Assembly (NCBI RefSeq): GCF_900102495.1
Contig: NZ_FMVQ01000002.1
Location: 1 to 64,000, forward strand
Length of the DNA stretch: 64,000 nucleotides
Reading direction: 5' to 3'
Source of the DNA: Nitrosospira sp. Nl5
GTDB taxonomy: Bacteria > Pseudomonadota > Gammaproteobacteria > Burkholderiales > Nitrosomonadaceae
Below the pieces are notes generated by a model. The model was not told the origin of the DNA. It searched no databases and worked only from the letters and a program-made list of their open reading frames with translations. Numbering within the stretch: position 1 is the stretch's first letter; each line of letters begins with the position of its first letter. A program made the translations under genes and the position numbers. Shown in pieces: positions 1 through 64,000 of this stretch.

Positions 1-1
1 C

Positions 2-94
2 TACGTGGCATTGCTGGAGGCGCAAGCACAGCCTGAGGCCAGCCTGGACCGGATGCAGCCTGACGACCGCGCCCCGACTCTCGCTTTTGGGTGA
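2..94 (+). CDS. C-terminal end of an unidentified protein (partial)
   Basis: An open frame enters from the left edge and stops at a TGA at 92-94, giving about 30 residues ending APTLAFG. The fragment is too short to recognise. The next gene on the same strand belongs to surface-polysaccharide assembly, so it may be the tail of another gene of that cluster, but that is only context. It could also be a chance open frame. Confidence 0.4.
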   Translation, partial: YVALLEAQAQPEASLDRMQPDDRAPTLAFG

Positions 95-251
95 TAGCGG
101 GCTTGGCGGCCACAAACCCTCCAAACTTTCTTCAATAGTGTTGATAAAATGTACGCGAGGTGTCGCGAATCGGAGTTAGTAGAACTTTACCGGATTGGCA
201 CAGCAAGCATAAGGGGTAGCCCGACGCTGAGGCGCCGCATTTAAATTACGA

Positions 252-1298
252 ATGAAAAAACACATAAAATGGCCTGTTAAGGCAGTAGTGAATAACGTGA
301 GGTATTTTCGCGATTTGTCCTTTTACTTACTCAAAAAAAAGAGGGTAAACGGAGAGCCTCGGGTTAGATATCATAAAGAAGGGCGCATATCGGCAGATTA
401 CGATAGACCGGTATGTTTTTTTTGCAGTTTCGATCAGGAAAGCGTCGTAAGGGAGAACGTCTACTATTATCTTAAGCAGCTTGCGTTGGCGGGATTTGAC
501 ATCGTATTCATCAGTTCGAGCGATGCCATCTCGAATGTGGATCTGAAGAAACTGTCGGAATGGTGTATAAGAATAATAAACCGGGAGAATAAAGGATACG
601 ATTTTTATAGCTGGAAAACAGGATTAGAGAGCTATTCTCAATATAGCGCCCATACGGGGCTACTCCTAGCTAACGACAGCGTCTTGGGACCACTTTTCAG
701 CATCAAGGATATCATCGCGAGACTGGAAAACCATGAGGGCGATATAGTCGGAATGACGAACTGCCTCCTTTTCTATCCGCATCTGCAATCGTATTTTCTT
801 TATTGTAAAAAGGCTGTCATTGTTTCCAAAGAGTTCATTGATTTTTTTAACCGAGTCGAGGTCCTGGAATTCAAGATGGCGATAATAAGGAGATATGAAG
901 TTGGTTTCTCCCGCTTACTTGGTCGCCGGTTTAAACTCTCGGCACTTTATGATTTGGACAGCGCCATGAATCGTTTCCAGCCTGGCGATCGGCCGAAGAA
1001 TTGGACAGAGCCGACTTCCCATTTATGGAAGCCTCTCATTACCGAATTGAAATTCCCGTTCCTTAAAAAAAGCCTCCTGACAAGGAGAGGTGTAAGCATG
1101 GAAGAAATTTCCGCGACGCTTGCGGAGAGTGGTTCTACTTACAACGTCAATATTCTGGCTGATTGGATTGCCCCGCCCTATAACATGAATACGCATAAGC
1201 GAAGTTCTGGGCCCGCTTTAAAAAAATCAGTTGCGGGTCCGGATCCGTGGTGGGATAACTCCGCCCTTAACAATCGGCGTGAAAATAAACGGATTTGA
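252..1298 (+). CDS. RgpF-like rhamnan synthesis protein F family
   Basis: The 348-residue protein matches the RgpF family (PF05045), proteins of cell-wall and O-antigen polysaccharide assembly that usually sit with glycosyltransferases. Family-like features are the opening FFCSFDQ stretch near residue 56, the NKGYDFYSWK segment near 113 (typical 'NxGrDi..w' region) and LLANDSVLGPL near 136, which resembles a nucleotide-sugar transferase core. There is no signal peptide or clear membrane segment, so it is probably cytoplasmic or membrane-associated. No good Shine-Dalgarno is visible before the ATG. The gene is more AT-rich than the housekeeping genes in the window, as is common for exchanged polysaccharide loci. 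The exact sugar or linkage cannot be read from the sequence. Confidence 0.75.
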   Translation: MKKHIKWPVKAVVNNVRYFRDLSFYLLKKKRVNGEPRVRYHKEGRISADYDRPVCFFCSFDQESVVRENVYYYLKQLALAGFDIVFISSSDAISNVDLKKLSEWCIRIINRENKGYDFYSWKTGLESYSQYSAHTGLLLANDSVLGPLFSIKDIIARLENHEGDIVGMTNCLLFYPHLQSYFLYCKKAVIVSKEFIDFFNRVEVLEFKMAIIRRYEVGFSRLLGRRFKLSALYDLDSAMNRFQPGDRPKNWTEPTSHLWKPLITELKFPFLKKSLLTRRGVSMEEISATLAESGSTYNVNILADWIAPPYNMNTHKRSSGPALKKSVAGPDPWWDNSALNNRRENKRI

Positions 1299-1403
1299 AT
1301 ACTGCTTTTAGCTGTCCCCTACCGGCAAAAACATACCTCAATAGTTAACGGTTATTCTCCGCATTAATCCACCTGTTCCATTGGCGAATTCAGGATTTCC
1401 AAC

Positions 1404-2174
1404 ATGTCTTCATTTTTCATGAATATTCTGTCAGGGCTTTTTGCGGCGCTTTACGGGATGAAAGGCGGCTATACAAAAGTAAACGTCAAGGGCCAGTCGA
1501 TACGTATCGCCGTGGATAATTTGCGGACTCTTCAACGCGCAAAGACGTATTCAATTAAAGAACCGGATACTTTGGATTGGCTTGACAGTTTCGAACCCGG
1601 CTCATGTTTTTTTGATTTGGGTTCGAATATTGGCCAATATTCTTTATACCCCGCCAAGAAATTCGGCAATAAAATCCAGGTCTATGCGTTTGAGCCGCAG
1701 TGCATCAATTATTACTTGCTCAACAGGAACATACATCTCAATAAGCTCGAGAAAAACATTACGGCCTATTGCGTCGCCATATCCGGACAAAGCGGCTTTT
1801 CCAAACTGTATATTCCTAAATTTATTGCCGGTGGAAACCGTTCTCAGTTTGGCAAGGAGGACCTGAATACAATGAAAATCCCGGCCAGTCATATTCAAGG
1901 CATGTTTGGTGTAACGTTAGATGATTTATGTGATAAATGGGGATTGCCGTGTCCGAATTACATCAAGATCGATGTCGACGGCATCGAGATTTCCATTATC
2001 AAGGGAGCTGCGAATACCCTTAAAAATCCCCAACTCAAGTCTGTTATTGTCGAACTCGGGACGAGTGAAGAGCAGCAGGAAGCGGTAAAACTAATGGAAC
2101 AGGCGGGCTTTGGCGTGAAGTTCAAGACCACCAGGAACTGGGGGGAAACCTGTTTTATATTTGAAAGGATTTAG
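1404..2174 (+). CDS. FkbM family SAM-dependent methyltransferase
   Basis: At 256 residues it has the FkbM layout. The SAM-binding motif I is FFDLGSNIGQYSL (about 68-80), followed by the acidic AFEPQ motif near 98 and the family signature YIKIDVDGIE near 188-197. FkbM-type enzymes O-methylate sugars or secondary metabolites. Lying 105 bp after the RgpF-like gene on the same strand, this one most likely methylates a surface-polysaccharide sugar. An AGGA lies about 10 nt before the chosen ATG. It is AT-rich like its neighbour. No clear terminator follows. Confidence 0.85.
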   Translation: MSSFFMNILSGLFAALYGMKGGYTKVNVKGQSIRIAVDNLRTLQRAKTYSIKEPDTLDWLDSFEPGSCFFDLGSNIGQYSLYPAKKFGNKIQVYAFEPQCINYYLLNRNIHLNKLEKNITAYCVAISGQSGFSKLYIPKFIAGGNRSQFGKEDLNTMKIPASHIQGMFGVTLDDLCDKWGLPCPNYIKIDVDGIEISIIKGAANTLKNPQLKSVIVELGTSEEQQEAVKLMEQAGFGVKFKTTRNWGETCFIFERI

Positions 2175-2348
2175 TTTGTGTTTCATTTCTAATATCCTGC
2201 AATCAGCAAGGCAATATGTAGAAAGTCGTTCTATAATCCTGCATTAGCGCCAACTTCCCATTTCCCTTTATGCAGCTGGTATCCCCGGTTTAGCGCTTAG
2301 GCAGGATGGATAAAGCGCGTAAACCACTCAGACACTGAAGACCGTATA

Positions 2349-2362
2349 GAGAGGTTTACCTC
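2349..2362. repeat. Small hairpin downstream of the DUF2165 gene
   Basis: AGAGGT-TT-ACCTCT is a perfect 6-bp inverted repeat, bracketed by CTGAAG (2335-2340) and CTTCAG (2365-2370). It lies just past the minus-strand gene ending at 2372. There is no adjacent T-run, so a terminator role is only possible. Confidence 0.35.
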
Positions 2363-2371
2363 TTGCTTCAG

Positions 2372-2872
2372 TCAATCTTTATCATCCAGCCCAATGTAAA
2401 TTAGCACCAGGACAATACAGACCACGAATCGAAAAGCCGATTCCTGGCCGTTCCATTCTGCAGATTGCCACATGCAGAACCATTCCGCGCCAATCACCAG
2501 AAAGCCAAAAAACCATAGCGCAAAACCAGAAGACAAACCGAGGACAGGCAACAATTTTGCTTCGTTGAACATCTCGGCATTACTGTTGATATGCTTCAGT
2601 AATTGCAACGATCCTAAAAGACACAGTGCGGCAGTTACAAACTCGCACAAGATGATAAAAGCATACGCTGTGGAATGCAGAAGAGGTTCCGTAATGGCTC
2701 GATGTTTCAGAGCATTCCCCGGATAAACGGTATCCATCGACATCACGTGCTGAACAAACAAGAAGTTTGTTTGATAATCAACGACGTTATTAAAAGCGAT
2801 GACAAACGCGAGACAGCCGATACCTGATACCAAAAGAATCTTGCTGGCTCGGATCCATAGAGATTTTTTCAT
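2372..2872 (-). CDS. DUF2165 family small integral membrane protein
   Basis: This 166-residue protein has four predicted membrane segments, at roughly residues 10-28, 70-90, 108-128 and 145-162. Its length and pattern fit DUF2165, an uncharacterised bacterial inner-membrane family. The loop after the first segment carries the family-like FNNVVDYQTNF stretch. The function is unknown. A second small membrane protein lies 105 bp upstream on the same strand, so the two may be cotranscribed. Confidence 0.7.
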   Translation of the reverse strand: MKKSLWIRASKILLVSGIGCLAFVIAFNNVVDYQTNFLFVQHVMSMDTVYPGNALKHRAITEPLLHSTAYAFIILCEFVTAALCLLGSLQLLKHINSNAEMFNEAKLLPVLGLSSGFALWFFGFLVIGAEWFCMWQSAEWNGQESAFRFVVCIVLVLIYIGLDDKD

Positions 2873-2977
2873 TTCTCAAGCTTCACTTCGCATAGAACCT
2901 TGCAGGTTGCGGTAGAGCCCAGCTTCTTTTACGCTATCTATTCAATATACGACTGCGGGTTATCCGAGGACTGCCAC

Positions 2978-3214
2978 TCACGCTTCACTTTCGGTTTTGC
3001 GGACACCGCGCACATTTAGCGAAGCCAGAGCCAGCTGGAGACCAATCACTGCGAACGCCTGAGCGTGCCATCCCCAGATCACCCATAGAAGATTGCTGAC
3101 GAGAGACAGCAAAAATCCCCAATGACGCTTGCCGGTGGATGAGGATGTCAATAACCAGACCGAGAGTATATTAACGACCATTGCAGGCCATTGTAGCAAC
3201 GAAAAATAATCCAT
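2978..3214 (-). CDS. Small membrane protein (78 aa), unknown function
   Basis: The ATG at 3214 is preceded by GAGGGG at a suitable distance, which decides it over a GTG at 3232 in the same frame. The 78-residue product has two to three hydrophobic stretches (about 8-22, 30-46 and 50-66) and a charged tail. Its tryptophan-rich middle (LLWVIWGWHAQ) recalls small PnuC-like or SWEET-like membrane proteins, but I cannot assign a family. It probably forms a unit with the DUF2165 gene. Confidence 0.6.
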   Translation of the reverse strand: MDYFSLLQWPAMVVNILSVWLLTSSSTGKRHWGFLLSLVSNLLWVIWGWHAQAFAVIGLQLALASLNVRGVRKTESEA

Positions 3215-3745
3215 ACAGTTTAAACCCCTCACGGAAACGATTTGCGAAATGATCTATACGGCCGATGCTTCTCGATTGCTTTAACCCAGATAATCCATTA
3301 GGCGGCCCTGCGAGCCTACCCGAGTGCTGGCGGTCAGTTCACGGCCATTTTCGCCGCTTGCCCGGCGTCCAGAGACAGGCTGTGGGCTTCTCCCATCCGG
3401 CAAAACCTGTCTGGCAACCCGCCTCGCCATCATCTCGCGTCCTAATGGAATTCACTCATGCGCGAGGGTTCGCCATTATAAAAGACCTTTGTCGCGCGTC
3501 GAAGGCTATTAGGAGGGGCAAGAGTCATGCCCAGGCTGATTGACGCGCATTTTGTATCCACAGATGAGCTTCGGGTTGCTTTCGTGCGCAATCGCACAGA
3601 CAAAGGATCAGATGTAGCGCATAAGTTACGATAAATGATATGAGATCCCGCAGTATTTTTCGCTTAACTTTCGCGACATTACAACAACTCGATCTTTTCA
3701 GGTTGCTTACGCAACGTGTAACGTCAAAATCTTACTGGATCAATT
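3215..3745. other. Gene-poor gap before ku
   Basis: This 530-bp stretch holds a half copy of the palindromic repeat (3284-3326) and no convincing gene. Two short overlapping plus-strand open frames lack ribosome sites and recognisable composition. It must contain the ku promoter, which I cannot pinpoint. Confidence 0.5.
3284..3326 (+). repeat. Half copy of a palindromic dispersed repeat
   Basis: The 43 bp beginning ACCCAGATAATC and ending CCTACCCGAGTG align with the left four-fifths of the 53-bp palindrome at 40091-40143, with only a few substitutions and two 1-base indels. The right arm (GATTATCTGGGT) is absent here. This marks a dispersed intergenic repeat family. Confidence 0.75.
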
Positions 3746-4660
3746 ATGGCTACTTCTAGCAGTCGGGCGCTATGGAAAGGCGCCATCAGTTTTGGGCTAG
3801 TCCATATACCGGTAGCGCTTCATTCCGCGACTTCTGAGGAAGGGTTGAATTTTGACTGGCTGGACAAACGCACTATGGATCCCGTCGGTTATAAACGTAT
3901 TAATAAAAAAACCGGCAAAGAGATTGACAGGGAAAATATCGTCAAGGGAATTGAATATGAAGATGGCCAATATGTCATCTTGAGCCAGGAGGAGATCGCT
4001 GCCGCGTATCCCAAGACCACCCAGACGATCGAGATCGAAACGTTTGTATCAAATACTGACATTCCTTTTTTTTACCTGGAACGGCCCTATTATATTGCTC
4101 CAATCAATAAGGGAGCCAAGGTTTACGCCTTGCTGCGCGAAGCCCTTCGCAAGACACAGCGTGTCGGGATTGCTCGTGTCGTCATCCAGACCAAACAGCA
4201 TCTCGCAGTTCTCGTGCCATCCGGACCGGTACTGGTGTTGAACCTCCTGCGCTGGGGAAACGAGATTCGGGCTTGGGAGAATCTGGATCTTCCCGCCGAA
4301 GGTGTCACAGCCGCGGGTATTACGGAAAAAGAGTTGAAAATGGCAGAGCAATTGATCAATGACATGAGTTCGACATGGAATCCAGAAAACTATCGGGATT
4401 CCTTCAAGGACGAGATCATGAAGCTCGTGCAACAAAAAGCCGAAACTGGCGATATTCAATTTGTGGTTCAGCCCGAACAAACAGAAACACCTCGTGGCGG
4501 AGCCCAGATTCTTGATCTCACCGAATTGCTCCAGCGCAGCCTGAAGAAGACCGGGGAGAAGGATGATCAGGCGAAGGCGCCAGCCAGAAGATCACCCAAG
4601 GCGGATACAGAAAATACGTCGACCGCGGCCGGAGGGTCACGCAAGCGTCGGGTAATCTAA
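3746..4660 (+). CDS. ku: Ku protein, bacterial non-homologous end joining
   Basis: Bacterial Ku forms a homodimeric ring on DNA double-strand ends and recruits LigD. This 304-residue protein begins with the typical (S)ALWKGAISFGLVHIPV. It carries the Ku beta-barrel core through about residue 195, including the conserved GIEYEDGQYV and YYIAPINKG stretches, and then a helical region. It ends in a low-complexity basic tail (ARRSPK, GSRKRRVI), which in the family is the flexible DNA/LigD-interacting extension. It lies 3 bp before ligD on the same strand, a typical two-gene NHEJ operon. Confidence 0.95.
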   Translation: MATSSSRALWKGAISFGLVHIPVALHSATSEEGLNFDWLDKRTMDPVGYKRINKKTGKEIDRENIVKGIEYEDGQYVILSQEEIAAAYPKTTQTIEIETFVSNTDIPFFYLERPYYIAPINKGAKVYALLREALRKTQRVGIARVVIQTKQHLAVLVPSGPVLVLNLLRWGNEIRAWENLDLPAEGVTAAGITEKELKMAEQLINDMSSTWNPENYRDSFKDEIMKLVQQKAETGDIQFVVQPEQTETPRGGAQILDLTELLQRSLKKTGEKDDQAKAPARRSPKADTENTSTAAGGSRKRRVI

Positions 4661-4663
4661 GAT

Positions 4664-7195
4664 ATGGCAAAGCCGGATTTATTAAAGGCCTACCGCGCCA
4701 AACGCAATTTTTCCATCACATCCGAACCATCTGGAATCGCCAAGCGGGGTAAAAGTACCGGAGCGGTGCTGTCGTTTGTCGTCCAGAAGCATTGGGCGAC
4801 CCGCTTGCATTATGATTTCAGGCTTGAGCTCGATGGAACAATGAAGAGTTGGGCGGTGCCGAAAGGGCCCAGCTTCGATCCTCACGACAAACGCATGGCC
4901 GTCCATGTCGAGGACCATCCCATTTCATATAATCGCTTCGAGGGCCAGATTCCAACGGGGCAGTATGGCGCGGGTAAAGTGATTGTTTGGGACAAGGGAA
5001 CCTGGATTCCCCTTGAGGATCCGCATAAAGGTTATCGTGAGGGCAAGCTGAAATTCGAACTGCGCGGCCACAAGTTAAGGGGTCATTGGGCGCTGGTTCG
5101 CATGAAAAATACAGAGGAGAAAAAGAAGGAGCCCTGGCTGTTAATTAAAGAGAAGGATGAGTACGTCCGGCCCGCGAGCGAATATAGTGTTGTGGATGAA
5201 ATGCCTGATAGCGTGGCCAAACTGGAATCCGAGGGGATTTCAAAACGTGCCGCGCTCGTCAATGACGTACGGCCATCCAAAAAAAAACTTTCCGGTTTGC
5301 CCAGCGGTGCGGCTGAAGCTGATCTTCCCCGTATCATGCAACCCCAGCTTGCAACTCTCGTCGACGCGCTTCCGAATCAGCCCGCTGACTGGATTTATGA
5401 AATCAAGTTCGATGGCTATCGAATACTGGCCAGAATAGACGGCAGGAAAATACAGTTGTTCACTCGTAATGGGAACGACTGGTCGCACAAGTTGCCCGAT
5501 CTCGTGAAAGCAATAGGCAGAATGCGTCTGAGACCCGGTTGGCTAGACGGCGAAATCGTCGTGCCGAACGAGAACGGCATTCCGGACTTTCAGGCCCTGC
5601 AGAACGCCTTTGACAATTCCCGGACGCAGAACATTGTTTACTATTTATTTGATATCCCTTTCTATGATGGCCATGACTTAAGAGCTGCTCCCCTTACCGA
5701 ACGACGGGAATTTCTGAGAACACTCTTTAAAACACCACCTCCGGAGCAGGTGCGCTTCAGCGAGGCCTTTGATGCACCGGCCCGCGATATTGTTGCATCA
5801 GTATGTCGCATGGGGCTGGAAGGGGTGATCGGCAAACGCAAGAGCGCAACGTACGTTTCACGCCGCTCGCCGGATTGGATAAAACTCAAGTGCAGCCAGC
5901 GGCAGGAATTCGTTATCGGCGGTTATACGGACCCGCAGGGGTCCCGTATTGGTATAGGCTCGCTTCTGCTCGGCTTTTACGATGATGACCAAAAGCTTCG
6001 GTACGCTGGTAATGTGGGCACGGGATTTAGCGATAAAACGCTTCACGAATTGAAGGCGAAGTTGGACAAAGTCGCGGCTATCCATAGTCCTTTTATCAAT
6101 GCCAGTGGTATCGGCAAAAAGGCGCATTGGGTTCGGCCCACATTGGTGGCTGAAGTTTCCTTCGGCGAATGGACGCGGGATGGCCATATTCGTCATTCGG
6201 TTTTTCACGGTTTGCGCACTGACAAGAAAGCCGAGCTTATCAGGCGCGAGAAGCCGGTGCATCCAAGTGACATAAATCCTTCAAGAATGACTTCGATTCC
6301 CTCTTCCTTGCGCGTGACCCATCCTGAACGCGTGATCGACCCGTCCAGTGGATTCACCAAAATGGACCTCATACGCTATTACTCGCTGGTGGCTCCTTTG
6401 ATGCTGGAACATATCAAAGGAAGGCCGGTATCGCTGGTACGCGCACCTGATGGGATTGAGGGACAGCTGTTTTTTCAAAAACATTGGGAAAAGGAGAATA
6501 TGCCAGGAGTTGCCCAGCTCGACCCCGCATTGGACCCGGAGCATGAACCGCTGATTGAAATTTCAACCGCTGAAGGACTTCTGTCCGCCGCGCAAATGAA
6601 TGTCGTCGAGATTCACACCTGGAACGCTACAAAGAATGCCATCGGCAAGCCTGATCGAATGACTTTCGATCTGGATCCTGGAGAAGGGGTGCAGTGGGCA
6701 GCCATGCAGGAATCGGCGCAGCTTGTCCGTGTGTTTCTCCATGAGTTGGGGCTGAAATCTTTTCTCAAGACCAGCGGGGGAAAGGGTTTGCACGTTATCG
6801 TTCCGCTTAAAAGGCTGCGGGATTGGGACACCGTCAAAGATTTCTCGCAAGCAATCGTTCAGCATCTGGCTGCGACCATACCGCAGCGTTTTGTAGCGAA
6901 AAGCGGACCGCGTAATCGTATTGGGAAAATCTTTATTGATTATTTACGCAATGGTTTTGGCGCAACTACCGTCTCCGCCTGGTCAGTTCGCGCTCGCCCC
7001 GGTCTGGGCGTGTCCGTGCCTCTGGCATGGGAGGAACTGGAGTCGCTGACGAGCGCCAGCCGCTGGTCGGCCTCGAATATTCACGACCGGCTGGATAAGG
7101 GCAATGATCCCTGGTCAGACTATGAGGCTGGCAGGCGGTCGATCCTCCCGGCAATGAAGACGTTGGGATTCAAACCTGATAAAAAAACACCGTAA
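4664..7195 (+). CDS. ligD: Multidomain ATP-dependent DNA ligase LigD
   Basis: The 843-residue enzyme carries all three NHEJ activities in the order phosphoesterase, ligase, polymerase. The 3'-phosphoesterase domain (about 30-165) has HYDFRLELDG and WAVPKGPS. The ligase domain (about 225-530) has the adenylation motif EIKFDGYR with Lys248 as the expected AMP acceptor, then LDGEIV and IKLKC. The primase/polymerase domain (about 545-830) has DLDPGEG with the catalytic Asp pair 669/671 and TSGGKGLHV. Together they trim, fill and seal ends held by Ku. The start ATG lies 3 bp after the ku stop, implying translational coupling. All key residues are intact. Confidence 0.96.
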   Translation: MAKPDLLKAYRAKRNFSITSEPSGIAKRGKSTGAVLSFVVQKHWATRLHYDFRLELDGTMKSWAVPKGPSFDPHDKRMAVHVEDHPISYNRFEGQIPTGQYGAGKVIVWDKGTWIPLEDPHKGYREGKLKFELRGHKLRGHWALVRMKNTEEKKKEPWLLIKEKDEYVRPASEYSVVDEMPDSVAKLESEGISKRAALVNDVRPSKKKLSGLPSGAAEADLPRIMQPQLATLVDALPNQPADWIYEIKFDGYRILARIDGRKIQLFTRNGNDWSHKLPDLVKAIGRMRLRPGWLDGEIVVPNENGIPDFQALQNAFDNSRTQNIVYYLFDIPFYDGHDLRAAPLTERREFLRTLFKTPPPEQVRFSEAFDAPARDIVASVCRMGLEGVIGKRKSATYVSRRSPDWIKLKCSQRQEFVIGGYTDPQGSRIGIGSLLLGFYDDDQKLRYAGNVGTGFSDKTLHELKAKLDKVAAIHSPFINASGIGKKAHWVRPTLVAEVSFGEWTRDGHIRHSVFHGLRTDKKAELIRREKPVHPSDINPSRMTSIPSSLRVTHPERVIDPSSGFTKMDLIRYYSLVAPLMLEHIKGRPVSLVRAPDGIEGQLFFQKHWEKENMPGVAQLDPALDPEHEPLIEISTAEGLLSAAQMNVVEIHTWNATKNAIGKPDRMTFDLDPGEGVQWAAMQESAQLVRVFLHELGLKSFLKTSGGKGLHVIVPLKRLRDWDTVKDFSQAIVQHLAATIPQRFVAKSGPRNRIGKIFIDYLRNGFGATTVSAWSVRARPGLGVSVPLAWEELESLTSASRWSASNIHDRLDKGNDPWSDYEAGRRSILPAMKTLGFKPDKKTP

Positions 7196-7251
7196 AAACC
7201 GCCATGACAACAGTCGATTGGCCTGATCGAGCCCTTCCTCATCAGACCTTT

Positions 7252-7650
7252 CTATCTGGATTGCTCTTTTTCCCGCAAATGCACGGACGCTCTCTCTACC
7301 GCTTCAACCGCTTCCTGGATGTGGCCGTCCTTGGCTTCGTCGATGGCTTCGTCCATTTCTTCAAAGACCTCCTCATCGTGCTCCGCCTTCTGGTGTTCCC
7401 CATATATGGGCTTTTGAATATGGGTGTAAGGGTGATCCTTATTCTGTTCGATCAGTTCTTTCTTGGCTTGCTCGGTATGGCTGATAACCCCCGCAGCGCT
7501 GCCTGATTTTCCACTTTTGATCGCCTCGTTCAGATGTTCGCTGGCCTTTTTGCCATGATCTTCTTCCGCGTGAACAAGCGCGGTGCTTGCAGCAAGGGAA
7601 ATGAGGCCTGCTAACAGGCCGCAAGCCCATATTTTTATTGAATTGCTCAT
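7252..7650 (-). CDS. SmbP-like small metal-binding periplasmic protein
   Basis: From the ATG at 7650 the protein is 132 residues. It has a signal peptide (WACGLLAGLISLAAS, likely cleavage near ALVHA) and a mature part of charged amphipathic helices such as HLNEAIKSGKSG and MDEAIDEAKDGH. This repeat pattern (xHxxEAxxHxxxGH) matches SmbP, a periplasmic copper/metal-binding four-helix protein described in Nitrosomonas europaea. Here the repeats are richer in Glu/Asp/Lys and poorer in His than the classical protein, so metal affinity may differ. In-frame upstream ATGs (for example at 7680) exist and neither has a strong ribosome site. The signal peptide favours 7650. Confidence 0.7.
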   Translation of the reverse strand: MSNSIKIWACGLLAGLISLAASTALVHAEEDHGKKASEHLNEAIKSGKSGSAAGVISHTEQAKKELIEQNKDHPYTHIQKPIYGEHQKAEHDEEVFEEMDEAIDEAKDGHIQEAVEAVERASVHLREKEQSR

Positions 7651-7806
7651 GATGTGATGATTAAGACCAGTGTTCAACATTGGACAACCGTTTTCAAGAA
7701 TCGTTTTCCATCTCATGAGACACGGCGACGCCTCCAGGTTGCGCAGACCCCGCATTTGGATTACAGCGAATCGTCATCGCTTCTGCCGGCTTGTCGGGGA
7801 CAGATG

Positions 7807-8841
7807 CTAATATTTGATACCGGTAACGATGCTGTAGTATCCAAAAGCGGAATATGCTTGAATGTCCTGAAATCCCACATCCTGCAGCATCTTCGACAAT
7901 TCGAGAGCCGAGTAAGACTCTCCCTCGGTCCATCCCATCATTAGCATGCTATACGCGGCAGGTGCGAAAGGTCCGGTTTTTTCATCGTTATAGAGCACGT
8001 CGTGAATAATAATGCGTCCACCTGGCTCAAGGTTCTTGAAACTTTTCTCTGTGAGAAACCGGCCTCTCTCTCTCGGCCAATCGTGATAGATATTGGAATA
8101 AAAATGGAGGTCGGCTTTAGGGAAGGGGTCATTCCACATGTCGGCAACATGGGTTCTTATACGGTCCTGCAAGTTGTGCCGGGTGATGAACTCCTGGGCT
8201 ACCTCGCATATTGGCTCCAGGTCCAGAATCAGTGCATGTAAATTTGGCCATTTCAACGCCGCGCCGATTGAATGTGCTCCTGAGCCTCCGCCAATGTCGA
8301 GCATTATCCGGTAATCATCAAGATTCATGGTATTTGGCCAGGCAGTGGCCAACGTCATGCTGATACTGTGCATTCCCCGGGTAAATCTTCTTGCCAGCTC
8401 CGCTTGCTCTTCATGGGATTTGTAAATATCACCCCCTCCGTACGCCTGAGGGGAATTTGTGAGTACCGCACGCTCCAGGTTCGAGTAGGAGAATACCTCG
8501 GAATTGTCGATCATCATATCCCAGAAGAAACCGAAGTAGCTGGGACTCTTTTCGAGGAGGTAGTCTTCTGAACGGGCGGTAAGAGAATAACGTTCCTCTT
8601 GCAGCGAAAGAAAACCCAACGCCGTGGCAGCTGTCAAGATTGCCTCGGCCGGACGTCGCTGAATGTTTAGCTTCTCACAGATATCGGGAAGAGTGCGCGC
8701 GCCGTCTCCAAGCAACGAAAAGACCTTTAACCGGTGGGCTATCAGTAACGCCGGGTACCCGTAAACCGCGAACGCAACGTCCCATAAGGCCCGGTCATCC
8801 GATCGGGGCCGCTGAATGTTTACAGGCGCTTGGGGGGTCAT
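7807..8841 (-). CDS. SAM-dependent O-methyltransferase with dimerisation domain
   Basis: The 344-residue protein fits the plant-type O-methyltransferase family (PF00891), which includes CrtF and BchU-like enzymes. An N-terminal winged-helix dimerisation domain (about 15-95, ALWDVAFAVYGYPALL, then LPDICEKLNI) is followed by a Rossmann domain. That has motif I LDIGGGSGAHSI (about 180-191), an acidic LDLEPI after beta-2, and HDVLY near 283. The substrate is unknown. An AGAGGA ribosome site precedes the ATG. It is the last gene of a run SRPBCC - LOV - methyltransferase (gaps of 27 and 88 bp), so its product may be tied to light or pigment chemistry; this is inference. Confidence 0.8.
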   Translation of the reverse strand: MTPQAPVNIQRPRSDDRALWDVAFAVYGYPALLIAHRLKVFSLLGDGARTLPDICEKLNIQRRPAEAILTAATALGFLSLQEERYSLTARSEDYLLEKSPSYFGFFWDMMIDNSEVFSYSNLERAVLTNSPQAYGGGDIYKSHEEQAELARRFTRGMHSISMTLATAWPNTMNLDDYRIMLDIGGGSGAHSIGAALKWPNLHALILDLEPICEVAQEFITRHNLQDRIRTHVADMWNDPFPKADLHFYSNIYHDWPRERGRFLTEKSFKNLEPGGRIIIHDVLYNDEKTGPFAPAAYSMLMMGWTEGESYSALELSKMLQDVGFQDIQAYSAFGYYSIVTGIKY

Positions 8842-8929
8842 GTAAATCCTCTTTACCTAAATTGATTAACTTGGCTAGACAACGTACGCGTCGGAGGGAT
8901 GATTGATTCTTGTCCCTCGGTGTTGCTAT

Positions 8930-9403
8930 TCAAGGCCTCGGTAGCAACGACGCCAGGAATCGCCGGGTATCCGCTTCCTGCTGCATACTGAACTTCGAGA
9001 TCATGTCCCTGTTCCGGTTCACGTCGTACTGAACACCTAAATAATAGAGAAGCTTTCCCGCACCGTCGAAAAGTGGAGTGAGCGTCAGATGGTTAAAAAA
9101 AAGCTCTCCATTCTTTCGATAGTTGCGAATAGTCACTTCAGCAGGCTGGCGATTTTCGATAGCCTGCTTCATCGCGAAGCGGGCCTCCTGTTCCCGATCT
9201 CTTCCCTGGAGAAAACGGCAGTTGCGCCCGAGAATCTCCTCCGGGGAATATCCGGTCATAGCCACAAATTGCCTATTGGCATAAATAATGGGCAAATCTT
9301 CCTGATCTGGATCCACCAACGTGATACCGTTAACGGAGCCATCCAGTATTTGGGATAGAATCTGGGGGATTAATCCGGGGTCTTTTTCAACCACAAAGGT
9401 CAT
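8930..9403 (-). CDS. Short LOV-domain blue-light sensor protein
   Basis: The 157-residue protein is almost entirely one PAS/LOV domain. It carries the full flavin-binding signature GRNCRFLQG, with Cys62 as the expected photo-adduct cysteine, plus the FMN-contact residues in the IRNYRKNGELFFNHL segment and the Gln of YLGVQYDV. These residues together distinguish LOV from ordinary PAS domains. There is no effector domain, only short N- and C-terminal helices, as in the short LOV proteins of Pseudomonas putida (PpSB1-LOV type), which signal through helix rearrangement and partner proteins. A strong AGGAG precedes the ATG. It sits between an SRPBCC gene (27 bp upstream) and a methyltransferase gene (88 bp downstream) on the same strand. 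Confidence 0.9.
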   Translation of the reverse strand: MTFVVEKDPGLIPQILSQILDGSVNGITLVDPDQEDLPIIYANRQFVAMTGYSPEEILGRNCRFLQGRDREQEARFAMKQAIENRQPAEVTIRNYRKNGELFFNHLTLTPLFDGAGKLLYYLGVQYDVNRNRDMISKFSMQQEADTRRFLASLLPRP

Positions 9404-9430
9404 TCTTTTCTCCTGGATAATTTAACAGAG

Positions 9431-9925
9431 CTAAGGAGTTGATGAAGTCGCCACACATTTGGCAGCTTCTGTTAATTGTTTTAGGTTTCTCACCGTACGC
9501 TCGGCACCTTCCTGGACTACTATGCGGATCAACTTTTCAAAGGGGCGCATAAACATCTGGATTTCACTCAACTCGAAAGTAAAAATCAACTCAGCCGATC
9601 TTCCCGAATTAATATCCCGTAACTCATAGGTGCAGCGAAAGGGATCGGAAACCCCCACAAAGCCCAAACGTTTGTTCGGCTCATAAACATCAATCGTAAA
9701 CTTGGTTTCCGTGCGCCGCCCCTGGTCAATACGCACCTGCCTTGCGATGGTGCCCAGCTTCAAGGGTCCATCGGTGATGCTTTCGAGTTCAACGACCTCG
9801 GGAGACCACTTCGGATAATTTTCAAAGAATCCGTCGCCCAGATACCTGAATATCTGGTCAGGAGGACACTCGATTAATGTCCTCGCCTTCGCTATCACAG
9901 GTTCTTTGGAGCCTAAATTGAACAT
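9431..9925 (-). CDS. SRPBCC / polyketide-cyclase-like lipid-binding protein
   Basis: The 164-residue protein shows the SRPBCC (START-like) pattern. An N-terminal strand ends in the typical ARTLIECPPDQIFRYL, where a ligand-binding fold protein usually has 'i.aPpe.Vf..l', followed by alternating strands and a long C-terminal helix (about 125-155). Such proteins bind hydrophobic ligands or act as cyclases or dehydratases; the ligand here is unknown. A GGAG site precedes the ATG. It heads the likely operon with the LOV and methyltransferase genes. Confidence 0.75.
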   Translation of the reverse strand: MFNLGSKEPVIAKARTLIECPPDQIFRYLGDGFFENYPKWSPEVVELESITDGPLKLGTIARQVRIDQGRRTETKFTIDVYEPNKRLGFVGVSDPFRCTYELRDINSGRSAELIFTFELSEIQMFMRPFEKLIRIVVQEGAERTVRNLKQLTEAAKCVATSSTP

Positions 9926-10226
9926 ACTTCATGCTCCTGCTTTTTCGTCCTGCGGGCCAAGGATTATACTTCCGGATTAAATATAGGTTACTGCTGGCGG
10001 GCCGATTTATAGCTGTCAGGACGAAAACGGAAGCATGCCATATTTTTGCTGTCGGGATAAATCATAGCTTATCCCACATTACAGGGCTTTACTACTTGTC
10101 CCCGACACCCCATGATTTTGGAAACGTAGCAGGACGTGGGCTGAGGCTGGGGACGGGGTGACAAAATGCCAATCGGGCGTAATGCAGTGAGCGTCATGGG
10201 TTTTATCGCATGAGCATTTCAATTCC
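9926..10226. other. Intergenic gap, no gene seen
   Basis: About 300 bp separate the divergently placed start of the SRPBCC gene and the end of the SDR gene. The stretch 10091-10160 is G+C-rich with imperfect inverted GTCCCC/GGGGAC runs that could form a hairpin past the SDR gene. No coding sequence is convincing. Confidence 0.4.
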
Positions 10227-11081
10227 TTAACCGTTTACGATATTTCCCCCGTTTGGATGCAGCACCTGCCCGGCCATATACGAGCTATCCTGAGAGGCGA
10301 GAAAAACATAGCATGGCGCTACTTCATCAGGCTGCCCAGGCCTTTTCATCGGAACCTTTTTTCCAAAATCGGCGACTTCATCAGGAGGAAAGGTCGAGGG
10401 AATCAACGGCGTCCAGATGGGACCGGGAGCCACGGCGTTGACATTTATTCCTTTTTCAACCAGTTGTAGTGATAACGATCGTGTAAATGCCACAATCGCA
10501 CCTTTCGTCGACGAGTAATCCAGCAGATGCGGGCTTCCCTTGTATGCTGTTACGGAGGTGGTATTAATAATGCGTGATCCTTTTTTCAGATGGGGAAGGG
10601 CGGCTTTTACCATATGGAACATGGAAAAAATGTTTGTGCGGAAGGTTCTTTCGAGCTGCGCGCTAGTGATATCCTCAATACTTGTGCGGACGTGTTGCTC
10701 AGCCGCATTATTTACCAGAATCTCGATGTGTCCAAAAGTAGAAATAGCTTTCATCACTACTTCGGTGCAAAATTTCTCATCCCCGATATCACCGTTAATT
10801 AGCGCACATTTTCTTCCCTGTTGCTCGATTTCCTTTTTTGTGTCGTTTGCATCTCCGTGCTCATTGAGGTAGGTAACGACAATATCCGCGCCTTCTTTCG
10901 CAAAAGCAACCGCTACCGCCCGTCCGATGCCGCTGTCCCCTCCGGTAACAATCGCAACTTTGGATTCCAGCTTGCCGCTTCCCTTGTAGCCCTCAACAGT
11001 TGAATCCGGCTGCGGTTTCATCTCTGCTTCTATTCCTGGCTGCTGCGGTTGATGCTGGGGGGGAATTTTACTATTTTCCAT
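10227..11081 (-). CDS. Short-chain dehydrogenase/reductase (YghA / GSP39-like)
   Basis: The chosen ATG at 11081 has GAGGTC about 8 nt upstream. An in-frame ATG 30 nt earlier has no ribosome site. The 284-residue product has the extended N-terminal tail (PQHQPQQPG ... GSGKLESK) typical of the YghA/general stress protein 39 subgroup. It has the NAD(P) motif TGGDSGIGRA, the NNAAEQ stretch, the catalytic Ser of INTTSVTAY and the YSSTK active-site Tyr/Lys pair. It ends with the usual GQVLHPNGG. It is a cytoplasmic oxidoreductase, often stress-induced, of unknown natural substrate. Next to it lies a small stress-type protein gene. Confidence 0.9.
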   Translation of the reverse strand: MENSKIPPQHQPQQPGIEAEMKPQPDSTVEGYKGSGKLESKVAIVTGGDSGIGRAVAVAFAKEGADIVVTYLNEHGDANDTKKEIEQQGRKCALINGDIGDEKFCTEVVMKAISTFGHIEILVNNAAEQHVRTSIEDITSAQLERTFRTNIFSMFHMVKAALPHLKKGSRIINTTSVTAYKGSPHLLDYSSTKGAIVAFTRSLSLQLVEKGINVNAVAPGPIWTPLIPSTFPPDEVADFGKKVPMKRPGQPDEVAPCYVFLASQDSSYMAGQVLHPNGGNIVNG

Positions 11082-11200
11082 CACGAAGACCTCATTGAAT
11101 TGGATGTTCAACTGCGACGATAATCGCTGACGGCTGTATCAGCTATTCAAATCCGGCTGTTATTCTTAAATAGCGAGCCGGCATTCAACAGTAACGCGTA

Positions 11201-11386
11201 TCACGGCTTCCTGGAGCCGTTGCCTGAATCCGATTTTTTGCCTCCGCCGGATATTTTGTTCTCGGTTGCCCAGGCGCGCCGCTTCGCCTCATCTTCCGAA
11301 ACGCCACGCTTTTCGTATCCTTCTTCGATATGTTTTGCCTGGCGTTTCTGTTTATCTGTATAGGATGATTTGTCACCTCTTGGCAT
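11201..11386 (-). CDS. Small basic stress-type protein (often labelled plasmid stabilisation protein)
   Basis: The 61-residue, highly charged protein begins MPRGDKSSYTDKQKRQAKHI and contains the conserved GVSEDEAKRRAWATENK stretch and a glycine/lysine-rich end. This small family is widespread in proteobacteria and is often annotated, with little support, as plasmid stabilisation. A near-consensus AGGAGG precedes the ATG, suggesting strong expression. The function is unknown. It lies 119 bp upstream of the SDR gene on the same strand. Confidence 0.8.
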   Translation of the reverse strand: MPRGDKSSYTDKQKRQAKHIEEGYEKRGVSEDEAKRRAWATENKISGGGKKSDSGNGSRKP

Positions 11387-11554
11387 AATGAAGCCTCCTT
11401 GGAGAATAAAACACGGGCCCGCGCGGGGTTAAACCGAGTAGCATTTTTTACGATCGTCCTGCTTTAATCCGTGCGCTGCCACACATAATCGGGTAGGGCC
11501 AACCGAAACTCCTACAGCAAACCGCAGACTGAAGTCCCCATTCCCGGTGTGCGC

Positions 11555-13519
11555 TCAATGCTTGCCAGACTTGGCGTCGTTCTTTTGCGCCGACTTTTTA
11601 ACCGAGGCGATCAATGCCCTGCAATTGGCATCTTCGCCGGGGCCGGTTTCAATCAGCGGTATTAACGCGGCAAACGGGGTTGCAAACACACCCAGCAATA
11701 CTGCTGCGCCAATGCGTATGGCAAGCATCTTGTCTGGATATATGGTCGGGTCCTTGAAGGTGCCGGAAATGTGGATGGGCGTACGGAGACTCACGATGCT
11801 GAAATCTTTGGGTTCCGGGGAAAGCTTCATATCAATGGTTTCCTCGGCAAGACTGATCTGTCCCTCGCCCAGGATATTGGTATCCGTTGTGTCGATGATA
11901 AAAGCCTTGCTCGTCATCAGGCCATTTTTGATGTCGAAATCGGCCACACCACAACGCACTTTCACATTTTTATCACCGGCAAATAGAAACTTGATGATTT
12001 CGGCCCCGTCGAGTCCTACCACCTCAAGCAGCATGTTGCTGATTTGCCCGCCCGACATGATCAATCCAAAGTGGCCATCTGCCGCGCCTAAAAGGGCGCC
12101 GACAGATTTCCCATGGCTTTTTATCTGCGCCATGCCGCCGATCAGACCGGACCCTTCTTTGGTGAGATCGCTCTTGGGAAGCAGTTTTGATAAGCGGAGT
12201 TTCTTGACATCAACCTTCGCTTGTCCGGTTGGCATCTCGCCGCGGGCGTCCACTGTGACACTGGCAACAATGTTTCCTTCCGCCACCGCGAAATTGACAG
12301 GGTCCATGGTCATCAGCCCATTGTCAATTTTGAGGTGCGTGACCAGATGTTCGACCGGCAGGTCCTTATTACGGATTGATTTTCCGGTGAATTTGACGTC
12401 CGCGTCCATGGCGCGCAATCGGTCCACCCTGAACTCCTGGTCGGGCAGAATGCGATGGCGTTGGGCTGCGATCGACGCCTTCTTTTCCTGCTTTTCCGCC
12501 GCGCTATCTTGCGGCTGGGGCGCGCGTCTTGCCCCGATAAAGCCGCTCAAATCCTCCAGATCAAGAACTTGCGACACGACGTCCGCGCGCAACATCGGCC
12601 GTTCGCCGGCGGTATCAATAAGAACGTCCCCGCCAAGGTCGCTCTTGCCTACCTGCCCGGAGAATCCCTTCAACGACCACTCGGTTTGCTGATGCCGAAG
12701 TCTGCCCGATATCCGATACGGCGGCGAAGGAAAAATCACAATTCCTACAATTGGATAAAGTGCCGATAGGTCATCGCCATGCAACTCCAGTTTCAAGTCC
12801 ATCGCTGCCAACGCTTGAAGCCCGGTGATTGTGCCGTCAAACGCGGCGTGGCTGTTGCCGACTTGAACTTTCCCCCTGACGGGATAGGGAAAAGTCTTGT
12901 CCATGAGCGAGACAATCTCTCCACCGTGGATCTGAGCAGTAAACTTCAAACTCGTGAACTTGCCCTCCGCCGCGATATTGATTGGCGTTTCGCGTGCGTC
13001 GTCGGACGCTGAATCAGTGAATATTCTCACCGTTACATCGGTTTCGGTCTTCGGGTCACGAAAGAGGAGCGTGCCGCGGTCCAGGGTGAGTTTTCCTATT
13101 TTTGGTAATTCCGGTGGTTTTTTCTCCTCTTTCTTGAGGTCCCAGTTGCGCCTTCCATCCACGCTTTTTTCAAGGATGATTCGTGGTTGGGATATAGATA
13201 CTTGCGGCAGGACAATATCACCCAACAACAGGTCCCACAGGCTGACACGGAACGAGAGCTTATCGATATTGAGCATCGGCTGCTCTGTGCCCCAATCGGC
13301 GTTAGCCAGCGAAAGCCCTCTGGTACTGATCAGTGGGTTGAGGGATAAATTCACATCGAGATCGCCTTTGATGACGAATTCCCGACCGGTTTTCTCGGTG
13401 ACCTGCCGTTCTATATATGGCTTCACCATGTTCCAGTCGAACCAGACGCTGAATACTATTACCGCAAGCGCGACCAGCAAACTGAAGATAAATAATACTC
13501 TCTTGGAACGCGTTCTCAT
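11555..13519 (-). CDS. AsmA family protein
   Basis: The 654-residue protein has one N-terminal membrane anchor (VLFIFSLLVALAVIVFSVWF, about 10-29). A long periplasmic part follows with the AsmA-type opening (VTEKTGREFVIKGDLDVNLSL) and DUF748/AsmA-like beta-rich repeats. A C-terminal AsmA_2 region has the typical GEGQISLAEETIDMKLSPEPKD-type motif (about 555-575). AsmA-like proteins are now viewed as bridge-like lipid transporters between inner and outer membrane. It stands alone, with no operon partner seen. The last 40 residues form another hydrophobic stretch (AAVLLGVFATPFAALIPL). Confidence 0.88.
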   Translation of the reverse strand: MRTRSKRVLFIFSLLVALAVIVFSVWFDWNMVKPYIERQVTEKTGREFVIKGDLDVNLSLNPLISTRGLSLANADWGTEQPMLNIDKLSFRVSLWDLLLGDIVLPQVSISQPRIILEKSVDGRRNWDLKKEEKKPPELPKIGKLTLDRGTLLFRDPKTETDVTVRIFTDSASDDARETPINIAAEGKFTSLKFTAQIHGGEIVSLMDKTFPYPVRGKVQVGNSHAAFDGTITGLQALAAMDLKLELHGDDLSALYPIVGIVIFPSPPYRISGRLRHQQTEWSLKGFSGQVGKSDLGGDVLIDTAGERPMLRADVVSQVLDLEDLSGFIGARRAPQPQDSAAEKQEKKASIAAQRHRILPDQEFRVDRLRAMDADVKFTGKSIRNKDLPVEHLVTHLKIDNGLMTMDPVNFAVAEGNIVASVTVDARGEMPTGQAKVDVKKLRLSKLLPKSDLTKEGSGLIGGMAQIKSHGKSVGALLGAADGHFGLIMSGGQISNMLLEVVGLDGAEIIKFLFAGDKNVKVRCGVADFDIKNGLMTSKAFIIDTTDTNILGEGQISLAEETIDMKLSPEPKDFSIVSLRTPIHISGTFKDPTIYPDKMLAIRIGAAVLLGVFATPFAALIPLIETGPGEDANCRALIASVKKSAQKNDAKSGKH

Positions 13520-14067
13520 GGCTGATGGGATTCGAGCGGATTGACCTGTATAAAATACGATTCGCGAAGGGGTCCGTCAGTACGTCAGCGCACATATTTA
13601 TTGTCATTGCCAAAACCAGGCTTGCTTTCCATCCTGACAAGCATTTGCTTGTCATTACAGGCGAAATCAACGCGCCACCCTTAAAGGTAGACCCCTCACG
13701 CTGGCAACTGCGTCTGGATGAACCAGCTACTGATGCATTCGGGTACGGTATCGTGAGGCGTGAGGATGTCCTGATGTCTTGCTGATCCCTTTGCGGCGGG
13801 AAGCGCAAACGGGAATGGACCAGGTTCGCTTTAGACTATGGAGTGTCGTATACGATACTTGTCAATTTATGCGGAACGTATTTTACGCAGTAAAAAATGG
13901 AGAAGACTTGACAGCAAGCTCACGCCTGCAGGATTGAAAGGAAATTAACCGCAAAACGCTTGTCCATCTTTCGCTTTGAACCGCTATTGCCTTCAAAATC
14001 AAGATCCGTCATTGTCGCGCCAGATAGTTGTCAGCCATGTTATGTGGCAATATTCCAGCGTATTACA
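13520..14067. other. Gene-poor gap between asmA-like and crp-like genes
   Basis: The 548 bp contain a 10-bp palindrome TCGTATACGA near 13846 and an A+T-rich stretch around 13860-13905. A plus-strand open frame at 13525-13785 has no ribosome site and no recognisable family, so I do not call it. The asmA-like promoter should lie at the left end. Confidence 0.4.
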
Positions 14068-14793
14068 TTAATATTTTCGTACATCGCAAAACATGCGTTC
14101 AAATTCCTTCTTGACAACGCTGTAGCACTCGCAAACGTGCGTTTCGAGTCCGGCTCGGTCGAGCACCATAATGTGTCCACGACGATAGCGAATAATTCCT
14201 GCGTTCTGTAATCTACCGGCGGCCTCTGTAATGCCCTCGCGGCGTACGCCAAGCATGCTTGCGATCAATTCCTGGGTCATGGTCAATTCCTGGGAACTCA
14301 GCCGATCCAGTGTCAATAATAGCCACCGGCACAGTTGTTGCTCGATTGTATGGTGCCGGTTGCAAACCGCGGTCTGCGATATCTGCATAATCAACGCCTG
14401 GGTATAACGCAGCAGCAAGCGCTGTATCGGTCCGGCATGATTGAATTCCTGCAACATTAACGCGGCTTTCAGCCGGTAGGCGTAGCCGGCCGTTTGTACG
14501 GTGGCTCGACTGAGCGTGGTTTCGCCGCCCATGAAGAGCGAAACTCCAAGCATCCCCTCGTTACCTACCCCTGCGATTTCAGAGGATGCGCCGTTTTCAA
14601 GAATATAGTGCAGTGACACGATAGCCGAGGTAGGAAAATAGACGTAATGAAGGCGACCGCCAGATTCACAAAGAACATCGCCGAGCGGCATATGAATCAG
14701 TTCCAGATGAGGCTTCAAACGTTCAAGTTCAGTCGCCGGCAGAGCGGCGAGGAGGTGGTTCTGGTTGGGTTGATGTTGGGGAGAGTTAAGCAT
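14068..14793 (-). CDS. Crp/Fnr family transcriptional regulator
   Basis: The 241-residue protein has a cyclic-nucleotide-binding-type beta roll (about 20-125), a long dimerisation helix, and a Crp-type winged helix-turn-helix (about 165-225; TMTQELIASMLGVRREGITEAAGRLQ is split as sensor and recognition helices). It lacks the N-terminal cysteines of Fnr and the exact cAMP-binding residues of Crp, so its effector is unknown. The sequence upstream of the ATG is a MITE-like element starting 4 bp away, and no Shine-Dalgarno is visible. A paralogue lacking the DNA-binding domain lies beyond the glucan synthase gene. Confidence 0.88.
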   Translation of the reverse strand: MLNSPQHQPNQNHLLAALPATELERLKPHLELIHMPLGDVLCESGGRLHYVYFPTSAIVSLHYILENGASSEIAGVGNEGMLGVSLFMGGETTLSRATVQTAGYAYRLKAALMLQEFNHAGPIQRLLLRYTQALIMQISQTAVCNRHHTIEQQLCRWLLLTLDRLSSQELTMTQELIASMLGVRREGITEAAGRLQNAGIIRYRRGHIMVLDRAGLETHVCECYSVVKKEFERMFCDVRKY

Positions 14794-14796
14794 TCA

Positions 14797-14963
14797 CTAG
14801 CAGTCTGTCGGATTTGAAGAATCGAAGCGAAAAAGTGACTGGTTAAGGGCAGGTTTTGAGGATTTTGAAGGCCAACAGTTTTTCTATTGCCCGAAAAAGC
14901 AGCGAAATGCGAACCGGCCAGATGCCTTTTGCAGCGATTTTCTTCAAGTCCGGGAGGCTGTTA
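14797..14963. mobile_element. MITE-like element, copy 1
   Basis: This 167-bp non-coding element begins CTAGCAGTCTGTCGGATTTG and ends with the near-complement AAGTCCGGGAGGCTGTTAA. It aligns along its whole length, same orientation, with 41656-41821. It has no transposase frame. It abuts the start codon of the Crp-like gene. Confidence 0.85.
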
Positions 14964-15266
14964 ACGACAGCGAACTGTAAAAGCAAGCGCAACCCAGGGA
15001 GAATAAAATGGAACCAAGAGGTGTCGGCCGACGCCGGGTTCTCCTACTTCTTTCTGCCACGCTGCCTCATACAAAATCATAATAGCATTTATCCGGGCAT
15101 ACTATCCCTTATCGCGCATCCATTTTGTGCGATACCGTACATACTATGGATGAGCTGAGTTCTACTATGAGTCACAGGTTTTCACCGCGGAATTTCCAGG
15201 TGACTGCCTGATTAAAGAAATCGATTGATAAATTCACTTCCCCCTTCCAATCACCGGAGTTCGACT
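14964..15266. other. Intergenic region between MITE copy 1 and BON lipoprotein
   Basis: About 300 bp with no gene. It should contain the promoter of the BON lipoprotein gene; I see no convincing -35/-10 pair. Confidence 0.4.
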
Positions 15267-15578
15267 ATGACTCAACTAAAAAATATTTATACTATTATGG
15301 CTGCCCTCTTATTCATGTCAATGCTGGGTTGCGCATCGACATCGAAAACAACAGGCACGGGGGAATACATCGATGACAGCGTTATTACAACCAAGGTTAA
15401 AGCGGCGATTTTTAACGAGCCTACGCTGAAATCCGCCGAAATTAACGTCGAAACGTTCAAAGGCACCGTCCAGTTGAGTGGTTTTGTTTCCGATCGGGCC
15501 GACATATCCAGAGCGGTGGAGGTTGCGAAGACCGTGGAGGGCGTGAAAGCCGTGAAGAATTCCATGCAGGTCAAATAA
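15267..15578 (+). CDS. BON-domain lipoprotein (OsmY-like)
   Basis: The ATG at 15267 has GGAG about 8 nt upstream and is preferred over an in-frame ATG at 15225. The 103-residue product has a lipoprotein signal (FMSMLGC, lipobox Cys at about residue 22), then a single BON domain: DDSVITTKVKAAIF, then INVETFKGTVQLSGFV and the closing VEGVKAVKNSMQVK. BON proteins bind phospholipid or help keep envelope integrity under osmotic stress. The protein is probably anchored in the outer membrane facing the periplasm. A hairpin follows. Confidence 0.9.
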   Translation: MTQLKNIYTIMAALLFMSMLGCASTSKTTGTGEYIDDSVITTKVKAAIFNEPTLKSAEINVETFKGTVQLSGFVSDRADISRAVEVAKTVEGVKAVKNSMQVK

Positions 15579-15632
15579 CGGTGCGCCTGCAATTGCGGTG
15601 TCATCTCCCTTTTTCAATGGTGTGATGATTGT

Positions 15633-15656
15633 GAGAGAGGGCTGACATCCTCTCTC
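15633..15656 (+). terminator. Stem-loop after BON lipoprotein gene
   Basis: GAGAGAGG and CCTCTCTC form a perfect 8-bp stem with an 8-nt loop, 55 bp after the stop codon. A CTTTTTG run follows about 15 nt later, so termination efficiency is uncertain. Confidence 0.55.
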
Positions 15657-15772
15657 GGATTTCCTCTCGCTTTTTGCTTCGCAACCTGCGGGCTTGAAGC
15701 GCCATTACCATCGCGTAAGGCCAGCATTGATCGCGTTCCTCACGGACCGCGACAACTTGGAGAATATTCGAA

Positions 15773-18700
15773 TTGAAAGCTAGAGACACGATGGTTTCTG
15801 AGCTTTTACTCCCCATTACGACCCGGCTTCGCAAAATTGGAAGGCCACGTGTTCCGCTCAGCAAGGAACTGCCGCTGCGGTCTGAGCTATTCAGCGCCGA
15901 CCAGATGGAGCTCTATGGCGGGATTCTTGCGGCCTCTCACGAATTATCCTCGAGTCGCGGCACGGATCAGCTTCTGGCGCGGCTGGATGAGAACGAAAGC
16001 ACGTTGTTCAGTATTTGTAACGTGCTGACTGAAGCAGTAACAGCCGATCGGCCGCTAACGCCAGCCGGCGAATGGCTTTTTGATAATTTCTATTTGATCG
16101 AAGAGCAGATCCGCACTGCCCGGCGTCATCTTCCCAAAGGTTATAGCCGGGAACTGCCCCTGCTTGCGCGGGGAACATCGGCTAATCTTCCACGTGTGTA
16201 CGACATTGCTCTGCAGGCTATCTCGCATGGTGATGGCAGGGTCGATACGGAGAGTCTCCGGCGTTTTGTCACGGCGTATCAGGCTGTTACCAATCTGCAG
16301 TTGGGAGAATTATGGGCGGTTCCCATTATGCTCCGGCTGGCGTTGATCGAAAATCTCCGCCGCGTTGGGGTGCATGTAGCCGCTGGCCGTACAGACCGGA
16401 ACCTCGCGGATGCCTGGGCTGACGAAATTACAAAGATTGCCGAAAAAGATCCCAAGAGTCTGGTTCTTGTCATCGCGGATATGGCGCGCTCTGATCCGCC
16501 GATGACTACGCCTTTCATTTCCGAATTGGTGCGGCGATTACAGGGGCAGGGGCCCGCGCTGACGCTCCCGCTGAACTGGATTGAGCAGCGGCTCGCTGAG
16601 TCCAATCAAACGATTGACCAGATGGTGCAGACGGGAAATCAGCAACAGGCGGCCGACCAGGTTTCGATCTCGAACAGCATCAATAGCCTGCGCGTGCTTG
16701 GCGCTATCGACTGGCGCGATTTTGTCGAAACGACCAGCATTGTCGAGCAGACACTGCGGGAAGATCCGGGCGGTGTCTACGGCCGGATGGATTTTGCTAC
16801 CCGTGATCATTATCGGCATGTGGTGGAGCGCCTGGCCAAGGCAAGCCCTGTATCGGAAGTGGAAGTTGCGCGGAGGGCGCTTAAGCTGGCGCGTAACAGG
16901 GCGGCAACGGATGGCGGCAATGCCAGAGCCCACGTTGGTTTTTACCTGATTGACAAAGGCTTGCCCGACCTGGAGGAGGCAGCGCAGGTACGCCTGTCAA
17001 TCCCGGAAAAACTTGGCCGGGCCGGCCGTCGGCATCCCTTGTTCTATTACGTCGGTGCGATCGTGCTAATAACGACGGGCCTCACGGGCAGCCTCTTGTT
17101 CAAGGCGTACGCCGACGGCGCGAACGAATGGTTGCTGGGGGTGATAGGCGTTCTATCGCTCTTTGCGGCGAGCCAACTGGCCATAGCGCTGGTGAACTGG
17201 GGAGCGCAATTGCTGGTGAAGCCGCATTCGCTGCCACGGATGAATTTTTCCGTGGAAATACCTTCGGCGTTTCGTACGTTGGTAGTGGTTCCAACAATGC
17301 TGACCAGCAATTCTGATATTCCCAATCTTGCCGAAGCGCTTGAAGTTCGATTTTTGGCCAACCGTGACGACAATCTTTATTTCGGTTTATTAACCGATTT
17401 TCAAGACGCGGACCGGCAAACGCTTCCGGAAGACGAAACTTTGCTGCGGCTTGCACGTGAAAGTATCGAAGAGTTAAACAAAAAGTATCCCGGCCCGGCC
17501 GGCAATGATTCGATTGAAGCGGCCCGCTCGGCGGTAGGCGCTAAGGGACCGTTCTTTCTGTTTCATCGCCCGCGCCGGTGGAACCCGCGTGAACGGCTCT
17601 GGATGGGCCATGAACGCAAACGCGGGAAACTTGCGGATTTGAATGCACTGCTGCGTGGTGGGGGAAGCGACGCATTCATGCTGATCATCGGCAACACCGA
17701 TGTGCTGCCCGAGGTGAAATATGTGATCACCCTCGACACCGACACGCAATTGCCGCGGGAGTCGGCTCATCAGTTTGTCGGTGCAATGGCTCATCCGTTG
17801 AATCGTGCGCGGCTTGACATGACCGGCACGGATGGAAACAACATCCTCATAACGGAGGGCTATGGAATTCTGCAACCTCGTGTCGCTGTAAGCCTATCGA
17901 GTACAAACTACTCTCGATACGCATGGCTTTTCGGCGGCGAAGCCGGGATTGATCCGTACACGCGGATTGTCTCCGACGTTTATCAAGATTTGTTCCATGA
18001 AGGCTCCTTCGTCGGCAAGGGTATCTATGACGTTGATGCATTCGAACAGGCGCTTTGCCTCCGTCTTCCCGAGAATCGAATTCTAAGCCACGATCTCCTG
18101 GAGGGATGCTATGCCCGGGCAGGATTATTGAGCGATGTGCAGTTGTATGAGGGGTTCCCTTCGCGCTATAGCGCAGATGTGAGTCGGCGCCACCGGTGGA
18201 TTCGAGGGGACTGGCAACTGGCAACCTGGTTACTATCACGCGTGCCGGGGATGGATGCGAGCTATCACCCCAATCCGCTATCGGCATTGTCGCGGTGGAA
18301 GCTGATGGACAATCTCCGGCGCAGCCTCGTTCCGATGGCCTTGACGCTGCTTCTGCTGTTGGCATGGATGACATTGCCCGATGCGTGGTTGTGGACGTTG
18401 GCGGTGCTTGGCACACTGGCTATTCCCGCGGTAATAGCCATCATTTCCGATCTTCTGAACAAGCCGTTCGACGTGCCGTTGCGACAGCATATCCTTGCTT
18501 CGGTGCGTGGCGGGGGACGACACTTCGGGCAAATATTATTTACATTGGCCTGCCTTCCCTACGAAGCATATTTCAGCCTCGACGCGATCATTCGCACCCA
18601 CGTGCGGCTTTTGATCACACGTCGTCGGCTTCTCGAATGGAATCCGTCGCGGGAAGTCGAGCGCGAGTCCGATTCGGCAGTTGCTAAAAAGGAACGTACC

Positions 18701-21700
18701 AGCCTCGGCGCTTCCTTTCGATCGATGTGGATTGCCCCCACAACCGCAGTCGCGGCTGTGAGCGGAGTCGCAATGACGTCACCGTTCGCATTGATCGCCG
18801 CATTGCCGATACTGTTGTTATGGGCCGGTGCTCCCGCGATTGCCTGGTGGATAAGTCAACCGCTTCCTCCCAAGAGCGCGGAGCTAACCGCTGGACAAAT
18901 ACATTTTTTGCGCCAGCTTGCACGGCGGACCTGGTTCTTCTTCGAGACCTTCGTCGGGCCAAAGGATCACTGGCTGCCGCCAGATAATTTTCAGGAGCAC
19001 CCTGTCGCGGTGCTCGCGCATCGCACATCCCCGACCAATATGGGCATGGCCCTGCTCGCGAACGTTGCCGCCCATGATTTTGGCTACATCGGTATTGGAC
19101 AACTCATTGAGCGCACGGCAAATACGCTGGAATCAATGGAAACGCTGGAACGGCACGACGGCCATTTTTACAACTGGTACGACACAGAAACGAAAGCACC
19201 ATTAACGCGCTATATCTCAACAGTGGACAGCGGTAACCTTGCGGGCCATCTTTTAATATTGCGCGCGGGACTGTTGGAGCTCGCCGACGCACCAGTTATC
19301 GGCGAACAAGTATTTCTGGCATTAACCGATACCCTGCAGATTCTTGAAAAGATAGCGGGAACTCCCTCCGCAAGTGCTCTGGCACAGTTCGAAAAGGTAC
19401 TCATGGCCGCGGCCGGAACTCGTCCCCTTACCGTTGAGAGCGCACGCGTTGATCTCGACCGGTTGGTTGCCTGCTCAAGGATACTGGTCCAGGAGATGGC
19501 GGAAGATCCGCAGACAGCTTCCTCCAGTGAAGCGTATGAATGGGCGCAGGTATTGAACAGGCAATGCGAAGGAGCGCTCGCTGACCTGATCAGCCTTGCC
19601 CCCGCGGAGGGAGGTGGAAATAACTCAGCGCGTACCGGCGAGATTCCTTCCTTGCGGCAACTCGCCTGCCAGGATAACGAGCGTGCGCGCGAGCAGCTGG
19701 CCGCGCTCGAACATCTTGCGCTTCAGGCAGGTGAAATGGCGCAGATGGCATATGGCTTCCTGTTCAATCACGCGCAGCGGCAACTTTCAATTGGATACAA
19801 CGTCGGTGAACGTCGGCTGGATGCCAGCTACTACGATTTGCTCGCCTCGGAGGCGAGACTTTGCAATTTCGTCGCGATTGCACAGGGGGAACTGCCGCAG
19901 GAAAGCTGGTTTGCGCTGGGCCGGATGCTTACCACCTACGGCGGAGAACCCGTTTTGTTATCCTGGAGCGGTTCGATGTTCGAGTATCTCATGCCGCTAC
20001 TGGTGATGCCGACGTTTGACAACACGCTTCTCGATCAGACCTGCAAGGCCGCGGTGGATCGGCAAATCGCATACGGCGAGGAACGTGGAGTACCTTGGGG
20101 TATTTCAGAATCTGGCTACAATGCTGTCGACGTTCAATTCAATTATCAGTATCGCGCATTTGGCGTCCCTGGTCTTGGACTCAAACGCGGTCTCGGGGAA
20201 GATCTCGTCATCGCCCCGTATGCTTCGGTGCTGGCTTTAATGATCGCGCCGGAGGCTGCTTGCCGTAACCTTCAACGGCTTGCTGGGGAAGACCTGGCTG
20301 GCAAATTTGGTTTTTATGAGGCGGTCGACTATACGCCGACACGGCTGCGGCGCGGCGAAACACGCGCCGTGGTGCGCTCGTTTATGGCCCATCACCAGGG
20401 TATGAGCCTGCTCTCCTTGGTATACCTGTTGCGAAATCGCCCGATGCAACGGCGGTTCGAATCCGAGCCGTCATTTCAGGCGACAATGCTGTTGCTTCAG
20501 GAGCGGATTCCGAAGCCTACGCTTTTCCGTTCTCAAGCTGCCGAGCTCCCCGATGTTCGCGTGACCAAGGAGCTTCCAGACATGCCGATGCGCATGCTGA
20601 CAACCGCGAACACACCGATTCCAGAGGTACAACTTCTATCGAATGGCCGGTATCACGTCATGGTTACCAATAGCGGAGGTGGAAGTAGCCGCTGGAAGGA
20701 TCTTGCCGTCACCCGCTGGCGAGAAGACAGCACTTGCGACAACTGGGGCAGTTTCTGTTATTTGCGCGACGTGGCGAGTGGCGAGTTCTGGTCAAATACT
20801 CACCAGCCTACGTTAAAAGAAGCAAAGCGTTATGGAGTTCTTTTTTCCGAAGGACGTGTCGAATTCCGTCGCCGCGATCTCGATTTCGACACGCACACGG
20901 AGATCTCGGTGTCGCCCGAAGATGACATCGAGTTGCGACGGGTTCGAATCACCAACCGTGCCTGGACGCATCGCACCATCGAAGTCACGTCATATGCCGA
21001 GGTGGTACTTGCAGCGCCGGTAGCGGATGCGCAAGCACCGGCTTTTGGTAATCTTTTTGTGCAGACGGAAATACTCTCCGACCGGCACGCGATTCTTTGC
21101 AGCCGGCGGCCACGCTCCCAGAGCGACTCGGTACCCTGGATGTTTCATTTAATGGCGATACGTGGAATCGCGACCGAATCAATCTCCTACGAGACAGACC
21201 GGATGGCATTCATCGGACGTGGAAGGGATGTGTCGGCACCACTGGCGATGGTCGATCCGGCGCCGCTTTCCGGGAGCTCCGGCTCGGTTCTTGACCCGAT
21301 TGTGGCGATTCGACAGCGGGTTACCATCGAACCAGGCGAGTCTGCGACAATCGATATCGTTACCGGGGCGGGCGATTCGCGTCACGCCGCCATGAGCCTG
21401 GTCGATAAATATCAGGATCAGCATTTGTCGGACCGTGTTTTTGACCTCGCCTGGACGCATAGTCTGGTCGTATTGCGGCAGCTCAACGCCACCGAGACCG
21501 ATGCCCAACTGTTTGGCCGCTTGGCCGGCTCGGTGCTCTATGCGAATGCGTATCTGCGTGCCGATGACGTTGTGCTGAGCAAGAATCAGCGCGGCCAGTC
21601 GGGACTATGGGGATATGCCATTTCCGGCGATTTGCCGATTGTGCTGCTGCAGATCAGCGACGCAGCGAATATTGATCTTGTGCGGCAATTGGTGCAAGCG

Positions 21701-24457
21701 CATGCCTACTGGCGCGTGAAAGGGTTGGCGGTTGATTTGATCATCTGGAACGAAGACCACTCCAGCTATCGGCAGCTCCTGCACGATCACATCATGGGGT
21801 TGGTCATCGGCAGTGCTGAAGCCCATGTGCTTGACCGTCCAGGCGGTGTTTTCATTCGCCGCGCCGAACAGATTGCTTCCGAGGACCGTATCCTGTTGCA
21901 AACCGTTGCACGGGTCATTATTTTTGACAGCAAAGGTGATCTGGCGGAGCAGATCACGCGTCGAATTCCCGCAGACTTGCCGGTTCCGGCGATCAGGTTG
22001 GAGCCGGTTCGTCAGCCCGATCCTGCTCAAATCGATGAATTGCCGCACCGTGCGCTGCTTTTCGACAACGGGCTAGGAGGATTCACTCCCGATGGACGCG
22101 AATATATCATAACCACCGGGCAGGATTTGACAACTCCGGCACCGTGGTCAAATGTCCTGGCAAACTCGCAGTTCGGAACCGTTCTCTCCGAAAGTGGCCA
22201 GGCGTATAGCTGGGGGGAAAACGCGCATGAGTTCCGCTTGACGCCCTGGAACAATGATCCCGTTTGTGATCCCGGCGGGGAGGTTTATTATCTGCGCGAT
22301 GAAGAAAGCGGTTATTTCTGGTCGCCCACGCCCCTGCCAAAACGGGGAGCGACGCGCTATGTTACCCGGCATGGATTCGGTTACAGTGTTTTTGAGCATG
22401 CGGAGGACGGCATTCATTCCGAGCTCTGGGTCTATGTGGCACTGGATGCGGCAGTGAAGTTTGCGGTATTGAAAGTGCGTAATGAATCGGGGCGGCTGCG
22501 CAAGCTTTCGGCAACAGGATGCGTCGAATGGGTATTGGGTGATCTGCCGGAGAAGAGCAGAATGCATATTGTCACTGAAATCGATCCGCCAAGCGGAGCC
22601 TTGCTTGCACGCAATCCCTATAATAACGAATTCCCCGGCCGCGTCGCTTTTTTTGATGTCGATGATACGACGCATAGTGTGACCGGCGACCGCACCGAAT
22701 TTATCGGCCGCAATGGTAGTTTCAACAATCCGGCAGCAATGGCTTCGGGAGAGCTTTCAGGGCGAGTAGGGCCTGGTCTCGACCCCTGCGGCGCTATCCG
22801 GGTTCCGTTTGAGTTGCTGGATGGCCAAACACGGGAAATTGTCTTCCGTTTGGGCGTCGGTTTTCACGTGGAAGATACTCTCAAGCTCATGCAGCGCTTC
22901 CGTGGACCGGGGGTGGCGCATGAAGTCCTGGAAAGAATACATCGCTACTGGGGACGTACGCTCGGCACCGTACAGGTGGAGACGCCCGATCCTTCCCTCA
23001 ACGTGATGGTCAACGGCTGGCTCGTATACCAGGTAATGGCTTGCCGTCTGTGGGGGCGTAGCGGCTACTATCAAAGCGGGGGGGCTTTCGGATTCCGTGA
23101 TCAGTTGCAGGATGTGATGTCCCTGATTCACGCTGAACCCATCCTTGTTCGCGAGCATCTGCTGCGATCAGCGGGGCGTCAGTTTATCGAGGGGGATGTT
23201 CAGCACTGGTGGCACCCGCCAGGGGGTCGCGGCGTAAGGACGCGCTGTTCGGATGATTATCTCTGGCTGCCCCTGGCGGCCTGCCGTTATATTGCCGCTA
23301 CCGGCGATACCGGCGTGCTGGACGAATCCATTTCTTTCCTTGAAGGGCGCCAGGTCGGCGCCGATGAGGATTCGTACTACGATTTGCCGGTTCGCTCCGA
23401 GCAGTCTGCGGATTTATACGAGCACTGCGTGCGCGCGGTCGTGCATGGCCTTCGATTCGGTGAGCATGGCCTTCCGCTAATGGGCAGCGGTGACTGGAAC
23501 GACGGGATGAATCTGGTTGGGTTCCACGGACACGGAGAAAGTATCTGGCTGGCTTTCTTTTTGTATGACGTGCTCATTCAATTTTCCGATCTTGCGCAAC
23601 GGCGTGGCGATATGGCCTTTGCCGAACGCTGCAAAAAGGAGGCTAGCCTGTTGCGAAAGAATATTGAACGGCACGGCTGGGATGGTGAATGGTATCTCCG
23701 TGCCTTCTTCGATGACGGTTCTCCACTGGGATCTTCCACCAATCCGGAGTGCAGAATCGATTCGATTGCCCAGAGCTGGTCGGTATTGTCTGGAGCTGGC
23801 GCGGGCGAGCGCCAAAAGCAGGCAATGAAAGCGGTGAATCAGTACCTTGTGCGGCGGGACGCAGGTCTGGTTCAACTTCTCGACCCGCCCTTTGACCAAT
23901 CATCGTTGAATCCCGGTTATATAAAAGGCTACGTCCCGGGTGTGCGCGAGAATGGAGGCCAATACACGCATGCGGCCATCTGGGCGACGATGGCCTTTGC
24001 CGCATTGGGAGATTGTGCGCGGGCATGGGAGTTGCTGGGTATGATCAATCCGGTGAATCATGCGCAGACGCCGGAAGCGGTTGCGGTCTATAAGATCGAG
24101 CCATACGTTGTTGCCGCGGACGTTTATGCGCTTTCTCCGCATACCGGACGTGGAGGATGGTCGTGGTATACGGGTTCTGCCGGCTGGTTGTACCGCATGA
24201 TGCTGGAAACCCTGCTGGGGTTGACGTTGAAGGAAGACAAATTGTACTTCAAGCCCTGCCTGCCCGCGGATTGGAAGACGTTCACTGTGAACTATCGCTA
24301 TCGGGAAACAGCCTATCGCATTACTGTCATCCAGACAGAAGATGACAAGGAAAGCCTCACTATCGACGGAGTCGAACAACATGATTCTGTCATTCCCTTG
24401 GTCGATGACAGAGTCCAGCACGCTGTTGAAGCTCGGCTAAGGAATTCCTCCAAGTGA
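15773..24457 (+). CDS. ndvB: Cyclic beta-1,2-glucan synthase-type glycosyltransferase (NdvB/ChvB)
   Basis: The 2894-residue protein has the full NdvB/ChvB architecture. Membrane segments lie at about 420-440 and 450-475. A GT84 glycosyltransferase domain (about 495-830) contains TLDTDTQLPR near 650. More membrane segments are near 850-890 and 990-1025. A glycoamylase-like domain (from about 1040, TWFFFETFV, to about 1540) and tandem GH94 carbohydrate-binding/phosphorylase modules follow, with HWWHPPGGRG near 2477 and GSGDWNDGMN near 2570. Such enzymes use UDP-glucose, build a protein-linked beta-1,2-glucan, trim it by phosphorolysis and cyclise it; the product fills the periplasm in osmotic adaptation. 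The start is a TTG with GGAG 10 nt upstream; an in-frame ATG at 15791 has only a weak site. No stop or frameshift is seen over 8.7 kb. Confidence 0.93.
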   Translation: MKARDTMVSELLLPITTRLRKIGRPRVPLSKELPLRSELFSADQMELYGGILAASHELSSSRGTDQLLARLDENESTLFSICNVLTEAVTADRPLTPAGEWLFDNFYLIEEQIRTARRHLPKGYSRELPLLARGTSANLPRVYDIALQAISHGDGRVDTESLRRFVTAYQAVTNLQLGELWAVPIMLRLALIENLRRVGVHVAAGRTDRNLADAWADEITKIAEKDPKSLVLVIADMARSDPPMTTPFISELVRRLQGQGPALTLPLNWIEQRLAESNQTIDQMVQTGNQQQAADQVSISNSINSLRVLGAIDWRDFVETTSIVEQTLREDPGGVYGRMDFATRDHYRHVVERLAKASPVSEVEVARRALKLARNRAATDGGNARAHVGFYLIDKGLPDLEEAAQVRLSIPEKLGRAGRRHPLFYYVGAIVLITTGLTGSLLFKAYADGANEWLLGVIGVLSLFAASQLAIALVNWGAQLLVKPHSLPRMNFSVEIPSAFRTLVVVPTMLTSNSDIPNLAEALEVRFLANRDDNLYFGLLTDFQDADRQTLPEDETLLRLARESIEELNKKYPGPAGNDSIEAARSAVGAKGPFFLFHRPRRWNPRERLWMGHERKRGKLADLNALLRGGGSDAFMLIIGNTDVLPEVKYVITLDTDTQLPRESAHQFVGAMAHPLNRARLDMTGTDGNNILITEGYGILQPRVAVSLSSTNYSRYAWLFGGEAGIDPYTRIVSDVYQDLFHEGSFVGKGIYDVDAFEQALCLRLPENRILSHDLLEGCYARAGLLSDVQLYEGFPSRYSADVSRRHRWIRGDWQLATWLLSRVPGMDASYHPNPLSALSRWKLMDNLRRSLVPMALTLLLLLAWMTLPDAWLWTLAVLGTLAIPAVIAIISDLLNKPFDVPLRQHILASVRGGGRHFGQILFTLACLPYEAYFSLDAIIRTHVRLLITRRRLLEWNPSREVERESDSAVAKKERTSLGASFRSMWIAPTTAVAAVSGVAMTSPFALIAALPILLLWAGAPAIAWWISQPLPPKSAELTAGQIHFLRQLARRTWFFFETFVGPKDHWLPPDNFQEHPVAVLAHRTSPTNMGMALLANVAAHDFGYIGIGQLIERTANTLESMETLERHDGHFYNWYDTETKAPLTRYISTVDSGNLAGHLLILRAGLLELADAPVIGEQVFLALTDTLQILEKIAGTPSASALAQFEKVLMAAAGTRPLTVESARVDLDRLVACSRILVQEMAEDPQTASSSEAYEWAQVLNRQCEGALADLISLAPAEGGGNNSARTGEIPSLRQLACQDNERAREQLAALEHLALQAGEMAQMAYGFLFNHAQRQLSIGYNVGERRLDASYYDLLASEARLCNFVAIAQGELPQESWFALGRMLTTYGGEPVLLSWSGSMFEYLMPLLVMPTFDNTLLDQTCKAAVDRQIAYGEERGVPWGISESGYNAVDVQFNYQYRAFGVPGLGLKRGLGEDLVIAPYASVLALMIAPEAACRNLQRLAGEDLAGKFGFYEAVDYTPTRLRRGETRAVVRSFMAHHQGMSLLSLVYLLRNRPMQRRFESEPSFQATMLLLQERIPKPTLFRSQAAELPDVRVTKELPDMPMRMLTTANTPIPEVQLLSNGRYHVMVTNSGGGSSRWKDLAVTRWREDSTCDNWGSFCYLRDVASGEFWSNTHQPTLKEAKRYGVLFSEGRVEFRRRDLDFDTHTEISVSPEDDIELRRVRITNRAWTHRTIEVTSYAEVVLAAPVADAQAPAFGNLFVQTEILSDRHAILCSRRPRSQSDSVPWMFHLMAIRGIATESISYETDRMAFIGRGRDVSAPLAMVDPAPLSGSSGSVLDPIVAIRQRVTIEPGESATIDIVTGAGDSRHAAMSLVDKYQDQHLSDRVFDLAWTHSLVVLRQLNATETDAQLFGRLAGSVLYANAYLRADDVVLSKNQRGQSGLWGYAISGDLPIVLLQISDAANIDLVRQLVQAHAYWRVKGLAVDLIIWNEDHSSYRQLLHDHIMGLVIGSAEAHVLDRPGGVFIRRAEQIASEDRILLQTVARVIIFDSKGDLAEQITRRIPADLPVPAIRLEPVRQPDPAQIDELPHRALLFDNGLGGFTPDGREYIITTGQDLTTPAPWSNVLANSQFGTVLSESGQAYSWGENAHEFRLTPWNNDPVCDPGGEVYYLRDEESGYFWSPTPLPKRGATRYVTRHGFGYSVFEHAEDGIHSELWVYVALDAAVKFAVLKVRNESGRLRKLSATGCVEWVLGDLPEKSRMHIVTEIDPPSGALLARNPYNNEFPGRVAFFDVDDTTHSVTGDRTEFIGRNGSFNNPAAMASGELSGRVGPGLDPCGAIRVPFELLDGQTREIVFRLGVGFHVEDTLKLMQRFRGPGVAHEVLERIHRYWGRTLGTVQVETPDPSLNVMVNGWLVYQVMACRLWGRSGYYQSGGAFGFRDQLQDVMSLIHAEPILVREHLLRSAGRQFIEGDVQHWWHPPGGRGVRTRCSDDYLWLPLAACRYIAATGDTGVLDESISFLEGRQVGADEDSYYDLPVRSEQSADLYEHCVRAVVHGLRFGEHGLPLMGSGDWNDGMNLVGFHGHGESIWLAFFLYDVLIQFSDLAQRRGDMAFAERCKKEASLLRKNIERHGWDGEWYLRAFFDDGSPLGSSTNPECRIDSIAQSWSVLSGAGAGERQKQAMKAVNQYLVRRDAGLVQLLDPPFDQSSLNPGYIKGYVPGVRENGGQYTHAAIWATMAFAALGDCARAWELLGMINPVNHAQTPEAVAVYKIEPYVVAADVYALSPHTGRGGWSWYTGSAGWLYRMMLETLLGLTLKEDKLYFKPCLPADWKTFTVNYRYRETAYRITVIQTEDDKESLTIDGVEQHDSVIPLVDDRVQHAVEARLRNSSK

Positions 24458-24579
24458 TGGCAACTTCATACTGAAAGAGAATTTGAAATCCCACGGTTAA
24501 TTGCCGATGTTTCCGGTCAGCGCATGAGTGGAGATTTAGGTCGACCCAGTTGATCCCGATGAGGTCGATGCTTATGCGG

Positions 24580-25077
24580 TTATACGGTATTTATCGGGGA
24601 CGGAGAAGTGCCGATTATCGAGATGCCGGCGCCAAGAGTCGGGGATAGGTTGCACATTGTCGTGTGAGCAATCTTGGCAGTCAGGCTTTGAGTGTAACGC
24701 TGAAGCAAGTAACGTAGCGGACTGCCAAGCTCGAATTCTTTTCTTAAATTCGCTGCTTTAAGACGGTAACCATAACCGCCACATTGCACCACTGCACGGT
24801 TTGGGGTGGTTTTTCTCCCCATAAGCATGGCAATGCCGAACAATCCTTCATTACCGATAACGGCAATCTTCGCCGACTCTCCGCCATCCGAGATGGAAAG
24901 CAGGGAAATAATACTGGTAGTTGGGAAATATACGAGGTCTATTTCGCCGCCATTTTCGTACACTGCCCATCCTTGCGGCAGGGATACAAGTTCAAGGCAT
25001 AGTTTCAGGCGCTCGTAAACCTCTTCAGGGAGAGCAGCCAAAAAAAGGTTTTGTTTAGGGGTGTGAAGATATGGCAT
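24580..25077 (-). pseudogene. Truncated Crp/Fnr-like regulator lacking the DNA-binding domain
   Basis: The 165-residue frame is clearly paralogous to the regulator at 14068-14793: LAALPEEVYERLK, VYFPTTSIISL, IGNEGLFGIAMLMG and GYGYRLKA match the paralogue closely through the beta roll. Similarity stops at TTMCN in the dimerisation helix. From there about 23 unrelated residues lead to a stop, and I find no helix-turn-helix sequence in any frame before the ndvB end at 24457. It is either a decayed gene that lost its 3' third by deletion or a DNA-binding-less effector protein. The former is more likely. Confidence 0.75.
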
Positions 25078-25318
25078 TGCGTCCTCGCTTTTTCCAATTC
25101 CGATTGACGATCTATAATCGCTGACAAGTAAATAGCTTTGACCGACGGCGTGCAGACGAGTAAAGCATACGGTGAAGTTGATGCCGCGTATGTGCGTTGC
25201 CAGACAGACGATCCTCCGAAAGACCGGGAAGATAAATAACAGAAGTTGAAAACCGAAGCTGAGCGGGCGCTATACGCGTGGATGTATATTATTTATTTGT
25301 ATTGATATGGAGGAAACG

Positions 25319-25642
25319 ATGACCAGATCTGCCGCGAGAGAGAGCAAGGAAAAGCTTATCAAAGATTTTCACTCGGTTATTACCGATACCGAGGAATTGA
25401 TGAAATCCGTGAGCGGTGAGAGTGGAAACAAGGCCCAGGTTTTGCGCGAGAAGATCGAGCAGAACTTAAATCTCGCCAAGGATTACCTTCAGGATTTCGA
25501 GAATTCCGTAGTCGACAAGTCCAGGAACGCGGCGCGAATAACCGACGATTACGTCCATGAAAATGCCTGGCGCACCGTTGGAATTGCAATTGGACTTGGG
25601 GTCTTGATTGGCCTATTGATCAGGAACCATGATGATCGATAG
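25319..25642 (+). CDS. DUF883 family (YqjD/ElaB-like) membrane-anchored protein
   Basis: GGAGG lies just before the ATG at 25319, so it is chosen over an in-frame ATG at 25307. The 107-residue protein has a long charged amphipathic helix and a C-terminal anchor (TVGIAIGLGVLIGLLI) followed by RNHDDR, the arrangement of ElaB/YqjD proteins. In Escherichia coli these stationary-phase inner-membrane proteins associate with ribosomes. Here the role is presumed stress-related. Confidence 0.88.
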   Translation: MTRSAARESKEKLIKDFHSVITDTEELMKSVSGESGNKAQVLREKIEQNLNLAKDYLQDFENSVVDKSRNAARITDDYVHENAWRTVGIAIGLGVLIGLLIRNHDDR

Positions 25643-25841
25643 ATTTTCAGCGTGGGTAATCCCCTATAAAAGATACCGGTGAGGAGCGGCATCGGCCCGC
25701 GAGCAGCGAGCAACGATATATCTTATATCAGAGTGTGAAAAGCCAGTTTCATTTGCCATTACCGCGCTGACGCAAAGAATAGTTATCAAGGAATTCGGTT
25801 TCTGTCGTCCAAATAAGTCAAATAAATCTAGGAGATCGATC

Positions 25842-26876
25842 ATGAAAACACGAGTGCTTTTCGTCGCGCTTTTTGCGCTACTGACAGGAGGTAGCGTTTC
25901 GGCGGCACCCTTCGGCAGCCTGTATGCTTTCGGCGATAGTCTGTCCGACGTGGGAAGCAGCCCTTCCGCCGAGATGAGTATCTATAAGATATTGGCTAAT
26001 AATTGCGATCCTTCTCATTCCTGTCCTCCCTACTTCGAAGGACGCATTTCCAACGGGCCAGTCGCCACGGAGTATCTGGCAGGCTCTCTTTTTCCGGGAG
26101 GAGTGACTAGCGCAAATTTTCACAGCTATGCGGTAGGGGGCTCCACGACAGGTATTGGAAACATTGGCGATGGAGGCACTGCGACTGAGCCGGGAGACCT
26201 GCTTCCGATTCCCGTCCCGGGCATATTTCCCCTGCCGGGCATGAAGGGGGAATTGGAACAATATATGGAGGACTCCGGCGGGCACGCCGACTCCAATGCG
26301 TTGTATTTTGTATGGGGGGGTGGGAATGACTATCTGACAAACGATTCTCCCATTATGGCTGCCCGGAATGTCAGTGGATATGTGGGTGAGCTGGCGGCGG
26401 CGGGTGCAAAGCATATACTTGTGCCGAATCTCGGGGACTTGGGCCAGACGCCCTTTGCCAGAACCCAGGGAGATGCCGTACAGACTCAGGCCCAGGCCTT
26501 TTCTCTCAGTTTCAACGAGGAATTAGCGAGCCAGTTGGGAACTTTGAGCGCACAGTTTCCCACTACCGACATTTTTCAGTTCGATACCTACTCTTTCCTG
26601 AATGGAGTCATTGCAGATCCCCTCAGTTACGGGTTTACGGATGTGCAAAATGCGTGTCTGGCAGTATCTTGCACCGATCCTGGCAGTTTCCTTTATTGGG
26701 ACGACTTCCACCCTACCACCTATGCGCATTCTGTCATTGCGTCGGGTCTCGCCGCTGCCGTGCCTGAGCCTGGGATCTTCGCCATGTTCATTGGCGGTCT
26801 GTTCGTCCTTGGTATTGCCGCCAGCAGACGGCGAGAGGTTGAGCAACCTTGCAATCTCGTCGGACAAATCGCATAA
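25842..26876 (+). CDS. PEP-CTERM-anchored SGNH/GDSL esterase or lipase
   Basis: The 344-residue exported protein starts with a signal peptide (LFVALFALLTGGSVSA). GDSL block I is YAFGDSLSDVG with the nucleophile Ser in GDSLSD; a GGGNDYL block III follows, and DDFHPT is block V with the catalytic Asp/His. It ends with a PEP-CTERM sorting signal: VPEPG, a hydrophobic helix and SRRR. PEP-CTERM proteins are processed by an exosortase, which must be encoded elsewhere. The expected activity is hydrolysis of lipids or acylated polysaccharide at the cell surface. The ribosome site is AGGAG. Confidence 0.9.
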   Translation: MKTRVLFVALFALLTGGSVSAAPFGSLYAFGDSLSDVGSSPSAEMSIYKILANNCDPSHSCPPYFEGRISNGPVATEYLAGSLFPGGVTSANFHSYAVGGSTTGIGNIGDGGTATEPGDLLPIPVPGIFPLPGMKGELEQYMEDSGGHADSNALYFVWGGGNDYLTNDSPIMAARNVSGYVGELAAAGAKHILVPNLGDLGQTPFARTQGDAVQTQAQAFSLSFNEELASQLGTLSAQFPTTDIFQFDTYSFLNGVIADPLSYGFTDVQNACLAVSCTDPGSFLYWDDFHPTTYAHSVIASGLAAAVPEPGIFAMFIGGLFVLGIAASRRREVEQPCNLVGQIA

Positions 26877-26963
26877 CGTCGGATCACACTTGGGGGTAAT
26901 TTTTTACCGTCAACGTTCCCGCCGGTTTACACGGAAAGGAAATGGCCTCTTGAGGACATTCAT

Positions 26964-27281
26964 ATGCTCATAACATTCACATGCGACGCCCATGCCGACA
27001 TAACGATGTTTGGCGATGTCGGGCAACGGCTGCTGAAAATGATGGGGCACAGCGGAACAGTACCCAGCGCGATACTGGCCGAGGATGTCCCGGCGGCGCG
27101 TGACAGTTTAAAGCGCGCTATTGAGATAGAAAAATCGGCGGCGGCCGACCCATCCGGAAATATCCAGGACAAGGATATCAATGATCAAACTGTGAGTCTG
27201 GCATATCGCGCTTTGCCTTTAATTGAATTACTCGAGGCAGCCGCCAAAAAAAATTGTGATGTGATGTGGAGACAAAAGTAG
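26964..27281 (+). CDS. DUF1840 family protein
   Basis: The 105-residue cytoplasmic protein has the DUF1840 start MLITFTCDAHADITMFGDVG and the ending IELLEAAAKKNCDVMWR. This small family is mostly found in beta- and gammaproteobacteria and its function is unknown. TGAGGA precedes the ATG. It follows the GDSL gene by 87 bp. Confidence 0.85.
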   Translation: MLITFTCDAHADITMFGDVGQRLLKMMGHSGTVPSAILAEDVPAARDSLKRAIEIEKSAAADPSGNIQDKDINDQTVSLAYRALPLIELLEAAAKKNCDVMWRQK

Positions 27282-27617
27282 GTCCATGGCTGCACGCGGC
27301 TAGCGCCAGACTCGTTTCCGGGGATACGGTGGAAGTGGCGCCAGTACTTGCACATGAAGGATAAGATGACTGTGTACCCAGGTAAGCGTACGGAAAACAA
27401 TTTGCAATTTGCATTATTTTTATGTGGTTCACCGAACAGAGCGTCTCTCTGGAATAACGAATACTGCCTCTGGGTGTCGTTCTTTCCCTCCCCTTGAAAG
27501 GCGCCCCGGTCCGGTAGCGATAGCATCGCTCCGGACTTTCTTCTTTCATCTTTCCCTTATGCCTGAACGCGGTTTCACGGACGAAAGCTTACGCTAAAGA
27601 AACCGGCGGAAAAAGCG
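27282..27617. other. Intergenic region between convergent genes
   Basis: 336 bp with no convincing gene. A hairpin at 27510-27535 (TCCGG-AGCGAT paired with ATCGCT-CCGGA, one bulge) followed by ACTTTCTTCTTTC is a possible terminator for the DUF1840 gene. Confidence 0.4.
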
Positions 27618-28439
27618 TCAGAATACGGTGTGATTATTTGCTAGGGCTTTGCCATTGCGCCTCTTGACGATTGCGCCCATCAAACCCAGGCCGGCCAGGA
27701 GCATGGCATAGGTTTCCGGTTCGGGTACGACGCCCGTCACCAGGGTGCCCGTAACGCCATATCTGGTCATAAGATCGGGATTGGCTGTATTCTGAGCAAG
27801 ATAGTCGGCGCCGCCTACGAACACCGAATAATCACCCGCTGCCAGGTTTGAGAAGGTTTTTGAAACCACGTGATCAAGCGTCCCATCGGAGTCGAAGCTC
27901 GTGCCATCGGAGGCATGTCCGATATACCTGAAAAAACTCAAGCTGGCTGGCATGGACATGCCATTAAGATTGCCGGGATCGTTGCCAATCGACCAGTCGT
28001 TCAACGCTCTGAATGCGCCCTCGGTATGGCCAGGACGGCTAGCTAGCGATATATTCGCACCATCATAATCCGCAGGTTGCGGAGCGATATGCGCAAGGCC
28101 CTGGTAGAGCGAAAATGCGGGTATCAGTCCCAGTTGCGAAGTGGAAACGTTGCCGTGATGGTCCGTGACTGGAGAAGTCGCCTGTTTGAACGTGAGCGAA
28201 ACAGTGGCAGGCTCATCCAGGGTGAAGCGATAGGCGCGCAAATTGTGGCTGTCGCCGAAATCGGAATCGGTTCCATCGATCCAGCCATAGTTACCGGTCG
28301 TTGCCTGGTCCGAGACGGTGGATATGGCGTGGATATCACTAAAGGTGCCGAAATTACGGCTGCTGTAGCCAACGTGGGCGTTTGCGGGCAAGGAGATCGT
28401 GCCGGCCAGAAGAAATGCGTATCCAAGTGTTTTTTTCAT
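27618..28439 (-). CDS. PEP-CTERM sorting-signal exported protein, unknown function
   Basis: The 273-residue protein has a signal peptide (AFLLAGTISLPANA) and a beta-rich middle with a pre-peptidase-like pattern (YRFTLDEPATVSLTF, LAAGDYSVFVGG). The PEP-CTERM signal is VPEPETYAMLLAGLGL plus VKRR. Twelve extra residues follow the basic cluster, longer than usual. The family has no assigned activity; such proteins are usually extracellular matrix or surface components. GGGGA precedes the ATG. Confidence 0.85.
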   Translation of the reverse strand: MKKTLGYAFLLAGTISLPANAHVGYSSRNFGTFSDIHAISTVSDQATTGNYGWIDGTDSDFGDSHNLRAYRFTLDEPATVSLTFKQATSPVTDHHGNVSTSQLGLIPAFSLYQGLAHIAPQPADYDGANISLASRPGHTEGAFRALNDWSIGNDPGNLNGMSMPASLSFFRYIGHASDGTSFDSDGTLDHVVSKTFSNLAAGDYSVFVGGADYLAQNTANPDLMTRYGVTGTLVTGVVPEPETYAMLLAGLGLMGAIVKRRNGKALANNHTVF

Positions 28440-28866
28440 ATGGAAGTTTCCCCATTAACGTTAAAGATAAGAAAATAAAAACATCGCTATCGGCATATTC
28501 AACAGCAATACCGATGCGTCCGAGTATTTATTATTCATATCATTAAATCAATGTGGCATATTGTCACATGTGTCATATTGTCGCAGGATCGATGCCGGAA
28601 CGCGTTACGCCTATGGTGGAAAAATACGCTTTCAGATTGAGATCTAATGACGAAACATTAGATCAATAGGAGAAATACCAGGAATAAGGGCGCGCTTTTG
28701 CTGAATCAGGAATGGAGAGTTGTGCCGTACCAGGTAGAGTAATGGCTGCATGCCTGGGCTTGGCAGCTGTCGCCCGAGTTTATGTCGTCGTAATACACAT
28801 GCGTTCGAGTAAACGAAGTAATGACAATATACTTTACGGTGAATTGGCGATTCAGGAATGCCCCGG
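28440..28866. other. Intergenic region with a perfect inverted repeat
   Basis: 427 bp hold the promoter of the PEP-CTERM gene and the trailer of the hybrid kinase gene. CATATTGTC occurs twice (near 28555 and 28573) around a CACATGTG palindrome. A 9-bp inverted repeat lies at 28641-28664. No gene is seen. Confidence 0.45.
28641..28664. repeat. Perfect 9-bp inverted repeat
   Basis: GATCTAATG and CATTAGATC are exact complements separated by ACGAAA. It lies 200 bp past the hybrid kinase stop. There is no T-run, so it may be an operator or an RNA hairpin rather than an intrinsic terminator. Confidence 0.55.
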
Positions 28867-30960
28867 CTAAGGCTTGGCAGGTTCTTCCTCTTGTTCCAGC
28901 AGTTTGTCAATTGCGGCAACCAGTTCCTGCGGCTCGACCGGCTTGGTAAGATACTCCTGATAGCCGGCAGCCATTGCGGTGATTCTGTCTTCCAGGCGCG
29001 CAAATGCCGTGAGCGCGATCGCCGGGATCTTGCCGCCGCGTTCGGCAGGAAGGCTCCTCACCTCTCGAATGAATTGATATCCGTTCTTCTCCGGCATTCC
29101 GATATCGCTGATAATGACGTCCGGCTTTTCGGTCCCTAAAAGTTCCAATCCTTCCCTTGCAGTTCCGACAGCGATTACGCTCGCTTGACAGTGAATCAAT
29201 ATTTGTTTGATAAGATCACGGGCGTCTGGCTCGTCATCAAGCACTAACACTTTTATCCCGGGGAGCAGAAGATTCGCTCTGTCGAAGGGACTCCGCTTCA
29301 GGGATAAAGGCTCCTTTTTTCCATTAGTACTCAAACTCACGGCGGCAAGCGGCAGGTTGACGGTGAATGATGCTCCTTTACCCATCCCAGCGCTTTCCGC
29401 GCGAACTGTTCCGCCATGCAGTTCCACCAGTTGCTTGACGATGGCGAGGCCCAGACCCAGCCCGCCATACTGTCGAGTCAGCGAAGGATCGGCCTGCCGA
29501 AAGCGATCGAAAACATAGGGCATGAACTCCGGTGAAATACCCATGCCCGAGTCGTTGATCTTGATTTCGAGGTACGAGCCTATCTGCTCAACGACAACTT
29601 CTATTCTGCCACCCTTGGGGGTAAATTTTATCGCATTGGAGAGGAGATTCCAGAAGACCTGCTGCAGCCGGTTGGAGTCACCCGATATCGGACTCACCCG
29701 CCGGTCAATTGATTTTTGCAGGATAATGCCTTTGGCTTGAGCGGTGGGGTTCACTGACTCAACTGCTGCTTCGACCAGGCTGGCAATGTCCAATCGCTGC
29801 ATATCGAGCCTGACTTTTCCGGAGATGATGCTGCTCATTTCAAGCAAGTCCTCGATGAGCTTATTTTGTGCCCGAGCATTTCGCTCGATGGTTTCCAGGC
29901 CCCGGCGAACGTCCTCGTTCTTCATGGTTCCGCTCAAGATGAGCTGTGCCCACCCCAGGATTGCATTCAGCGGTGTGCGAAGTTCATGGGAGAGCGTTGC
30001 CAGAAACTCGTCCTTAAGTTGACTGGCCCGCTCCGCCTCATTCCTGGCGATGCGTTCCTTTTCAAGCAGCTGCCTCTTTTCCGCATCTGCCAGAACTAAT
30101 GCTTCACCGAGTTCCGCCACTTCATTGTTCGTGGCTTTGCCGTAACGGCTGGGTCGGATGCCGCGGGTGATGCCGGCCACCTGACGTCCGAGTTCGGCCA
30201 GAGGCAGCAGTATTCCGAGACGGGTATACAAAACGATAACCACCGTAGCAAGGAGGGCGATGAAAATGAGCACCATCTCGGACATGAGGAGGCGCTCAAG
30301 TCGGGCCAGCCCGATGTTTGATTCCGCTTGCATGCGTTCATTGAACAAATCCCTGAATTTCTGGATTGGCGCCATGATGCTGGCTTTTTTGGCGCTATAG
30401 CCCTCGCCAAACAATAAGCTTATGGCGAATCCCCGGTTGGGCGCGCGGCGTACCGTAAAATTTCCTCGCCCGTCGTCATATAGGCCTTTCAGGGCCGCGA
30501 ATGCTTCTCTTTCCACTTCGACCAGCCTGTCCGAATTTATCTTTGCTTCCTGCAACAGTGCAAATTCTTCCTCCTTAAAATTTTCCCTGCGCAGCATTTC
30601 CAGTAAAGGAACCGTATCGCCCCGGTCGACGGTAGGAACTTTTCCCGCGGCGGCAAGGTGCCAATAGGTGGCGGAATAATTCAGCGGGCGTGGCCGTTTG
30701 CCCTCGCGGATATCGAGTATGTAAAAAAAATAATCCTTATAGAGCGGATCTCCGGTGATCACGTAATTGCGCGCCATATTGGTAAGATCCTCGGAGCTTT
30801 GAAGTAGCTCATCGGCAAGCAGGATTGCACGGAATCGCCGGTGTTCATTGCTGTTAATGTTGTCTCGAATGCTCAGCGAATGAAATACCAGCATTCCGAT
30901 GCTTGTCAGCAGGAGCGCGAGGGCCACGTTGGAAAATTTGGTAAAGCTTTTTATATTCAC
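28867..30960 (-). CDS. Hybrid sensor histidine kinase / response regulator
   Basis: The GTG at 30960 has GGGAG upstream and is preferred to an in-frame ATG at 31035. The product (697 residues) has a membrane segment near 10-30 and a roughly 170-residue periplasmic sensor with [12 protein letters not shown] second membrane segment (near 240-260) and a HAMP-like linker follow. The HisKA domain has phosphoacceptor His325 in [15 protein letters not shown]; the HATPase has [11 protein letters not shown] and [11 protein letters not shown]. The C-terminal receiver has Asp619 in [13 protein letters not shown] and Lys in LTKPVEP. No cognate DNA-binding regulator is adjacent. The sensor domain is nearly duplicated in the kinase at 59671-61644. 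Confidence 0.92.
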
Positions 30961-31307
30961 CCGTATCGTTCTCCCTTTACCGGACAATTTCGTATTACAG
31001 CTAAATTCTATACATGGCGGGTCTTGAATTGGCATTTTTCCAACAGGCCTGGGTCTGACCCGGCGTCTGACCTTCGTTTTCAGCCCGGCGCCTGACCTGC
31101 AAGGCTTCTTACGCCACTTGACCTTCTTTTCTTTAGGATGCCGTTATAAAGAGTGGGTTACATACTCTGTCCCAGCGCACGCCGCACGGGGATTGTCCCA
31201 GAAAGGCATGAAATTTACGCAATTTCTTCATTTTCATGCAATGCTGCTGAAACAAAAAAAAGCTAAATTCCCATCCTGGTTATTACTTTAACGTAGGAGG
31301 AAATGAA
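30961..31307. promoter_or_regulatory. Divergent promoter region with CTGACC repeats
   Basis: This gap lies between the divergent hybrid kinase and sulfate-binding genes. It carries TCTGACC at 31054, a 15-bp near-identical direct repeat at 31059-31073 and 31084-31098 (CCCGGCGTCTGACCT / CCCGGCGCCTGACCT, 25-bp period) and a weaker TTGACC near 31117. A repeated operator is possible. No gene is seen. Confidence 0.4.
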
Positions 31308-32318
31308 ATGCATTCATATCGCTCCCGTCTTGTGTTTGCGGTTTTCGTAATTCTGCTTAGTTTGGGTGCGGCGGCCGCAGCCCTGCATATCTCTTACAGC
31401 AATCATCCCGATCCTGCCTGGGAAATGTACGAGGACTTCAATAAGGCATTTGCCAGACACTGGAAAGCACGATCCGGAATTGACGTTACAGTCAAGCAGG
31501 CACAGAGCAAATCGGGCGTGCCCATTCATGCTGCCATAGACGGACTTGATGTGGTTACCCTTGCCTTGTTCTATGATCGAAATGCGCTAAAAGAAAATAG
31601 CAGGTTCGCACTGCCTGATTGGCAGGAGCCTATCCCGCAGAACTCGCCCTATACTTCGACCGTTGTATTTCTGGTACGCAAAGGTAACCCGAAGAAGGTG
31701 AGAGATTGGCATGACCTCGCACGGCCCGGTGTCGAATTGATCACCCCCAATCCAAAGACTTCAGATAACGCCCGTTGGAATTATCTGGCGGCATGGGGCT
31801 ATGCGCTCAATCAACCCGGGGGCAGTCAAGCGAGCGCACTCGAATTCGTCAAGAAATTGTTTGCCAACGTCAAGGTGCTGGATTCCGAGACCCGCAGCGC
31901 GATGACGACCTTCATCGAGCGTGGCATCGGCGATGTACTGTTGACGTGGGAAAACGAGGCCCACCTGGTTGTCAGAGGACCGGATGGGGATAAGTTTGAG
32001 ATAGTTACCCCGTCCCTGTCAATCCTGGCCGAGCCCACAGTCAGCGTGGTTGACAATGCAACCGATCAGGGCGGTGCGAGCGAGGTCGCTAACGCTTATC
32101 TCGATTACCTCTACACCACGAAAGCGCAGGATATCGCGGGCAAACATTATTATCGCCCGCGTGATGAGAAGATTGCGGTGAAATATGCAATGCAGTTTCC
32201 ACCCCTCGATCTCTTCACTATTGACGGGGTCTTTGGCGGTTGGAAGGAAGCGCGGAAGGTGCATTTTTCCAATGGCGGAGTTTTCGACCAGATTCAGGCG
32301 CAACTCGTGCTTAAATAG
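31308..32318 (+). CDS. sbp: Sulfate/thiosulfate ABC transporter periplasmic binding protein
   Basis: The 336-residue exported protein has a signal peptide (VFAVFVILLSLGAAAAA) and the Sbp/CysP pattern: LHISYSNHPDPAWEMYEDFN, TVKQAQSKSGVPIHAAIDGLD, VVTLALFYDRNAL and the later PNPKTSDNARWNYLAAWGYAL signature. It should bind sulfate or a related oxyanion in the periplasm. AGGAGG gives a strong ribosome site. No permease or ATPase gene is adjacent, so it either feeds a transporter encoded elsewhere or has another role. A terminator follows. Confidence 0.9.
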   Translation: MHSYRSRLVFAVFVILLSLGAAAAALHISYSNHPDPAWEMYEDFNKAFARHWKARSGIDVTVKQAQSKSGVPIHAAIDGLDVVTLALFYDRNALKENSRFALPDWQEPIPQNSPYTSTVVFLVRKGNPKKVRDWHDLARPGVELITPNPKTSDNARWNYLAAWGYALNQPGGSQASALEFVKKLFANVKVLDSETRSAMTTFIERGIGDVLLTWENEAHLVVRGPDGDKFEIVTPSLSILAEPTVSVVDNATDQGGASEVANAYLDYLYTTKAQDIAGKHYYRPRDEKIAVKYAMQFPPLDLFTIDGVFGGWKEARKVHFSNGGVFDQIQAQLVLK

Positions 32319-32722
32319 GCCCGATACTCTCAGCGCGGGCTGATAGAAGGGGTGCGAAACGCCGCAAATCCAAAGTGCTTTCGTAAATTCCATGCCCTGC
32401 AAATTCTAATCAAGGCGTCCGCGTTTCGGTAGCTCGCAGACCAAGCTACGGCCTGCGAGCCTTTTATTCCCATTTAGCCAACAAAGCGTTCCACGGAGCT
32501 GCTCAAACGTCCGGAACTGGCGTCCTATGGCCTGCATCGGGCCGCAGCCAGGCAATTCAACGGTACCACCTTTTTTCTAATTATGTACGCCAGCGCACTG
32601 AACAGTTACCGGAAAAAGGAAGATTATCATAACTGTGGATACTGGTACCGAGCAGAGCGTGAGCCCAGCTCTGGGGCGAACCACGGCGGATTTTATTTCA
32701 CTTCTACATGGAGAAAAACAGC
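32319..32722. other. Intergenic region between sbp and double-BON gene
   Basis: 404 bp with the sbp terminator at 32432-32468 and otherwise no recognisable gene. The promoter of the BON gene must lie after it. Confidence 0.45.
32432..32468 (+). terminator. Rho-independent terminator
   Basis: GCTCGCAG and CTGCGAGC form a perfect 8-bp stem with a 13-nt loop, directly followed by CTTTTATT. It is placed about 115 bp after the sbp stop codon and in the correct orientation. Confidence 0.75.
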
Positions 32723-33310
32723 ATGAATATGCACAATAAATTACTTGTTTTGACCGTAACGCTCATCAGCGCGCTCTCCATTGCAGCTTGCGGAAAAACC
32801 GAGGAGAAGGCGGCTACACCCGGAGCGCCCAAACCCGAGGCTGAAACGACGGTGGGTACAACGATTGATGATAGCGCCATTACCACCAAAGTGAAATCCG
32901 CATTGCTCGCGGATGATGTTGTCAAGGGTCTGGATATCAAAGTCGAGACAAACAAGGGTGAAGTCCAACTTAGTGGCTTCGTGGACAACCAAATTCAGAT
33001 AGATCGCGCGACGGCGGTTGCGAGAGGGGTCGATGGTGTTAAAAATGTCATTAATAATATGACGTTAAAGGCTGCCACCACCTCCGCAGGTGAAAAAATC
33101 GATGACGGAATCATCACCACCAAGGTCAAAGCCGCGTTGCTCGCCGAGGGGAGCATCAAGAGCACTGATATCAGTGTAGTGACACGCGATGGCGAAGTTC
33201 AGCTCAGCGGCTTTGTGGAGAACCAGACTCAGATTGACCGGGCGGCCGACGTGGCGCGAGGAGTCGAGGGTGTAAAGAATGTCATCAACGAAATGAGCAT
33301 CAAGAAGTAA
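32723..33310 (+). CDS. Double BON-domain lipoprotein (OsmY-like)
   Basis: GGAG about 9 nt before the ATG at 32723 decides the start. The 195-residue product has a lipoprotein signal (ALSIAAC). Two tandem BON domains of about 65 residues follow, each with the pattern IDDxxITTKVKxALLA ... GEVQLSGFV ... VARGV(D/E)GVKNVIN. The two repeats are very similar, suggesting recent internal duplication. As with OsmY, a periplasmic envelope-protective or chaperone role is expected. It opens a run of small stress-type genes (CsbD and others). Confidence 0.9.
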   Translation: MNMHNKLLVLTVTLISALSIAACGKTEEKAATPGAPKPEAETTVGTTIDDSAITTKVKSALLADDVVKGLDIKVETNKGEVQLSGFVDNQIQIDRATAVARGVDGVKNVINNMTLKAATTSAGEKIDDGIITTKVKAALLAEGSIKSTDISVVTRDGEVQLSGFVENQTQIDRAADVARGVEGVKNVINEMSIKK

Positions 33311-33361
33311 AACACAGTTGCTGGTATTCGATCAATTAATCATAACCCGAGGAGTAAAAAA

Positions 33362-33580
33362 ATGAACTGGGATCAAGTGGAAGGTAACTGGAAACAATTC
33401 AAAGGTAAAGTCAAGGAGCAATGGGGACAGCTGACTGACGATCATCTTGATACGATTGCGGGCAAACGCGACCAGCTCTCAGGGAAAATTCAGGAGTCGT
33501 ATGGAATCAGCAAGGAAGAGGCGGAGGAGCAAATTTCCGATTGGGAAAGAAACCAGAAGGATGTGTATCCTCCGGTTTAA
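33362..33580 (+). CDS. CsbD family stress-response protein
   Basis: The 72-residue protein has the complete CsbD pattern: MNWDQVEGNWKQFKGKVKEQ, then WGQLTDDHLDTIAGKRDQLSG-type sequence and EAEEQISDWE. CsbD proteins are abundant, small and stress-induced (the sigma-B regulon in Bacillus); their biochemical role is unknown. GAGGAG precedes the ATG. It lies 51 bp after the BON gene and is probably cotranscribed. Confidence 0.93.
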   Translation: MNWDQVEGNWKQFKGKVKEQWGQLTDDHLDTIAGKRDQLSGKIQESYGISKEEAEEQISDWERNQKDVYPPV

Positions 33581-33671
33581 AGCGGAGCGGCATGTTGCAG
33601 ATGCGACATGCCGCGAAATATCGCCGGTCAATACGATAAGCATACACAAGCGCAAAAGATCGAGGGAAACC

Positions 33672-34076
33672 ATGGGCAAATTCAGTGTCATCGTGTTCGC
33701 GGCTGGCTTTGCCTTCAGTTCCGGGACGATGGCAGGCCAGCATATGCCGAAGGATGTGTATGAAGCTGAGAAGGACCGCATAGAACGTGAACACAAGGCG
33801 GAAAAGGAGCGCTGCGATTCGCTTGCTGAAAATGCAAAGGATATTTGCCTGGCTGAAGTGAAGGGCAGGGAGGAAGTCGCAAAGGCCGAGCTTGAAGCCA
33901 AGTATGAACCCTCAAAGGAAAACCGCTACAAGGCGCGCGCTGCAAAAGCGGAGGCTGACTACGCGGTGGCTAAAGAAAGGTGTGACGATCAGGCAGGTAA
34001 TGCAAAAGATATTTGTCTGGAAGAAGCAAAAGCTGCGGAAGCCGCTGCAAGGGCGAATGCCAAGAGAGCGAATTGA
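33672..34076 (+). CDS. Exported charged repeat protein (AKERCDxxAxNAKDIC repeats)
   Basis: From the ATG at 33672 (GAGGG upstream) the product has 134 residues: a signal peptide (VIVFAAGFAFSSGTMA) and an Ala/Lys/Glu-rich helical body. Two copies of a cysteine-pair repeat, KERCDSLAENAKDICLAE and KERCDDQAGNAKDICLEE, are spaced about 60 residues apart. The Cys pairs, 12 residues apart in each repeat, could form disulfides in the periplasm or bind a ligand. Similar proteins are common in betaproteobacteria without known function. It follows CsbD by 91 bp. Confidence 0.8.
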   Translation: MGKFSVIVFAAGFAFSSGTMAGQHMPKDVYEAEKDRIEREHKAEKERCDSLAENAKDICLAEVKGREEVAKAELEAKYEPSKENRYKARAAKAEADYAVAKERCDDQAGNAKDICLEEAKAAEAAARANAKRAN

Positions 34077-34266
34077 AGCAGCTAAAGCGCTTCGCGGCGA
34101 AAGATGTGCCGCGTGGAAAACGAGGGAGGCCTAGGATGTGCGGCTGCAACGATTGCAGGCTGTCCGAATTTTAAAATTACATGGCACAAGGAGCGCGTTT
34201 AAGTGGTGGCCGTGGCAAGTTAATGTTGGCGGCTTTGATCGCCGATAACCATAAAAGGTAAATATC

Positions 34267-34416
34267 ATGCTCTACACTATCGCTGTTGTTTTGGTCATCC
34301 TGTGGCTGCTTGGACTGGTGAGCTCATATACCATGGGGGGCTTTATACACATTCTTCTGGTGATCGCCATCGTGGTTGTCCTGCTGAGAATCATAAGCGG
34401 ACGCAAGCCATTGTGA
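34267..34416 (+). CDS. lmo0937-like small membrane peptide (49 aa)
   Basis: This short gene starts MLYTIAVVLVILWLLGLVSS and has two hydrophobic segments separated by the short YTMGGFIH turn, ending in SGRKPL. That is the pattern of the lmo0937 family of tiny membrane proteins, which often accompany CsbD and other stress genes. AAAGG lies upstream. The function is unknown. Confidence 0.85.
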   Translation: MLYTIAVVLVILWLLGLVSSYTMGGFIHILLVIAIVVVLLRIISGRKPL

Positions 34417-34453
34417 CTGCTTGGGGATTACTGCTCTCCATCTATCGGCATTA

Positions 34454-34499
34454 TGAAAAACGGGGAACATCAGTAACTTTGCGACCACCGATGTTCCCC
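34454..34499 (-). terminator. Rho-independent terminator (minus strand)
   Basis: GGGGAACATC (34462-34471) and GATGTTCCCC (34490-34499) form a perfect 10-bp stem. Read on the minus strand the stem is followed by GTTTTT. It lies 77 bp past the stop of the SRPBCC gene ending at 34576. Confidence 0.8.
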
Positions 34500-34575
34500 A
34501 TCACGGGTTCTCTTACCCTGGGTAATCGTATCAACCTCTGAATCAAAGAGCCCCTTCACTGAGTTGAGCAGTTTA

Positions 34576-35265
34576 TCATCCGCTGGTAATTATCAGCCGC
34601 TTCCTTCTGATTATCTCATTTACTATTTCCTGAAATTGCTTGCGCGCTTCGCTCTCGATGAAAGCCGATCCTGCAAGTCTGATGATCCATGCACCAGGGA
34701 CGATATCCGCATGGTAGATAATGCGTGTGTGGTTGCCCTCCGGCAGCAATTGCGTCGTCTCTTCCATTTTGCGCATGCTGCCGCTGATCATATACTCCTG
34801 AATTTTCTTAAAAGGAGATAGATTAACTTTTCTTACTGATTCAAGTGAAATAGTAAGAAATCCATATTTTTCTATCCCATTTTGTGCCACGTGGACGCTA
34901 TTCCCTGACCGGTCGATAACTTTACTGGACTGGATGCTGGAAATAAAGTTGGGTATGTTATCGAAGTCCGTCAATACTGCCCACGCCTGCTGGGGCAGAA
35001 CCGGAACGGTAAACGTGGCGTCCACAGTGATCTGTTCACCGTCGTTTTTTACTTTAACCTGAATGTCGGTATTGTAGTGCTCGACGATTTGTGCAGCTGA
35101 ATTTACGGTCGGGGCTTTCTCGTTCCCGGATGGTTTTCCCCCTTCGGCCAGTACTGGCTTACCGAGAAACAGTATTGGCAGAAGAGCGGCGGACGTGGCA
35201 AGAATTATCTTCATCAAAACGTAGAATGGTTTTTGGGTTAGACCATGCATAAAAAAGCGGTGCAA
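34576..35265 (-). CDS. Exported SRPBCC-fold protein
   Basis: The 229-residue protein has a signal peptide (ATSAALLPILFLGKPVLA, ending near residue 40). A SRPBCC/START-like domain follows, with FTVPVLPQQAWAVLTDFDNIPNFISSI as the typical entry ('p...vw.vltD.d..p.f...'), and a long C-terminal helix (about 195-222). The related COG is ribosome-association-toxin/coenzyme-Q-binding-like, but the export signal suggests a periplasmic lipid carrier. An in-frame ATG at 35214 (MKIILATS) may be the true start. A good terminator follows. Confidence 0.7.
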   Translation of the reverse strand: MHRFFMHGLTQKPFYVLMKIILATSAALLPILFLGKPVLAEGGKPSGNEKAPTVNSAAQIVEHYNTDIQVKVKNDGEQITVDATFTVPVLPQQAWAVLTDFDNIPNFISSIQSSKVIDRSGNSVHVAQNGIEKYGFLTISLESVRKVNLSPFKKIQEYMISGSMRKMEETTQLLPEGNHTRIIYHADIVPGAWIIRLAGSAFIESEARKQFQEIVNEIIRRKRLIITSG

Positions 35266-35343
35266 GAGGTTGATCGCATAAACACCGAATTCAATATCTA
35301 ATGGCTATTCTCGGTACTTCTGAAAACCTGGCAGTGATAAAGT

Positions 35344-36906
35344 TCATTCCCACTCGATGGTCGCCGGTGGCTTGCCCGAGATATCGTAGACCACCCGATT
35401 GATGCCGCGTATTTCGTTAACGATCCGATTGGAGACCTTTGCCAGCAGCGTATACGGGAGCTCCACCCAGTGCGCAGTCATAAAGTCTTCTGTTTGGACC
35501 GCCCTTAATGCTATCACATAGTCGTAGGTGCGCCCGTCTCCCATTACTCCCACTGATTTTACCGGCAGGAAGACGGCAAAGGCTTGCGAGGTCTTTTCAT
35601 ACCAGCCGGAAATGCGTAATTCTTCAATAAAAATCGCGTCGGCGCGCCGCAGCAATTCGGCATATTCATGCTTCACTTCGCCAAGAATGCGCACCCCCAG
35701 ACCGGGACCCGGAAAAGGATGACGAAATACCATGTCGTGCGGCAAGCCCAGCGCCAACCCAAGCTCACGCACTTCATCCTTGAATAATTCACGCAGAGGC
35801 TCCAGCAATTTCAAATGTAGCGTATCCGGTAAACCCCCGACATTATGGTGCGATTTGATGGTATGGGCATTTTTCGCTTTACCGCCGGCGGATTCAATCA
35901 CGTCCGGGTAAATCGTTCCTTGCGCAAGCCAACGGGCATTAGAGATCTTGATGGCTTCATGCTGAAATACTTCGACAAATTCCCGCCCGATAATACGGCG
36001 CTTTTGTTCGGGGTCGGCGACACCGTGCAGGTGCTTGAGAAACTCCCCGCTGGCATCGACATGGATGACTTTTACTCCCAGATTTCTGGTAAAGGTTTCC
36101 ATTACCTGCTTCGCCTCGTTTAGGCGCAACAGGCCGTTGTCCACGAATACGCAAGTGAGTTGTTTTCCGATGGCGCGATGAATGAGCGCTGCCGCTACCG
36201 ATGAATCAACGCCACCGGACAGACCGAGGATAACTTCATCTGCTCCCACTTCCGAACGAATCCTGCCGATCGCTTCCTCCATGTAATCGGGCATGTTCCA
36301 GTCATGGCCTGTGCCGCAAATTTCATGTACGAACCGCGCGATAATGGCCTTGCCCTGCAGGGTGTGGGTGACCTCCGGGTGGAATTGCATGCCATAGAAT
36401 TTGCGCGTCTCATCGGCTATGGCAGCGTTAGGTGTGGCGGCATTGCTTGTCATGACTTTGAAACCGGGGGGGAGCCTGGTGACCTTGTCGCCATGGCTCA
36501 TCCATACATCCAGAACCTGTTGACCTTCCGCACCGGTGCGGTCGTGAATATCCCGAAGCAGCACGGTCTGGCCTTCCGCCTGCACTTCGGCATAGCCGAA
36601 TTCACGCACTTTGGAAATTTCAACCCCGCCACCCAGTTGGGCGGCCATGGCCTGCATGCCGTAGCAGATACCCAGTACGGGAACACCCAGCTCGAACACA
36701 ATCTGCGGGGCGCGCGGGGTTTCGTCTTCTGCAACAGAAGCGGGGCCGCCGGAAAGAATGATGCCTTCCGGCGCAAGTTCTTTAATTAATTGCGGGCTCA
36801 TGTCATATGGATGAACCTCGCAATAAACGTTCGTTTCCCTGACTCGGCGGGCGATCAGCTGTGTATATTGGGAACCAAAGTCGAGGATGAGTATTTTTTG
36901 ATGCAT
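35344..36906 (-). CDS. guaA: GMP synthase (glutamine-hydrolysing)
   Basis: From [13 protein letters not shown] at 36906 the enzyme is 520 residues, the family's usual length. An in-frame upstream start at 36939 would add an atypical extension. It aminates XMP to GMP using glutamine. The class I amidotransferase domain (1-200) has Cys81 in GICYGMQ and the HPEVTHT histidine. The ATP-pyrophosphatase domain has the P-loop [11 protein letters not shown] near 225. The dimerisation domain ends KPPATIEWE. It lies 170 bp downstream of guaB on the same strand. Confidence 0.97.
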
Positions 36907-37075
36907 GATCCTAAATCCGGCCTGTAGCGATCTCACCAAAAAACATAAAGATCAGGGAATCAGAAGTTGTAGAAGTCAAAGCCTTTACTGAATAATGAGC
37001 AATCAACTGCCGGATTCAGAAGTGAAGCGGCAGTGTCGGAGATTGATACTTGATAATAACAAATCCTTGCGCCGC

Positions 37076-38536
37076 CTATTCCAGGTGATAGTTTGGCGCC
37101 TCCTTGGTGATCTGCACATTATGAACATGGGATTCGCGAACGCCGGCGGAGGTGATTTCGATGAACTCGGCCTTGGCGTGCATCTCCTCGATTGTTTCGC
37201 AGCCGAGATAACCCATGCCTGAGCGTACCCCCCCCATCAGCTGATGGATGACGGCGATAACGCTACCCTTGAAAGGAACCCGGCCTTCCACGCCTTCCGG
37301 CACCAGTTTCTCGGCGTCTTGCTCGGCCTGCTGGAAATAACGGTCGCTCGAACCTTGCTGCATTGCGGAAAGCGATCCCATGCCACGATAGGTTTTGTAG
37401 GAACGTCCCTGGAAAAGCTCGATTTCTCCAGGTGATTCCTCCGTGCCTGCAAAAAGTCCACCCAACATTACCGAGTTGGCTCCCGCAGCGATTGCTTTGG
37501 CGATATCTCCCGAATAGCGGATGCCACCATCGGCAATCAGGGGCACGCCGGTTTTATTCAATGCGTCAGACACATTCCTGATTGCGGTAATCTGCGGCAC
37601 ACCTACGCCGGCGACAATGCGCGTGGTGCAAATTGAACCGGGGCCGATGCCGACCTTTACGCCATCAGCTCCCTGGTCTACCAGCGCCCTGGCGGCGGCA
37701 GCGGTGGCAATATTGCCGCCAATCACCTGGATTTCGGGAAAGCGCTTCTTTACCCATTGCACCCGGTCCAGCACACTCTGCGAATGGCCGTGGGCGGTAT
37801 CCACAACGATCACATCCACGCCCGCTTCGGCCAACGCTTCCGCGCGTTCCTCACTGCCATCCCCGACGCCTATCGCTGCGCCGACGCGTAAACGCCCCAG
37901 ATCATCCTTGCACGCATTCGGATGCTCTGACGTCTTGATAATATCTTTCACTGTGATTAATCCGCGTAACTCGAAATCGCTGTTCACTACCAGTACTCTT
38001 TCCAGCCGGTGTTTATGCAACAGCGCCATCGCTTCTTCACGCGTGGTGCCTTCGTTGACGGTCACGAGCCGCTCTTTCAGCGTCATGATATTTTCGATCG
38101 GTTGATCAAGATTGGTTTCGAAGCGTAGGTCCCGGTTGGTGACGATGCCCACGACTTTTGAACCTTCCACCACCGGCAAACCCGATATCTTGTATTTGTG
38201 GATGAGATTAAGCACTTCCCGCACCGTCATGCTTGGGGGAATGGTGATGGGCTCCTTTACTACGCCGCTTTCAAACCGTTTGACCTTGGCGACATGCGCC
38301 GCCTGAGACTCGACCGGCATATTCTTGTGGATGATGCCGATGCCTCCTTCCTGAGCAATGGCAATGGCAAGCCGTGCGTCGGTAACGGTATCCATGGCGG
38401 CGGAAACCAGCGGGATATTAAGGGAGATTGTGCGAGTTAGCCGAGTAGTTAAATTAACATTGCGCGGCAAAACGACGGAGTGTGCGGGAAGTAGCAAAAC
38501 GTCGTCGAAAGTCAGAGCTTTTTCCACCAGTCCCAT
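37076..38536 (-). CDS. guaB: IMP dehydrogenase
   Basis: The 486-residue enzyme oxidises IMP to XMP with NAD+, the first committed step to GMP. The N-terminal [13 protein letters not shown] and a tandem CBS module (about 95-205) are followed by the barrel, with the IMP loop GPGSICTTR (catalytic Cys near 302), [12 protein letters not shown] and the flap [10 protein letters not shown]. It forms the guaBA pair with guaA. Confidence 0.97.
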
Positions 38537-38681
38537 GTGTTGATCCTCACAAAGCGGTATTATAGCGAAACCCAGGGATTGCGGAAAACGGAAAATGGCC
38601 GTACGACCAGCACGTCATGGGACAGGATCGCGGCTCACGCAATAATCATCCAGATATTATTTGTTTTCTCGCTTTGATTCT

Positions 38682-39014
38682 TCAAGTCCGGCAGATTGCT
38701 GGATTTTCATTTTTCTTCATCCCGCCCGATTCTTTTGCCCGTCTTCTACGACTCTCTTTAGGGTCGACAGTTAAAGGCCGGTAAATTTCCACGCGATCAC
38801 GACTGCGCAGGATCGTGCCAGGTTTAACCAGTCTACCGAATATGCCCAGCTTATTTCGTGAAAGATCAATTTCCGGAAAGGTGCTGAGGATTCCGCAAGC
38901 CTCTACAGCTTGCTGCGCTGTTGTTCCCTCCGGCAAGCTTAATGGCAGCACCATCTGATTGTCCGGCAGTGCATAGACGACTTCGATCTCGATTGTCCGT
39001 TCATGAATGCCCAT
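38682..39014 (-). CDS. rnfH: RnfH family protein (UPF0125)
   Basis: From MGIHERTIEI at 39014 the product is 110 residues. It has the ubiquitin-like RnfH pattern: EIEVVYALPDNQMVLPLSL, then GTTAQQAVEACGI and GIFGRLVKPGTILRSRDRVEIYRPL. The frame overlaps the end of ratA by 14 bp, as in many proteobacteria. In E. coli this gene pair (ratA-ratB) was described as toxin-antitoxin-like, but the evidence is weak, and a role in translation or coenzyme Q function is also proposed. The C-terminus is strongly basic (SRRRRAKE). Confidence 0.9.
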   Translation of the reverse strand: MGIHERTIEIEVVYALPDNQMVLPLSLPEGTTAQQAVEACGILSTFPEIDLSRNKLGIFGRLVKPGTILRSRDRVEIYRPLTVDPKESRRRRAKESGGMKKNENPAICRT

Positions 39015-39438
39015 AAACTTCTTCCGCACGTTTGATGAATGCTTCCACAAAGCTGTTGGCGATAATGAAAAATACCGGACCGACCAGTTTTTCCAGAAAT
39101 ATGTGGGAGAACGTGTAGTGCAAACGAAACTCTATCTTGCAGGCGTCTTCCGCGAGGGGAATAAAACGCCAGTGACCATCGAGATTCTGAAACGGGCCGT
39201 CCAGCAATGTTATTTCAATCAATTCCGGCGGCCGCCGGGTATTTTCGGTAGTGAAACTGTGTTTGATGTGATGATAGTCGATCATGATAGTCGCATGAGT
39301 GACGGATGCGTCCTGTGGGCTCACTGATGAACCACCACACCATGGCAGAAATTCGGGATAATCTTCGACCGCATCCACGAGGGCGAACATCTGTTTCGCG
39401 GAATAGCCAACCAGTACTGATTTTTCTATTTCAGCCAT
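39001..39438 (-). CDS. ratA: RatA / COQ10-like SRPBCC protein
   Basis: The 145-residue protein has the typical opening EKSVLVGYSAKQMFALVDAVEDYPEFLPWCGGS of RatA/COQ10 proteins (split here across residues 5-38). It also has LLDGPFQNLDGHWRF and the closing helix GPVFFIIANSFVEAFIKRAE. The family is linked to ubiquinone binding in mitochondria and to 70S ribosome association in E. coli. It is divergent from smpB, the standard arrangement. Confidence 0.92.
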   Translation of the reverse strand: MAEIEKSVLVGYSAKQMFALVDAVEDYPEFLPWCGGSSVSPQDASVTHATIMIDYHHIKHSFTTENTRRPPELIEITLLDGPFQNLDGHWRFIPLAEDACKIEFRLHYTFSHIFLEKLVGPVFFIIANSFVEAFIKRAEEVYGHS

Positions 39439-39646
39439 GAGATAAATTGCCTGATCCGCAGAGACAGCATTTGAATCTTAATCCAGCAGCTGACCGCTCA
39501 TTTTTCAGTTTAATGCAATGATCCAAAAGGACTTCTGTCATCACTCGATCTTCGTCTTTCCAATGGGTTCGCCACGGGGCGGATTCAGGTTAAAGCTGTT
39601 AAAATACACGAAACCGCCATGGAACTCACCTTTTTTCTTCCCTTAC

Positions 39647-40090
39647 ATGAGTATCGTTCAGAATAAGAAAGCCTTTCACGATTATTTCATCGAAGAGAGA
39701 TACGAAACCGGCGTGGTTTTCGAAGGTTGGGAGGTCAAAGCGATTCGCGCTGGGCGGGTACAGATAAAAGAAGCTTACGTCATCATCCGAAATGGTGAAC
39801 TGTTTCTCATCGGCTGCCATATCAGTCCCTTGCTGGCGGCATCCACCCATATCAATCCAGATCCGGTCCGCACGCGCAAGTTGCTGTTACATTCCGATGA
39901 AATTAAACGGCTCATTGGTAAGTCGGAGCGCGCCGGCTACACCTTGGTGCCGCTGGATATGCACTACAAGGCAGGAAAAATCAAGCTCGAAATCGGTTTG
40001 GCCAAAGGTAAGAAGCAGCATGACAAACGCGAATCCGAGAAGCAGAAAGAATGGATGCGCGACAAGCAACGTCTGATGCGCGTGAAATAA
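39647..40090 (+). CDS. smpB: SsrA-binding protein SmpB
   Basis: The ATG at 39647 gives the usual 147 residues ([19 protein letters not shown]). An upstream in-frame start at 39518 would add a non-conserved tail. SmpB delivers tmRNA to stalled ribosomes. Conserved parts are [52 protein letters not shown] (read in two pieces) and the basic C-terminal tail [12 protein letters not shown]. No ssrA gene is recognisable nearby. A palindromic repeat begins directly at its stop codon. Confidence 0.97.
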
Positions 40091-40143
40091 ACCCAGATAA
40101 TCTATAGGCGGCTCTGCGGCCTACCCGAATGGATTATCTGGGT
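40091..40143. repeat. 53-bp palindromic repeat after smpB
   Basis: The element starts ACCCAGATAATC and ends with the exact complement GATTATCTGGGT (12-bp perfect arms). An interior GGCGG-CTCTG-CGGCC hairpin is also possible. It starts at the base after the smpB stop. A related half copy is at 3284-3326. It may act as a bidirectional transcription or mRNA-end signal as well as being a dispersed repeat. Confidence 0.85.
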
Positions 40144-40327
40144 GTAGCAAGCAGTACCGTTCATACCGCCGGAACTGGCAGGCAGCGGGTTCACAACATG
40201 GCCTTGCTGGTTTGATCTGGATTCCGGGTCAAGCCGGAATAACGGATTTCATGGTATTTCTCGCCGGCCCAATCGTATAGGTTTATCGTATATCGTTAAT
40301 TTTTGTTTATAACCGCCTATTTTTATC

Positions 40328-41338
40328 ATGCAAAGATCAATTGCTGTCTGGTTGCTGGTTTGCTGCGCCCTGGTGTTTGCCATAGTGGTTGTGGGCGGCG
40401 TCACGCGGCTTACCAATTCCGGGCTTTCCATCGTCGAATGGCAACCCATTATCGGCACCATTCCGCCGCTCAGTCAAAGTGATTGGGAAGAAGTTTTCGA
40501 AAAATACCACCAGACGCCGCAATACAAAAAAATTAACCTGGGCATGAGCCTGGAGGAATTCAAAGCCATTTTCTGGTGGGAGTATTTTCACCGGCTGCTG
40601 GGGCGTGTCATTGGATTGGCTTTTTTTATTCCGTTTTTATATTTTATTGTTAGAAAAGAAATCAACCGGCCGCTGGGCCTGAAACTGGCGGGAATTTTCG
40701 TGCTGGGTGGCTTGCAGGGTGCCATGGGATGGTACATGGTAAAAAGCGGGCTGGTGGATAACCCTCACGTTAGCCAGTATCGGCTTACAGCCCATTTAGG
40801 ACTTGCCATCGTGATTTATGGCGCAATGCTGTGGGTGGCGCTGGGTTTACTTTTCCCTGGCGGCATATCGCACGGGAACAGCAGATTACGAAGCCTGCAC
40901 CGTTTTTCCATTGCTCTTACCGCCCTGATATTCGTCATGATTTTATCGGGCGGTTTTGTGGCGGGCATTCGGGCAGGCCTGGCTTACAATACTTTTCCGT
41001 TGATGAACGGTCACTTCATCCCGCCGGAAATATTCATGCTGGAACCATGGTATCGCAATTTTTTCGATAATATGGCGACGGTGCAATTCGATCACCGCAT
41101 GATTGCCTGGACGCTGGCAATCCTGGTTCCGATTTTCTGGGTTAAATCCAGGGACCTGCCTCTTCCCGGCTCGGCGCATCTTGCGTGCAGCCTGCTGTTG
41201 CTCATGCTGGCCGTGCAGATAGGTCTGGGGATCGCCACATTGCTGCTGGTCGTCCCTCTGCCGCTGGCGGCATCTCACCAAGCGGGCGCGGTGCTGTTGT
41301 TTACCGCTGCTATTTGGGTAAATCACCAGCTACGCTGA
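40328..41338 (+). CDS. ctaA: Heme A synthase (COX15/CtaA)
   Basis: The 336-residue membrane protein has about eight membrane segments. It converts heme O to heme A for aa3-type terminal oxidases. Family marks are [20 protein letters not shown] near 24-43, [10 protein letters not shown] near 86 (heme ligand His), [12 protein letters not shown] near 158, FDHRMIAW near 256 and [10 protein letters not shown] near 317, the conserved haem-ligating histidines. The other cytochrome oxidase genes are not in the window. The gene is isolated between two repeat-rich gaps. Confidence 0.94.
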
Positions 41339-41817
41339 TTAAAAACGACAAGATAGCCGCCATGCCGCTGCTCGTCGTTGCATAGAATAACTATGCGCCT
41401 CCCCACGCCTTGCCTGATGACAATCTCGTCGTTTTTGATGGTCCATATAGGGGTAGGGCGTCAATAAGCAAAGCGAATTGCGCGCATGAGATGACCGTTA
41501 AGCTGGGGGGCAGCGGGTCATTAAACGCTCACAGCAGGCAAAAAGATATTTGTTTCACGAGCAAAGTGTAACGATTAAGCATAATAACAATCGTCACGGT
41601 ATTGAGGGGCCTATGCGGCGCAATGCGCTTCGCTTATTGGCGCCCTACATTTTTGCTAGCAGCCTGCCGGCTTGAAGAATCGAAGCGAAAAAATGATCGG
41701 GAGAGGACAGATTCTGGCGATTTTGAAGGCCAATAGCTACTCTATTGGCCGAAAAAGCGCGAAATATGGACCGGCCAAGCGCTTTTGCAGCCGGTTTCCT
41801 TTAAGTCCGACAGGCTG
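41339..41817. other. Repeat-filled gap between convergent ctaA and ccm operon
   Basis: The 479-bp gap holds no gene. It contains an element with 32-bp inverted ends (41453-41648) and, 7 bp later, MITE copy 2 (41656-41821). Confidence 0.8.
41453..41648. repeat. 196-bp element with 32-bp imperfect inverted ends
   Basis: The left arm 41453-41484 begins GTAGGGCG-CAATAAGC. The right arm 41617-41648 is its complement with four mismatches out of 32. Each arm is itself a partial palindrome (GGCGC..AAT / ATT..GCGCC). The 132-bp centre has no coding frame. It looks like a small non-autonomous element or two oppositely placed copies of a dispersed repeat. Confidence 0.8.
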
Positions 41818-41821
41818 CTAG
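41656..41821. mobile_element. MITE-like element, copy 2
   Basis: The 166-bp element begins CTAGCAGCCTGCCGGCTTGA and ends AAGTCCGACAGGCTGCTAG, giving terminal inverted repeats of about 22 bp with three mismatches. An internal perfect hairpin GGCCAATAG/CTATTGGCC lies at 41728-41750. It is homologous to 14797-14963. Its right end provides the stop codon of ccmI. Confidence 0.88.
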
Positions 41822-43143
41822 GGTAGTTGCTGATCAATGACGACGTTAATGCCCTTGCTGCCCACCCTGGTTGGTTCACTGAGGCCCTGCAGGTCGCCGC
41901 TTTGTGGCATGGGAGATCCCGATTTGGAGATTCTGGCACCGACCACCACTTCATTTGAAAAATTGGATAGCTGTATCCCCGACCTGGCCATGGAGTCGTT
42001 CAGCGAGAAAGTTGCCGGTAAGTCCTTAACCTGCAGGCGCAGAGTCGCGAGCGGAGCTTTAGGACCCGTTTTGGCGCGAGCAAAAACATACAAGCTATCA
42101 TTGGGGGACGCTTTGCCAGCCAGGGCAGGGCTTAACGTCACTTTTCCGGAAAGTGTGCCGTCGCCCGATGCCGCAGCAGCCCCTGCAGCCGCCACTGATT
42201 CCGGTTTATTCCCGGTGGGCGGAGGATTCTGGCCGCTTGGCGCCTGATCCTGCGTCCTTGCCAACGTGCTGCCTTTTCCTGAAGCCAGCGATTTCGCTTC
42301 GGCAATGCTGCTGCTGACGGATCGTCCCAACTCGGACTCTGCCGGAATAAGCGCCAGCAACTGCTCCCAGTACGCTGCCGCCTGGGTGAACCTGTTCTGT
42401 TCAAACTCGGCTGTGCCCGCCAATGCCAGCGCCTTGGGATTTTTAGGATCGAGACGCAACGCCTTATTGATCAATTCCAGGGGTTTCCCCATCAGGCTGC
42501 CATTATTCGTCATCGCCACAATGTCAGCATAATCGGTTAGTAATTCCGCGTTTTCCGGCACTAAAGCAAGTACCTTCTCGTACGCTTCCTTCGCTTCATT
42601 GAAGCGCTGCATGATGGCATAGGTTCTCCCAAGCATGATCCAGCCTTCCACGTCGTCCGGCTGATCCCTGAGACGCGCGGTGAGATTGTCCAGTACCGAC
42701 GAGAAATTCTGATGCCCCCCCTCGTCCGGCATGCCGGACATCGGCATCTGTTCGACAGCCGGCTGCGGTGCCAGCGCCCGTGTATTGCCCAGCCAGAGAT
42801 AAAGCGAAACCGCCAGAAGCGGCAGCGCCAGCGCCACGAGCGCTATGGTTACAACATTGCGGTTGCCCCCAGCCGCCAAAGTGCCTGTCATAGACTCCCC
42901 CTCGGGAATATCTTCCAGCATTCGTTGCTGCAGTTCCCGCTTGCTTTGTTCATATTGCTCATGCGTTAGAATATCGCTGTGCAAATCGGCGTCAAGTTCG
43001 GCTAACTGATCGCGATAAATATTGACGTTGGTCGTGTCACGCGCAACACCAGCTTGATGATCCTTTTTTCTCAGCAACGTCGGAAGGACAAACAGCAGAG
43101 CGCCGACAATAAAAATGCCGACAACAACCCAAAATGACGTCAT
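41818..43143 (-). CDS. ccmI: Cytochrome c maturation protein CcmI (CycH)
   Basis: The 441-residue protein has two membrane segments (about 5-21 and 95-118). A periplasmic TPR region (about 150-300; LGRTYAIMQRFNEAKEAYEKVL, KALALAGTAEFEQNRF) and a C-terminal beta domain follow. It holds apocytochrome c for haem ligation by CcmFH. It overlaps ccmH by 4 bp. The final stop TAG is formed by the terminal CTAG of MITE copy 2; the length is normal for the family, so little or nothing was lost. Confidence 0.93.
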   Translation of the reverse strand: MTSFWVVVGIFIVGALLFVLPTLLRKKDHQAGVARDTTNVNIYRDQLAELDADLHSDILTHEQYEQSKRELQQRMLEDIPEGESMTGTLAAGGNRNVVTIALVALALPLLAVSLYLWLGNTRALAPQPAVEQMPMSGMPDEGGHQNFSSVLDNLTARLRDQPDDVEGWIMLGRTYAIMQRFNEAKEAYEKVLALVPENAELLTDYADIVAMTNNGSLMGKPLELINKALRLDPKNPKALALAGTAEFEQNRFTQAAAYWEQLLALIPAESELGRSVSSSIAEAKSLASGKGSTLARTQDQAPSGQNPPPTGNKPESVAAAGAAAASGDGTLSGKVTLSPALAGKASPNDSLYVFARAKTGPKAPLATLRLQVKDLPATFSLNDSMARSGIQLSNFSNEVVVGARISKSGSPMPQSGDLQGLSEPTRVGSKGINVVIDQQLP

Positions 43144-43694
43144 GCGTTGTTACCCTTGCCTTCCTTTAGCAAGGCTTCGGCCTGCTGGCGTTGCTTCTCG
43201 GATAGCGCCGGTTCTTCGATCTGTCTACGGCGGCGGCGCTTGAGGTAGAAAATCAGGAATACCGCCCCTGCGGCAAGAAAAATGAACGGACCGAACCACA
43301 ATAACATGGTTGTGGGTTTAACCGGCGGGCGATAGAGCACAAACTCGCCATAACGTGCTACCAGAAAATCGACAATCTCCTTGTCGCTTTTGTTGTCTTT
43401 CATCTGCTCGCGGATTTCGCGTCGCAGATCGTTGGCAAAGTCCGCCCGGGAACCCGCCAGTGATTCGTTCTGGCACACGAGGCAACGCAAATCTTCAGAT
43501 AGCTCAATCATGCGCCTCTCGATCTCCGGGTCCTCGGCGACCGGTGCGGCTTCTCTGGCCCAGCTTGAAGGCAGCACAAGCATCAACATGAGCAAGAGGG
43601 TAAATCTTTTTATGCCGAAAGAACCTTTCTGTAAACCGGAGCGCTTTTGGCGATAGCGGGAGATTGACGATCCGAATAAAGACGACAGACTCAT
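43140..43694 (-). CDS. ccmH: Cytochrome c maturation protein CcmH (thioredoxin-like reductase subunit)
   Basis: The 184-residue protein has a signal/anchor (FTLLLMLMLVLPSSWA), the redox motif LRCLVCQN (Cys71, Cys74) and a C-terminal membrane anchor (about 128-148) followed by RRRRR. It reduces apocytochrome cysteines before haem attachment. The N-terminus is about 25 residues longer than usual; an internal start cannot be excluded. It overlaps ccmG by 4 bp (ATGA). Confidence 0.95.
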   Translation of the reverse strand: MSLSSLFGSSISRYRQKRSGLQKGSFGIKRFTLLLMLMLVLPSSWAREAAPVAEDPEIERRMIELSEDLRCLVCQNESLAGSRADFANDLRREIREQMKDNKSDKEIVDFLVARYGEFVLYRPPVKPTTMLLWFGPFIFLAAGAVFLIFYLKRRRRRQIEEPALSEKQRQQAEALLKEGKGNNA

Positions 43695-44215
43695 CCTTGC
43701 AGTTCCCTCACCAGCGGAAGAATTTTTGTTTCCAGCGCTTCCACCGTTACAGGGCCGATTTGTTTGTACCGGATCACACCATTCTTATCGATGACATAAG
43801 TTTCCGGCACGCCGTAGACGCCATAGTCTATGCCTGTTCTACCTTCCGGATCCCTGATGCTGACGGTGTAAGGGTCGCCGAATTGTTTCAGCCATTGCAA
43901 CGCCAGGTCCCGCTCGTCCTTATAGTTGAGGCCGTAGACCGGAACGATGCCGGATCTCGCTAATTCGACCAGCAACGGATGTTCTTCGCGGCAGGAAACG
44001 CACCATGAAGCCCACACATTCAGCAGCCATACCTTGCCCAGATTATCCTTTGACGTAAGTGTTTTTTCTGTTTCGTGCAATTGCTGCAACTGGAAATCAG
44101 GAGCCGGTTTTCCAATTAATGGCGATGGAACCTCGCGCGGATTGAGATTAAGGCCAATCAGCAGAAAAGCAACAAGCACAAGGAACGCTACCAGCGGCAG
44201 CAGAAAACGGGTCAC
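43691..44215 (-). CDS. ccmG: Thiol:disulfide interchange protein CcmG/DsbE
   Basis: The 174-residue protein has an N-terminal membrane anchor (LPLVAFLVLVAFLLIGL) and a periplasmic thioredoxin fold. Its active site is WASWCVSCREEHP (Cys72, Cys75), with the cis-Pro region GVPETYVIDKNG. It passes electrons from CcdA/DsbD to CcmH and apocytochrome. The active-site dipeptide VS is a small variant of the more usual PT/PS. It overlaps ccmF by 4 bp. Confidence 0.95.
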   Translation of the reverse strand: MTRFLLPLVAFLVLVAFLLIGLNLNPREVPSPLIGKPAPDFQLQQLHETEKTLTSKDNLGKVWLLNVWASWCVSCREEHPLLVELARSGIVPVYGLNYKDERDLALQWLKQFGDPYTVSIRDPEGRTGIDYGVYGVPETYVIDKNGVIRYKQIGPVTVEALETKILPLVRELQG

Positions 44216-46254
44216 GCCTTTTTACTCCGGGCAATCAATGGAGGTACGGACGGTACGGAGACCGCGCCTGCAACCGTCGTGCCCCTGATTCTCTTGTCAT
44301 CGACAGCCTGGCGTTTTTCGCGTACGGCCAGGCGATAACGCCGATCGGATACAGCCAGAAAACCTCCCACCGCCATCAATATGCATCCAAACCAGATCCA
44401 GTCCACAAAGGGTTTGTGATAAACCCTTACCACCCATGCTCCGTTTTCCAGTGGTTCACCCAAGGCAACATAGAGGTCGCGAAGCACGCCCGTGTCTATC
44501 GCGGCTTCGGTCATGGCCATGCCGGAAGCGGTGTAAGTTCGTTTTTCAGGCTCCATGGTACGGATTTTCTCGCCGTTACGTAGCACCTCCAGCTCGCCAA
44601 TATCGGCCATATAGTTCGGCCCCGGTGCTTTTTTCACGCCATTGAAACGGAATGTATAGCCGCCCACTTCGACTGTATTGCCGACTTCCATGCGTACGTC
44701 TTTTTCGGTTTCGTAACCACCTACCAGCGTTACGCCAATAATGAATACCGCTATACCCAGATGCGCAAGATGCATGCCGTAATAGCTGCGCGATTGCGAG
44801 GAAAGTTTCGCGAACAGCCCCTTCTTGCCACTGCTCAGCAGCCGATGCCGCAGGTTGACGGCCATGCTGGCAATGACCCAGAAAGCCAGCAGCAAGCCAA
44901 AGCTGACAAACGGTTTCCACTCGCCCATGAGGAACGGCATGACCAGCGCGGTTACCACGCTCACGGCGAAGGCCCAGCGCAAACGCACCACCAGGTCTGG
45001 CAGGCTAGCCTGTTTCCAGCGTGCAAGCGGGCCTACCCCTATCAGAAAAATTGCCGGCGTCATCAATGGCACGAATACAGCTTCGAAGTAGGGCGGGCCA
45101 ACCGATAATTTACCAAGGTCAAGCGCATCGATGATCAGCGGGTAAAGGGTGCCCAGCAGGACGCTGCCGGCCGCTACCATCATCAATAAATTATTGCCAA
45201 GCAACAACGATTCTCTCGACAGCAGTTCAAACTTGCCGCCCAATCCAATCTTGGGTGCCCGCCATGCAAACAGCAGTAACGAAGCGCCGATGACGACGAC
45301 CAGGAATGCCAGGATAAATATGCCCCGCTTGGGGTCGGTGGCGAAAGCGTGCACGGATGTCAGCACGCCGGAACGAACGAGGAATGTGCCCAGCAAACTT
45401 AATGAGAAGGCACAAATTGCCAGCAATACGGTCCAGCTTTTGAAGCTGCCGCGTTTTTCGGTTACCGCCAGTGAGTGAACCAGCGCGGTTCCCACCAGCC
45501 ATGGCATGAAGGACGCGTTCTCCACCGGATCCCAGAACCACCAGCCGCCCCAGCCCAGCTCATAATACGCCCACCAGCTGCCAAGCATGATGCCGATCGT
45601 AAGGAACGACCATGCGATAGTGGTCCATGGGCGCGACCAGCGCGCCCAAGTCGCATCCAACTGCCCGCTGAGGAGTGCGGCGATGGCGAAAGCAAACGCC
45701 ACCGAAAATCCTACATAACCCATATAAAGCATGGGCGGATGAAATACCATGCCGGGATCTTGCAGCAGGGGATTAAGATCGCTTCCCTCCATCGCCCCTG
45801 GCAGCATGCGGTCGAAGGGGTTGGAGGTAAACAGCATGAACAGCAGGAAACCTACGCTTACCAGTCCCATCACGCCCAACACGCGCGCTACCATATCATC
45901 CGGCAAGCGGCGGCTGAATACGCTGACGGCGACCGACCACGACGCCAGCATCAATACCCATAATAGCAGCGATCCCTCGTGCGATCCCCAGGTTGCCGCA
46001 AAACGATATTCCACCGGTAATCTTGAATTGGAGTTTTGGGCGACGTTTATTACCGAGAAATCATTATTGATGAATGAATAGGCAAGGCAAAAGAACGCAA
46101 TGGCAATAAATACAAATTGCCCTTGAACCACCGGCCGGGCCAGCGCCGTCCATGAGGAGATGCCGCGGGCTGCGCCGATAATGGGCAATGTGCCTTGTAT
46201 AAGTGCCAGCAGCAACGCGAGGATGAGAGCGAAATTACCGAGTTCTGGGATCAT
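44212..46254 (-). CDS. ccmF: Cytochrome c haem lyase subunit CcmF
   Basis: The 680-residue inner-membrane protein has about 14-15 segments and the tryptophan-rich haem-handling motif WGGWWFWDPVENASFMPWL near 235. Conserved periplasmic histidines lie near HPPMLYMGYVG and ALVHSLAVTEKRG. It takes haem from CcmE and ligates it to apocytochrome c with CcmH/I. Its length is normal. Confidence 0.97.
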   Translation of the reverse strand: MIPELGNFALILALLLALIQGTLPIIGAARGISSWTALARPVVQGQFVFIAIAFFCLAYSFINNDFSVINVAQNSNSRLPVEYRFAATWGSHEGSLLLWVLMLASWSVAVSVFSRRLPDDMVARVLGVMGLVSVGFLLFMLFTSNPFDRMLPGAMEGSDLNPLLQDPGMVFHPPMLYMGYVGFSVAFAFAIAALLSGQLDATWARWSRPWTTIAWSFLTIGIMLGSWWAYYELGWGGWWFWDPVENASFMPWLVGTALVHSLAVTEKRGSFKSWTVLLAICAFSLSLLGTFLVRSGVLTSVHAFATDPKRGIFILAFLVVVIGASLLLFAWRAPKIGLGGKFELLSRESLLLGNNLLMMVAAGSVLLGTLYPLIIDALDLGKLSVGPPYFEAVFVPLMTPAIFLIGVGPLARWKQASLPDLVVRLRWAFAVSVVTALVMPFLMGEWKPFVSFGLLLAFWVIASMAVNLRHRLLSSGKKGLFAKLSSQSRSYYGMHLAHLGIAVFIIGVTLVGGYETEKDVRMEVGNTVEVGGYTFRFNGVKKAPGPNYMADIGELEVLRNGEKIRTMEPEKRTYTASGMAMTEAAIDTGVLRDLYVALGEPLENGAWVVRVYHKPFVDWIWFGCILMAVGGFLAVSDRRYRLAVREKRQAVDDKRIRGTTVAGAVSVPSVPPLIARSKKA

Positions 46255-46346
46255 GATTTAAGGGGCTAGGGTTATGGATTAAAATATGGCCGGGAAGCCA
46301 CAGTTGAGTTTAGAGGAGGTTTTCCTGACTCCGCCAAGGCTCTGCG

Positions 46347-46796
46347 CTATTGTACCAATACTGTTTGCCGCGCCTTATCCGCTTGTTCCAGAGCGCTTGC
46401 CGCTTCCGGAGGCATGTAATTTTCATCGTGCTTGGCAAGCACCTCGTCTGCGCGGAAAATGCCATCATTCGCCAGTTTTCCCTGGGCCACCACGCCCTTG
46501 CCCTCCTTGAACAGGTCGGGAAGAATGCCTGTATATACCACAGGGATAACTTTTGCGGTATCGGTTACAACAAAATTCACCGTCACGCCATCACTCTGTC
46601 GCTTGACGCTGCCTTCTTCCACCAGGCCGCCGATACGGAAGCTCTTGCCTACGGGAGCTTCATTGGCTGCAACCTGGCTGGGGCTGAAGAAAAATACCAG
46701 ATTGCTCTGGAATGCATTCAACACCAGTATGGAAGCAACGCCTAACGCAGTCACGCTCGAAGCGATGATCGCCAGTTTTTTATGACGTGGTTTCAT
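46347..46796 (-). CDS. ccmE: Periplasmic haem chaperone CcmE
   Basis: The 149-residue protein has a single N-terminal anchor (about 8-27) and an OB-fold periplasmic domain with [14 protein letters not shown] and [22 protein letters not shown]. The covalent haem-binding His123 is in [11 protein letters not shown]. It carries haem from CcmC to CcmF. It overlaps ccmD by 17 bp; a 92-bp gap separates it from ccmF. Confidence 0.96.
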
Positions 46797-46977
46797 TTCC
46801 CTTCTCTTGTTTAGTTGACTGATGAATCAGACTTAAATGTCTGAGCAAAGTTCGCTTTCGGTTAAAAACGAGAATAATCTCTCCGGCTACGCAGATAAAC
46901 GCCACCAGGTAGGACCCCCAAACGTAAAATCCGTATCCGCCCATGTCAAGAAAGTCGGCCAAACCGGCCCAGTTCAC
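46780..46977 (-). CDS. ccmD: Haem exporter small subunit CcmD
   Basis: The 65-residue protein starts at a GTG that overlaps the ccmC stop (GTGA). The pattern is the CcmD one: a short polar start with [13 protein letters not shown], one membrane helix ([15 protein letters not shown]) and a basic cytoplasmic tail ([10 protein letters not shown]). It helps release haem-loaded CcmE from CcmABC. A longer in-frame ATG upstream would lie inside ccmC and is rejected. Confidence 0.9.
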
Positions 46978-47714
46978 GGCGTTGCCCCCTGCAGCTCTCC
47001 TACCCACGCCGTATGGCGTTCGCGTTCCAGAATAATGGCCCGCGTCCGTATCAACACCACGGCGATGGCATACATCCAGCATGCAAGCGACATAATCAGC
47101 ATACCGGTCAGCATGGTCGTGGCCATCTTGGGCGATTGCGTAAGGCTGACGGAAGCTCCCTGATGCAGGGTATTCCACCATTTTACCGAGAAATAGATGA
47201 TCGGTATGTTCACCACGCCCACCAGGGCGATCATTGCGCCGGCTTTGTCGGCCCGGCGGGGGTCATCTATTGCCGCCTGCAGCGACATGAAGCCGATATA
47301 GAGGAACAGCAGGATCAGTTCGGAGGTGAGGCGCGCATCCCATACCCACCACGTACCCCACATGGGTTTGCCCCACAGCGCGCCGGTCCATAAGGCAAGA
47401 AACGTGAACATTGCTCCTGTCGGCGCAATGGCCGTGGCTATCATGGAAGAAAGGCGCGTATTGAATGCAAGGCCAATGCCGGACCACATCGCCATTACCA
47501 CGTAAAGGAACATGGACATCCAGGCAGCTGGAACATGGATAAAAATAATGCGGTAGGCTTCACCCTGCTGAAAATCGGTGGGTGCTACAAAGAATCCGAT
47601 ATAAAGCCCCACCGCACACAATACAATTGCGGCAATGGAAAACAGCGGGATCATTTTACCGGCAAGAAAATAAAAGCTTGCCGGGGAAGAATATTTGAAC
47701 CAGTTAATGGCCAT
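46974..47714 (-). CDS. ccmC: Haem transporter CcmC
   Basis: The 246-residue protein has six membrane segments. The WWD-type motif is WGTWWVWDARLTSELILLF near 125. Conserved histidines sit in the two periplasmic loops (IFIHVPAAWMS, NTLHQGAS). It loads haem onto CcmE. It lies 109 bp after ccmB. Confidence 0.96.
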   Translation of the reverse strand: MAINWFKYSSPASFYFLAGKMIPLFSIAAIVLCAVGLYIGFFVAPTDFQQGEAYRIIFIHVPAAWMSMFLYVVMAMWSGIGLAFNTRLSSMIATAIAPTGAMFTFLALWTGALWGKPMWGTWWVWDARLTSELILLFLYIGFMSLQAAIDDPRRADKAGAMIALVGVVNIPIIYFSVKWWNTLHQGASVSLTQSPKMATTMLTGMLIMSLACWMYAIAVVLIRTRAIILERERHTAWVGELQGATP

Positions 47715-47823
47715 GTTAAAAAATAATGAATCCTGTATCTCGGGTTTTACACTGTAAGTGAGTAACTCCCGATTTTAAACTAAAAACCTTAAATTCAGAA
47801 TCGCTTTCTTTATTCCGCAGAAA

Positions 47824-48483
47824 TCACTCCATCGAAATTCGTAACGATATTGCCGTCGTCCAGGGTGCCAGCACCAGCGATGCGAGCAGAAAAGCGCCCA
47901 GCAGCGACATATGCGCGCCAGCGCCCAAACCGGCTGCGCTAGCTTCTACCGCACCCGCGCCAAAAATCAATACCGGGATATACAACGGCAGAACCAGCAA
48001 CGAAACCAGTACTCCGCCGCCCCGCAATCCCAGCGTGAGCGCTGCACCGATGGCGCCAATCAGGCTTAAAACAGGTGTACCCAGCAGCAACGAGATGGTC
48101 AGCACCAGCAATGCATCGACCGGCAAGTCATACTGGATGCCCAGCACGGGGGCCATCAGCACCAGCGGCACGCCTGTTACCAGCCAGTGAGCCAGCGCCT
48201 TGCCCAATACCAGCAGGGGTAGCGACTGAGGCGAGAGAAGCATCTGTTCCAGCGTGCCATCCAGATGGTCGCTGGCAAACATGCGGCCGAGCGACAACAT
48301 CGCAGCCAGCAGTGCGGCCACCCACACCACGCCCGGCGCCATGGTTCGCAGCATGTTCATCTCCGGTCCCACGCCGAGGGGGAAAAGGCTCACCACGATG
48401 ATGAAAAAAAACAGCGTCGTCAAGACATCTGCCCGCCGTCGCATCGCGAGCAGGAGGTCGCGCCGGATTATCCAGAAAAACAT
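47824..48483 (-). CDS. ccmB: Haem exporter permease CcmB
   Basis: The 219-residue protein has six hydrophobic segments and typical CcmB sequence (RRDLLLAMRRRADVLTTLFFFIIVVSLFPLGVGPE read in parts; LFASDHLDGTLEQMLLSP as ASDHLDGTLEQ). It is the ABC permease partner of CcmA in releasing holo-CcmE. It starts one base after the ccmA stop. Confidence 0.95.
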   Translation of the reverse strand: MFFWIIRRDLLLAMRRRADVLTTLFFFIIVVSLFPLGVGPEMNMLRTMAPGVVWVAALLAAMLSLGRMFASDHLDGTLEQMLLSPQSLPLLVLGKALAHWLVTGVPLVLMAPVLGIQYDLPVDALLVLTISLLLGTPVLSLIGAIGAALTLGLRGGGVLVSLLVLPLYIPVLIFGAGAVEASAAGLGAGAHMSLLGAFLLASLVLAPWTTAISLRISME

Positions 48484-48484
48484 A

Positions 48485-49099
48485 TCAGGCGAGTTGCAAC
48501 CGCTGGGTTGCGATGGCGGTTATCTCGATCTCCTGATGGGTTGTCATCACTATCATGCCGCCATGTTCCAGGTGCCGTTCCATCAAGCCTTGTACCAGCT
48601 TCACGGCGGCGGTGTCCAGAGCCGTCAATGGTTCATCCAATATCCATAATACGGTACCGCATACCAATAGGCGCGCCAATGTCACTCTACGCCGCTGCCC
48701 TTGCGACAATACCTTGGCCGGCAATAGCTCGCGTCCTCCCAACCCCATGTGCTGCAAGGCCTCATGCGCCTTGTTTTCGTCAATTTCAATACCTCCCAGC
48801 GCACTGGAAATACGCAGGTTCTCGATCGCGGTCAAATCGTCCTTCACGCCACCTAAATGGCCGAGATAAGTCATTACGGCGTAATAGTCCCCGCCAAGCG
48901 AACGAATTTCAGCACCGTTCCAAAGAATTTCTCCATGAGCGGGCGCTGCCAACCCGCACAGCATCCGCAGAAGACTGGTTTTACCACTGCCATTGGGGCC
49001 CTGAACCTGCATCAATCCGCCTGCTTCAAGGGAAAAATTAACGTCACGGAATAATCTGCGGTCGCCGCGCACGCATTCAAGATTGCATCCTTGCAGCAT
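48485..49099 (-). CDS. ccmA: Haem exporter ATP-binding protein CcmA
   Basis: The 204-residue ABC ATPase has Walker A GPNGSGKTSLL (about 34-44), signature LSQGQRRRVTLARL and Walker B LWILDEPLTALD. The domain matches CcmA, whose ATP hydrolysis drives release of haem-loaded CcmE. It is the first gene of ccmABCDEFGHI, all on the minus strand with overlaps or short gaps, so the operon promoter should lie just right of 49099. Confidence 0.96.
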   Translation of the reverse strand: MLQGCNLECVRGDRRLFRDVNFSLEAGGLMQVQGPNGSGKTSLLRMLCGLAAPAHGEILWNGAEIRSLGGDYYAVMTYLGHLGGVKDDLTAIENLRISSALGGIEIDENKAHEALQHMGLGGRELLPAKVLSQGQRRRVTLARLLVCGTVLWILDEPLTALDTAAVKLVQGLMERHLEHGGMIVMTTHQEIEITAIATQRLQLA

Positions 49100-49298
49100 G
49101 GGTATTTGTCGAGGCCGAAAAGACCGGCATTATAGCGTATTGAGGCGGTAAGGCGGGACGTCATGCTTGGCAACAGCATCCAGCCATGGAGGTGAAGAGA
49201 GGAAGTTATCGCTATTTCGCGCCGCTTCACGAGCAAATCCAACGCCCGATCAGCAGGCTGCTTGCTCGTTGCAGCTGTTTGGCGAGGAGCCGAAAGCG

Positions 49299-49778
49299 CT
49301 AGGTGTCGGCGCCGCCCTGCTTAAACATCGCCTCGGCACGCTGCTTGATTTCATCCGGCGAAAGATCTTCCTTGTGCGTAGCGAGGAACCAGATATGTCC
49401 GAAAGGATCTTCCAGTGTGCCTGTCCGGTCACCGTAAAACTGATCCTGCACCGGCCTGACAGCCTTTGCACCCGCTTCAATGGCCTGGGCAAACAGGGCG
49501 TCAACGTTCTCCACATACACATGCATGCCAACTGATGAACCGCCCGATGATTGGGGGTTACGGAATGTACCTTCCGTGCCGCAATCATCGGTCAGCATAA
49601 TGCGGGAATCGCCGATTTTAATTTCGGCGTGTCCGATCCTGTCGCCAGGGGTAATCATCTTGAATAGTTCCGTCGCGCCAAACGCCCGCTTATAGAATTC
49701 AATGGCTTCGGCCGCTCCCTTGATCATCAGGTATGGCGTGACGACGTGATAACCGTCTGGTACGGATTTAATTGTCAT
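49299..49778 (-). CDS. VOC family (glyoxalase-fold, PhnB-like) protein
   Basis: AGGAG before the ATG at 49778 decides the start over an in-frame ATG at 49835. The 159-residue product has the PhnB-like pattern VTPYLMIKGAAEAIEFYKRAFGA, GHAEIKIGDSRIMLTDD, VYVENVDALFAQAIEAGAK and DPFGHIWFLAT. The fold hosts metal-dependent enzymes and binding proteins; the actual substrate is unknown. Confidence 0.85.
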   Translation of the reverse strand: MTIKSVPDGYHVVTPYLMIKGAAEAIEFYKRAFGATELFKMITPGDRIGHAEIKIGDSRIMLTDDCGTEGTFRNPQSSGGSSVGMHVYVENVDALFAQAIEAGAKAVRPVQDQFYGDRTGTLEDPFGHIWFLATHKEDLSPDEIKQRAEAMFKQGGADT

Positions 49779-49863
49779 ATTTGTGCTCCTTTCGTAATGA
49801 CTTTGTCGAACTGCCAGTTTGGAATCGGATGACATTCCTGCGCTTCATTTCTCGCCGAGCCAA

Positions 49864-50856
49864 TCAGATGGGCTGTGGCACTGTCACACCTGGGATTTTT
49901 TGTTCCAGTGCGGGTCTGTCCCAAGTCGCCAGTGTAGCGGCAGCCTCATAAGTAGACTGGAGAAACTGGAGCAGCGTGTGCGGCGGATTATCGGCTATTC
50001 GTACGGCTTCGTAGGGAAGGATGAACTCACCCAAGCCGGCGTGGAAATACGCAGCCTCTGGCTGAACCGGGTATTTATCGAAACCCGTAGGACTGGGATA
50101 AGCATAGGAATAGAAGGCCGCCTCGCCCAAACCCGCCCCCGGCCAGAAACCGGCACTCGATACCTCATGCGAATACGCTTCTTCCATTATCCGCGGAGCG
50201 ACATTAGGAGCCCCGCCGGGATGCTTCGGCGCGGTTCGTCCCGAAAACCGGGTGACGGCCAGATCAAACGCCCCCCAGAAGAAGTGCACTGGGCTTACCT
50301 TGCCGATAAAATGGGCGCGAAACTCCTTGAAGACACGATCAGCCTGTACGAGCGCGTGCCAAAAACGGAAAGCCGCATCAGCATCGTAGCTTGCATGCTG
50401 ATCGTCTTTTTCGAATGGTATTGCCACTTCCACCTCAACCGGCCGGGCGAAAATCCTGATTTCGATGCCGAGCTCGCGGAGTGCTTGCATAATCTTGCGG
50501 TAGAACCCCGAAACCGGCATGGGCTCCAGAGCGAATGAACAGCTAGTGCCACGCGAGGTGGTGATATTAAGCGTGTGGGCGATAAAATCAAAGTCGATGG
50601 CAAACGTAAGCATCCCGTAGGGAATAGGGGAAGTAGTGAGGCCGCGCGTGGTCACGTAGAGCGTAGAACCCCAACTGTGATTGATGTCCGGGGAAAGCGT
50701 CAACCGGATTTTCCCGACCACTTGTGCCCACATATGGAGTGTGTCGCAGGTTTGCTGCCACTCTTCCAGTGGCGGCAGTCTGGGCCATTCATTCTGTTCG
50801 TAAGTGGTATATCCGGTTATCACGGCTGTTTCCCATGACTGAATTAAGGACAACAA
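49864..50856 (-). CDS. DUF5996 family protein
   Basis: The 330-residue protein has the DUF5996 features: a WPRLPPLEEWQQTCDTLHMWAQ start, KIRLTLSPDINHSWGSTLYV, and the histidine/tryptophan-rich core FIGKVSPVHFFWGAFDLAVTRFSGR near 190. Its end is AYFHAGLGEFILPYEAVR. No catalytic activity is known. There is no signal peptide. It stands alone, divergent from tadA. Confidence 0.85.
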   Translation of the reverse strand: MLSLIQSWETAVITGYTTYEQNEWPRLPPLEEWQQTCDTLHMWAQVVGKIRLTLSPDINHSWGSTLYVTTRGLTTSPIPYGMLTFAIDFDFIAHTLNITTSRGTSCSFALEPMPVSGFYRKIMQALRELGIEIRIFARPVEVEVAIPFEKDDQHASYDADAAFRFWHALVQADRVFKEFRAHFIGKVSPVHFFWGAFDLAVTRFSGRTAPKHPGGAPNVAPRIMEEAYSHEVSSAGFWPGAGLGEAAFYSYAYPSPTGFDKYPVQPEAAYFHAGLGEFILPYEAVRIADNPPHTLLQFLQSTYEAAATLATWDRPALEQKIPGVTVPQPI

Positions 50857-50990
50857 TTACATCTCTTATGCGCTTCGCACGAATTACCGCTAGGTGGTAT
50901 AAAGCACCTTCTACTGTTTTTCTTAGACTACATTATTCTAAATAGCAAGAAACACGATACCTTTATCCTGTTACATGGATTGTAATTTGA

Positions 50991-51502
<512 letters not shown>

Positions 51503-51503
<1 letters not shown>

Positions 51504-51982
51504 TGCGGGCCGTAATTAATATTCCTTCTCAAAAGCTGGATTTGTATGATGATAACGAGAATGTCATCAGACAGTACCGTATTTCCTCGGCCAAAAATGG
51601 AGTAGGGCAGGTGAACGGCAGCTTCTGCACGCCCTTGGGGAGGCACATCATTCGCGCCAAAATCGGCGCCGGCCAGCCAGCCAACACGGTATTCGTGAGG
51701 CGCCGGCCCACAGGTGAAATTTACACGCCGGAGCTGGGCGCAAGCTTTCCGGGCCGTGACTGGATTCTCACGCGTATTCTATGGCTCTCCGGCTGTGAGC
51801 CGGGCTTTAACCGGCTTGGTGCGGTAGATACCATGCGCCGGTATATCTATATCCATGGCAGCCCGGATAGCGTGGAAATGGGTAAACTAGGTTCCATCGG
51901 CTGCATCCGCATGCGTAACGATGATTTGCTGGAATTGTTCGACCTGGTGAGCGCCGGAACAGAGGTTGATATTCACAACTGA
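51503..51982 (+). CDS. L,D-transpeptidase family protein (YkuD domain)
   Basis: The 159-residue protein has the YkuD catalytic motif IHGSPDS...GSIGCIRM with nucleophile Cys134. Such enzymes make 3-3 cross-links or attach lipoproteins to peptidoglycan. Unusually, no signal peptide or membrane anchor is visible; the chain begins directly with MRAVINIPSQKLDLYDD, the domain's first strands. The start overlaps tadA by one base, implying translational coupling. Cytoplasmic location would argue for a different role. Confidence 0.88.
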
Positions 51983-52120
51983 CCTCGCAGCCCACCCTGT
52001 TTTGAGGAAGGGATTTTTTTCGTGATTTCGGGCGCCCCCGAGTAACGAATCCTTGTTGTACTCTTTGTAATAAAGGGCGAGTATAAGGATGAATTTAGGA
52101 GGCAGCGAACGTCGCCAGGA

Positions 52121-52159
52121 TGTTTCTGGAAAAACCGCATTGTTTCCGGAAAACCGCAT
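52121..52159. repeat. Tandem 20-bp repeat upstream of pyrG
   Basis: TGTTTCTGGAAAAACCGCAT is followed directly by TGTTTCCGGAAAACCGCAT (one substitution, one deletion). It ends 53 bp before the pyrG ATG, in the likely leader or promoter. Confidence 0.7.
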
Positions 52160-52206
52160 TCCTATTCCGGTCAATTTGTTCGGACAGGCCTTTTCGCGTA
52201 TCATAA

Positions 52207-55502
<3,296 letters not shown>

Positions 55503-55682
55503 TGGCGTTCGATAGATTTTCACTGTTCCGCGCCCAACCGTTTGTCAACTGATCCGCCAACTCCTTGCAATGAGCGGAATGGCGGAAGGGTTTGAGGAGC
55601 CGAGCTGCGACGAAAGCGGAAGGGCAGGTGGCCAGGCAAGCAGAGATTGCTCGTGTGAATAGTGATCGATAGAGATATCCAC

Positions 55683-56018
55683 GTGAAAGTGCTGAGTCTT
55701 ATACTCGCTGCCTTGATTGCCCTGCTGCAGTATCCGCTATGGCTGGGCAAGGGGAGTTGGCTCAAGGTATGGGAATTCGATCAGCAAGTCATGACGCAAC
55801 ACGAAATCAACCAGAAGTTGAAAGTTCGCAACGCGACGCTCGACGCGGAGGTGCGCGATCTCAAACAGGGCTCCGATGCCATTGAAGAGCGTGCCCGTAG
55901 CGAGCTGGGTATGATCAAGCAGGATGAGCTATTTTTTCATGTGCTGGAAGAAAACGAAAAAAATGCCTCTCAAGCAAGCAGATCGGAGGGGGCGGCCCCT
56001 GAAGGACCAAAACAGTAA
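55683..56018 (+). CDS. ftsB: Cell division protein FtsB
   Basis: The GTG at 55683 gives 111 residues. A GTG at 55662 in the same frame is the alternative. The product has a short N-terminal membrane helix ([19 protein letters not shown]), the aromatic WEFDQQV segment and a coiled coil (about 38-75) ending with [19 protein letters not shown], the usual FtsB end motif. It forms the FtsBL complex with FtsQ at the divisome. The gene follows eno as in many betaproteobacteria. Confidence 0.92.
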
Positions 56019-56029
56019 AAATATCTCGG

Positions 56030-56515
56030 TTAAGTGCGATCTGATCCACCGGAAAATTTGGGCATTAGATAAAATATAATCAAGGCCAGGACAGTGCTCA
56101 GTACGGCGGAAGCTTCTCGCCCAAGCCCGGCAGCGATACCTATCGCCGCAGTCAACCATAAACCTGCCGCTGTCGTGAGCCCTTTGATCGTTTCTTCGTT
56201 AGTGCTTTTAAGAATCGTTCCTGCCCCGAGAAACCCCACGCCGACAACCACGCCCTGGATTATGCGCGTCAGGTCCGCATCCGATATCCCCGCTTGTTGA
56301 GGAATGAGCACGAAGAGCGCGGCGCCGAGCGCAACGAGCATGTGTGTTCGCATTCCAGCCGCCTTGCCTCTTTGCTCCCGCTCGAATCCCAGCATACCAC
56401 CGAGCGTTGCTGCCATCAGCAAACGCAAGGTAATACGGGTAACTTCCGTAATATTTGGTAGGTCGGAGAATTCTGATATTACCGTATCGACAACTTGTTG
56501 CCACCATCCATCCAT
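56030..56515 (-). CDS. MgtC/SapB family membrane protein
   Basis: The 161-residue protein has about four membrane segments and the MgtC signature: RLLMAATLGGMLGFEREQRGKAAGMRTHMLVALGAALF (residues about 30-68), then VVVGVGFLGAGTIL and LTTAAGLWLTAAIGIAAG. MgtC proteins help growth at low Mg2+ and modulate F-ATPase in pathogens; in free-living bacteria the role is less clear. The gene converges with ftsB, leaving an 11-bp gap. Confidence 0.9.
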   Translation of the reverse strand: MDGWWQQVVDTVISEFSDLPNITEVTRITLRLLMAATLGGMLGFEREQRGKAAGMRTHMLVALGAALFVLIPQQAGISDADLTRIIQGVVVGVGFLGAGTILKSTNEETIKGLTTAAGLWLTAAIGIAAGLGREASAVLSTVLALIIFYLMPKFSGGSDRT

Positions 56516-56904
56516 GATTCCTCCTCATCGAAGTTTTTTAACAAGATGCGAAACCCGCAATGATCGAAGGTTTTCCAGTTTAATCGCCTGAGGAGTATGT
56601 CATAGCTGGAAGCGCTGCCATATTCTTGCTATTCTCACTTCACGAGAGGTTCTGCAATCAGTAGGCGTCATACCCTGGAAGTTTTTTTCTGTTTTCTAAA
56701 GACCGGATCGCTTCCTATAATTGCTTGTCGATGAGGATGCACACCCTCGCACAGGATATCGTAAATTGGCACTTGGCGCTCCTGGAGAAAATTTGAAGAT
56801 AGGATGAATATATTTCAGCGAGTGCTCTTTCCCCATCTGACATCATTTGAGCCGGTTGGCGTGGGAATCTTGCAAATGATGGCAATCAACTAGCGGAACC
56901 GATC
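56516..56904. other. Divergent gap between mgtC-like and lapA-like genes
   Basis: 389 bp containing both promoters; I see no gene or strong repeat. The centre has A+T-rich runs (TTTTTTTCTG near 56680) that could hold a promoter. Confidence 0.4.
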
Positions 56905-57291
56905 ATGCACCTGCTTTTAATAGTTGGTATCGCCCTCGCCATCGGCGTTGTGGGATTTGCCCTGCAGAATAATGTGCCGGTGACGGTAGCCTTAGCCTTT
57001 TGGAGTTTTGATGGCTCTCTAGCCCTGGTGCTGCTGCTCGCAATGGGTCTTGGGGTGCTCATTGCGGGACTCCTATCATCGCCGAGCATGATAAAGAGCC
57101 GGTGGACAAGTTCGCGCCTTCGTCTTCAAGTTTCGCGCCTGGAACAGGACAAGATAGCGTTGGAGCAGCGAATCGCTGAATTGGAAGCCGAACTTGACAA
57201 GCTTGCTCCGAGACCGGTTCCGAAGGAGCCAGAACGCTATCTCGGATTAAAGTCGCTATTTATAGGCGAGCCCGGAAAACCCAAAGAATGA
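56905..57291 (+). CDS. LapA domain (DUF1049) membrane protein
   Basis: The 128-residue protein has two membrane segments (about 2-19 and 40-58) and a cytoplasmic coiled coil (LQVSRLEQDKIALEQRIAELEAELD, about 75-99). The pattern QNNVPVTVALAFWSF between the helices is typical of LapA/YciS proteins, which help lipopolysaccharide assembly. The C-terminal YLGLKSLFIGEPGKPKE tail is common in betaproteobacterial members. Confidence 0.88.
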   Translation: MHLLLIVGIALAIGVVGFALQNNVPVTVALAFWSFDGSLALVLLLAMGLGVLIAGLLSSPSMIKSRWTSSRLRLQVSRLEQDKIALEQRIAELEAELDKLAPRPVPKEPERYLGLKSLFIGEPGKPKE

Positions 57292-57421
57292 TTCAGAATT
57301 CCGATGCAGGACGGCGGAGATCAATAGACCGGAATTCAGGATAAACGAGGCAGGGCGCGGGGCGGTATGATTATTCCACCGATGTAGCGATGCAGGTGGC
57401 ATGCCGGCTCCCTCGCCACTT

Positions 57422-57973
57422 TCAAGCCGGTGGAAGGCTTTTCAGAGTTATCAGTTCAACCAGTGCCGATTCATTCCCATCGGACAGCCAAATCTGCCGC
57501 TCCTGAATAGTGCAATTCAAACGCATATTACGCTGCGTTTGCCTGGCAATGGCCGAGCTGGCTTCCGGCGGCAGATTGTATACGGTCAGATTTTTAGTTC
57601 CTTCGAGCTTGCCGCGACACTGATTCCACCACATATCGACGGTGCGACCGCCATAAGTATAGAGATATACCTGCCGGGCGCGGCCGCAAGCCCTGCGGAT
57701 CAGTTTCTCATCCGGGAGACCCACGTCTATCCAAAGATCGATAGCGCCGGTTAAATCCTTTTGCCAGAGATCGGGTTCGTCAGATGTGCTCAATCCGTTT
57801 CCGAATAACAATGCTTCGTCGGCGTGCAGTGCGAAGGCCAATAATCGCACCATCATACGTTCATCAGTTTCCGACGGGTGGCGGGCGAGAGTAAGCGCGT
57901 GATCATGATAATAATTGCGATCCAAATCCGCGATCTTTAGCTCGGCTTTGAAAATGGTTGCTCCAAGAGCCAT
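57422..57973 (-). CDS. yaeQ: YaeQ family protein
   Basis: From MALGATIFKAELKIADLDRNYY at 57973 the product has 183 residues, the family's usual length. An upstream in-frame start at 58057 would add a non-conserved extension; neither has a strong ribosome site. Conserved YaeQ parts are HPSETDERMMVRLLAFALHA, EPDLWQKDLTG, WIDVGLPDEKLIRRACGRA and VYLYTYGGR. YaeQ has a PD-(D/E)XK nuclease-like fold, with the candidate Asp/Glu in EPDLW and WIDVG, but its activity is not established. Confidence 0.92.
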   Translation of the reverse strand: MALGATIFKAELKIADLDRNYYHDHALTLARHPSETDERMMVRLLAFALHADEALLFGNGLSTSDEPDLWQKDLTGAIDLWIDVGLPDEKLIRRACGRARQVYLYTYGGRTVDMWWNQCRGKLEGTKNLTVYNLPPEASSAIARQTQRNMRLNCTIQERQIWLSDGNESALVELITLKSLPPA

Positions 57974-58416
57974 ATTTGGTACATGTCGTTGTAGGGGTGT
58001 CGGAACTATCTGCTGGTGTTTTACCAGCAGAACCGCTGAGTCGTGGCGGTGCAGCATTGTACGCTCGGCATGCTTGTCAGTGACTCAATTCACCCTGATC
58101 GGCCAACGGATTCTTCGTCATGCTTAAACAGCTCGTCAAGAATCCTTGTAGGGGATTCCTGACAAGCTGTTCATTTATTCTTACACCATGTTTCAACGTT
58201 CCCTGACAGACACTCCTGTATCTGCATGGTAGTTTTAACCGGATTGCAAGTCATACAACAATGATCTAAAAGGGGAGCCGCTCAGTTCGGTTACATTTGG
58301 TCAGGAATTTTTAGATCCTGGCGCAGCCTCTTAAAAATAAATAACAAATGCGCGAATCGGATCTTGATCAATAAAAGAAATGATTACGCCAACGAATAAA
58401 TCTGGGAGCAGGTAAA
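57974..58416. promoter_or_regulatory. Divergent yaeQ-nikR promoter region
   Basis: 443 bp between divergent genes. It holds a long stem-loop at 58127-58171 and an A+T-rich stretch before nikR. No gene is seen. Confidence 0.5.
58127..58171. terminator. Long interrupted stem-loop in the yaeQ-nikR gap
   Basis: AACAGCT-GTCA-GAATCC pairs with GGATTC-TGAC-AGCTGTT (17 pairs with two one-base mismatches) around a 7-nt loop, followed on the plus strand by CATTTATTC. It looks like a terminator but lies upstream of both flanking genes. Confidence 0.55.
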
Positions 58417-58878
58417 ATGGAACGCCTCACCATATCGCTGAATGATCAACTCGCCGAGCAATTTGATGCTGTAATGCATAAGCGCGGTTATTTCAATCGT
58501 TCGGAAGCCATGCGGGACCTGATACGGGATCTGTTGGATACCGTCCGTTCAGAAGAGCACGTCGAAGGCCGTTGTATTGCCACACTCAGCTATATATACA
58601 GTCATCACGAAAGTGAATTGGCCAGGTTGCTGGCCGCGGTGCAACACGATCATCATGACCTTACGCTATCCACCATGCATGTCCATGTGGACCATGATAG
58701 TTGTCTGGAAGTAATCATCCTAAGCGGGACTATCAAGAACGTAAAGAATTTTGCCAATCATATTATTGCTACACGCGGAGTAAGGCATGGCAAGCTGCAT
58801 CTTTTGCCAGTCGATCCTGTACAAGAGCTGTTTTCTCCTGATCCTCTACTGCAGGTTCGCAGCACCGCTCTTGCATGA
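58417..58878 (+). CDS. nikR: Nickel-responsive regulator NikR
   Basis: The 153-residue protein has an N-terminal ribbon-helix-helix (ERLTISLNDQLAEQFD, then FNRSEAMRDLIRDLL) and a C-terminal ACT-like nickel-binding domain. The square-planar Ni ligands are present: His77 region QHDHH, then His88 and His90 in MHVHVDH and Cys96 in DSCLEV, aligning with E. coli His76/87/89/Cys95. Ni-bound NikR controls nickel uptake or nickel enzyme genes. Urease genes begin 5 kb downstream, making them and the porin plausible targets. GGAG precedes the ATG. Confidence 0.95.
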   Translation: MERLTISLNDQLAEQFDAVMHKRGYFNRSEAMRDLIRDLLDTVRSEEHVEGRCIATLSYIYSHHESELARLLAAVQHDHHDLTLSTMHVHVDHDSCLEVIILSGTIKNVKNFANHIIATRGVRHGKLHLLPVDPVQELFSPDPLLQVRSTALA

Positions 58879-58941
58879 TTAATAAAATGGGCAATTGGCC
58901 AAGGCGTGAGAGGTAACCAATATTGGAGTAGCGTCAACCGG

Positions 58942-59577
58942 CTATTCCAGCAACTTATGCTCGGTTACATAGCGGACTAATTGCGCATTGTTCCGCATAT
59001 TCATTTTTTCCAGAACGCGAGCACGGTAAGTACTCACGGTTTTAGCACTTAATGTCAGTTTTTGCGCAATTTCCGTTAGAGATATCCCGACGGCGATAAG
59101 CTTGAGGACATTGAGCTCCCGATCGGAAAGCGTGGAATGCGGCAATATTGCCGACGTTGGGCCGAGGTCGAACAGCAGTTTCTCCGCCAGTTTCGGATCG
59201 ATGTATTTTCCTCCGTTTGCCAAGCGCCGGATAACAGATATCAGCAGATCGGTCGGACTGTTCTTGGTAAGATAGGCGGACGCGCCTGCGCGTATTGTCC
59301 TGACAGCATATTCATCCTCATGATACGTACTCAACATCAGCACCTGATACGTTGCATCATCGGTCATTATCCGTTTTAGCACTTCCAGTCCATTCATACC
59401 CGGCATGCTGACATCCAGCAATGCCACATCCCATCCACCTTGGCGCATTTTTTCCAGGGCTTCAAGTCCGTCTGTCGCTTCACCGACAACTACGATGTCC
59501 GCTGTTTCGGCAAGGATCCGTTTTAGCCCGTCCCGGAAAAGCCTGTGATCATCAGCGAGAAATACTTTGACTATCAT
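58942..59577 (-). CDS. NarL/FixJ-type response regulator
   Basis: The 211-residue regulator has a receiver domain with phosphoacceptor Asp55 (VALLDVSMPGMNG), Asp pair near 9-10 (LADDH) and Lys near 105 (YLTKNSP). A LuxR-type helix-turn-helix follows (about 148-200; LSDRELNVLKLIAVG, EIAQKLTLSAKTVSTYRARV). It is the probable partner of the adjacent histidine kinase 93 bp upstream on the same strand. The target genes are unknown. Confidence 0.93.
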   Translation of the reverse strand: MIVKVFLADDHRLFRDGLKRILAETADIVVVGEATDGLEALEKMRQGGWDVALLDVSMPGMNGLEVLKRIMTDDATYQVLMLSTYHEDEYAVRTIRAGASAYLTKNSPTDLLISVIRRLANGGKYIDPKLAEKLLFDLGPTSAILPHSTLSDRELNVLKLIAVGISLTEIAQKLTLSAKTVSTYRARVLEKMNMRNNAQLVRYVTEHKLLE

Positions 59578-59670
59578 ATTACTTCACCATTAGTCGATTG
59601 AGATCGGTTGATACTGGAGGATTTGATCGATTGCTGATACCGGAGCAACAGGCAAGCAGGCCAAAAGTGA

Positions 59671-61644
59671 TCATGAAATCTCTTCCTTTTGTTTCATTGG
59701 CAGATGCACGCTAATGACAGTACCTTGCTGTCGCCCGCTGGTAATATCAATATTACCTCCCAGTACGGCTGCCCGTTCGCGCATTCCAAGCAGGCCAAAT
59801 GACTTTTTCTTTGCGGCGCCCGTCGTATCAAATCCCTTGCCGTTGTCGCGCACCTCGACAATGAAATCATCCGCGCTCTGGGACAGGGTGATTTCGACAC
59901 AGCTTGCTTCAGCGTGCCGTGTCACATTGGTCAGGGATTCCTGCACAATACGGAATATTGCCACAGTCTGATCTTCGTCCAGGTCAATCGGAGCCTCCAC
60001 CGGCTGAAATATGCAGCTTACGCCGCTATGTTTCCTGAATTCATCAGTCAGTTTTTTAATGGCCGATACGATTCCCAATCCCAGTGAAGCCGGACGCAGA
60101 TGTTCTGCAACATTGCGCACACTCTGATCTGCGTTGTCCACCAGCTCCGACATGTTACGCCGGATGATCTCCACTCTTTCGCTTCTATTATTTCCTCCAC
60201 TCTTCAGCAACGAGATTTCCAGGCGCAATGCCGCCAGAAGCTGACCCAGCTCATCGTGGATCTCGCGGGCAATATACTTACGGTCTTCTTCCCGCATCCG
60301 CTCCACATGCGCCGCAAATTCCCGTATTGCCGCATCCCGCACCCGAAGCTCCCGCTCCACCAGGATACGTGCCTCGGCCTGCTTGTGTTCCAGCCACTTG
60401 CCGAGATCGTCCCCGATGACGTCAATCAGGTTCTGTTCCTCTGGCAGCAAGAAAGGCTGGTCCTCACTGTAAAATACCTCCATCCAGCCTTGAGGCTTGC
60501 CGTAGACCAGGACTTGCTTTCGCAATACGCGGGTATGGTTCTCATCATATTGATCGGAAATAAACTGCTTGCCGTCGAGTTCGATTCTGATGCTGGTGGT
60601 ATGCGGGAATTGCATCGCCGCGCTCAGGTGCACAAAGATAGTCCGGCAAACTTCCTCCAGCGACCCTGATTCCATGCCGCGCCGGATCGCATAGAAACAG
60701 TTGATTTCCTTTAATCGCTCGCGCAGGAACTCCTCGACCTGTTTGAGTTTGGTGATTTCATGTTCAATGGCTTCCGCCATGGTATTGAAGTCGGCGCCGA
60801 GCTCAGCGATTTCATTGTGCGTGGAGATGTCGCAGCGGGTGGCATAGCTGCCCTGGGCGATGCTGCTTGCCTGGCGGCTGAGATCATCGAGCGGACGCAG
60901 GATATTACGGCGCATGTAGAAAGTAGCGATAGCCACGACGAGCAGAGCGCTGCACAGCACTGCCAGTATCAGCAGGATTTGCTGCTGGAATTCGGACTGC
61001 AGATTGCTCAGCGTGGTTTGCGTGCGGTTATCCAGCTCCCGCATGAATTGGCTGATCGGCGCCATGATTCTGGCTTTCTCAGCCTTATAGCGCTCGCCAA
61101 ACAACAGCTCGATAGCGAAATCGCGGTCTGCTGGACGAGATACGGTGAAATTTCCGTATCCATCGTCATATAACCCTTTTATGGCGGCGAAAGCCTGTTT
61201 TTCCAGATTAACCAGGTTGTCGGAATTCTTCTGCGATTGTTGCAGCAGGTCAAGTTCCCGTTCACTGAAACCTTCACGGCGCATCAAATCCATCAAGGAG
61301 ACTGTATTACCTAGCGCGCTCGGAACAGCCGGTTTGTTTACGCCCCAATAGGTAATCGGGTAATCCTGGGGACGCGGCCGTTTCCCGTTACGGATGTCGA
61401 GGATCTCGAAAAAGAAGCGCTCGTAGATCGAGTCACCAGTCATTACGTAGCTGCGCGCCATCTTGGTGAGGTCTTCGGAACTCTGGAACAACTCATTTGC
61501 AAGCTGCAGAGACCGGTGCTTTTGGCGCTCGGCTTCGGTGATATGGTCCAGGGTGCCCAGCACCTGGGAAGAAAGCAGTATCAGCAGGCTGAGTACCAGT
61601 ACGATGAAGATAAGACAAAAATTGGTGAAAAGACCGATCCTCAT
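59671..61644 (-). CDS. NarX-like HAMP sensor histidine kinase (HisKA_3)
   Basis: The 657-residue protein has a membrane segment (about 8-30) and a periplasmic sensor of about 170 residues with LDIRNGKRPRP and KGLYDDGYGNFTV. A second segment (about 228-248) and HAMP (RNILRPLDDLSRQASSI) follow, then a GAF-like region. HisKA_3 has EIHDELGQLLAALRLE (phosphoacceptor His near 463). The HATPase has DNGKGFD and FGLLGMRERAAVLGG. It pairs with the NarL-type regulator. The sensor is very similar to that of the hybrid kinase at 28867-30960. Confidence 0.94.
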   Translation of the reverse strand: MRIGLFTNFCLIFIVLVLSLLILLSSQVLGTLDHITEAERQKHRSLQLANELFQSSEDLTKMARSYVMTGDSIYERFFFEILDIRNGKRPRPQDYPITYWGVNKPAVPSALGNTVSLMDLMRREGFSERELDLLQQSQKNSDNLVNLEKQAFAAIKGLYDDGYGNFTVSRPADRDFAIELLFGERYKAEKARIMAPISQFMRELDNRTQTTLSNLQSEFQQQILLILAVLCSALLVVAIATFYMRRNILRPLDDLSRQASSIAQGSYATRCDISTHNEIAELGADFNTMAEAIEHEITKLKQVEEFLRERLKEINCFYAIRRGMESGSLEEVCRTIFVHLSAAMQFPHTTSIRIELDGKQFISDQYDENHTRVLRKQVLVYGKPQGWMEVFYSEDQPFLLPEEQNLIDVIGDDLGKWLEHKQAEARILVERELRVRDAAIREFAAHVERMREEDRKYIAREIHDELGQLLAALRLEISLLKSGGNNRSERVEIIRRNMSELVDNADQSVRNVAEHLRPASLGLGIVSAIKKLTDEFRKHSGVSCIFQPVEAPIDLDEDQTVAIFRIVQESLTNVTRHAEASCVEITLSQSADDFIVEVRDNGKGFDTTGAAKKKSFGLLGMRERAAVLGGNIDITSGRQQGTVISVHLPMKQKEEIS

Positions 61645-62056
61645 GTTTTCCCTTTACTCCCTTACCCTTTAGCTTGTTAAATCAGAGCCGCTTGTCTTGC
61701 TTGTAACCTTATCTTCTCATTCAGATTTAGATTTTGCTCATATCGTCACTGGGTTGTTTACCAATGTATAACAACCCCGCAGCTTTATTATCTATTGATT
61801 CAGTACCGGAGTAAAAATGTATCAAATGGCGCCTAAAAAGTGTATCAATTGAGTGAATAACAAAGACGGGCGGAGTCTCCGGTACTGCACTTCTGATTGT
61901 CTATTTCTTCGTAGCCTCCTGCGATGCGTAACAACTATAAAGAAAGTCGTCTTACACAAAATTTGTGATTTGTGGGTATCTTCTAATGACTAGTAGTTAA
62001 AAGCCCGGCATGATTATCAAGTCGGCTACTAACCATAAAAAGGAAATTTTTCAGGG
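61645..62056. promoter_or_regulatory. Upstream region of the porin gene with inverted and direct repeats
   Basis: 412 bp between the divergent kinase and porin genes. Features are an 11-bp inverted repeat pair (61801-61811, 61877-61887) enclosing two TGTATCAA repeats, and CACAAA-A-TTTGTG near 61956. No gene is seen. AAAAAGGAAA precedes the porin ATG. Confidence 0.55.
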
Positions 62057-63427
62057 ATGAAGAATTTTGAGAAGAGGGCACAAAAAGGGGTCAGTCAAGC
62101 AGCAACATTGGCTGAGAGCGCTTCACCGGACAATGGGATCTGGAAACAAAGAGCAAATTTCTTTGCGCAAGTCGCGCTGCTGGTGGCATTAGCGGCGGTT
62201 TTCCTGTTTTCGCCGCCCGAGGTCCGGGCCATGGCGGGCGATAAAATCGAGGCCGCACCCCCGGCTAAAACCGAGAGCAAACCTAAATGGGCGATTGATG
62301 ATACCAAATGGATGACTCTCGGCGTAGGTTTCCGTGGCTCGGGCATATGGACGGAAAATCGCGCAACAGACAGTTTCAGGAATGATTTCAGTATCGACAA
62401 CGCGCGTGTCTATCTCAATGGGCAGGTCCATAAATATGTCAAATTCGAAATCAACACTGAATGTTTTTTCTGTAATAACACCAGTGGGACGGATAATCCC
62501 AAGATGTCCTACAACATTCTGGACGCGATAGGGAAGGTCGAGATTAACCGGTATTTCAATGTCTGGGGCGGGCGCATGCTAGTCCCCACGGAGCGGGGCG
62601 AATTGAGCGGTCCTTTCTTCCAGGCTACGCACGATGCCTTCAAGACACCGTTTTTTCCGCAGGATTTCAGCATCAAATTTGGCAGCGGCGGCGCGGGGCG
62701 CTACGGCCGTGACGACGGCGGCACGTTCTGGGGCAGCCTTGAGCCAGGTTTCATCAAAGGCACGCTCGGCTACGCCATGGGCGTGTACAGAGGGCTCCAG
62801 TCGTCCAACAGCCTGGGGCCTAACCAGGGCGATAGCGTGCAGGTGGCCGGACGTGTCACCTATAACTTCCTGAACCCCGAAAAGAATCCTGGCTATTACA
62901 CCAGCAGCACCTACTTTGGCAAAGCCGGAGATATTCTGGCGCTCGCGTTCGGCACATCTTATCAAAAGAACGGTGCTGGCTCATTCGACCATCGAAGTGA
63001 TTTCCTGGGTCTTGTCGGCGACGTCCTGTTTGAAAAGGTTATGCCCAAAAATATGGGCGTATTTACCTTCAATGGAGAATACAAGCAGTTCTACGCCAAT
63101 TATTCCCCTGTTGCTTTTGCCGATCCGGGCTGTTTTTGCGTATTCGATGGAAAATCATGGACGGCTACAGGGCTTTACCTGATACCAGTCAAGGTAGGGA
63201 TCGGGCAATTCCAGCCTTACGGAAGATTTACCAGCGTTCAACCTAATCACAGCAGCAAGCGCGAGGAGATCGAGGGCGGCGTGAACTACATCATCGACGG
63301 ATTCAATGCGCGCATTTCGGCGTACTACCAGCACGGCGATCTGGTCACCAAGGGCATGAACTATGCGCCGGGCGTCATGGGCGAGAAGGCCGATGTCTTC
63401 AAATTATCGTTCCAGTTGCAAATGTAA
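62057..63427 (+). CDS. Outer-membrane porin (OprO/OprP-like beta-barrel)
   Basis: The 456-residue protein has a long N-terminal leader before the hydrophobic signal core (AQVALLVALAAVFLFSPPEVRA, about residues 34-55). A beta-barrel-like chain of alternating aromatic strands follows and ends in KLSFQLQM. Stretches such as VYLNGQVHKYVKFEINTE and GRMLVPTERGELSG resemble phosphate-selective porin O/P proteins. Two Cys pairs (CFFC, CFC) are unusual for a porin. The solute is unknown; the position 300 bp before ureD suggests urea or nickel uptake, by context only. Confidence 0.75.
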   Translation: MKNFEKRAQKGVSQAATLAESASPDNGIWKQRANFFAQVALLVALAAVFLFSPPEVRAMAGDKIEAAPPAKTESKPKWAIDDTKWMTLGVGFRGSGIWTENRATDSFRNDFSIDNARVYLNGQVHKYVKFEINTECFFCNNTSGTDNPKMSYNILDAIGKVEINRYFNVWGGRMLVPTERGELSGPFFQATHDAFKTPFFPQDFSIKFGSGGAGRYGRDDGGTFWGSLEPGFIKGTLGYAMGVYRGLQSSNSLGPNQGDSVQVAGRVTYNFLNPEKNPGYYTSSTYFGKAGDILALAFGTSYQKNGAGSFDHRSDFLGLVGDVLFEKVMPKNMGVFTFNGEYKQFYANYSPVAFADPGCFCVFDGKSWTATGLYLIPVKVGIGQFQPYGRFTSVQPNHSSKREEIEGGVNYIIDGFNARISAYYQHGDLVTKGMNYAPGVMGEKADVFKLSFQLQM

Positions 63428-63724
63428 GGTCTGCATGCGTGTGATTCATAACGTGGAATAGGGCATAGGGTGAACTGTTGGAGCCGGGAGAGGTACGGAA
63501 TTCATATAACTTCATGGCGTAACGAGTTCTACTCTTCGATTATCAGGGCACTTGCATAAGAAAAGATTATAGGTGTCCATGTTTTTCAATGGTTGAGAAT
63601 CTGAGTGCGGTCCTCTGCTATTTGCAGCATGCAACATTGCGTAGTAACGTACTCAACAAATGGAGGTGAGTGCTGCCGGTCTGCGGAAGCATCACACATG
63701 AAATAGTGAATAACAAACAAAGAA

Positions 63725-64000
63725 ATGTACCCAACCATTCATACGGAAGATCCTGTAATTAGACGAGACGCTGCAGCTTCGGTCCATCGCCTGTACCCCG
63801 CCCAGCATTCATCAAATTCGGTGGTTAGCTTGCCTTATACGCCATTGCAGGCACGGTTGTCTCTCGGTTTCGCGGACGATGGCGGCGTTACACGGTTGGT
63901 GGACCGGAGCCATTTTGGTCCGCTGCTGGTGCAAAAGCCGCTTTATCCCGAAGGGCGGAAGGTTTGCCAGGTAGTCGTCATTCATCCGCCGGGCGGTGTG
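63725..64000 (+). CDS. ureD: Urease accessory protein UreD, 5' part
   Basis: The frame opens at the ATG at 63725 and runs off the window after 92 codons. LVDRSHFGPLLVQKPLYPEG followed by VVVIHPPGG is the UreD/UreH signature. UreD acts with UreF and UreG to insert nickel into apo-urease. The first about 40 residues are variable. The structural and remaining accessory genes should follow beyond the edge. Confidence 0.93.
   Translation, partial: MYPTIHTEDPVIRRDAAASVHRLYPAQHSSNSVVSLPYTPLQARLSLGFADDGGVTRLVDRSHFGPLLVQKPLYPEGRKVCQVVVIHPPGGV

Follow-up and report, generated by a model that had tools for sequence, protein, structure and literature searches.

An unnamed CHASE3-like periplasmic sensor module in two histidine kinases of Nitrosospira sp. 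Nl5

CHASE3 (PF05227) is a periplasmic helical sensor found on many outputs, like the module described here. Several other bacterial sensors are four-helix bundles: the chemoreceptor domains of Tar/Tsr, PcaY, MCP2201 and Vc1313 (4HB_MCP_1), the PilJ-type sensors of NarX and NarQ (PF13675), and LytS and TorS, which work with solute-binding co-receptors. Kinases with docked binding proteins are the subject of a review (PMC6321045, as far as the accessible part of the article goes). The DNA analysed here (the window; 64,000 nucleotides, positions 1 to 64,000 of contig NZ_FMVQ01000002.1) encodes two histidine kinases with a common sensor. The shared region is real and represents a widespread, unnamed CHASE3-like sensor module of an ordinary kind that would be useful to name.

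The NarX/NarQ-like kinase (59671..61644, minus strand) consists of TM1, sensor, TM2, HAMP, linker, HisKA_3 and HATPase_c, as read from its open reading frame and the Pfam matches to HAMP, HisKA_3 and HATPase_c. Its best NCBIfam similarity is to NarQ (194-655), under the NarQ cut-off. The hybrid kinase (28867..30960, minus strand) comprises, according to its open reading frame, Pfam and the upstream sequence, TM1, sensor, TM2, a HAMP-like stretch with no Pfam HAMP match, HisKA, HATPase_c and a receiver. The longest reading frame of the hybrid kinase has an ATG start at 31035. The GTG at 30960, which the preliminary description had given as the start, is probably the correct one and is preferred because AGGGAG lies about 10 bases upstream and the GTG aligns with the start of the NarX-like kinase. 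The longest open reading frame of the window is another one (15773-24457, plus strand, 2894 residues). Two hydrophobic segments flank the sensor in both kinases. In the NarX-like kinase the sensor covers residues 31-205 (61030..61554, minus strand), delimited by alignment, block identity and the predicted four-helix bundle; the stretch of the hybrid kinase aligned to these residues lies at 30340..30870 on the minus strand. A full-length kinase model built from one sequence reached a mean pLDDT of 46.5 and was discarded.

The preliminary description had reported nearly matching sensors on kinases with unrelated catalytic halves. All four motifs that it listed are present in both proteins. BLASTP of whole protein against whole protein found 128/254 identical residues (E 9e-74) in a match that stops within the HAMP region. 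The sensor block (residues 31-205) has 57% identity (98/173), the HAMP block 38% (20/52) and the block after HAMP 9% (2/23), so that the exchanged unit consists of the periplasmic sensor and its attachment at HAMP. TM1 (8/30 identical, 27%) and the stalk with TM2 (6/38, 16%) have drifted, as judged from the aligned residues. For the catalytic halves, 'unrelated' is slightly too strong: HisKA, HATPase_c and receiver stand against HisKA_3 and HATPase_c, but HATPase_c is used by both kinases.

Relatives were collected with one peptide pattern in species genomes, which yielded 580 stretches. Relatives accounted for 569 of them, so at least 569 loci exist. The best 80 of these 569 were fetched (E <= 1e-15) with up to 5 kb of flank. 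The alignment of 76 sensors comprised the two window sensors and 74 of the 79 distinct fetched ones, with five near-copies omitted; L070 and L106 had been filtered earlier. A Pfam scan of the 76 sensors (E <= 0.1) matched 13 families, none by more than two sensors, for example DUF2935 (two sensors, best E 0.003) and DACNV (one). The NCBIfam scan of the sensors also matched 13 families, none with more than three sensors and with a best E of 0.016. Both results are read as chance. With the whole kinases as queries, the best 25 of 162 and of 51 NCBIfam families matched TM2, HAMP and kinase parts. Among solved structures, a single-sequence search had a best E of 0.95 and revealed no relative by sequence; a profile search listed 26 matches, mostly myoglobin, with a best E of 0.12, again read as chance. 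The remark that the region is not a named domain is upheld for the 76 sensors by both model collections. In the open-licence literature, the titles and abstract starts of the matches listed hold no description of the sensor domain, which does not prove its absence in print, and no paper was found with the motif peptide strings or on a Nitrosospira histidine-kinase sensor domain.

Profile-profile comparison by hhalign connected the sensor weakly to CHASE3, with 57% (E 1e-4) over 32 columns only; the reversed control had 0.4%. The aligned stretch spans helix 1 and the first part of helix 2, a hairpin with the motif RxYxxTGDxxYxxxY in common. Membership in the NarX/PilJ-type nitrate sensors (PF13675) was rejected, with an hhalign value of 2.9% and no match in the 76 sensors at E <= 0.1. 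The chemoreceptor family 4HB_MCP_1 (PF12729) is absent from the Pfam matches of the 76 sensors at the same threshold and gave an hhalign value of 0.2%. Input for hhalign were 14/15 CHASE3, 16/34 4HB_MCP_1 and 16/23 PilJ matches, reduced to 13, 13 and 16 rows after out-of-frame rows were dropped. CHASE3 and 4HB_MCP_1 themselves are connected by 54%, and the tie between sensor and CHASE3 is therefore a kinship at superfamily level. The common motif and the hhalign value would also suit a merely divergent CHASE3 domain, to be filed in that family. This is unlikely: only two of the 76 sensors match CHASE3 at E <= 0.1, the best E is 0.052, and the cut-off of 28 bits is unreached. The two full kinases have no CHASE3 match at E <= 1. 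The match is one hairpin, whereas the domain exceeds the 138 positions of the CHASE3 model, carries in addition a beta-hairpin and the conserved loop RNGxRPxxYxxxYW, and has no full-length profile match. The sensor is interpreted here as a family of its own, CHASE3-like and promiscuous as an input module.

The predicted fold of this region is not new. An AlphaFold2 model from the 76 sequences (pLDDT 93.2) is a four-helix bundle with helices at 2-48, 51-64, 107-134 and 163-202 and the beta-hairpin before helix 4. The conserved loop motif is located on 31 residues between helices 2 and 3 (65-95), where the pLDDT drops to 74 and 66 in blocks of residues 71-90. The model and the hydrophobic segments together predict a four-helix bundle between two transmembrane helices. 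Foldseek with the model found no PDB match at E <= 0.001. A structural second look had bacterial chemoreceptor and kinase sensors in all of its first 28 of 50 rows, with Z 9.9-12.9, although unrelated helical bundles may reach Z of about 13-14 according to the tool's own note and the best sensor value of 12.9 falls within that. Neighbours were Vc1313 (Z 12.9), MCP2201 (12.5), HK9 (12.3), PcaY (11.7) and Tsr (11.2), further LytS (10.7), TorS (10.1), NarQ (10.0) and QseE-QseG (9.2). Designed bundles and one eukaryotic complex followed from row 29 onward (Z <= 9.8). The sensor has the same predicted fold as the four-helix-bundle chemoreceptor domains and, like them, chemoreceptor output in about half of the scanned relatives, but it lacks a sequence or profile match to them.

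The PilJ-type sensors of NarX and NarQ, also four-helix bundles, have the same place as the sensor in the kinase at 59671, without a profile or model match. A NarX/NarQ-type sensor for nitrate or nitrite would be apt for an ammonia oxidiser, the catalytic half of this kinase is nearest to NarQ, and NarQ is among the structural neighbours. Such a function is nevertheless very unlikely for the module, given the missing PilJ match in the 76 sensors and the chemoreceptors that make up about half of the scanned relatives. Many of these chemoreceptors occur in organisms that are not known to be nitrifiers.

Conserved residues were evaluated in 17 profile-recruited rows, which had not been recruited by the DNA pattern; the partial match L148 was omitted. 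R64, R85, G87, E130, E148 and R207 are present in 17/17, and W100, Y66 and Y186 in 16/17. Less conserved are K190 (14/17), S55 and S56 (13/17 each) and T60 (12/17). The conservation of QSSDDLT in the alignment is partly built in, because the pattern [QHR]SS[ED][DN]LT[RKN][ML]A had served to collect the loci. Instead of forming a binding site, the invariant charged residues could make salt bridges with a structural role. Structural residues and the neighbour QseE-QseG would be in line with a bundle that senses the state of the membrane or envelope, or redox, without a small ligand. We regard this as quite improbable, as invariant Arg and Glu and near-invariant Trp and Tyr persist over divergent members with many outputs, and chemoreceptors usually read chemicals.

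It is likely that the sensor is an unnamed periplasmic four-helix-bundle input domain, probably a ligand-binding dimer with signalling through its helices, and a distant cousin of CHASE3. The predicted bundle, held between two transmembrane helices, would probably act as a dimer and bind a small polar or anionic molecule. Helix movement, by piston or scissor, would pass via TM2 and HAMP to the attached output.

The sensor is present in 28 of 61 genomes, a set made up of the host genome and others of its genus, family and order: 23/23 for the genus, 5/14 for other genera of the family and 0/24 for other families of the order. An even sample of the phylum had the sensor in 20/299 genomes, the own genome included. 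The best 80 of the 569 loci have Nitrosospira genomes as the closest named sensor relatives and, by record titles, extend to Pseudomonadota, Thermodesulfobacteriota, Bacteroidota, Ignavibacteriota, Planctomycetota and Verrucomicrobiota; one 'Deltaproteobacteria bacterium' record was classed as Myxococcota in the rank assignment. Thirty plasmid records carry the sensor, and annotated genes under these matches code for a chemotaxis protein, once for a diguanylate cyclase. Plasmids of Piscirickettsia salmonis carry sensor relatives (H4-H7, H11-H13) with a chemotaxis annotation, except H13, which has no annotated gene.

The outputs attached to the sensor are diverse. Pfam was applied to 77 C-terminal stretches from 76 of the 80 loci (L063, L106, L112 and L127 were excluded as too short or broken), and this tally covers near relatives, the best 80 of 569, recruited by pattern. 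HAMP was found in 56 stretches, MCPsignal in 39, HATPase_c in 17, GGDEF in 11, HisKA in 10, HisKA_3 in 9, EAL in 4, a receiver in 3 and SpoIIE in 2. The chemoreceptor is the commonest output (39/77 of the stretches scanned). A quick tree of 123 sensors, several long branches of which are unsure, has 12 changes of output class; the least possible number is 4 and the shuffled mean is 57.8. Duplicate loci and fragments were omitted, labels were assigned by motif regular expressions and by hand, and 11/123 rows are without such a label. All 19 HisKA_3 sensors group together (SH-aLRT 97), next to a pair of GGDEF proteins and an unlabelled protein of a sister genus (98). The 8 hybrid-kinase sensors form a separate group (96), and both groups are located within a set of 47 rows (95) alongside GGDEF and SpoIIE proteins. 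The swap of the sensor between kinase classes, proposed from the two kinases of the window, is borne out by the 12 changes. These and the grouping of outputs indicate that output exchange is real, though restricted to a limited number of events, and that old joins persist.

As a special link of two kinases, as first described, the sensor was seen too narrowly: it is a widespread module with four copies in the 3.03 Mb host genome. Two are in the window. The third, 26 kb past the second, belongs to a HAMP-PAS-GGDEF-EAL enzyme. The fourth, on another contig, belongs to a hybrid kinase with PAS, HisKA, HATPase_c, two receivers and Hpt. The HisKA_3 and hybrid copies are 29-61 kb apart in 13/13 genomes with both on one contig, a count of related and not independent genomes, and are on separate contigs in three further genomes. 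This linkage suggests a local duplication of the sensor that would have been followed by fusion to different outputs.

The NarX-like kinase has a likely partner in a NarL-type response regulator (58942..59577, minus strand; Response_reg and GerE). Such a regulator is near the kinase in 9/9 HisKA_3-type loci (L049-L053, L055-L057, L059), on the opposite strand in L051. An outer-membrane porin-like protein (62057..63427, plus strand) is encoded divergently from the kinase and is a candidate target. It has no Pfam match and is weakly similar to the ExtI porin, under the cut-off. ExtI is a porin of selenite/tellurite operons. The porin-like gene adjoins the kinase in 7/9 loci; in the remaining two, the sequence available upstream extends for just 0.7 and 1.6 kb. 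A NikR-type nickel regulator (58417..58878, plus strand) neighbours the NarL-type regulator in 5/9 loci.

The hybrid kinase has a different neighbour, an orphan paralogue of sulfate-binding proteins (SBP; 31308..32318, plus strand; NCBIfam sulfate SBP over the cut-off). The gene is divergent from the kinase gene and its product is a candidate co-receptor. A complete sulfate cassette, with ATPase, CysT, CysW and its own SBP, is encoded separately on another contig; the orphan SBP is 56% identical to the SBP of this cassette. The divergent SBP gene is beside the hybrid kinase in 21/22 genomes (18/19 loci together with the window, G002 and G014). G013 has the hybrid kinase without an SBP at the site. 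The SGG loop, which we take to hold sulfate in 1SBP, is kept in 1SBP and the cassette SBP, and altered in 21/21 orphan copies. The alterations vary among the orphan SBPs and therefore do not form one new conserved site. Of the two window kinases, the hybrid kinase only has an SBP gene adjoining it. Among the 80 fetched loci, SBP genes are located only beside hybrid-clade kinases (L067, L068, L069, L074). In L067, from a Nitrosospira metagenome genome, the hybrid kinase appears to be split into two reading frames (4908-7013) by a frame break or an assembly error.

These data raise the tentative possibility that the orphan SBP is the cue-binding component and docks onto the sensor at its membrane-distal end, in which case the bundle itself need not bind the cue. 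The arrangement would be modelled on the three-component systems TorT-TorS or XylFII-LytS. Conservation of the divergent gene in all but one of the genomes, the transport system with its own SBP, the changed loop and the presence of LytS and TorS among the structural neighbours are consistent with a co-receptor. In these two systems a four-helix sensor works with a solute-binding protein, and the hybrid kinase here has a predicted four-helix sensor and an SBP gene beside it. A precedent is CuaD, a second SBP next to CuaSR that works as a sensor, according to the accessible part of the source (PMC10384115). The open-licence literature searched had no paper on an orphan SBP with a hybrid kinase in ammonia oxidisers. 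The restriction of the SBP gene to one clade, in which the locus differs from the LytS and TorS systems, its absence in G013 and the various loop sequences argue against a co-receptor. The association is known here from gene proximity, which is not contact.

A ligand-binding bundle, the preferred reading, could serve both kinases of the window with one cue. Among the other 74 rows, 47 positions are conserved to at least 90%; the two window sensors have the same residue at 42 of these and at 58/153 of the remaining positions. This contrast is expected from conservation and shows only that the family core is kept in both sensors. In a comparison of 8 hybrid with 19 HisKA_3 sensors, a set that covers the hybrid kinases of only part of the 22 genomes, both groups are fixed for the same residue at 32 positions and for different ones at two. 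The latter are residues 31-32, next to TM1, and there is thus no clear sign of a specificity switch. One cue class for both kinases is plausible and consistent with the conservation pattern.

In the host genome, the module would supply the input of four proteins: the NarX-type kinase, which has a NarL-type regulator, both hybrid kinases and the GGDEF-EAL enzyme. With these outputs in one genome, a single class of cue may act on transcription, phosphorelay and c-di-GMP simultaneously. A bolder and rather improbable proposal for Nitrosospira is that the three linked paralogues, on the NarX-type kinase, the hybrid kinase and the GGDEF-EAL enzyme, read one periplasmic cue with a repurposed, non-transport SBP as co-receptor, for a joint response in transcription, phosphorelay and c-di-GMP.

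Hundreds of proteins from several phyla carry a sensor of this family, among them chemoreceptors, kinases and c-di-GMP enzymes. Since neither Pfam nor NCBIfam, in the copies used here, has a model for the sensor, annotation there can rest only on the other domains of these proteins. With one profile and one ligand, the input side of every family member could be annotated. The linked copies in an ammonia oxidiser are a natural test of whether a module keeps its cue when the output changes.
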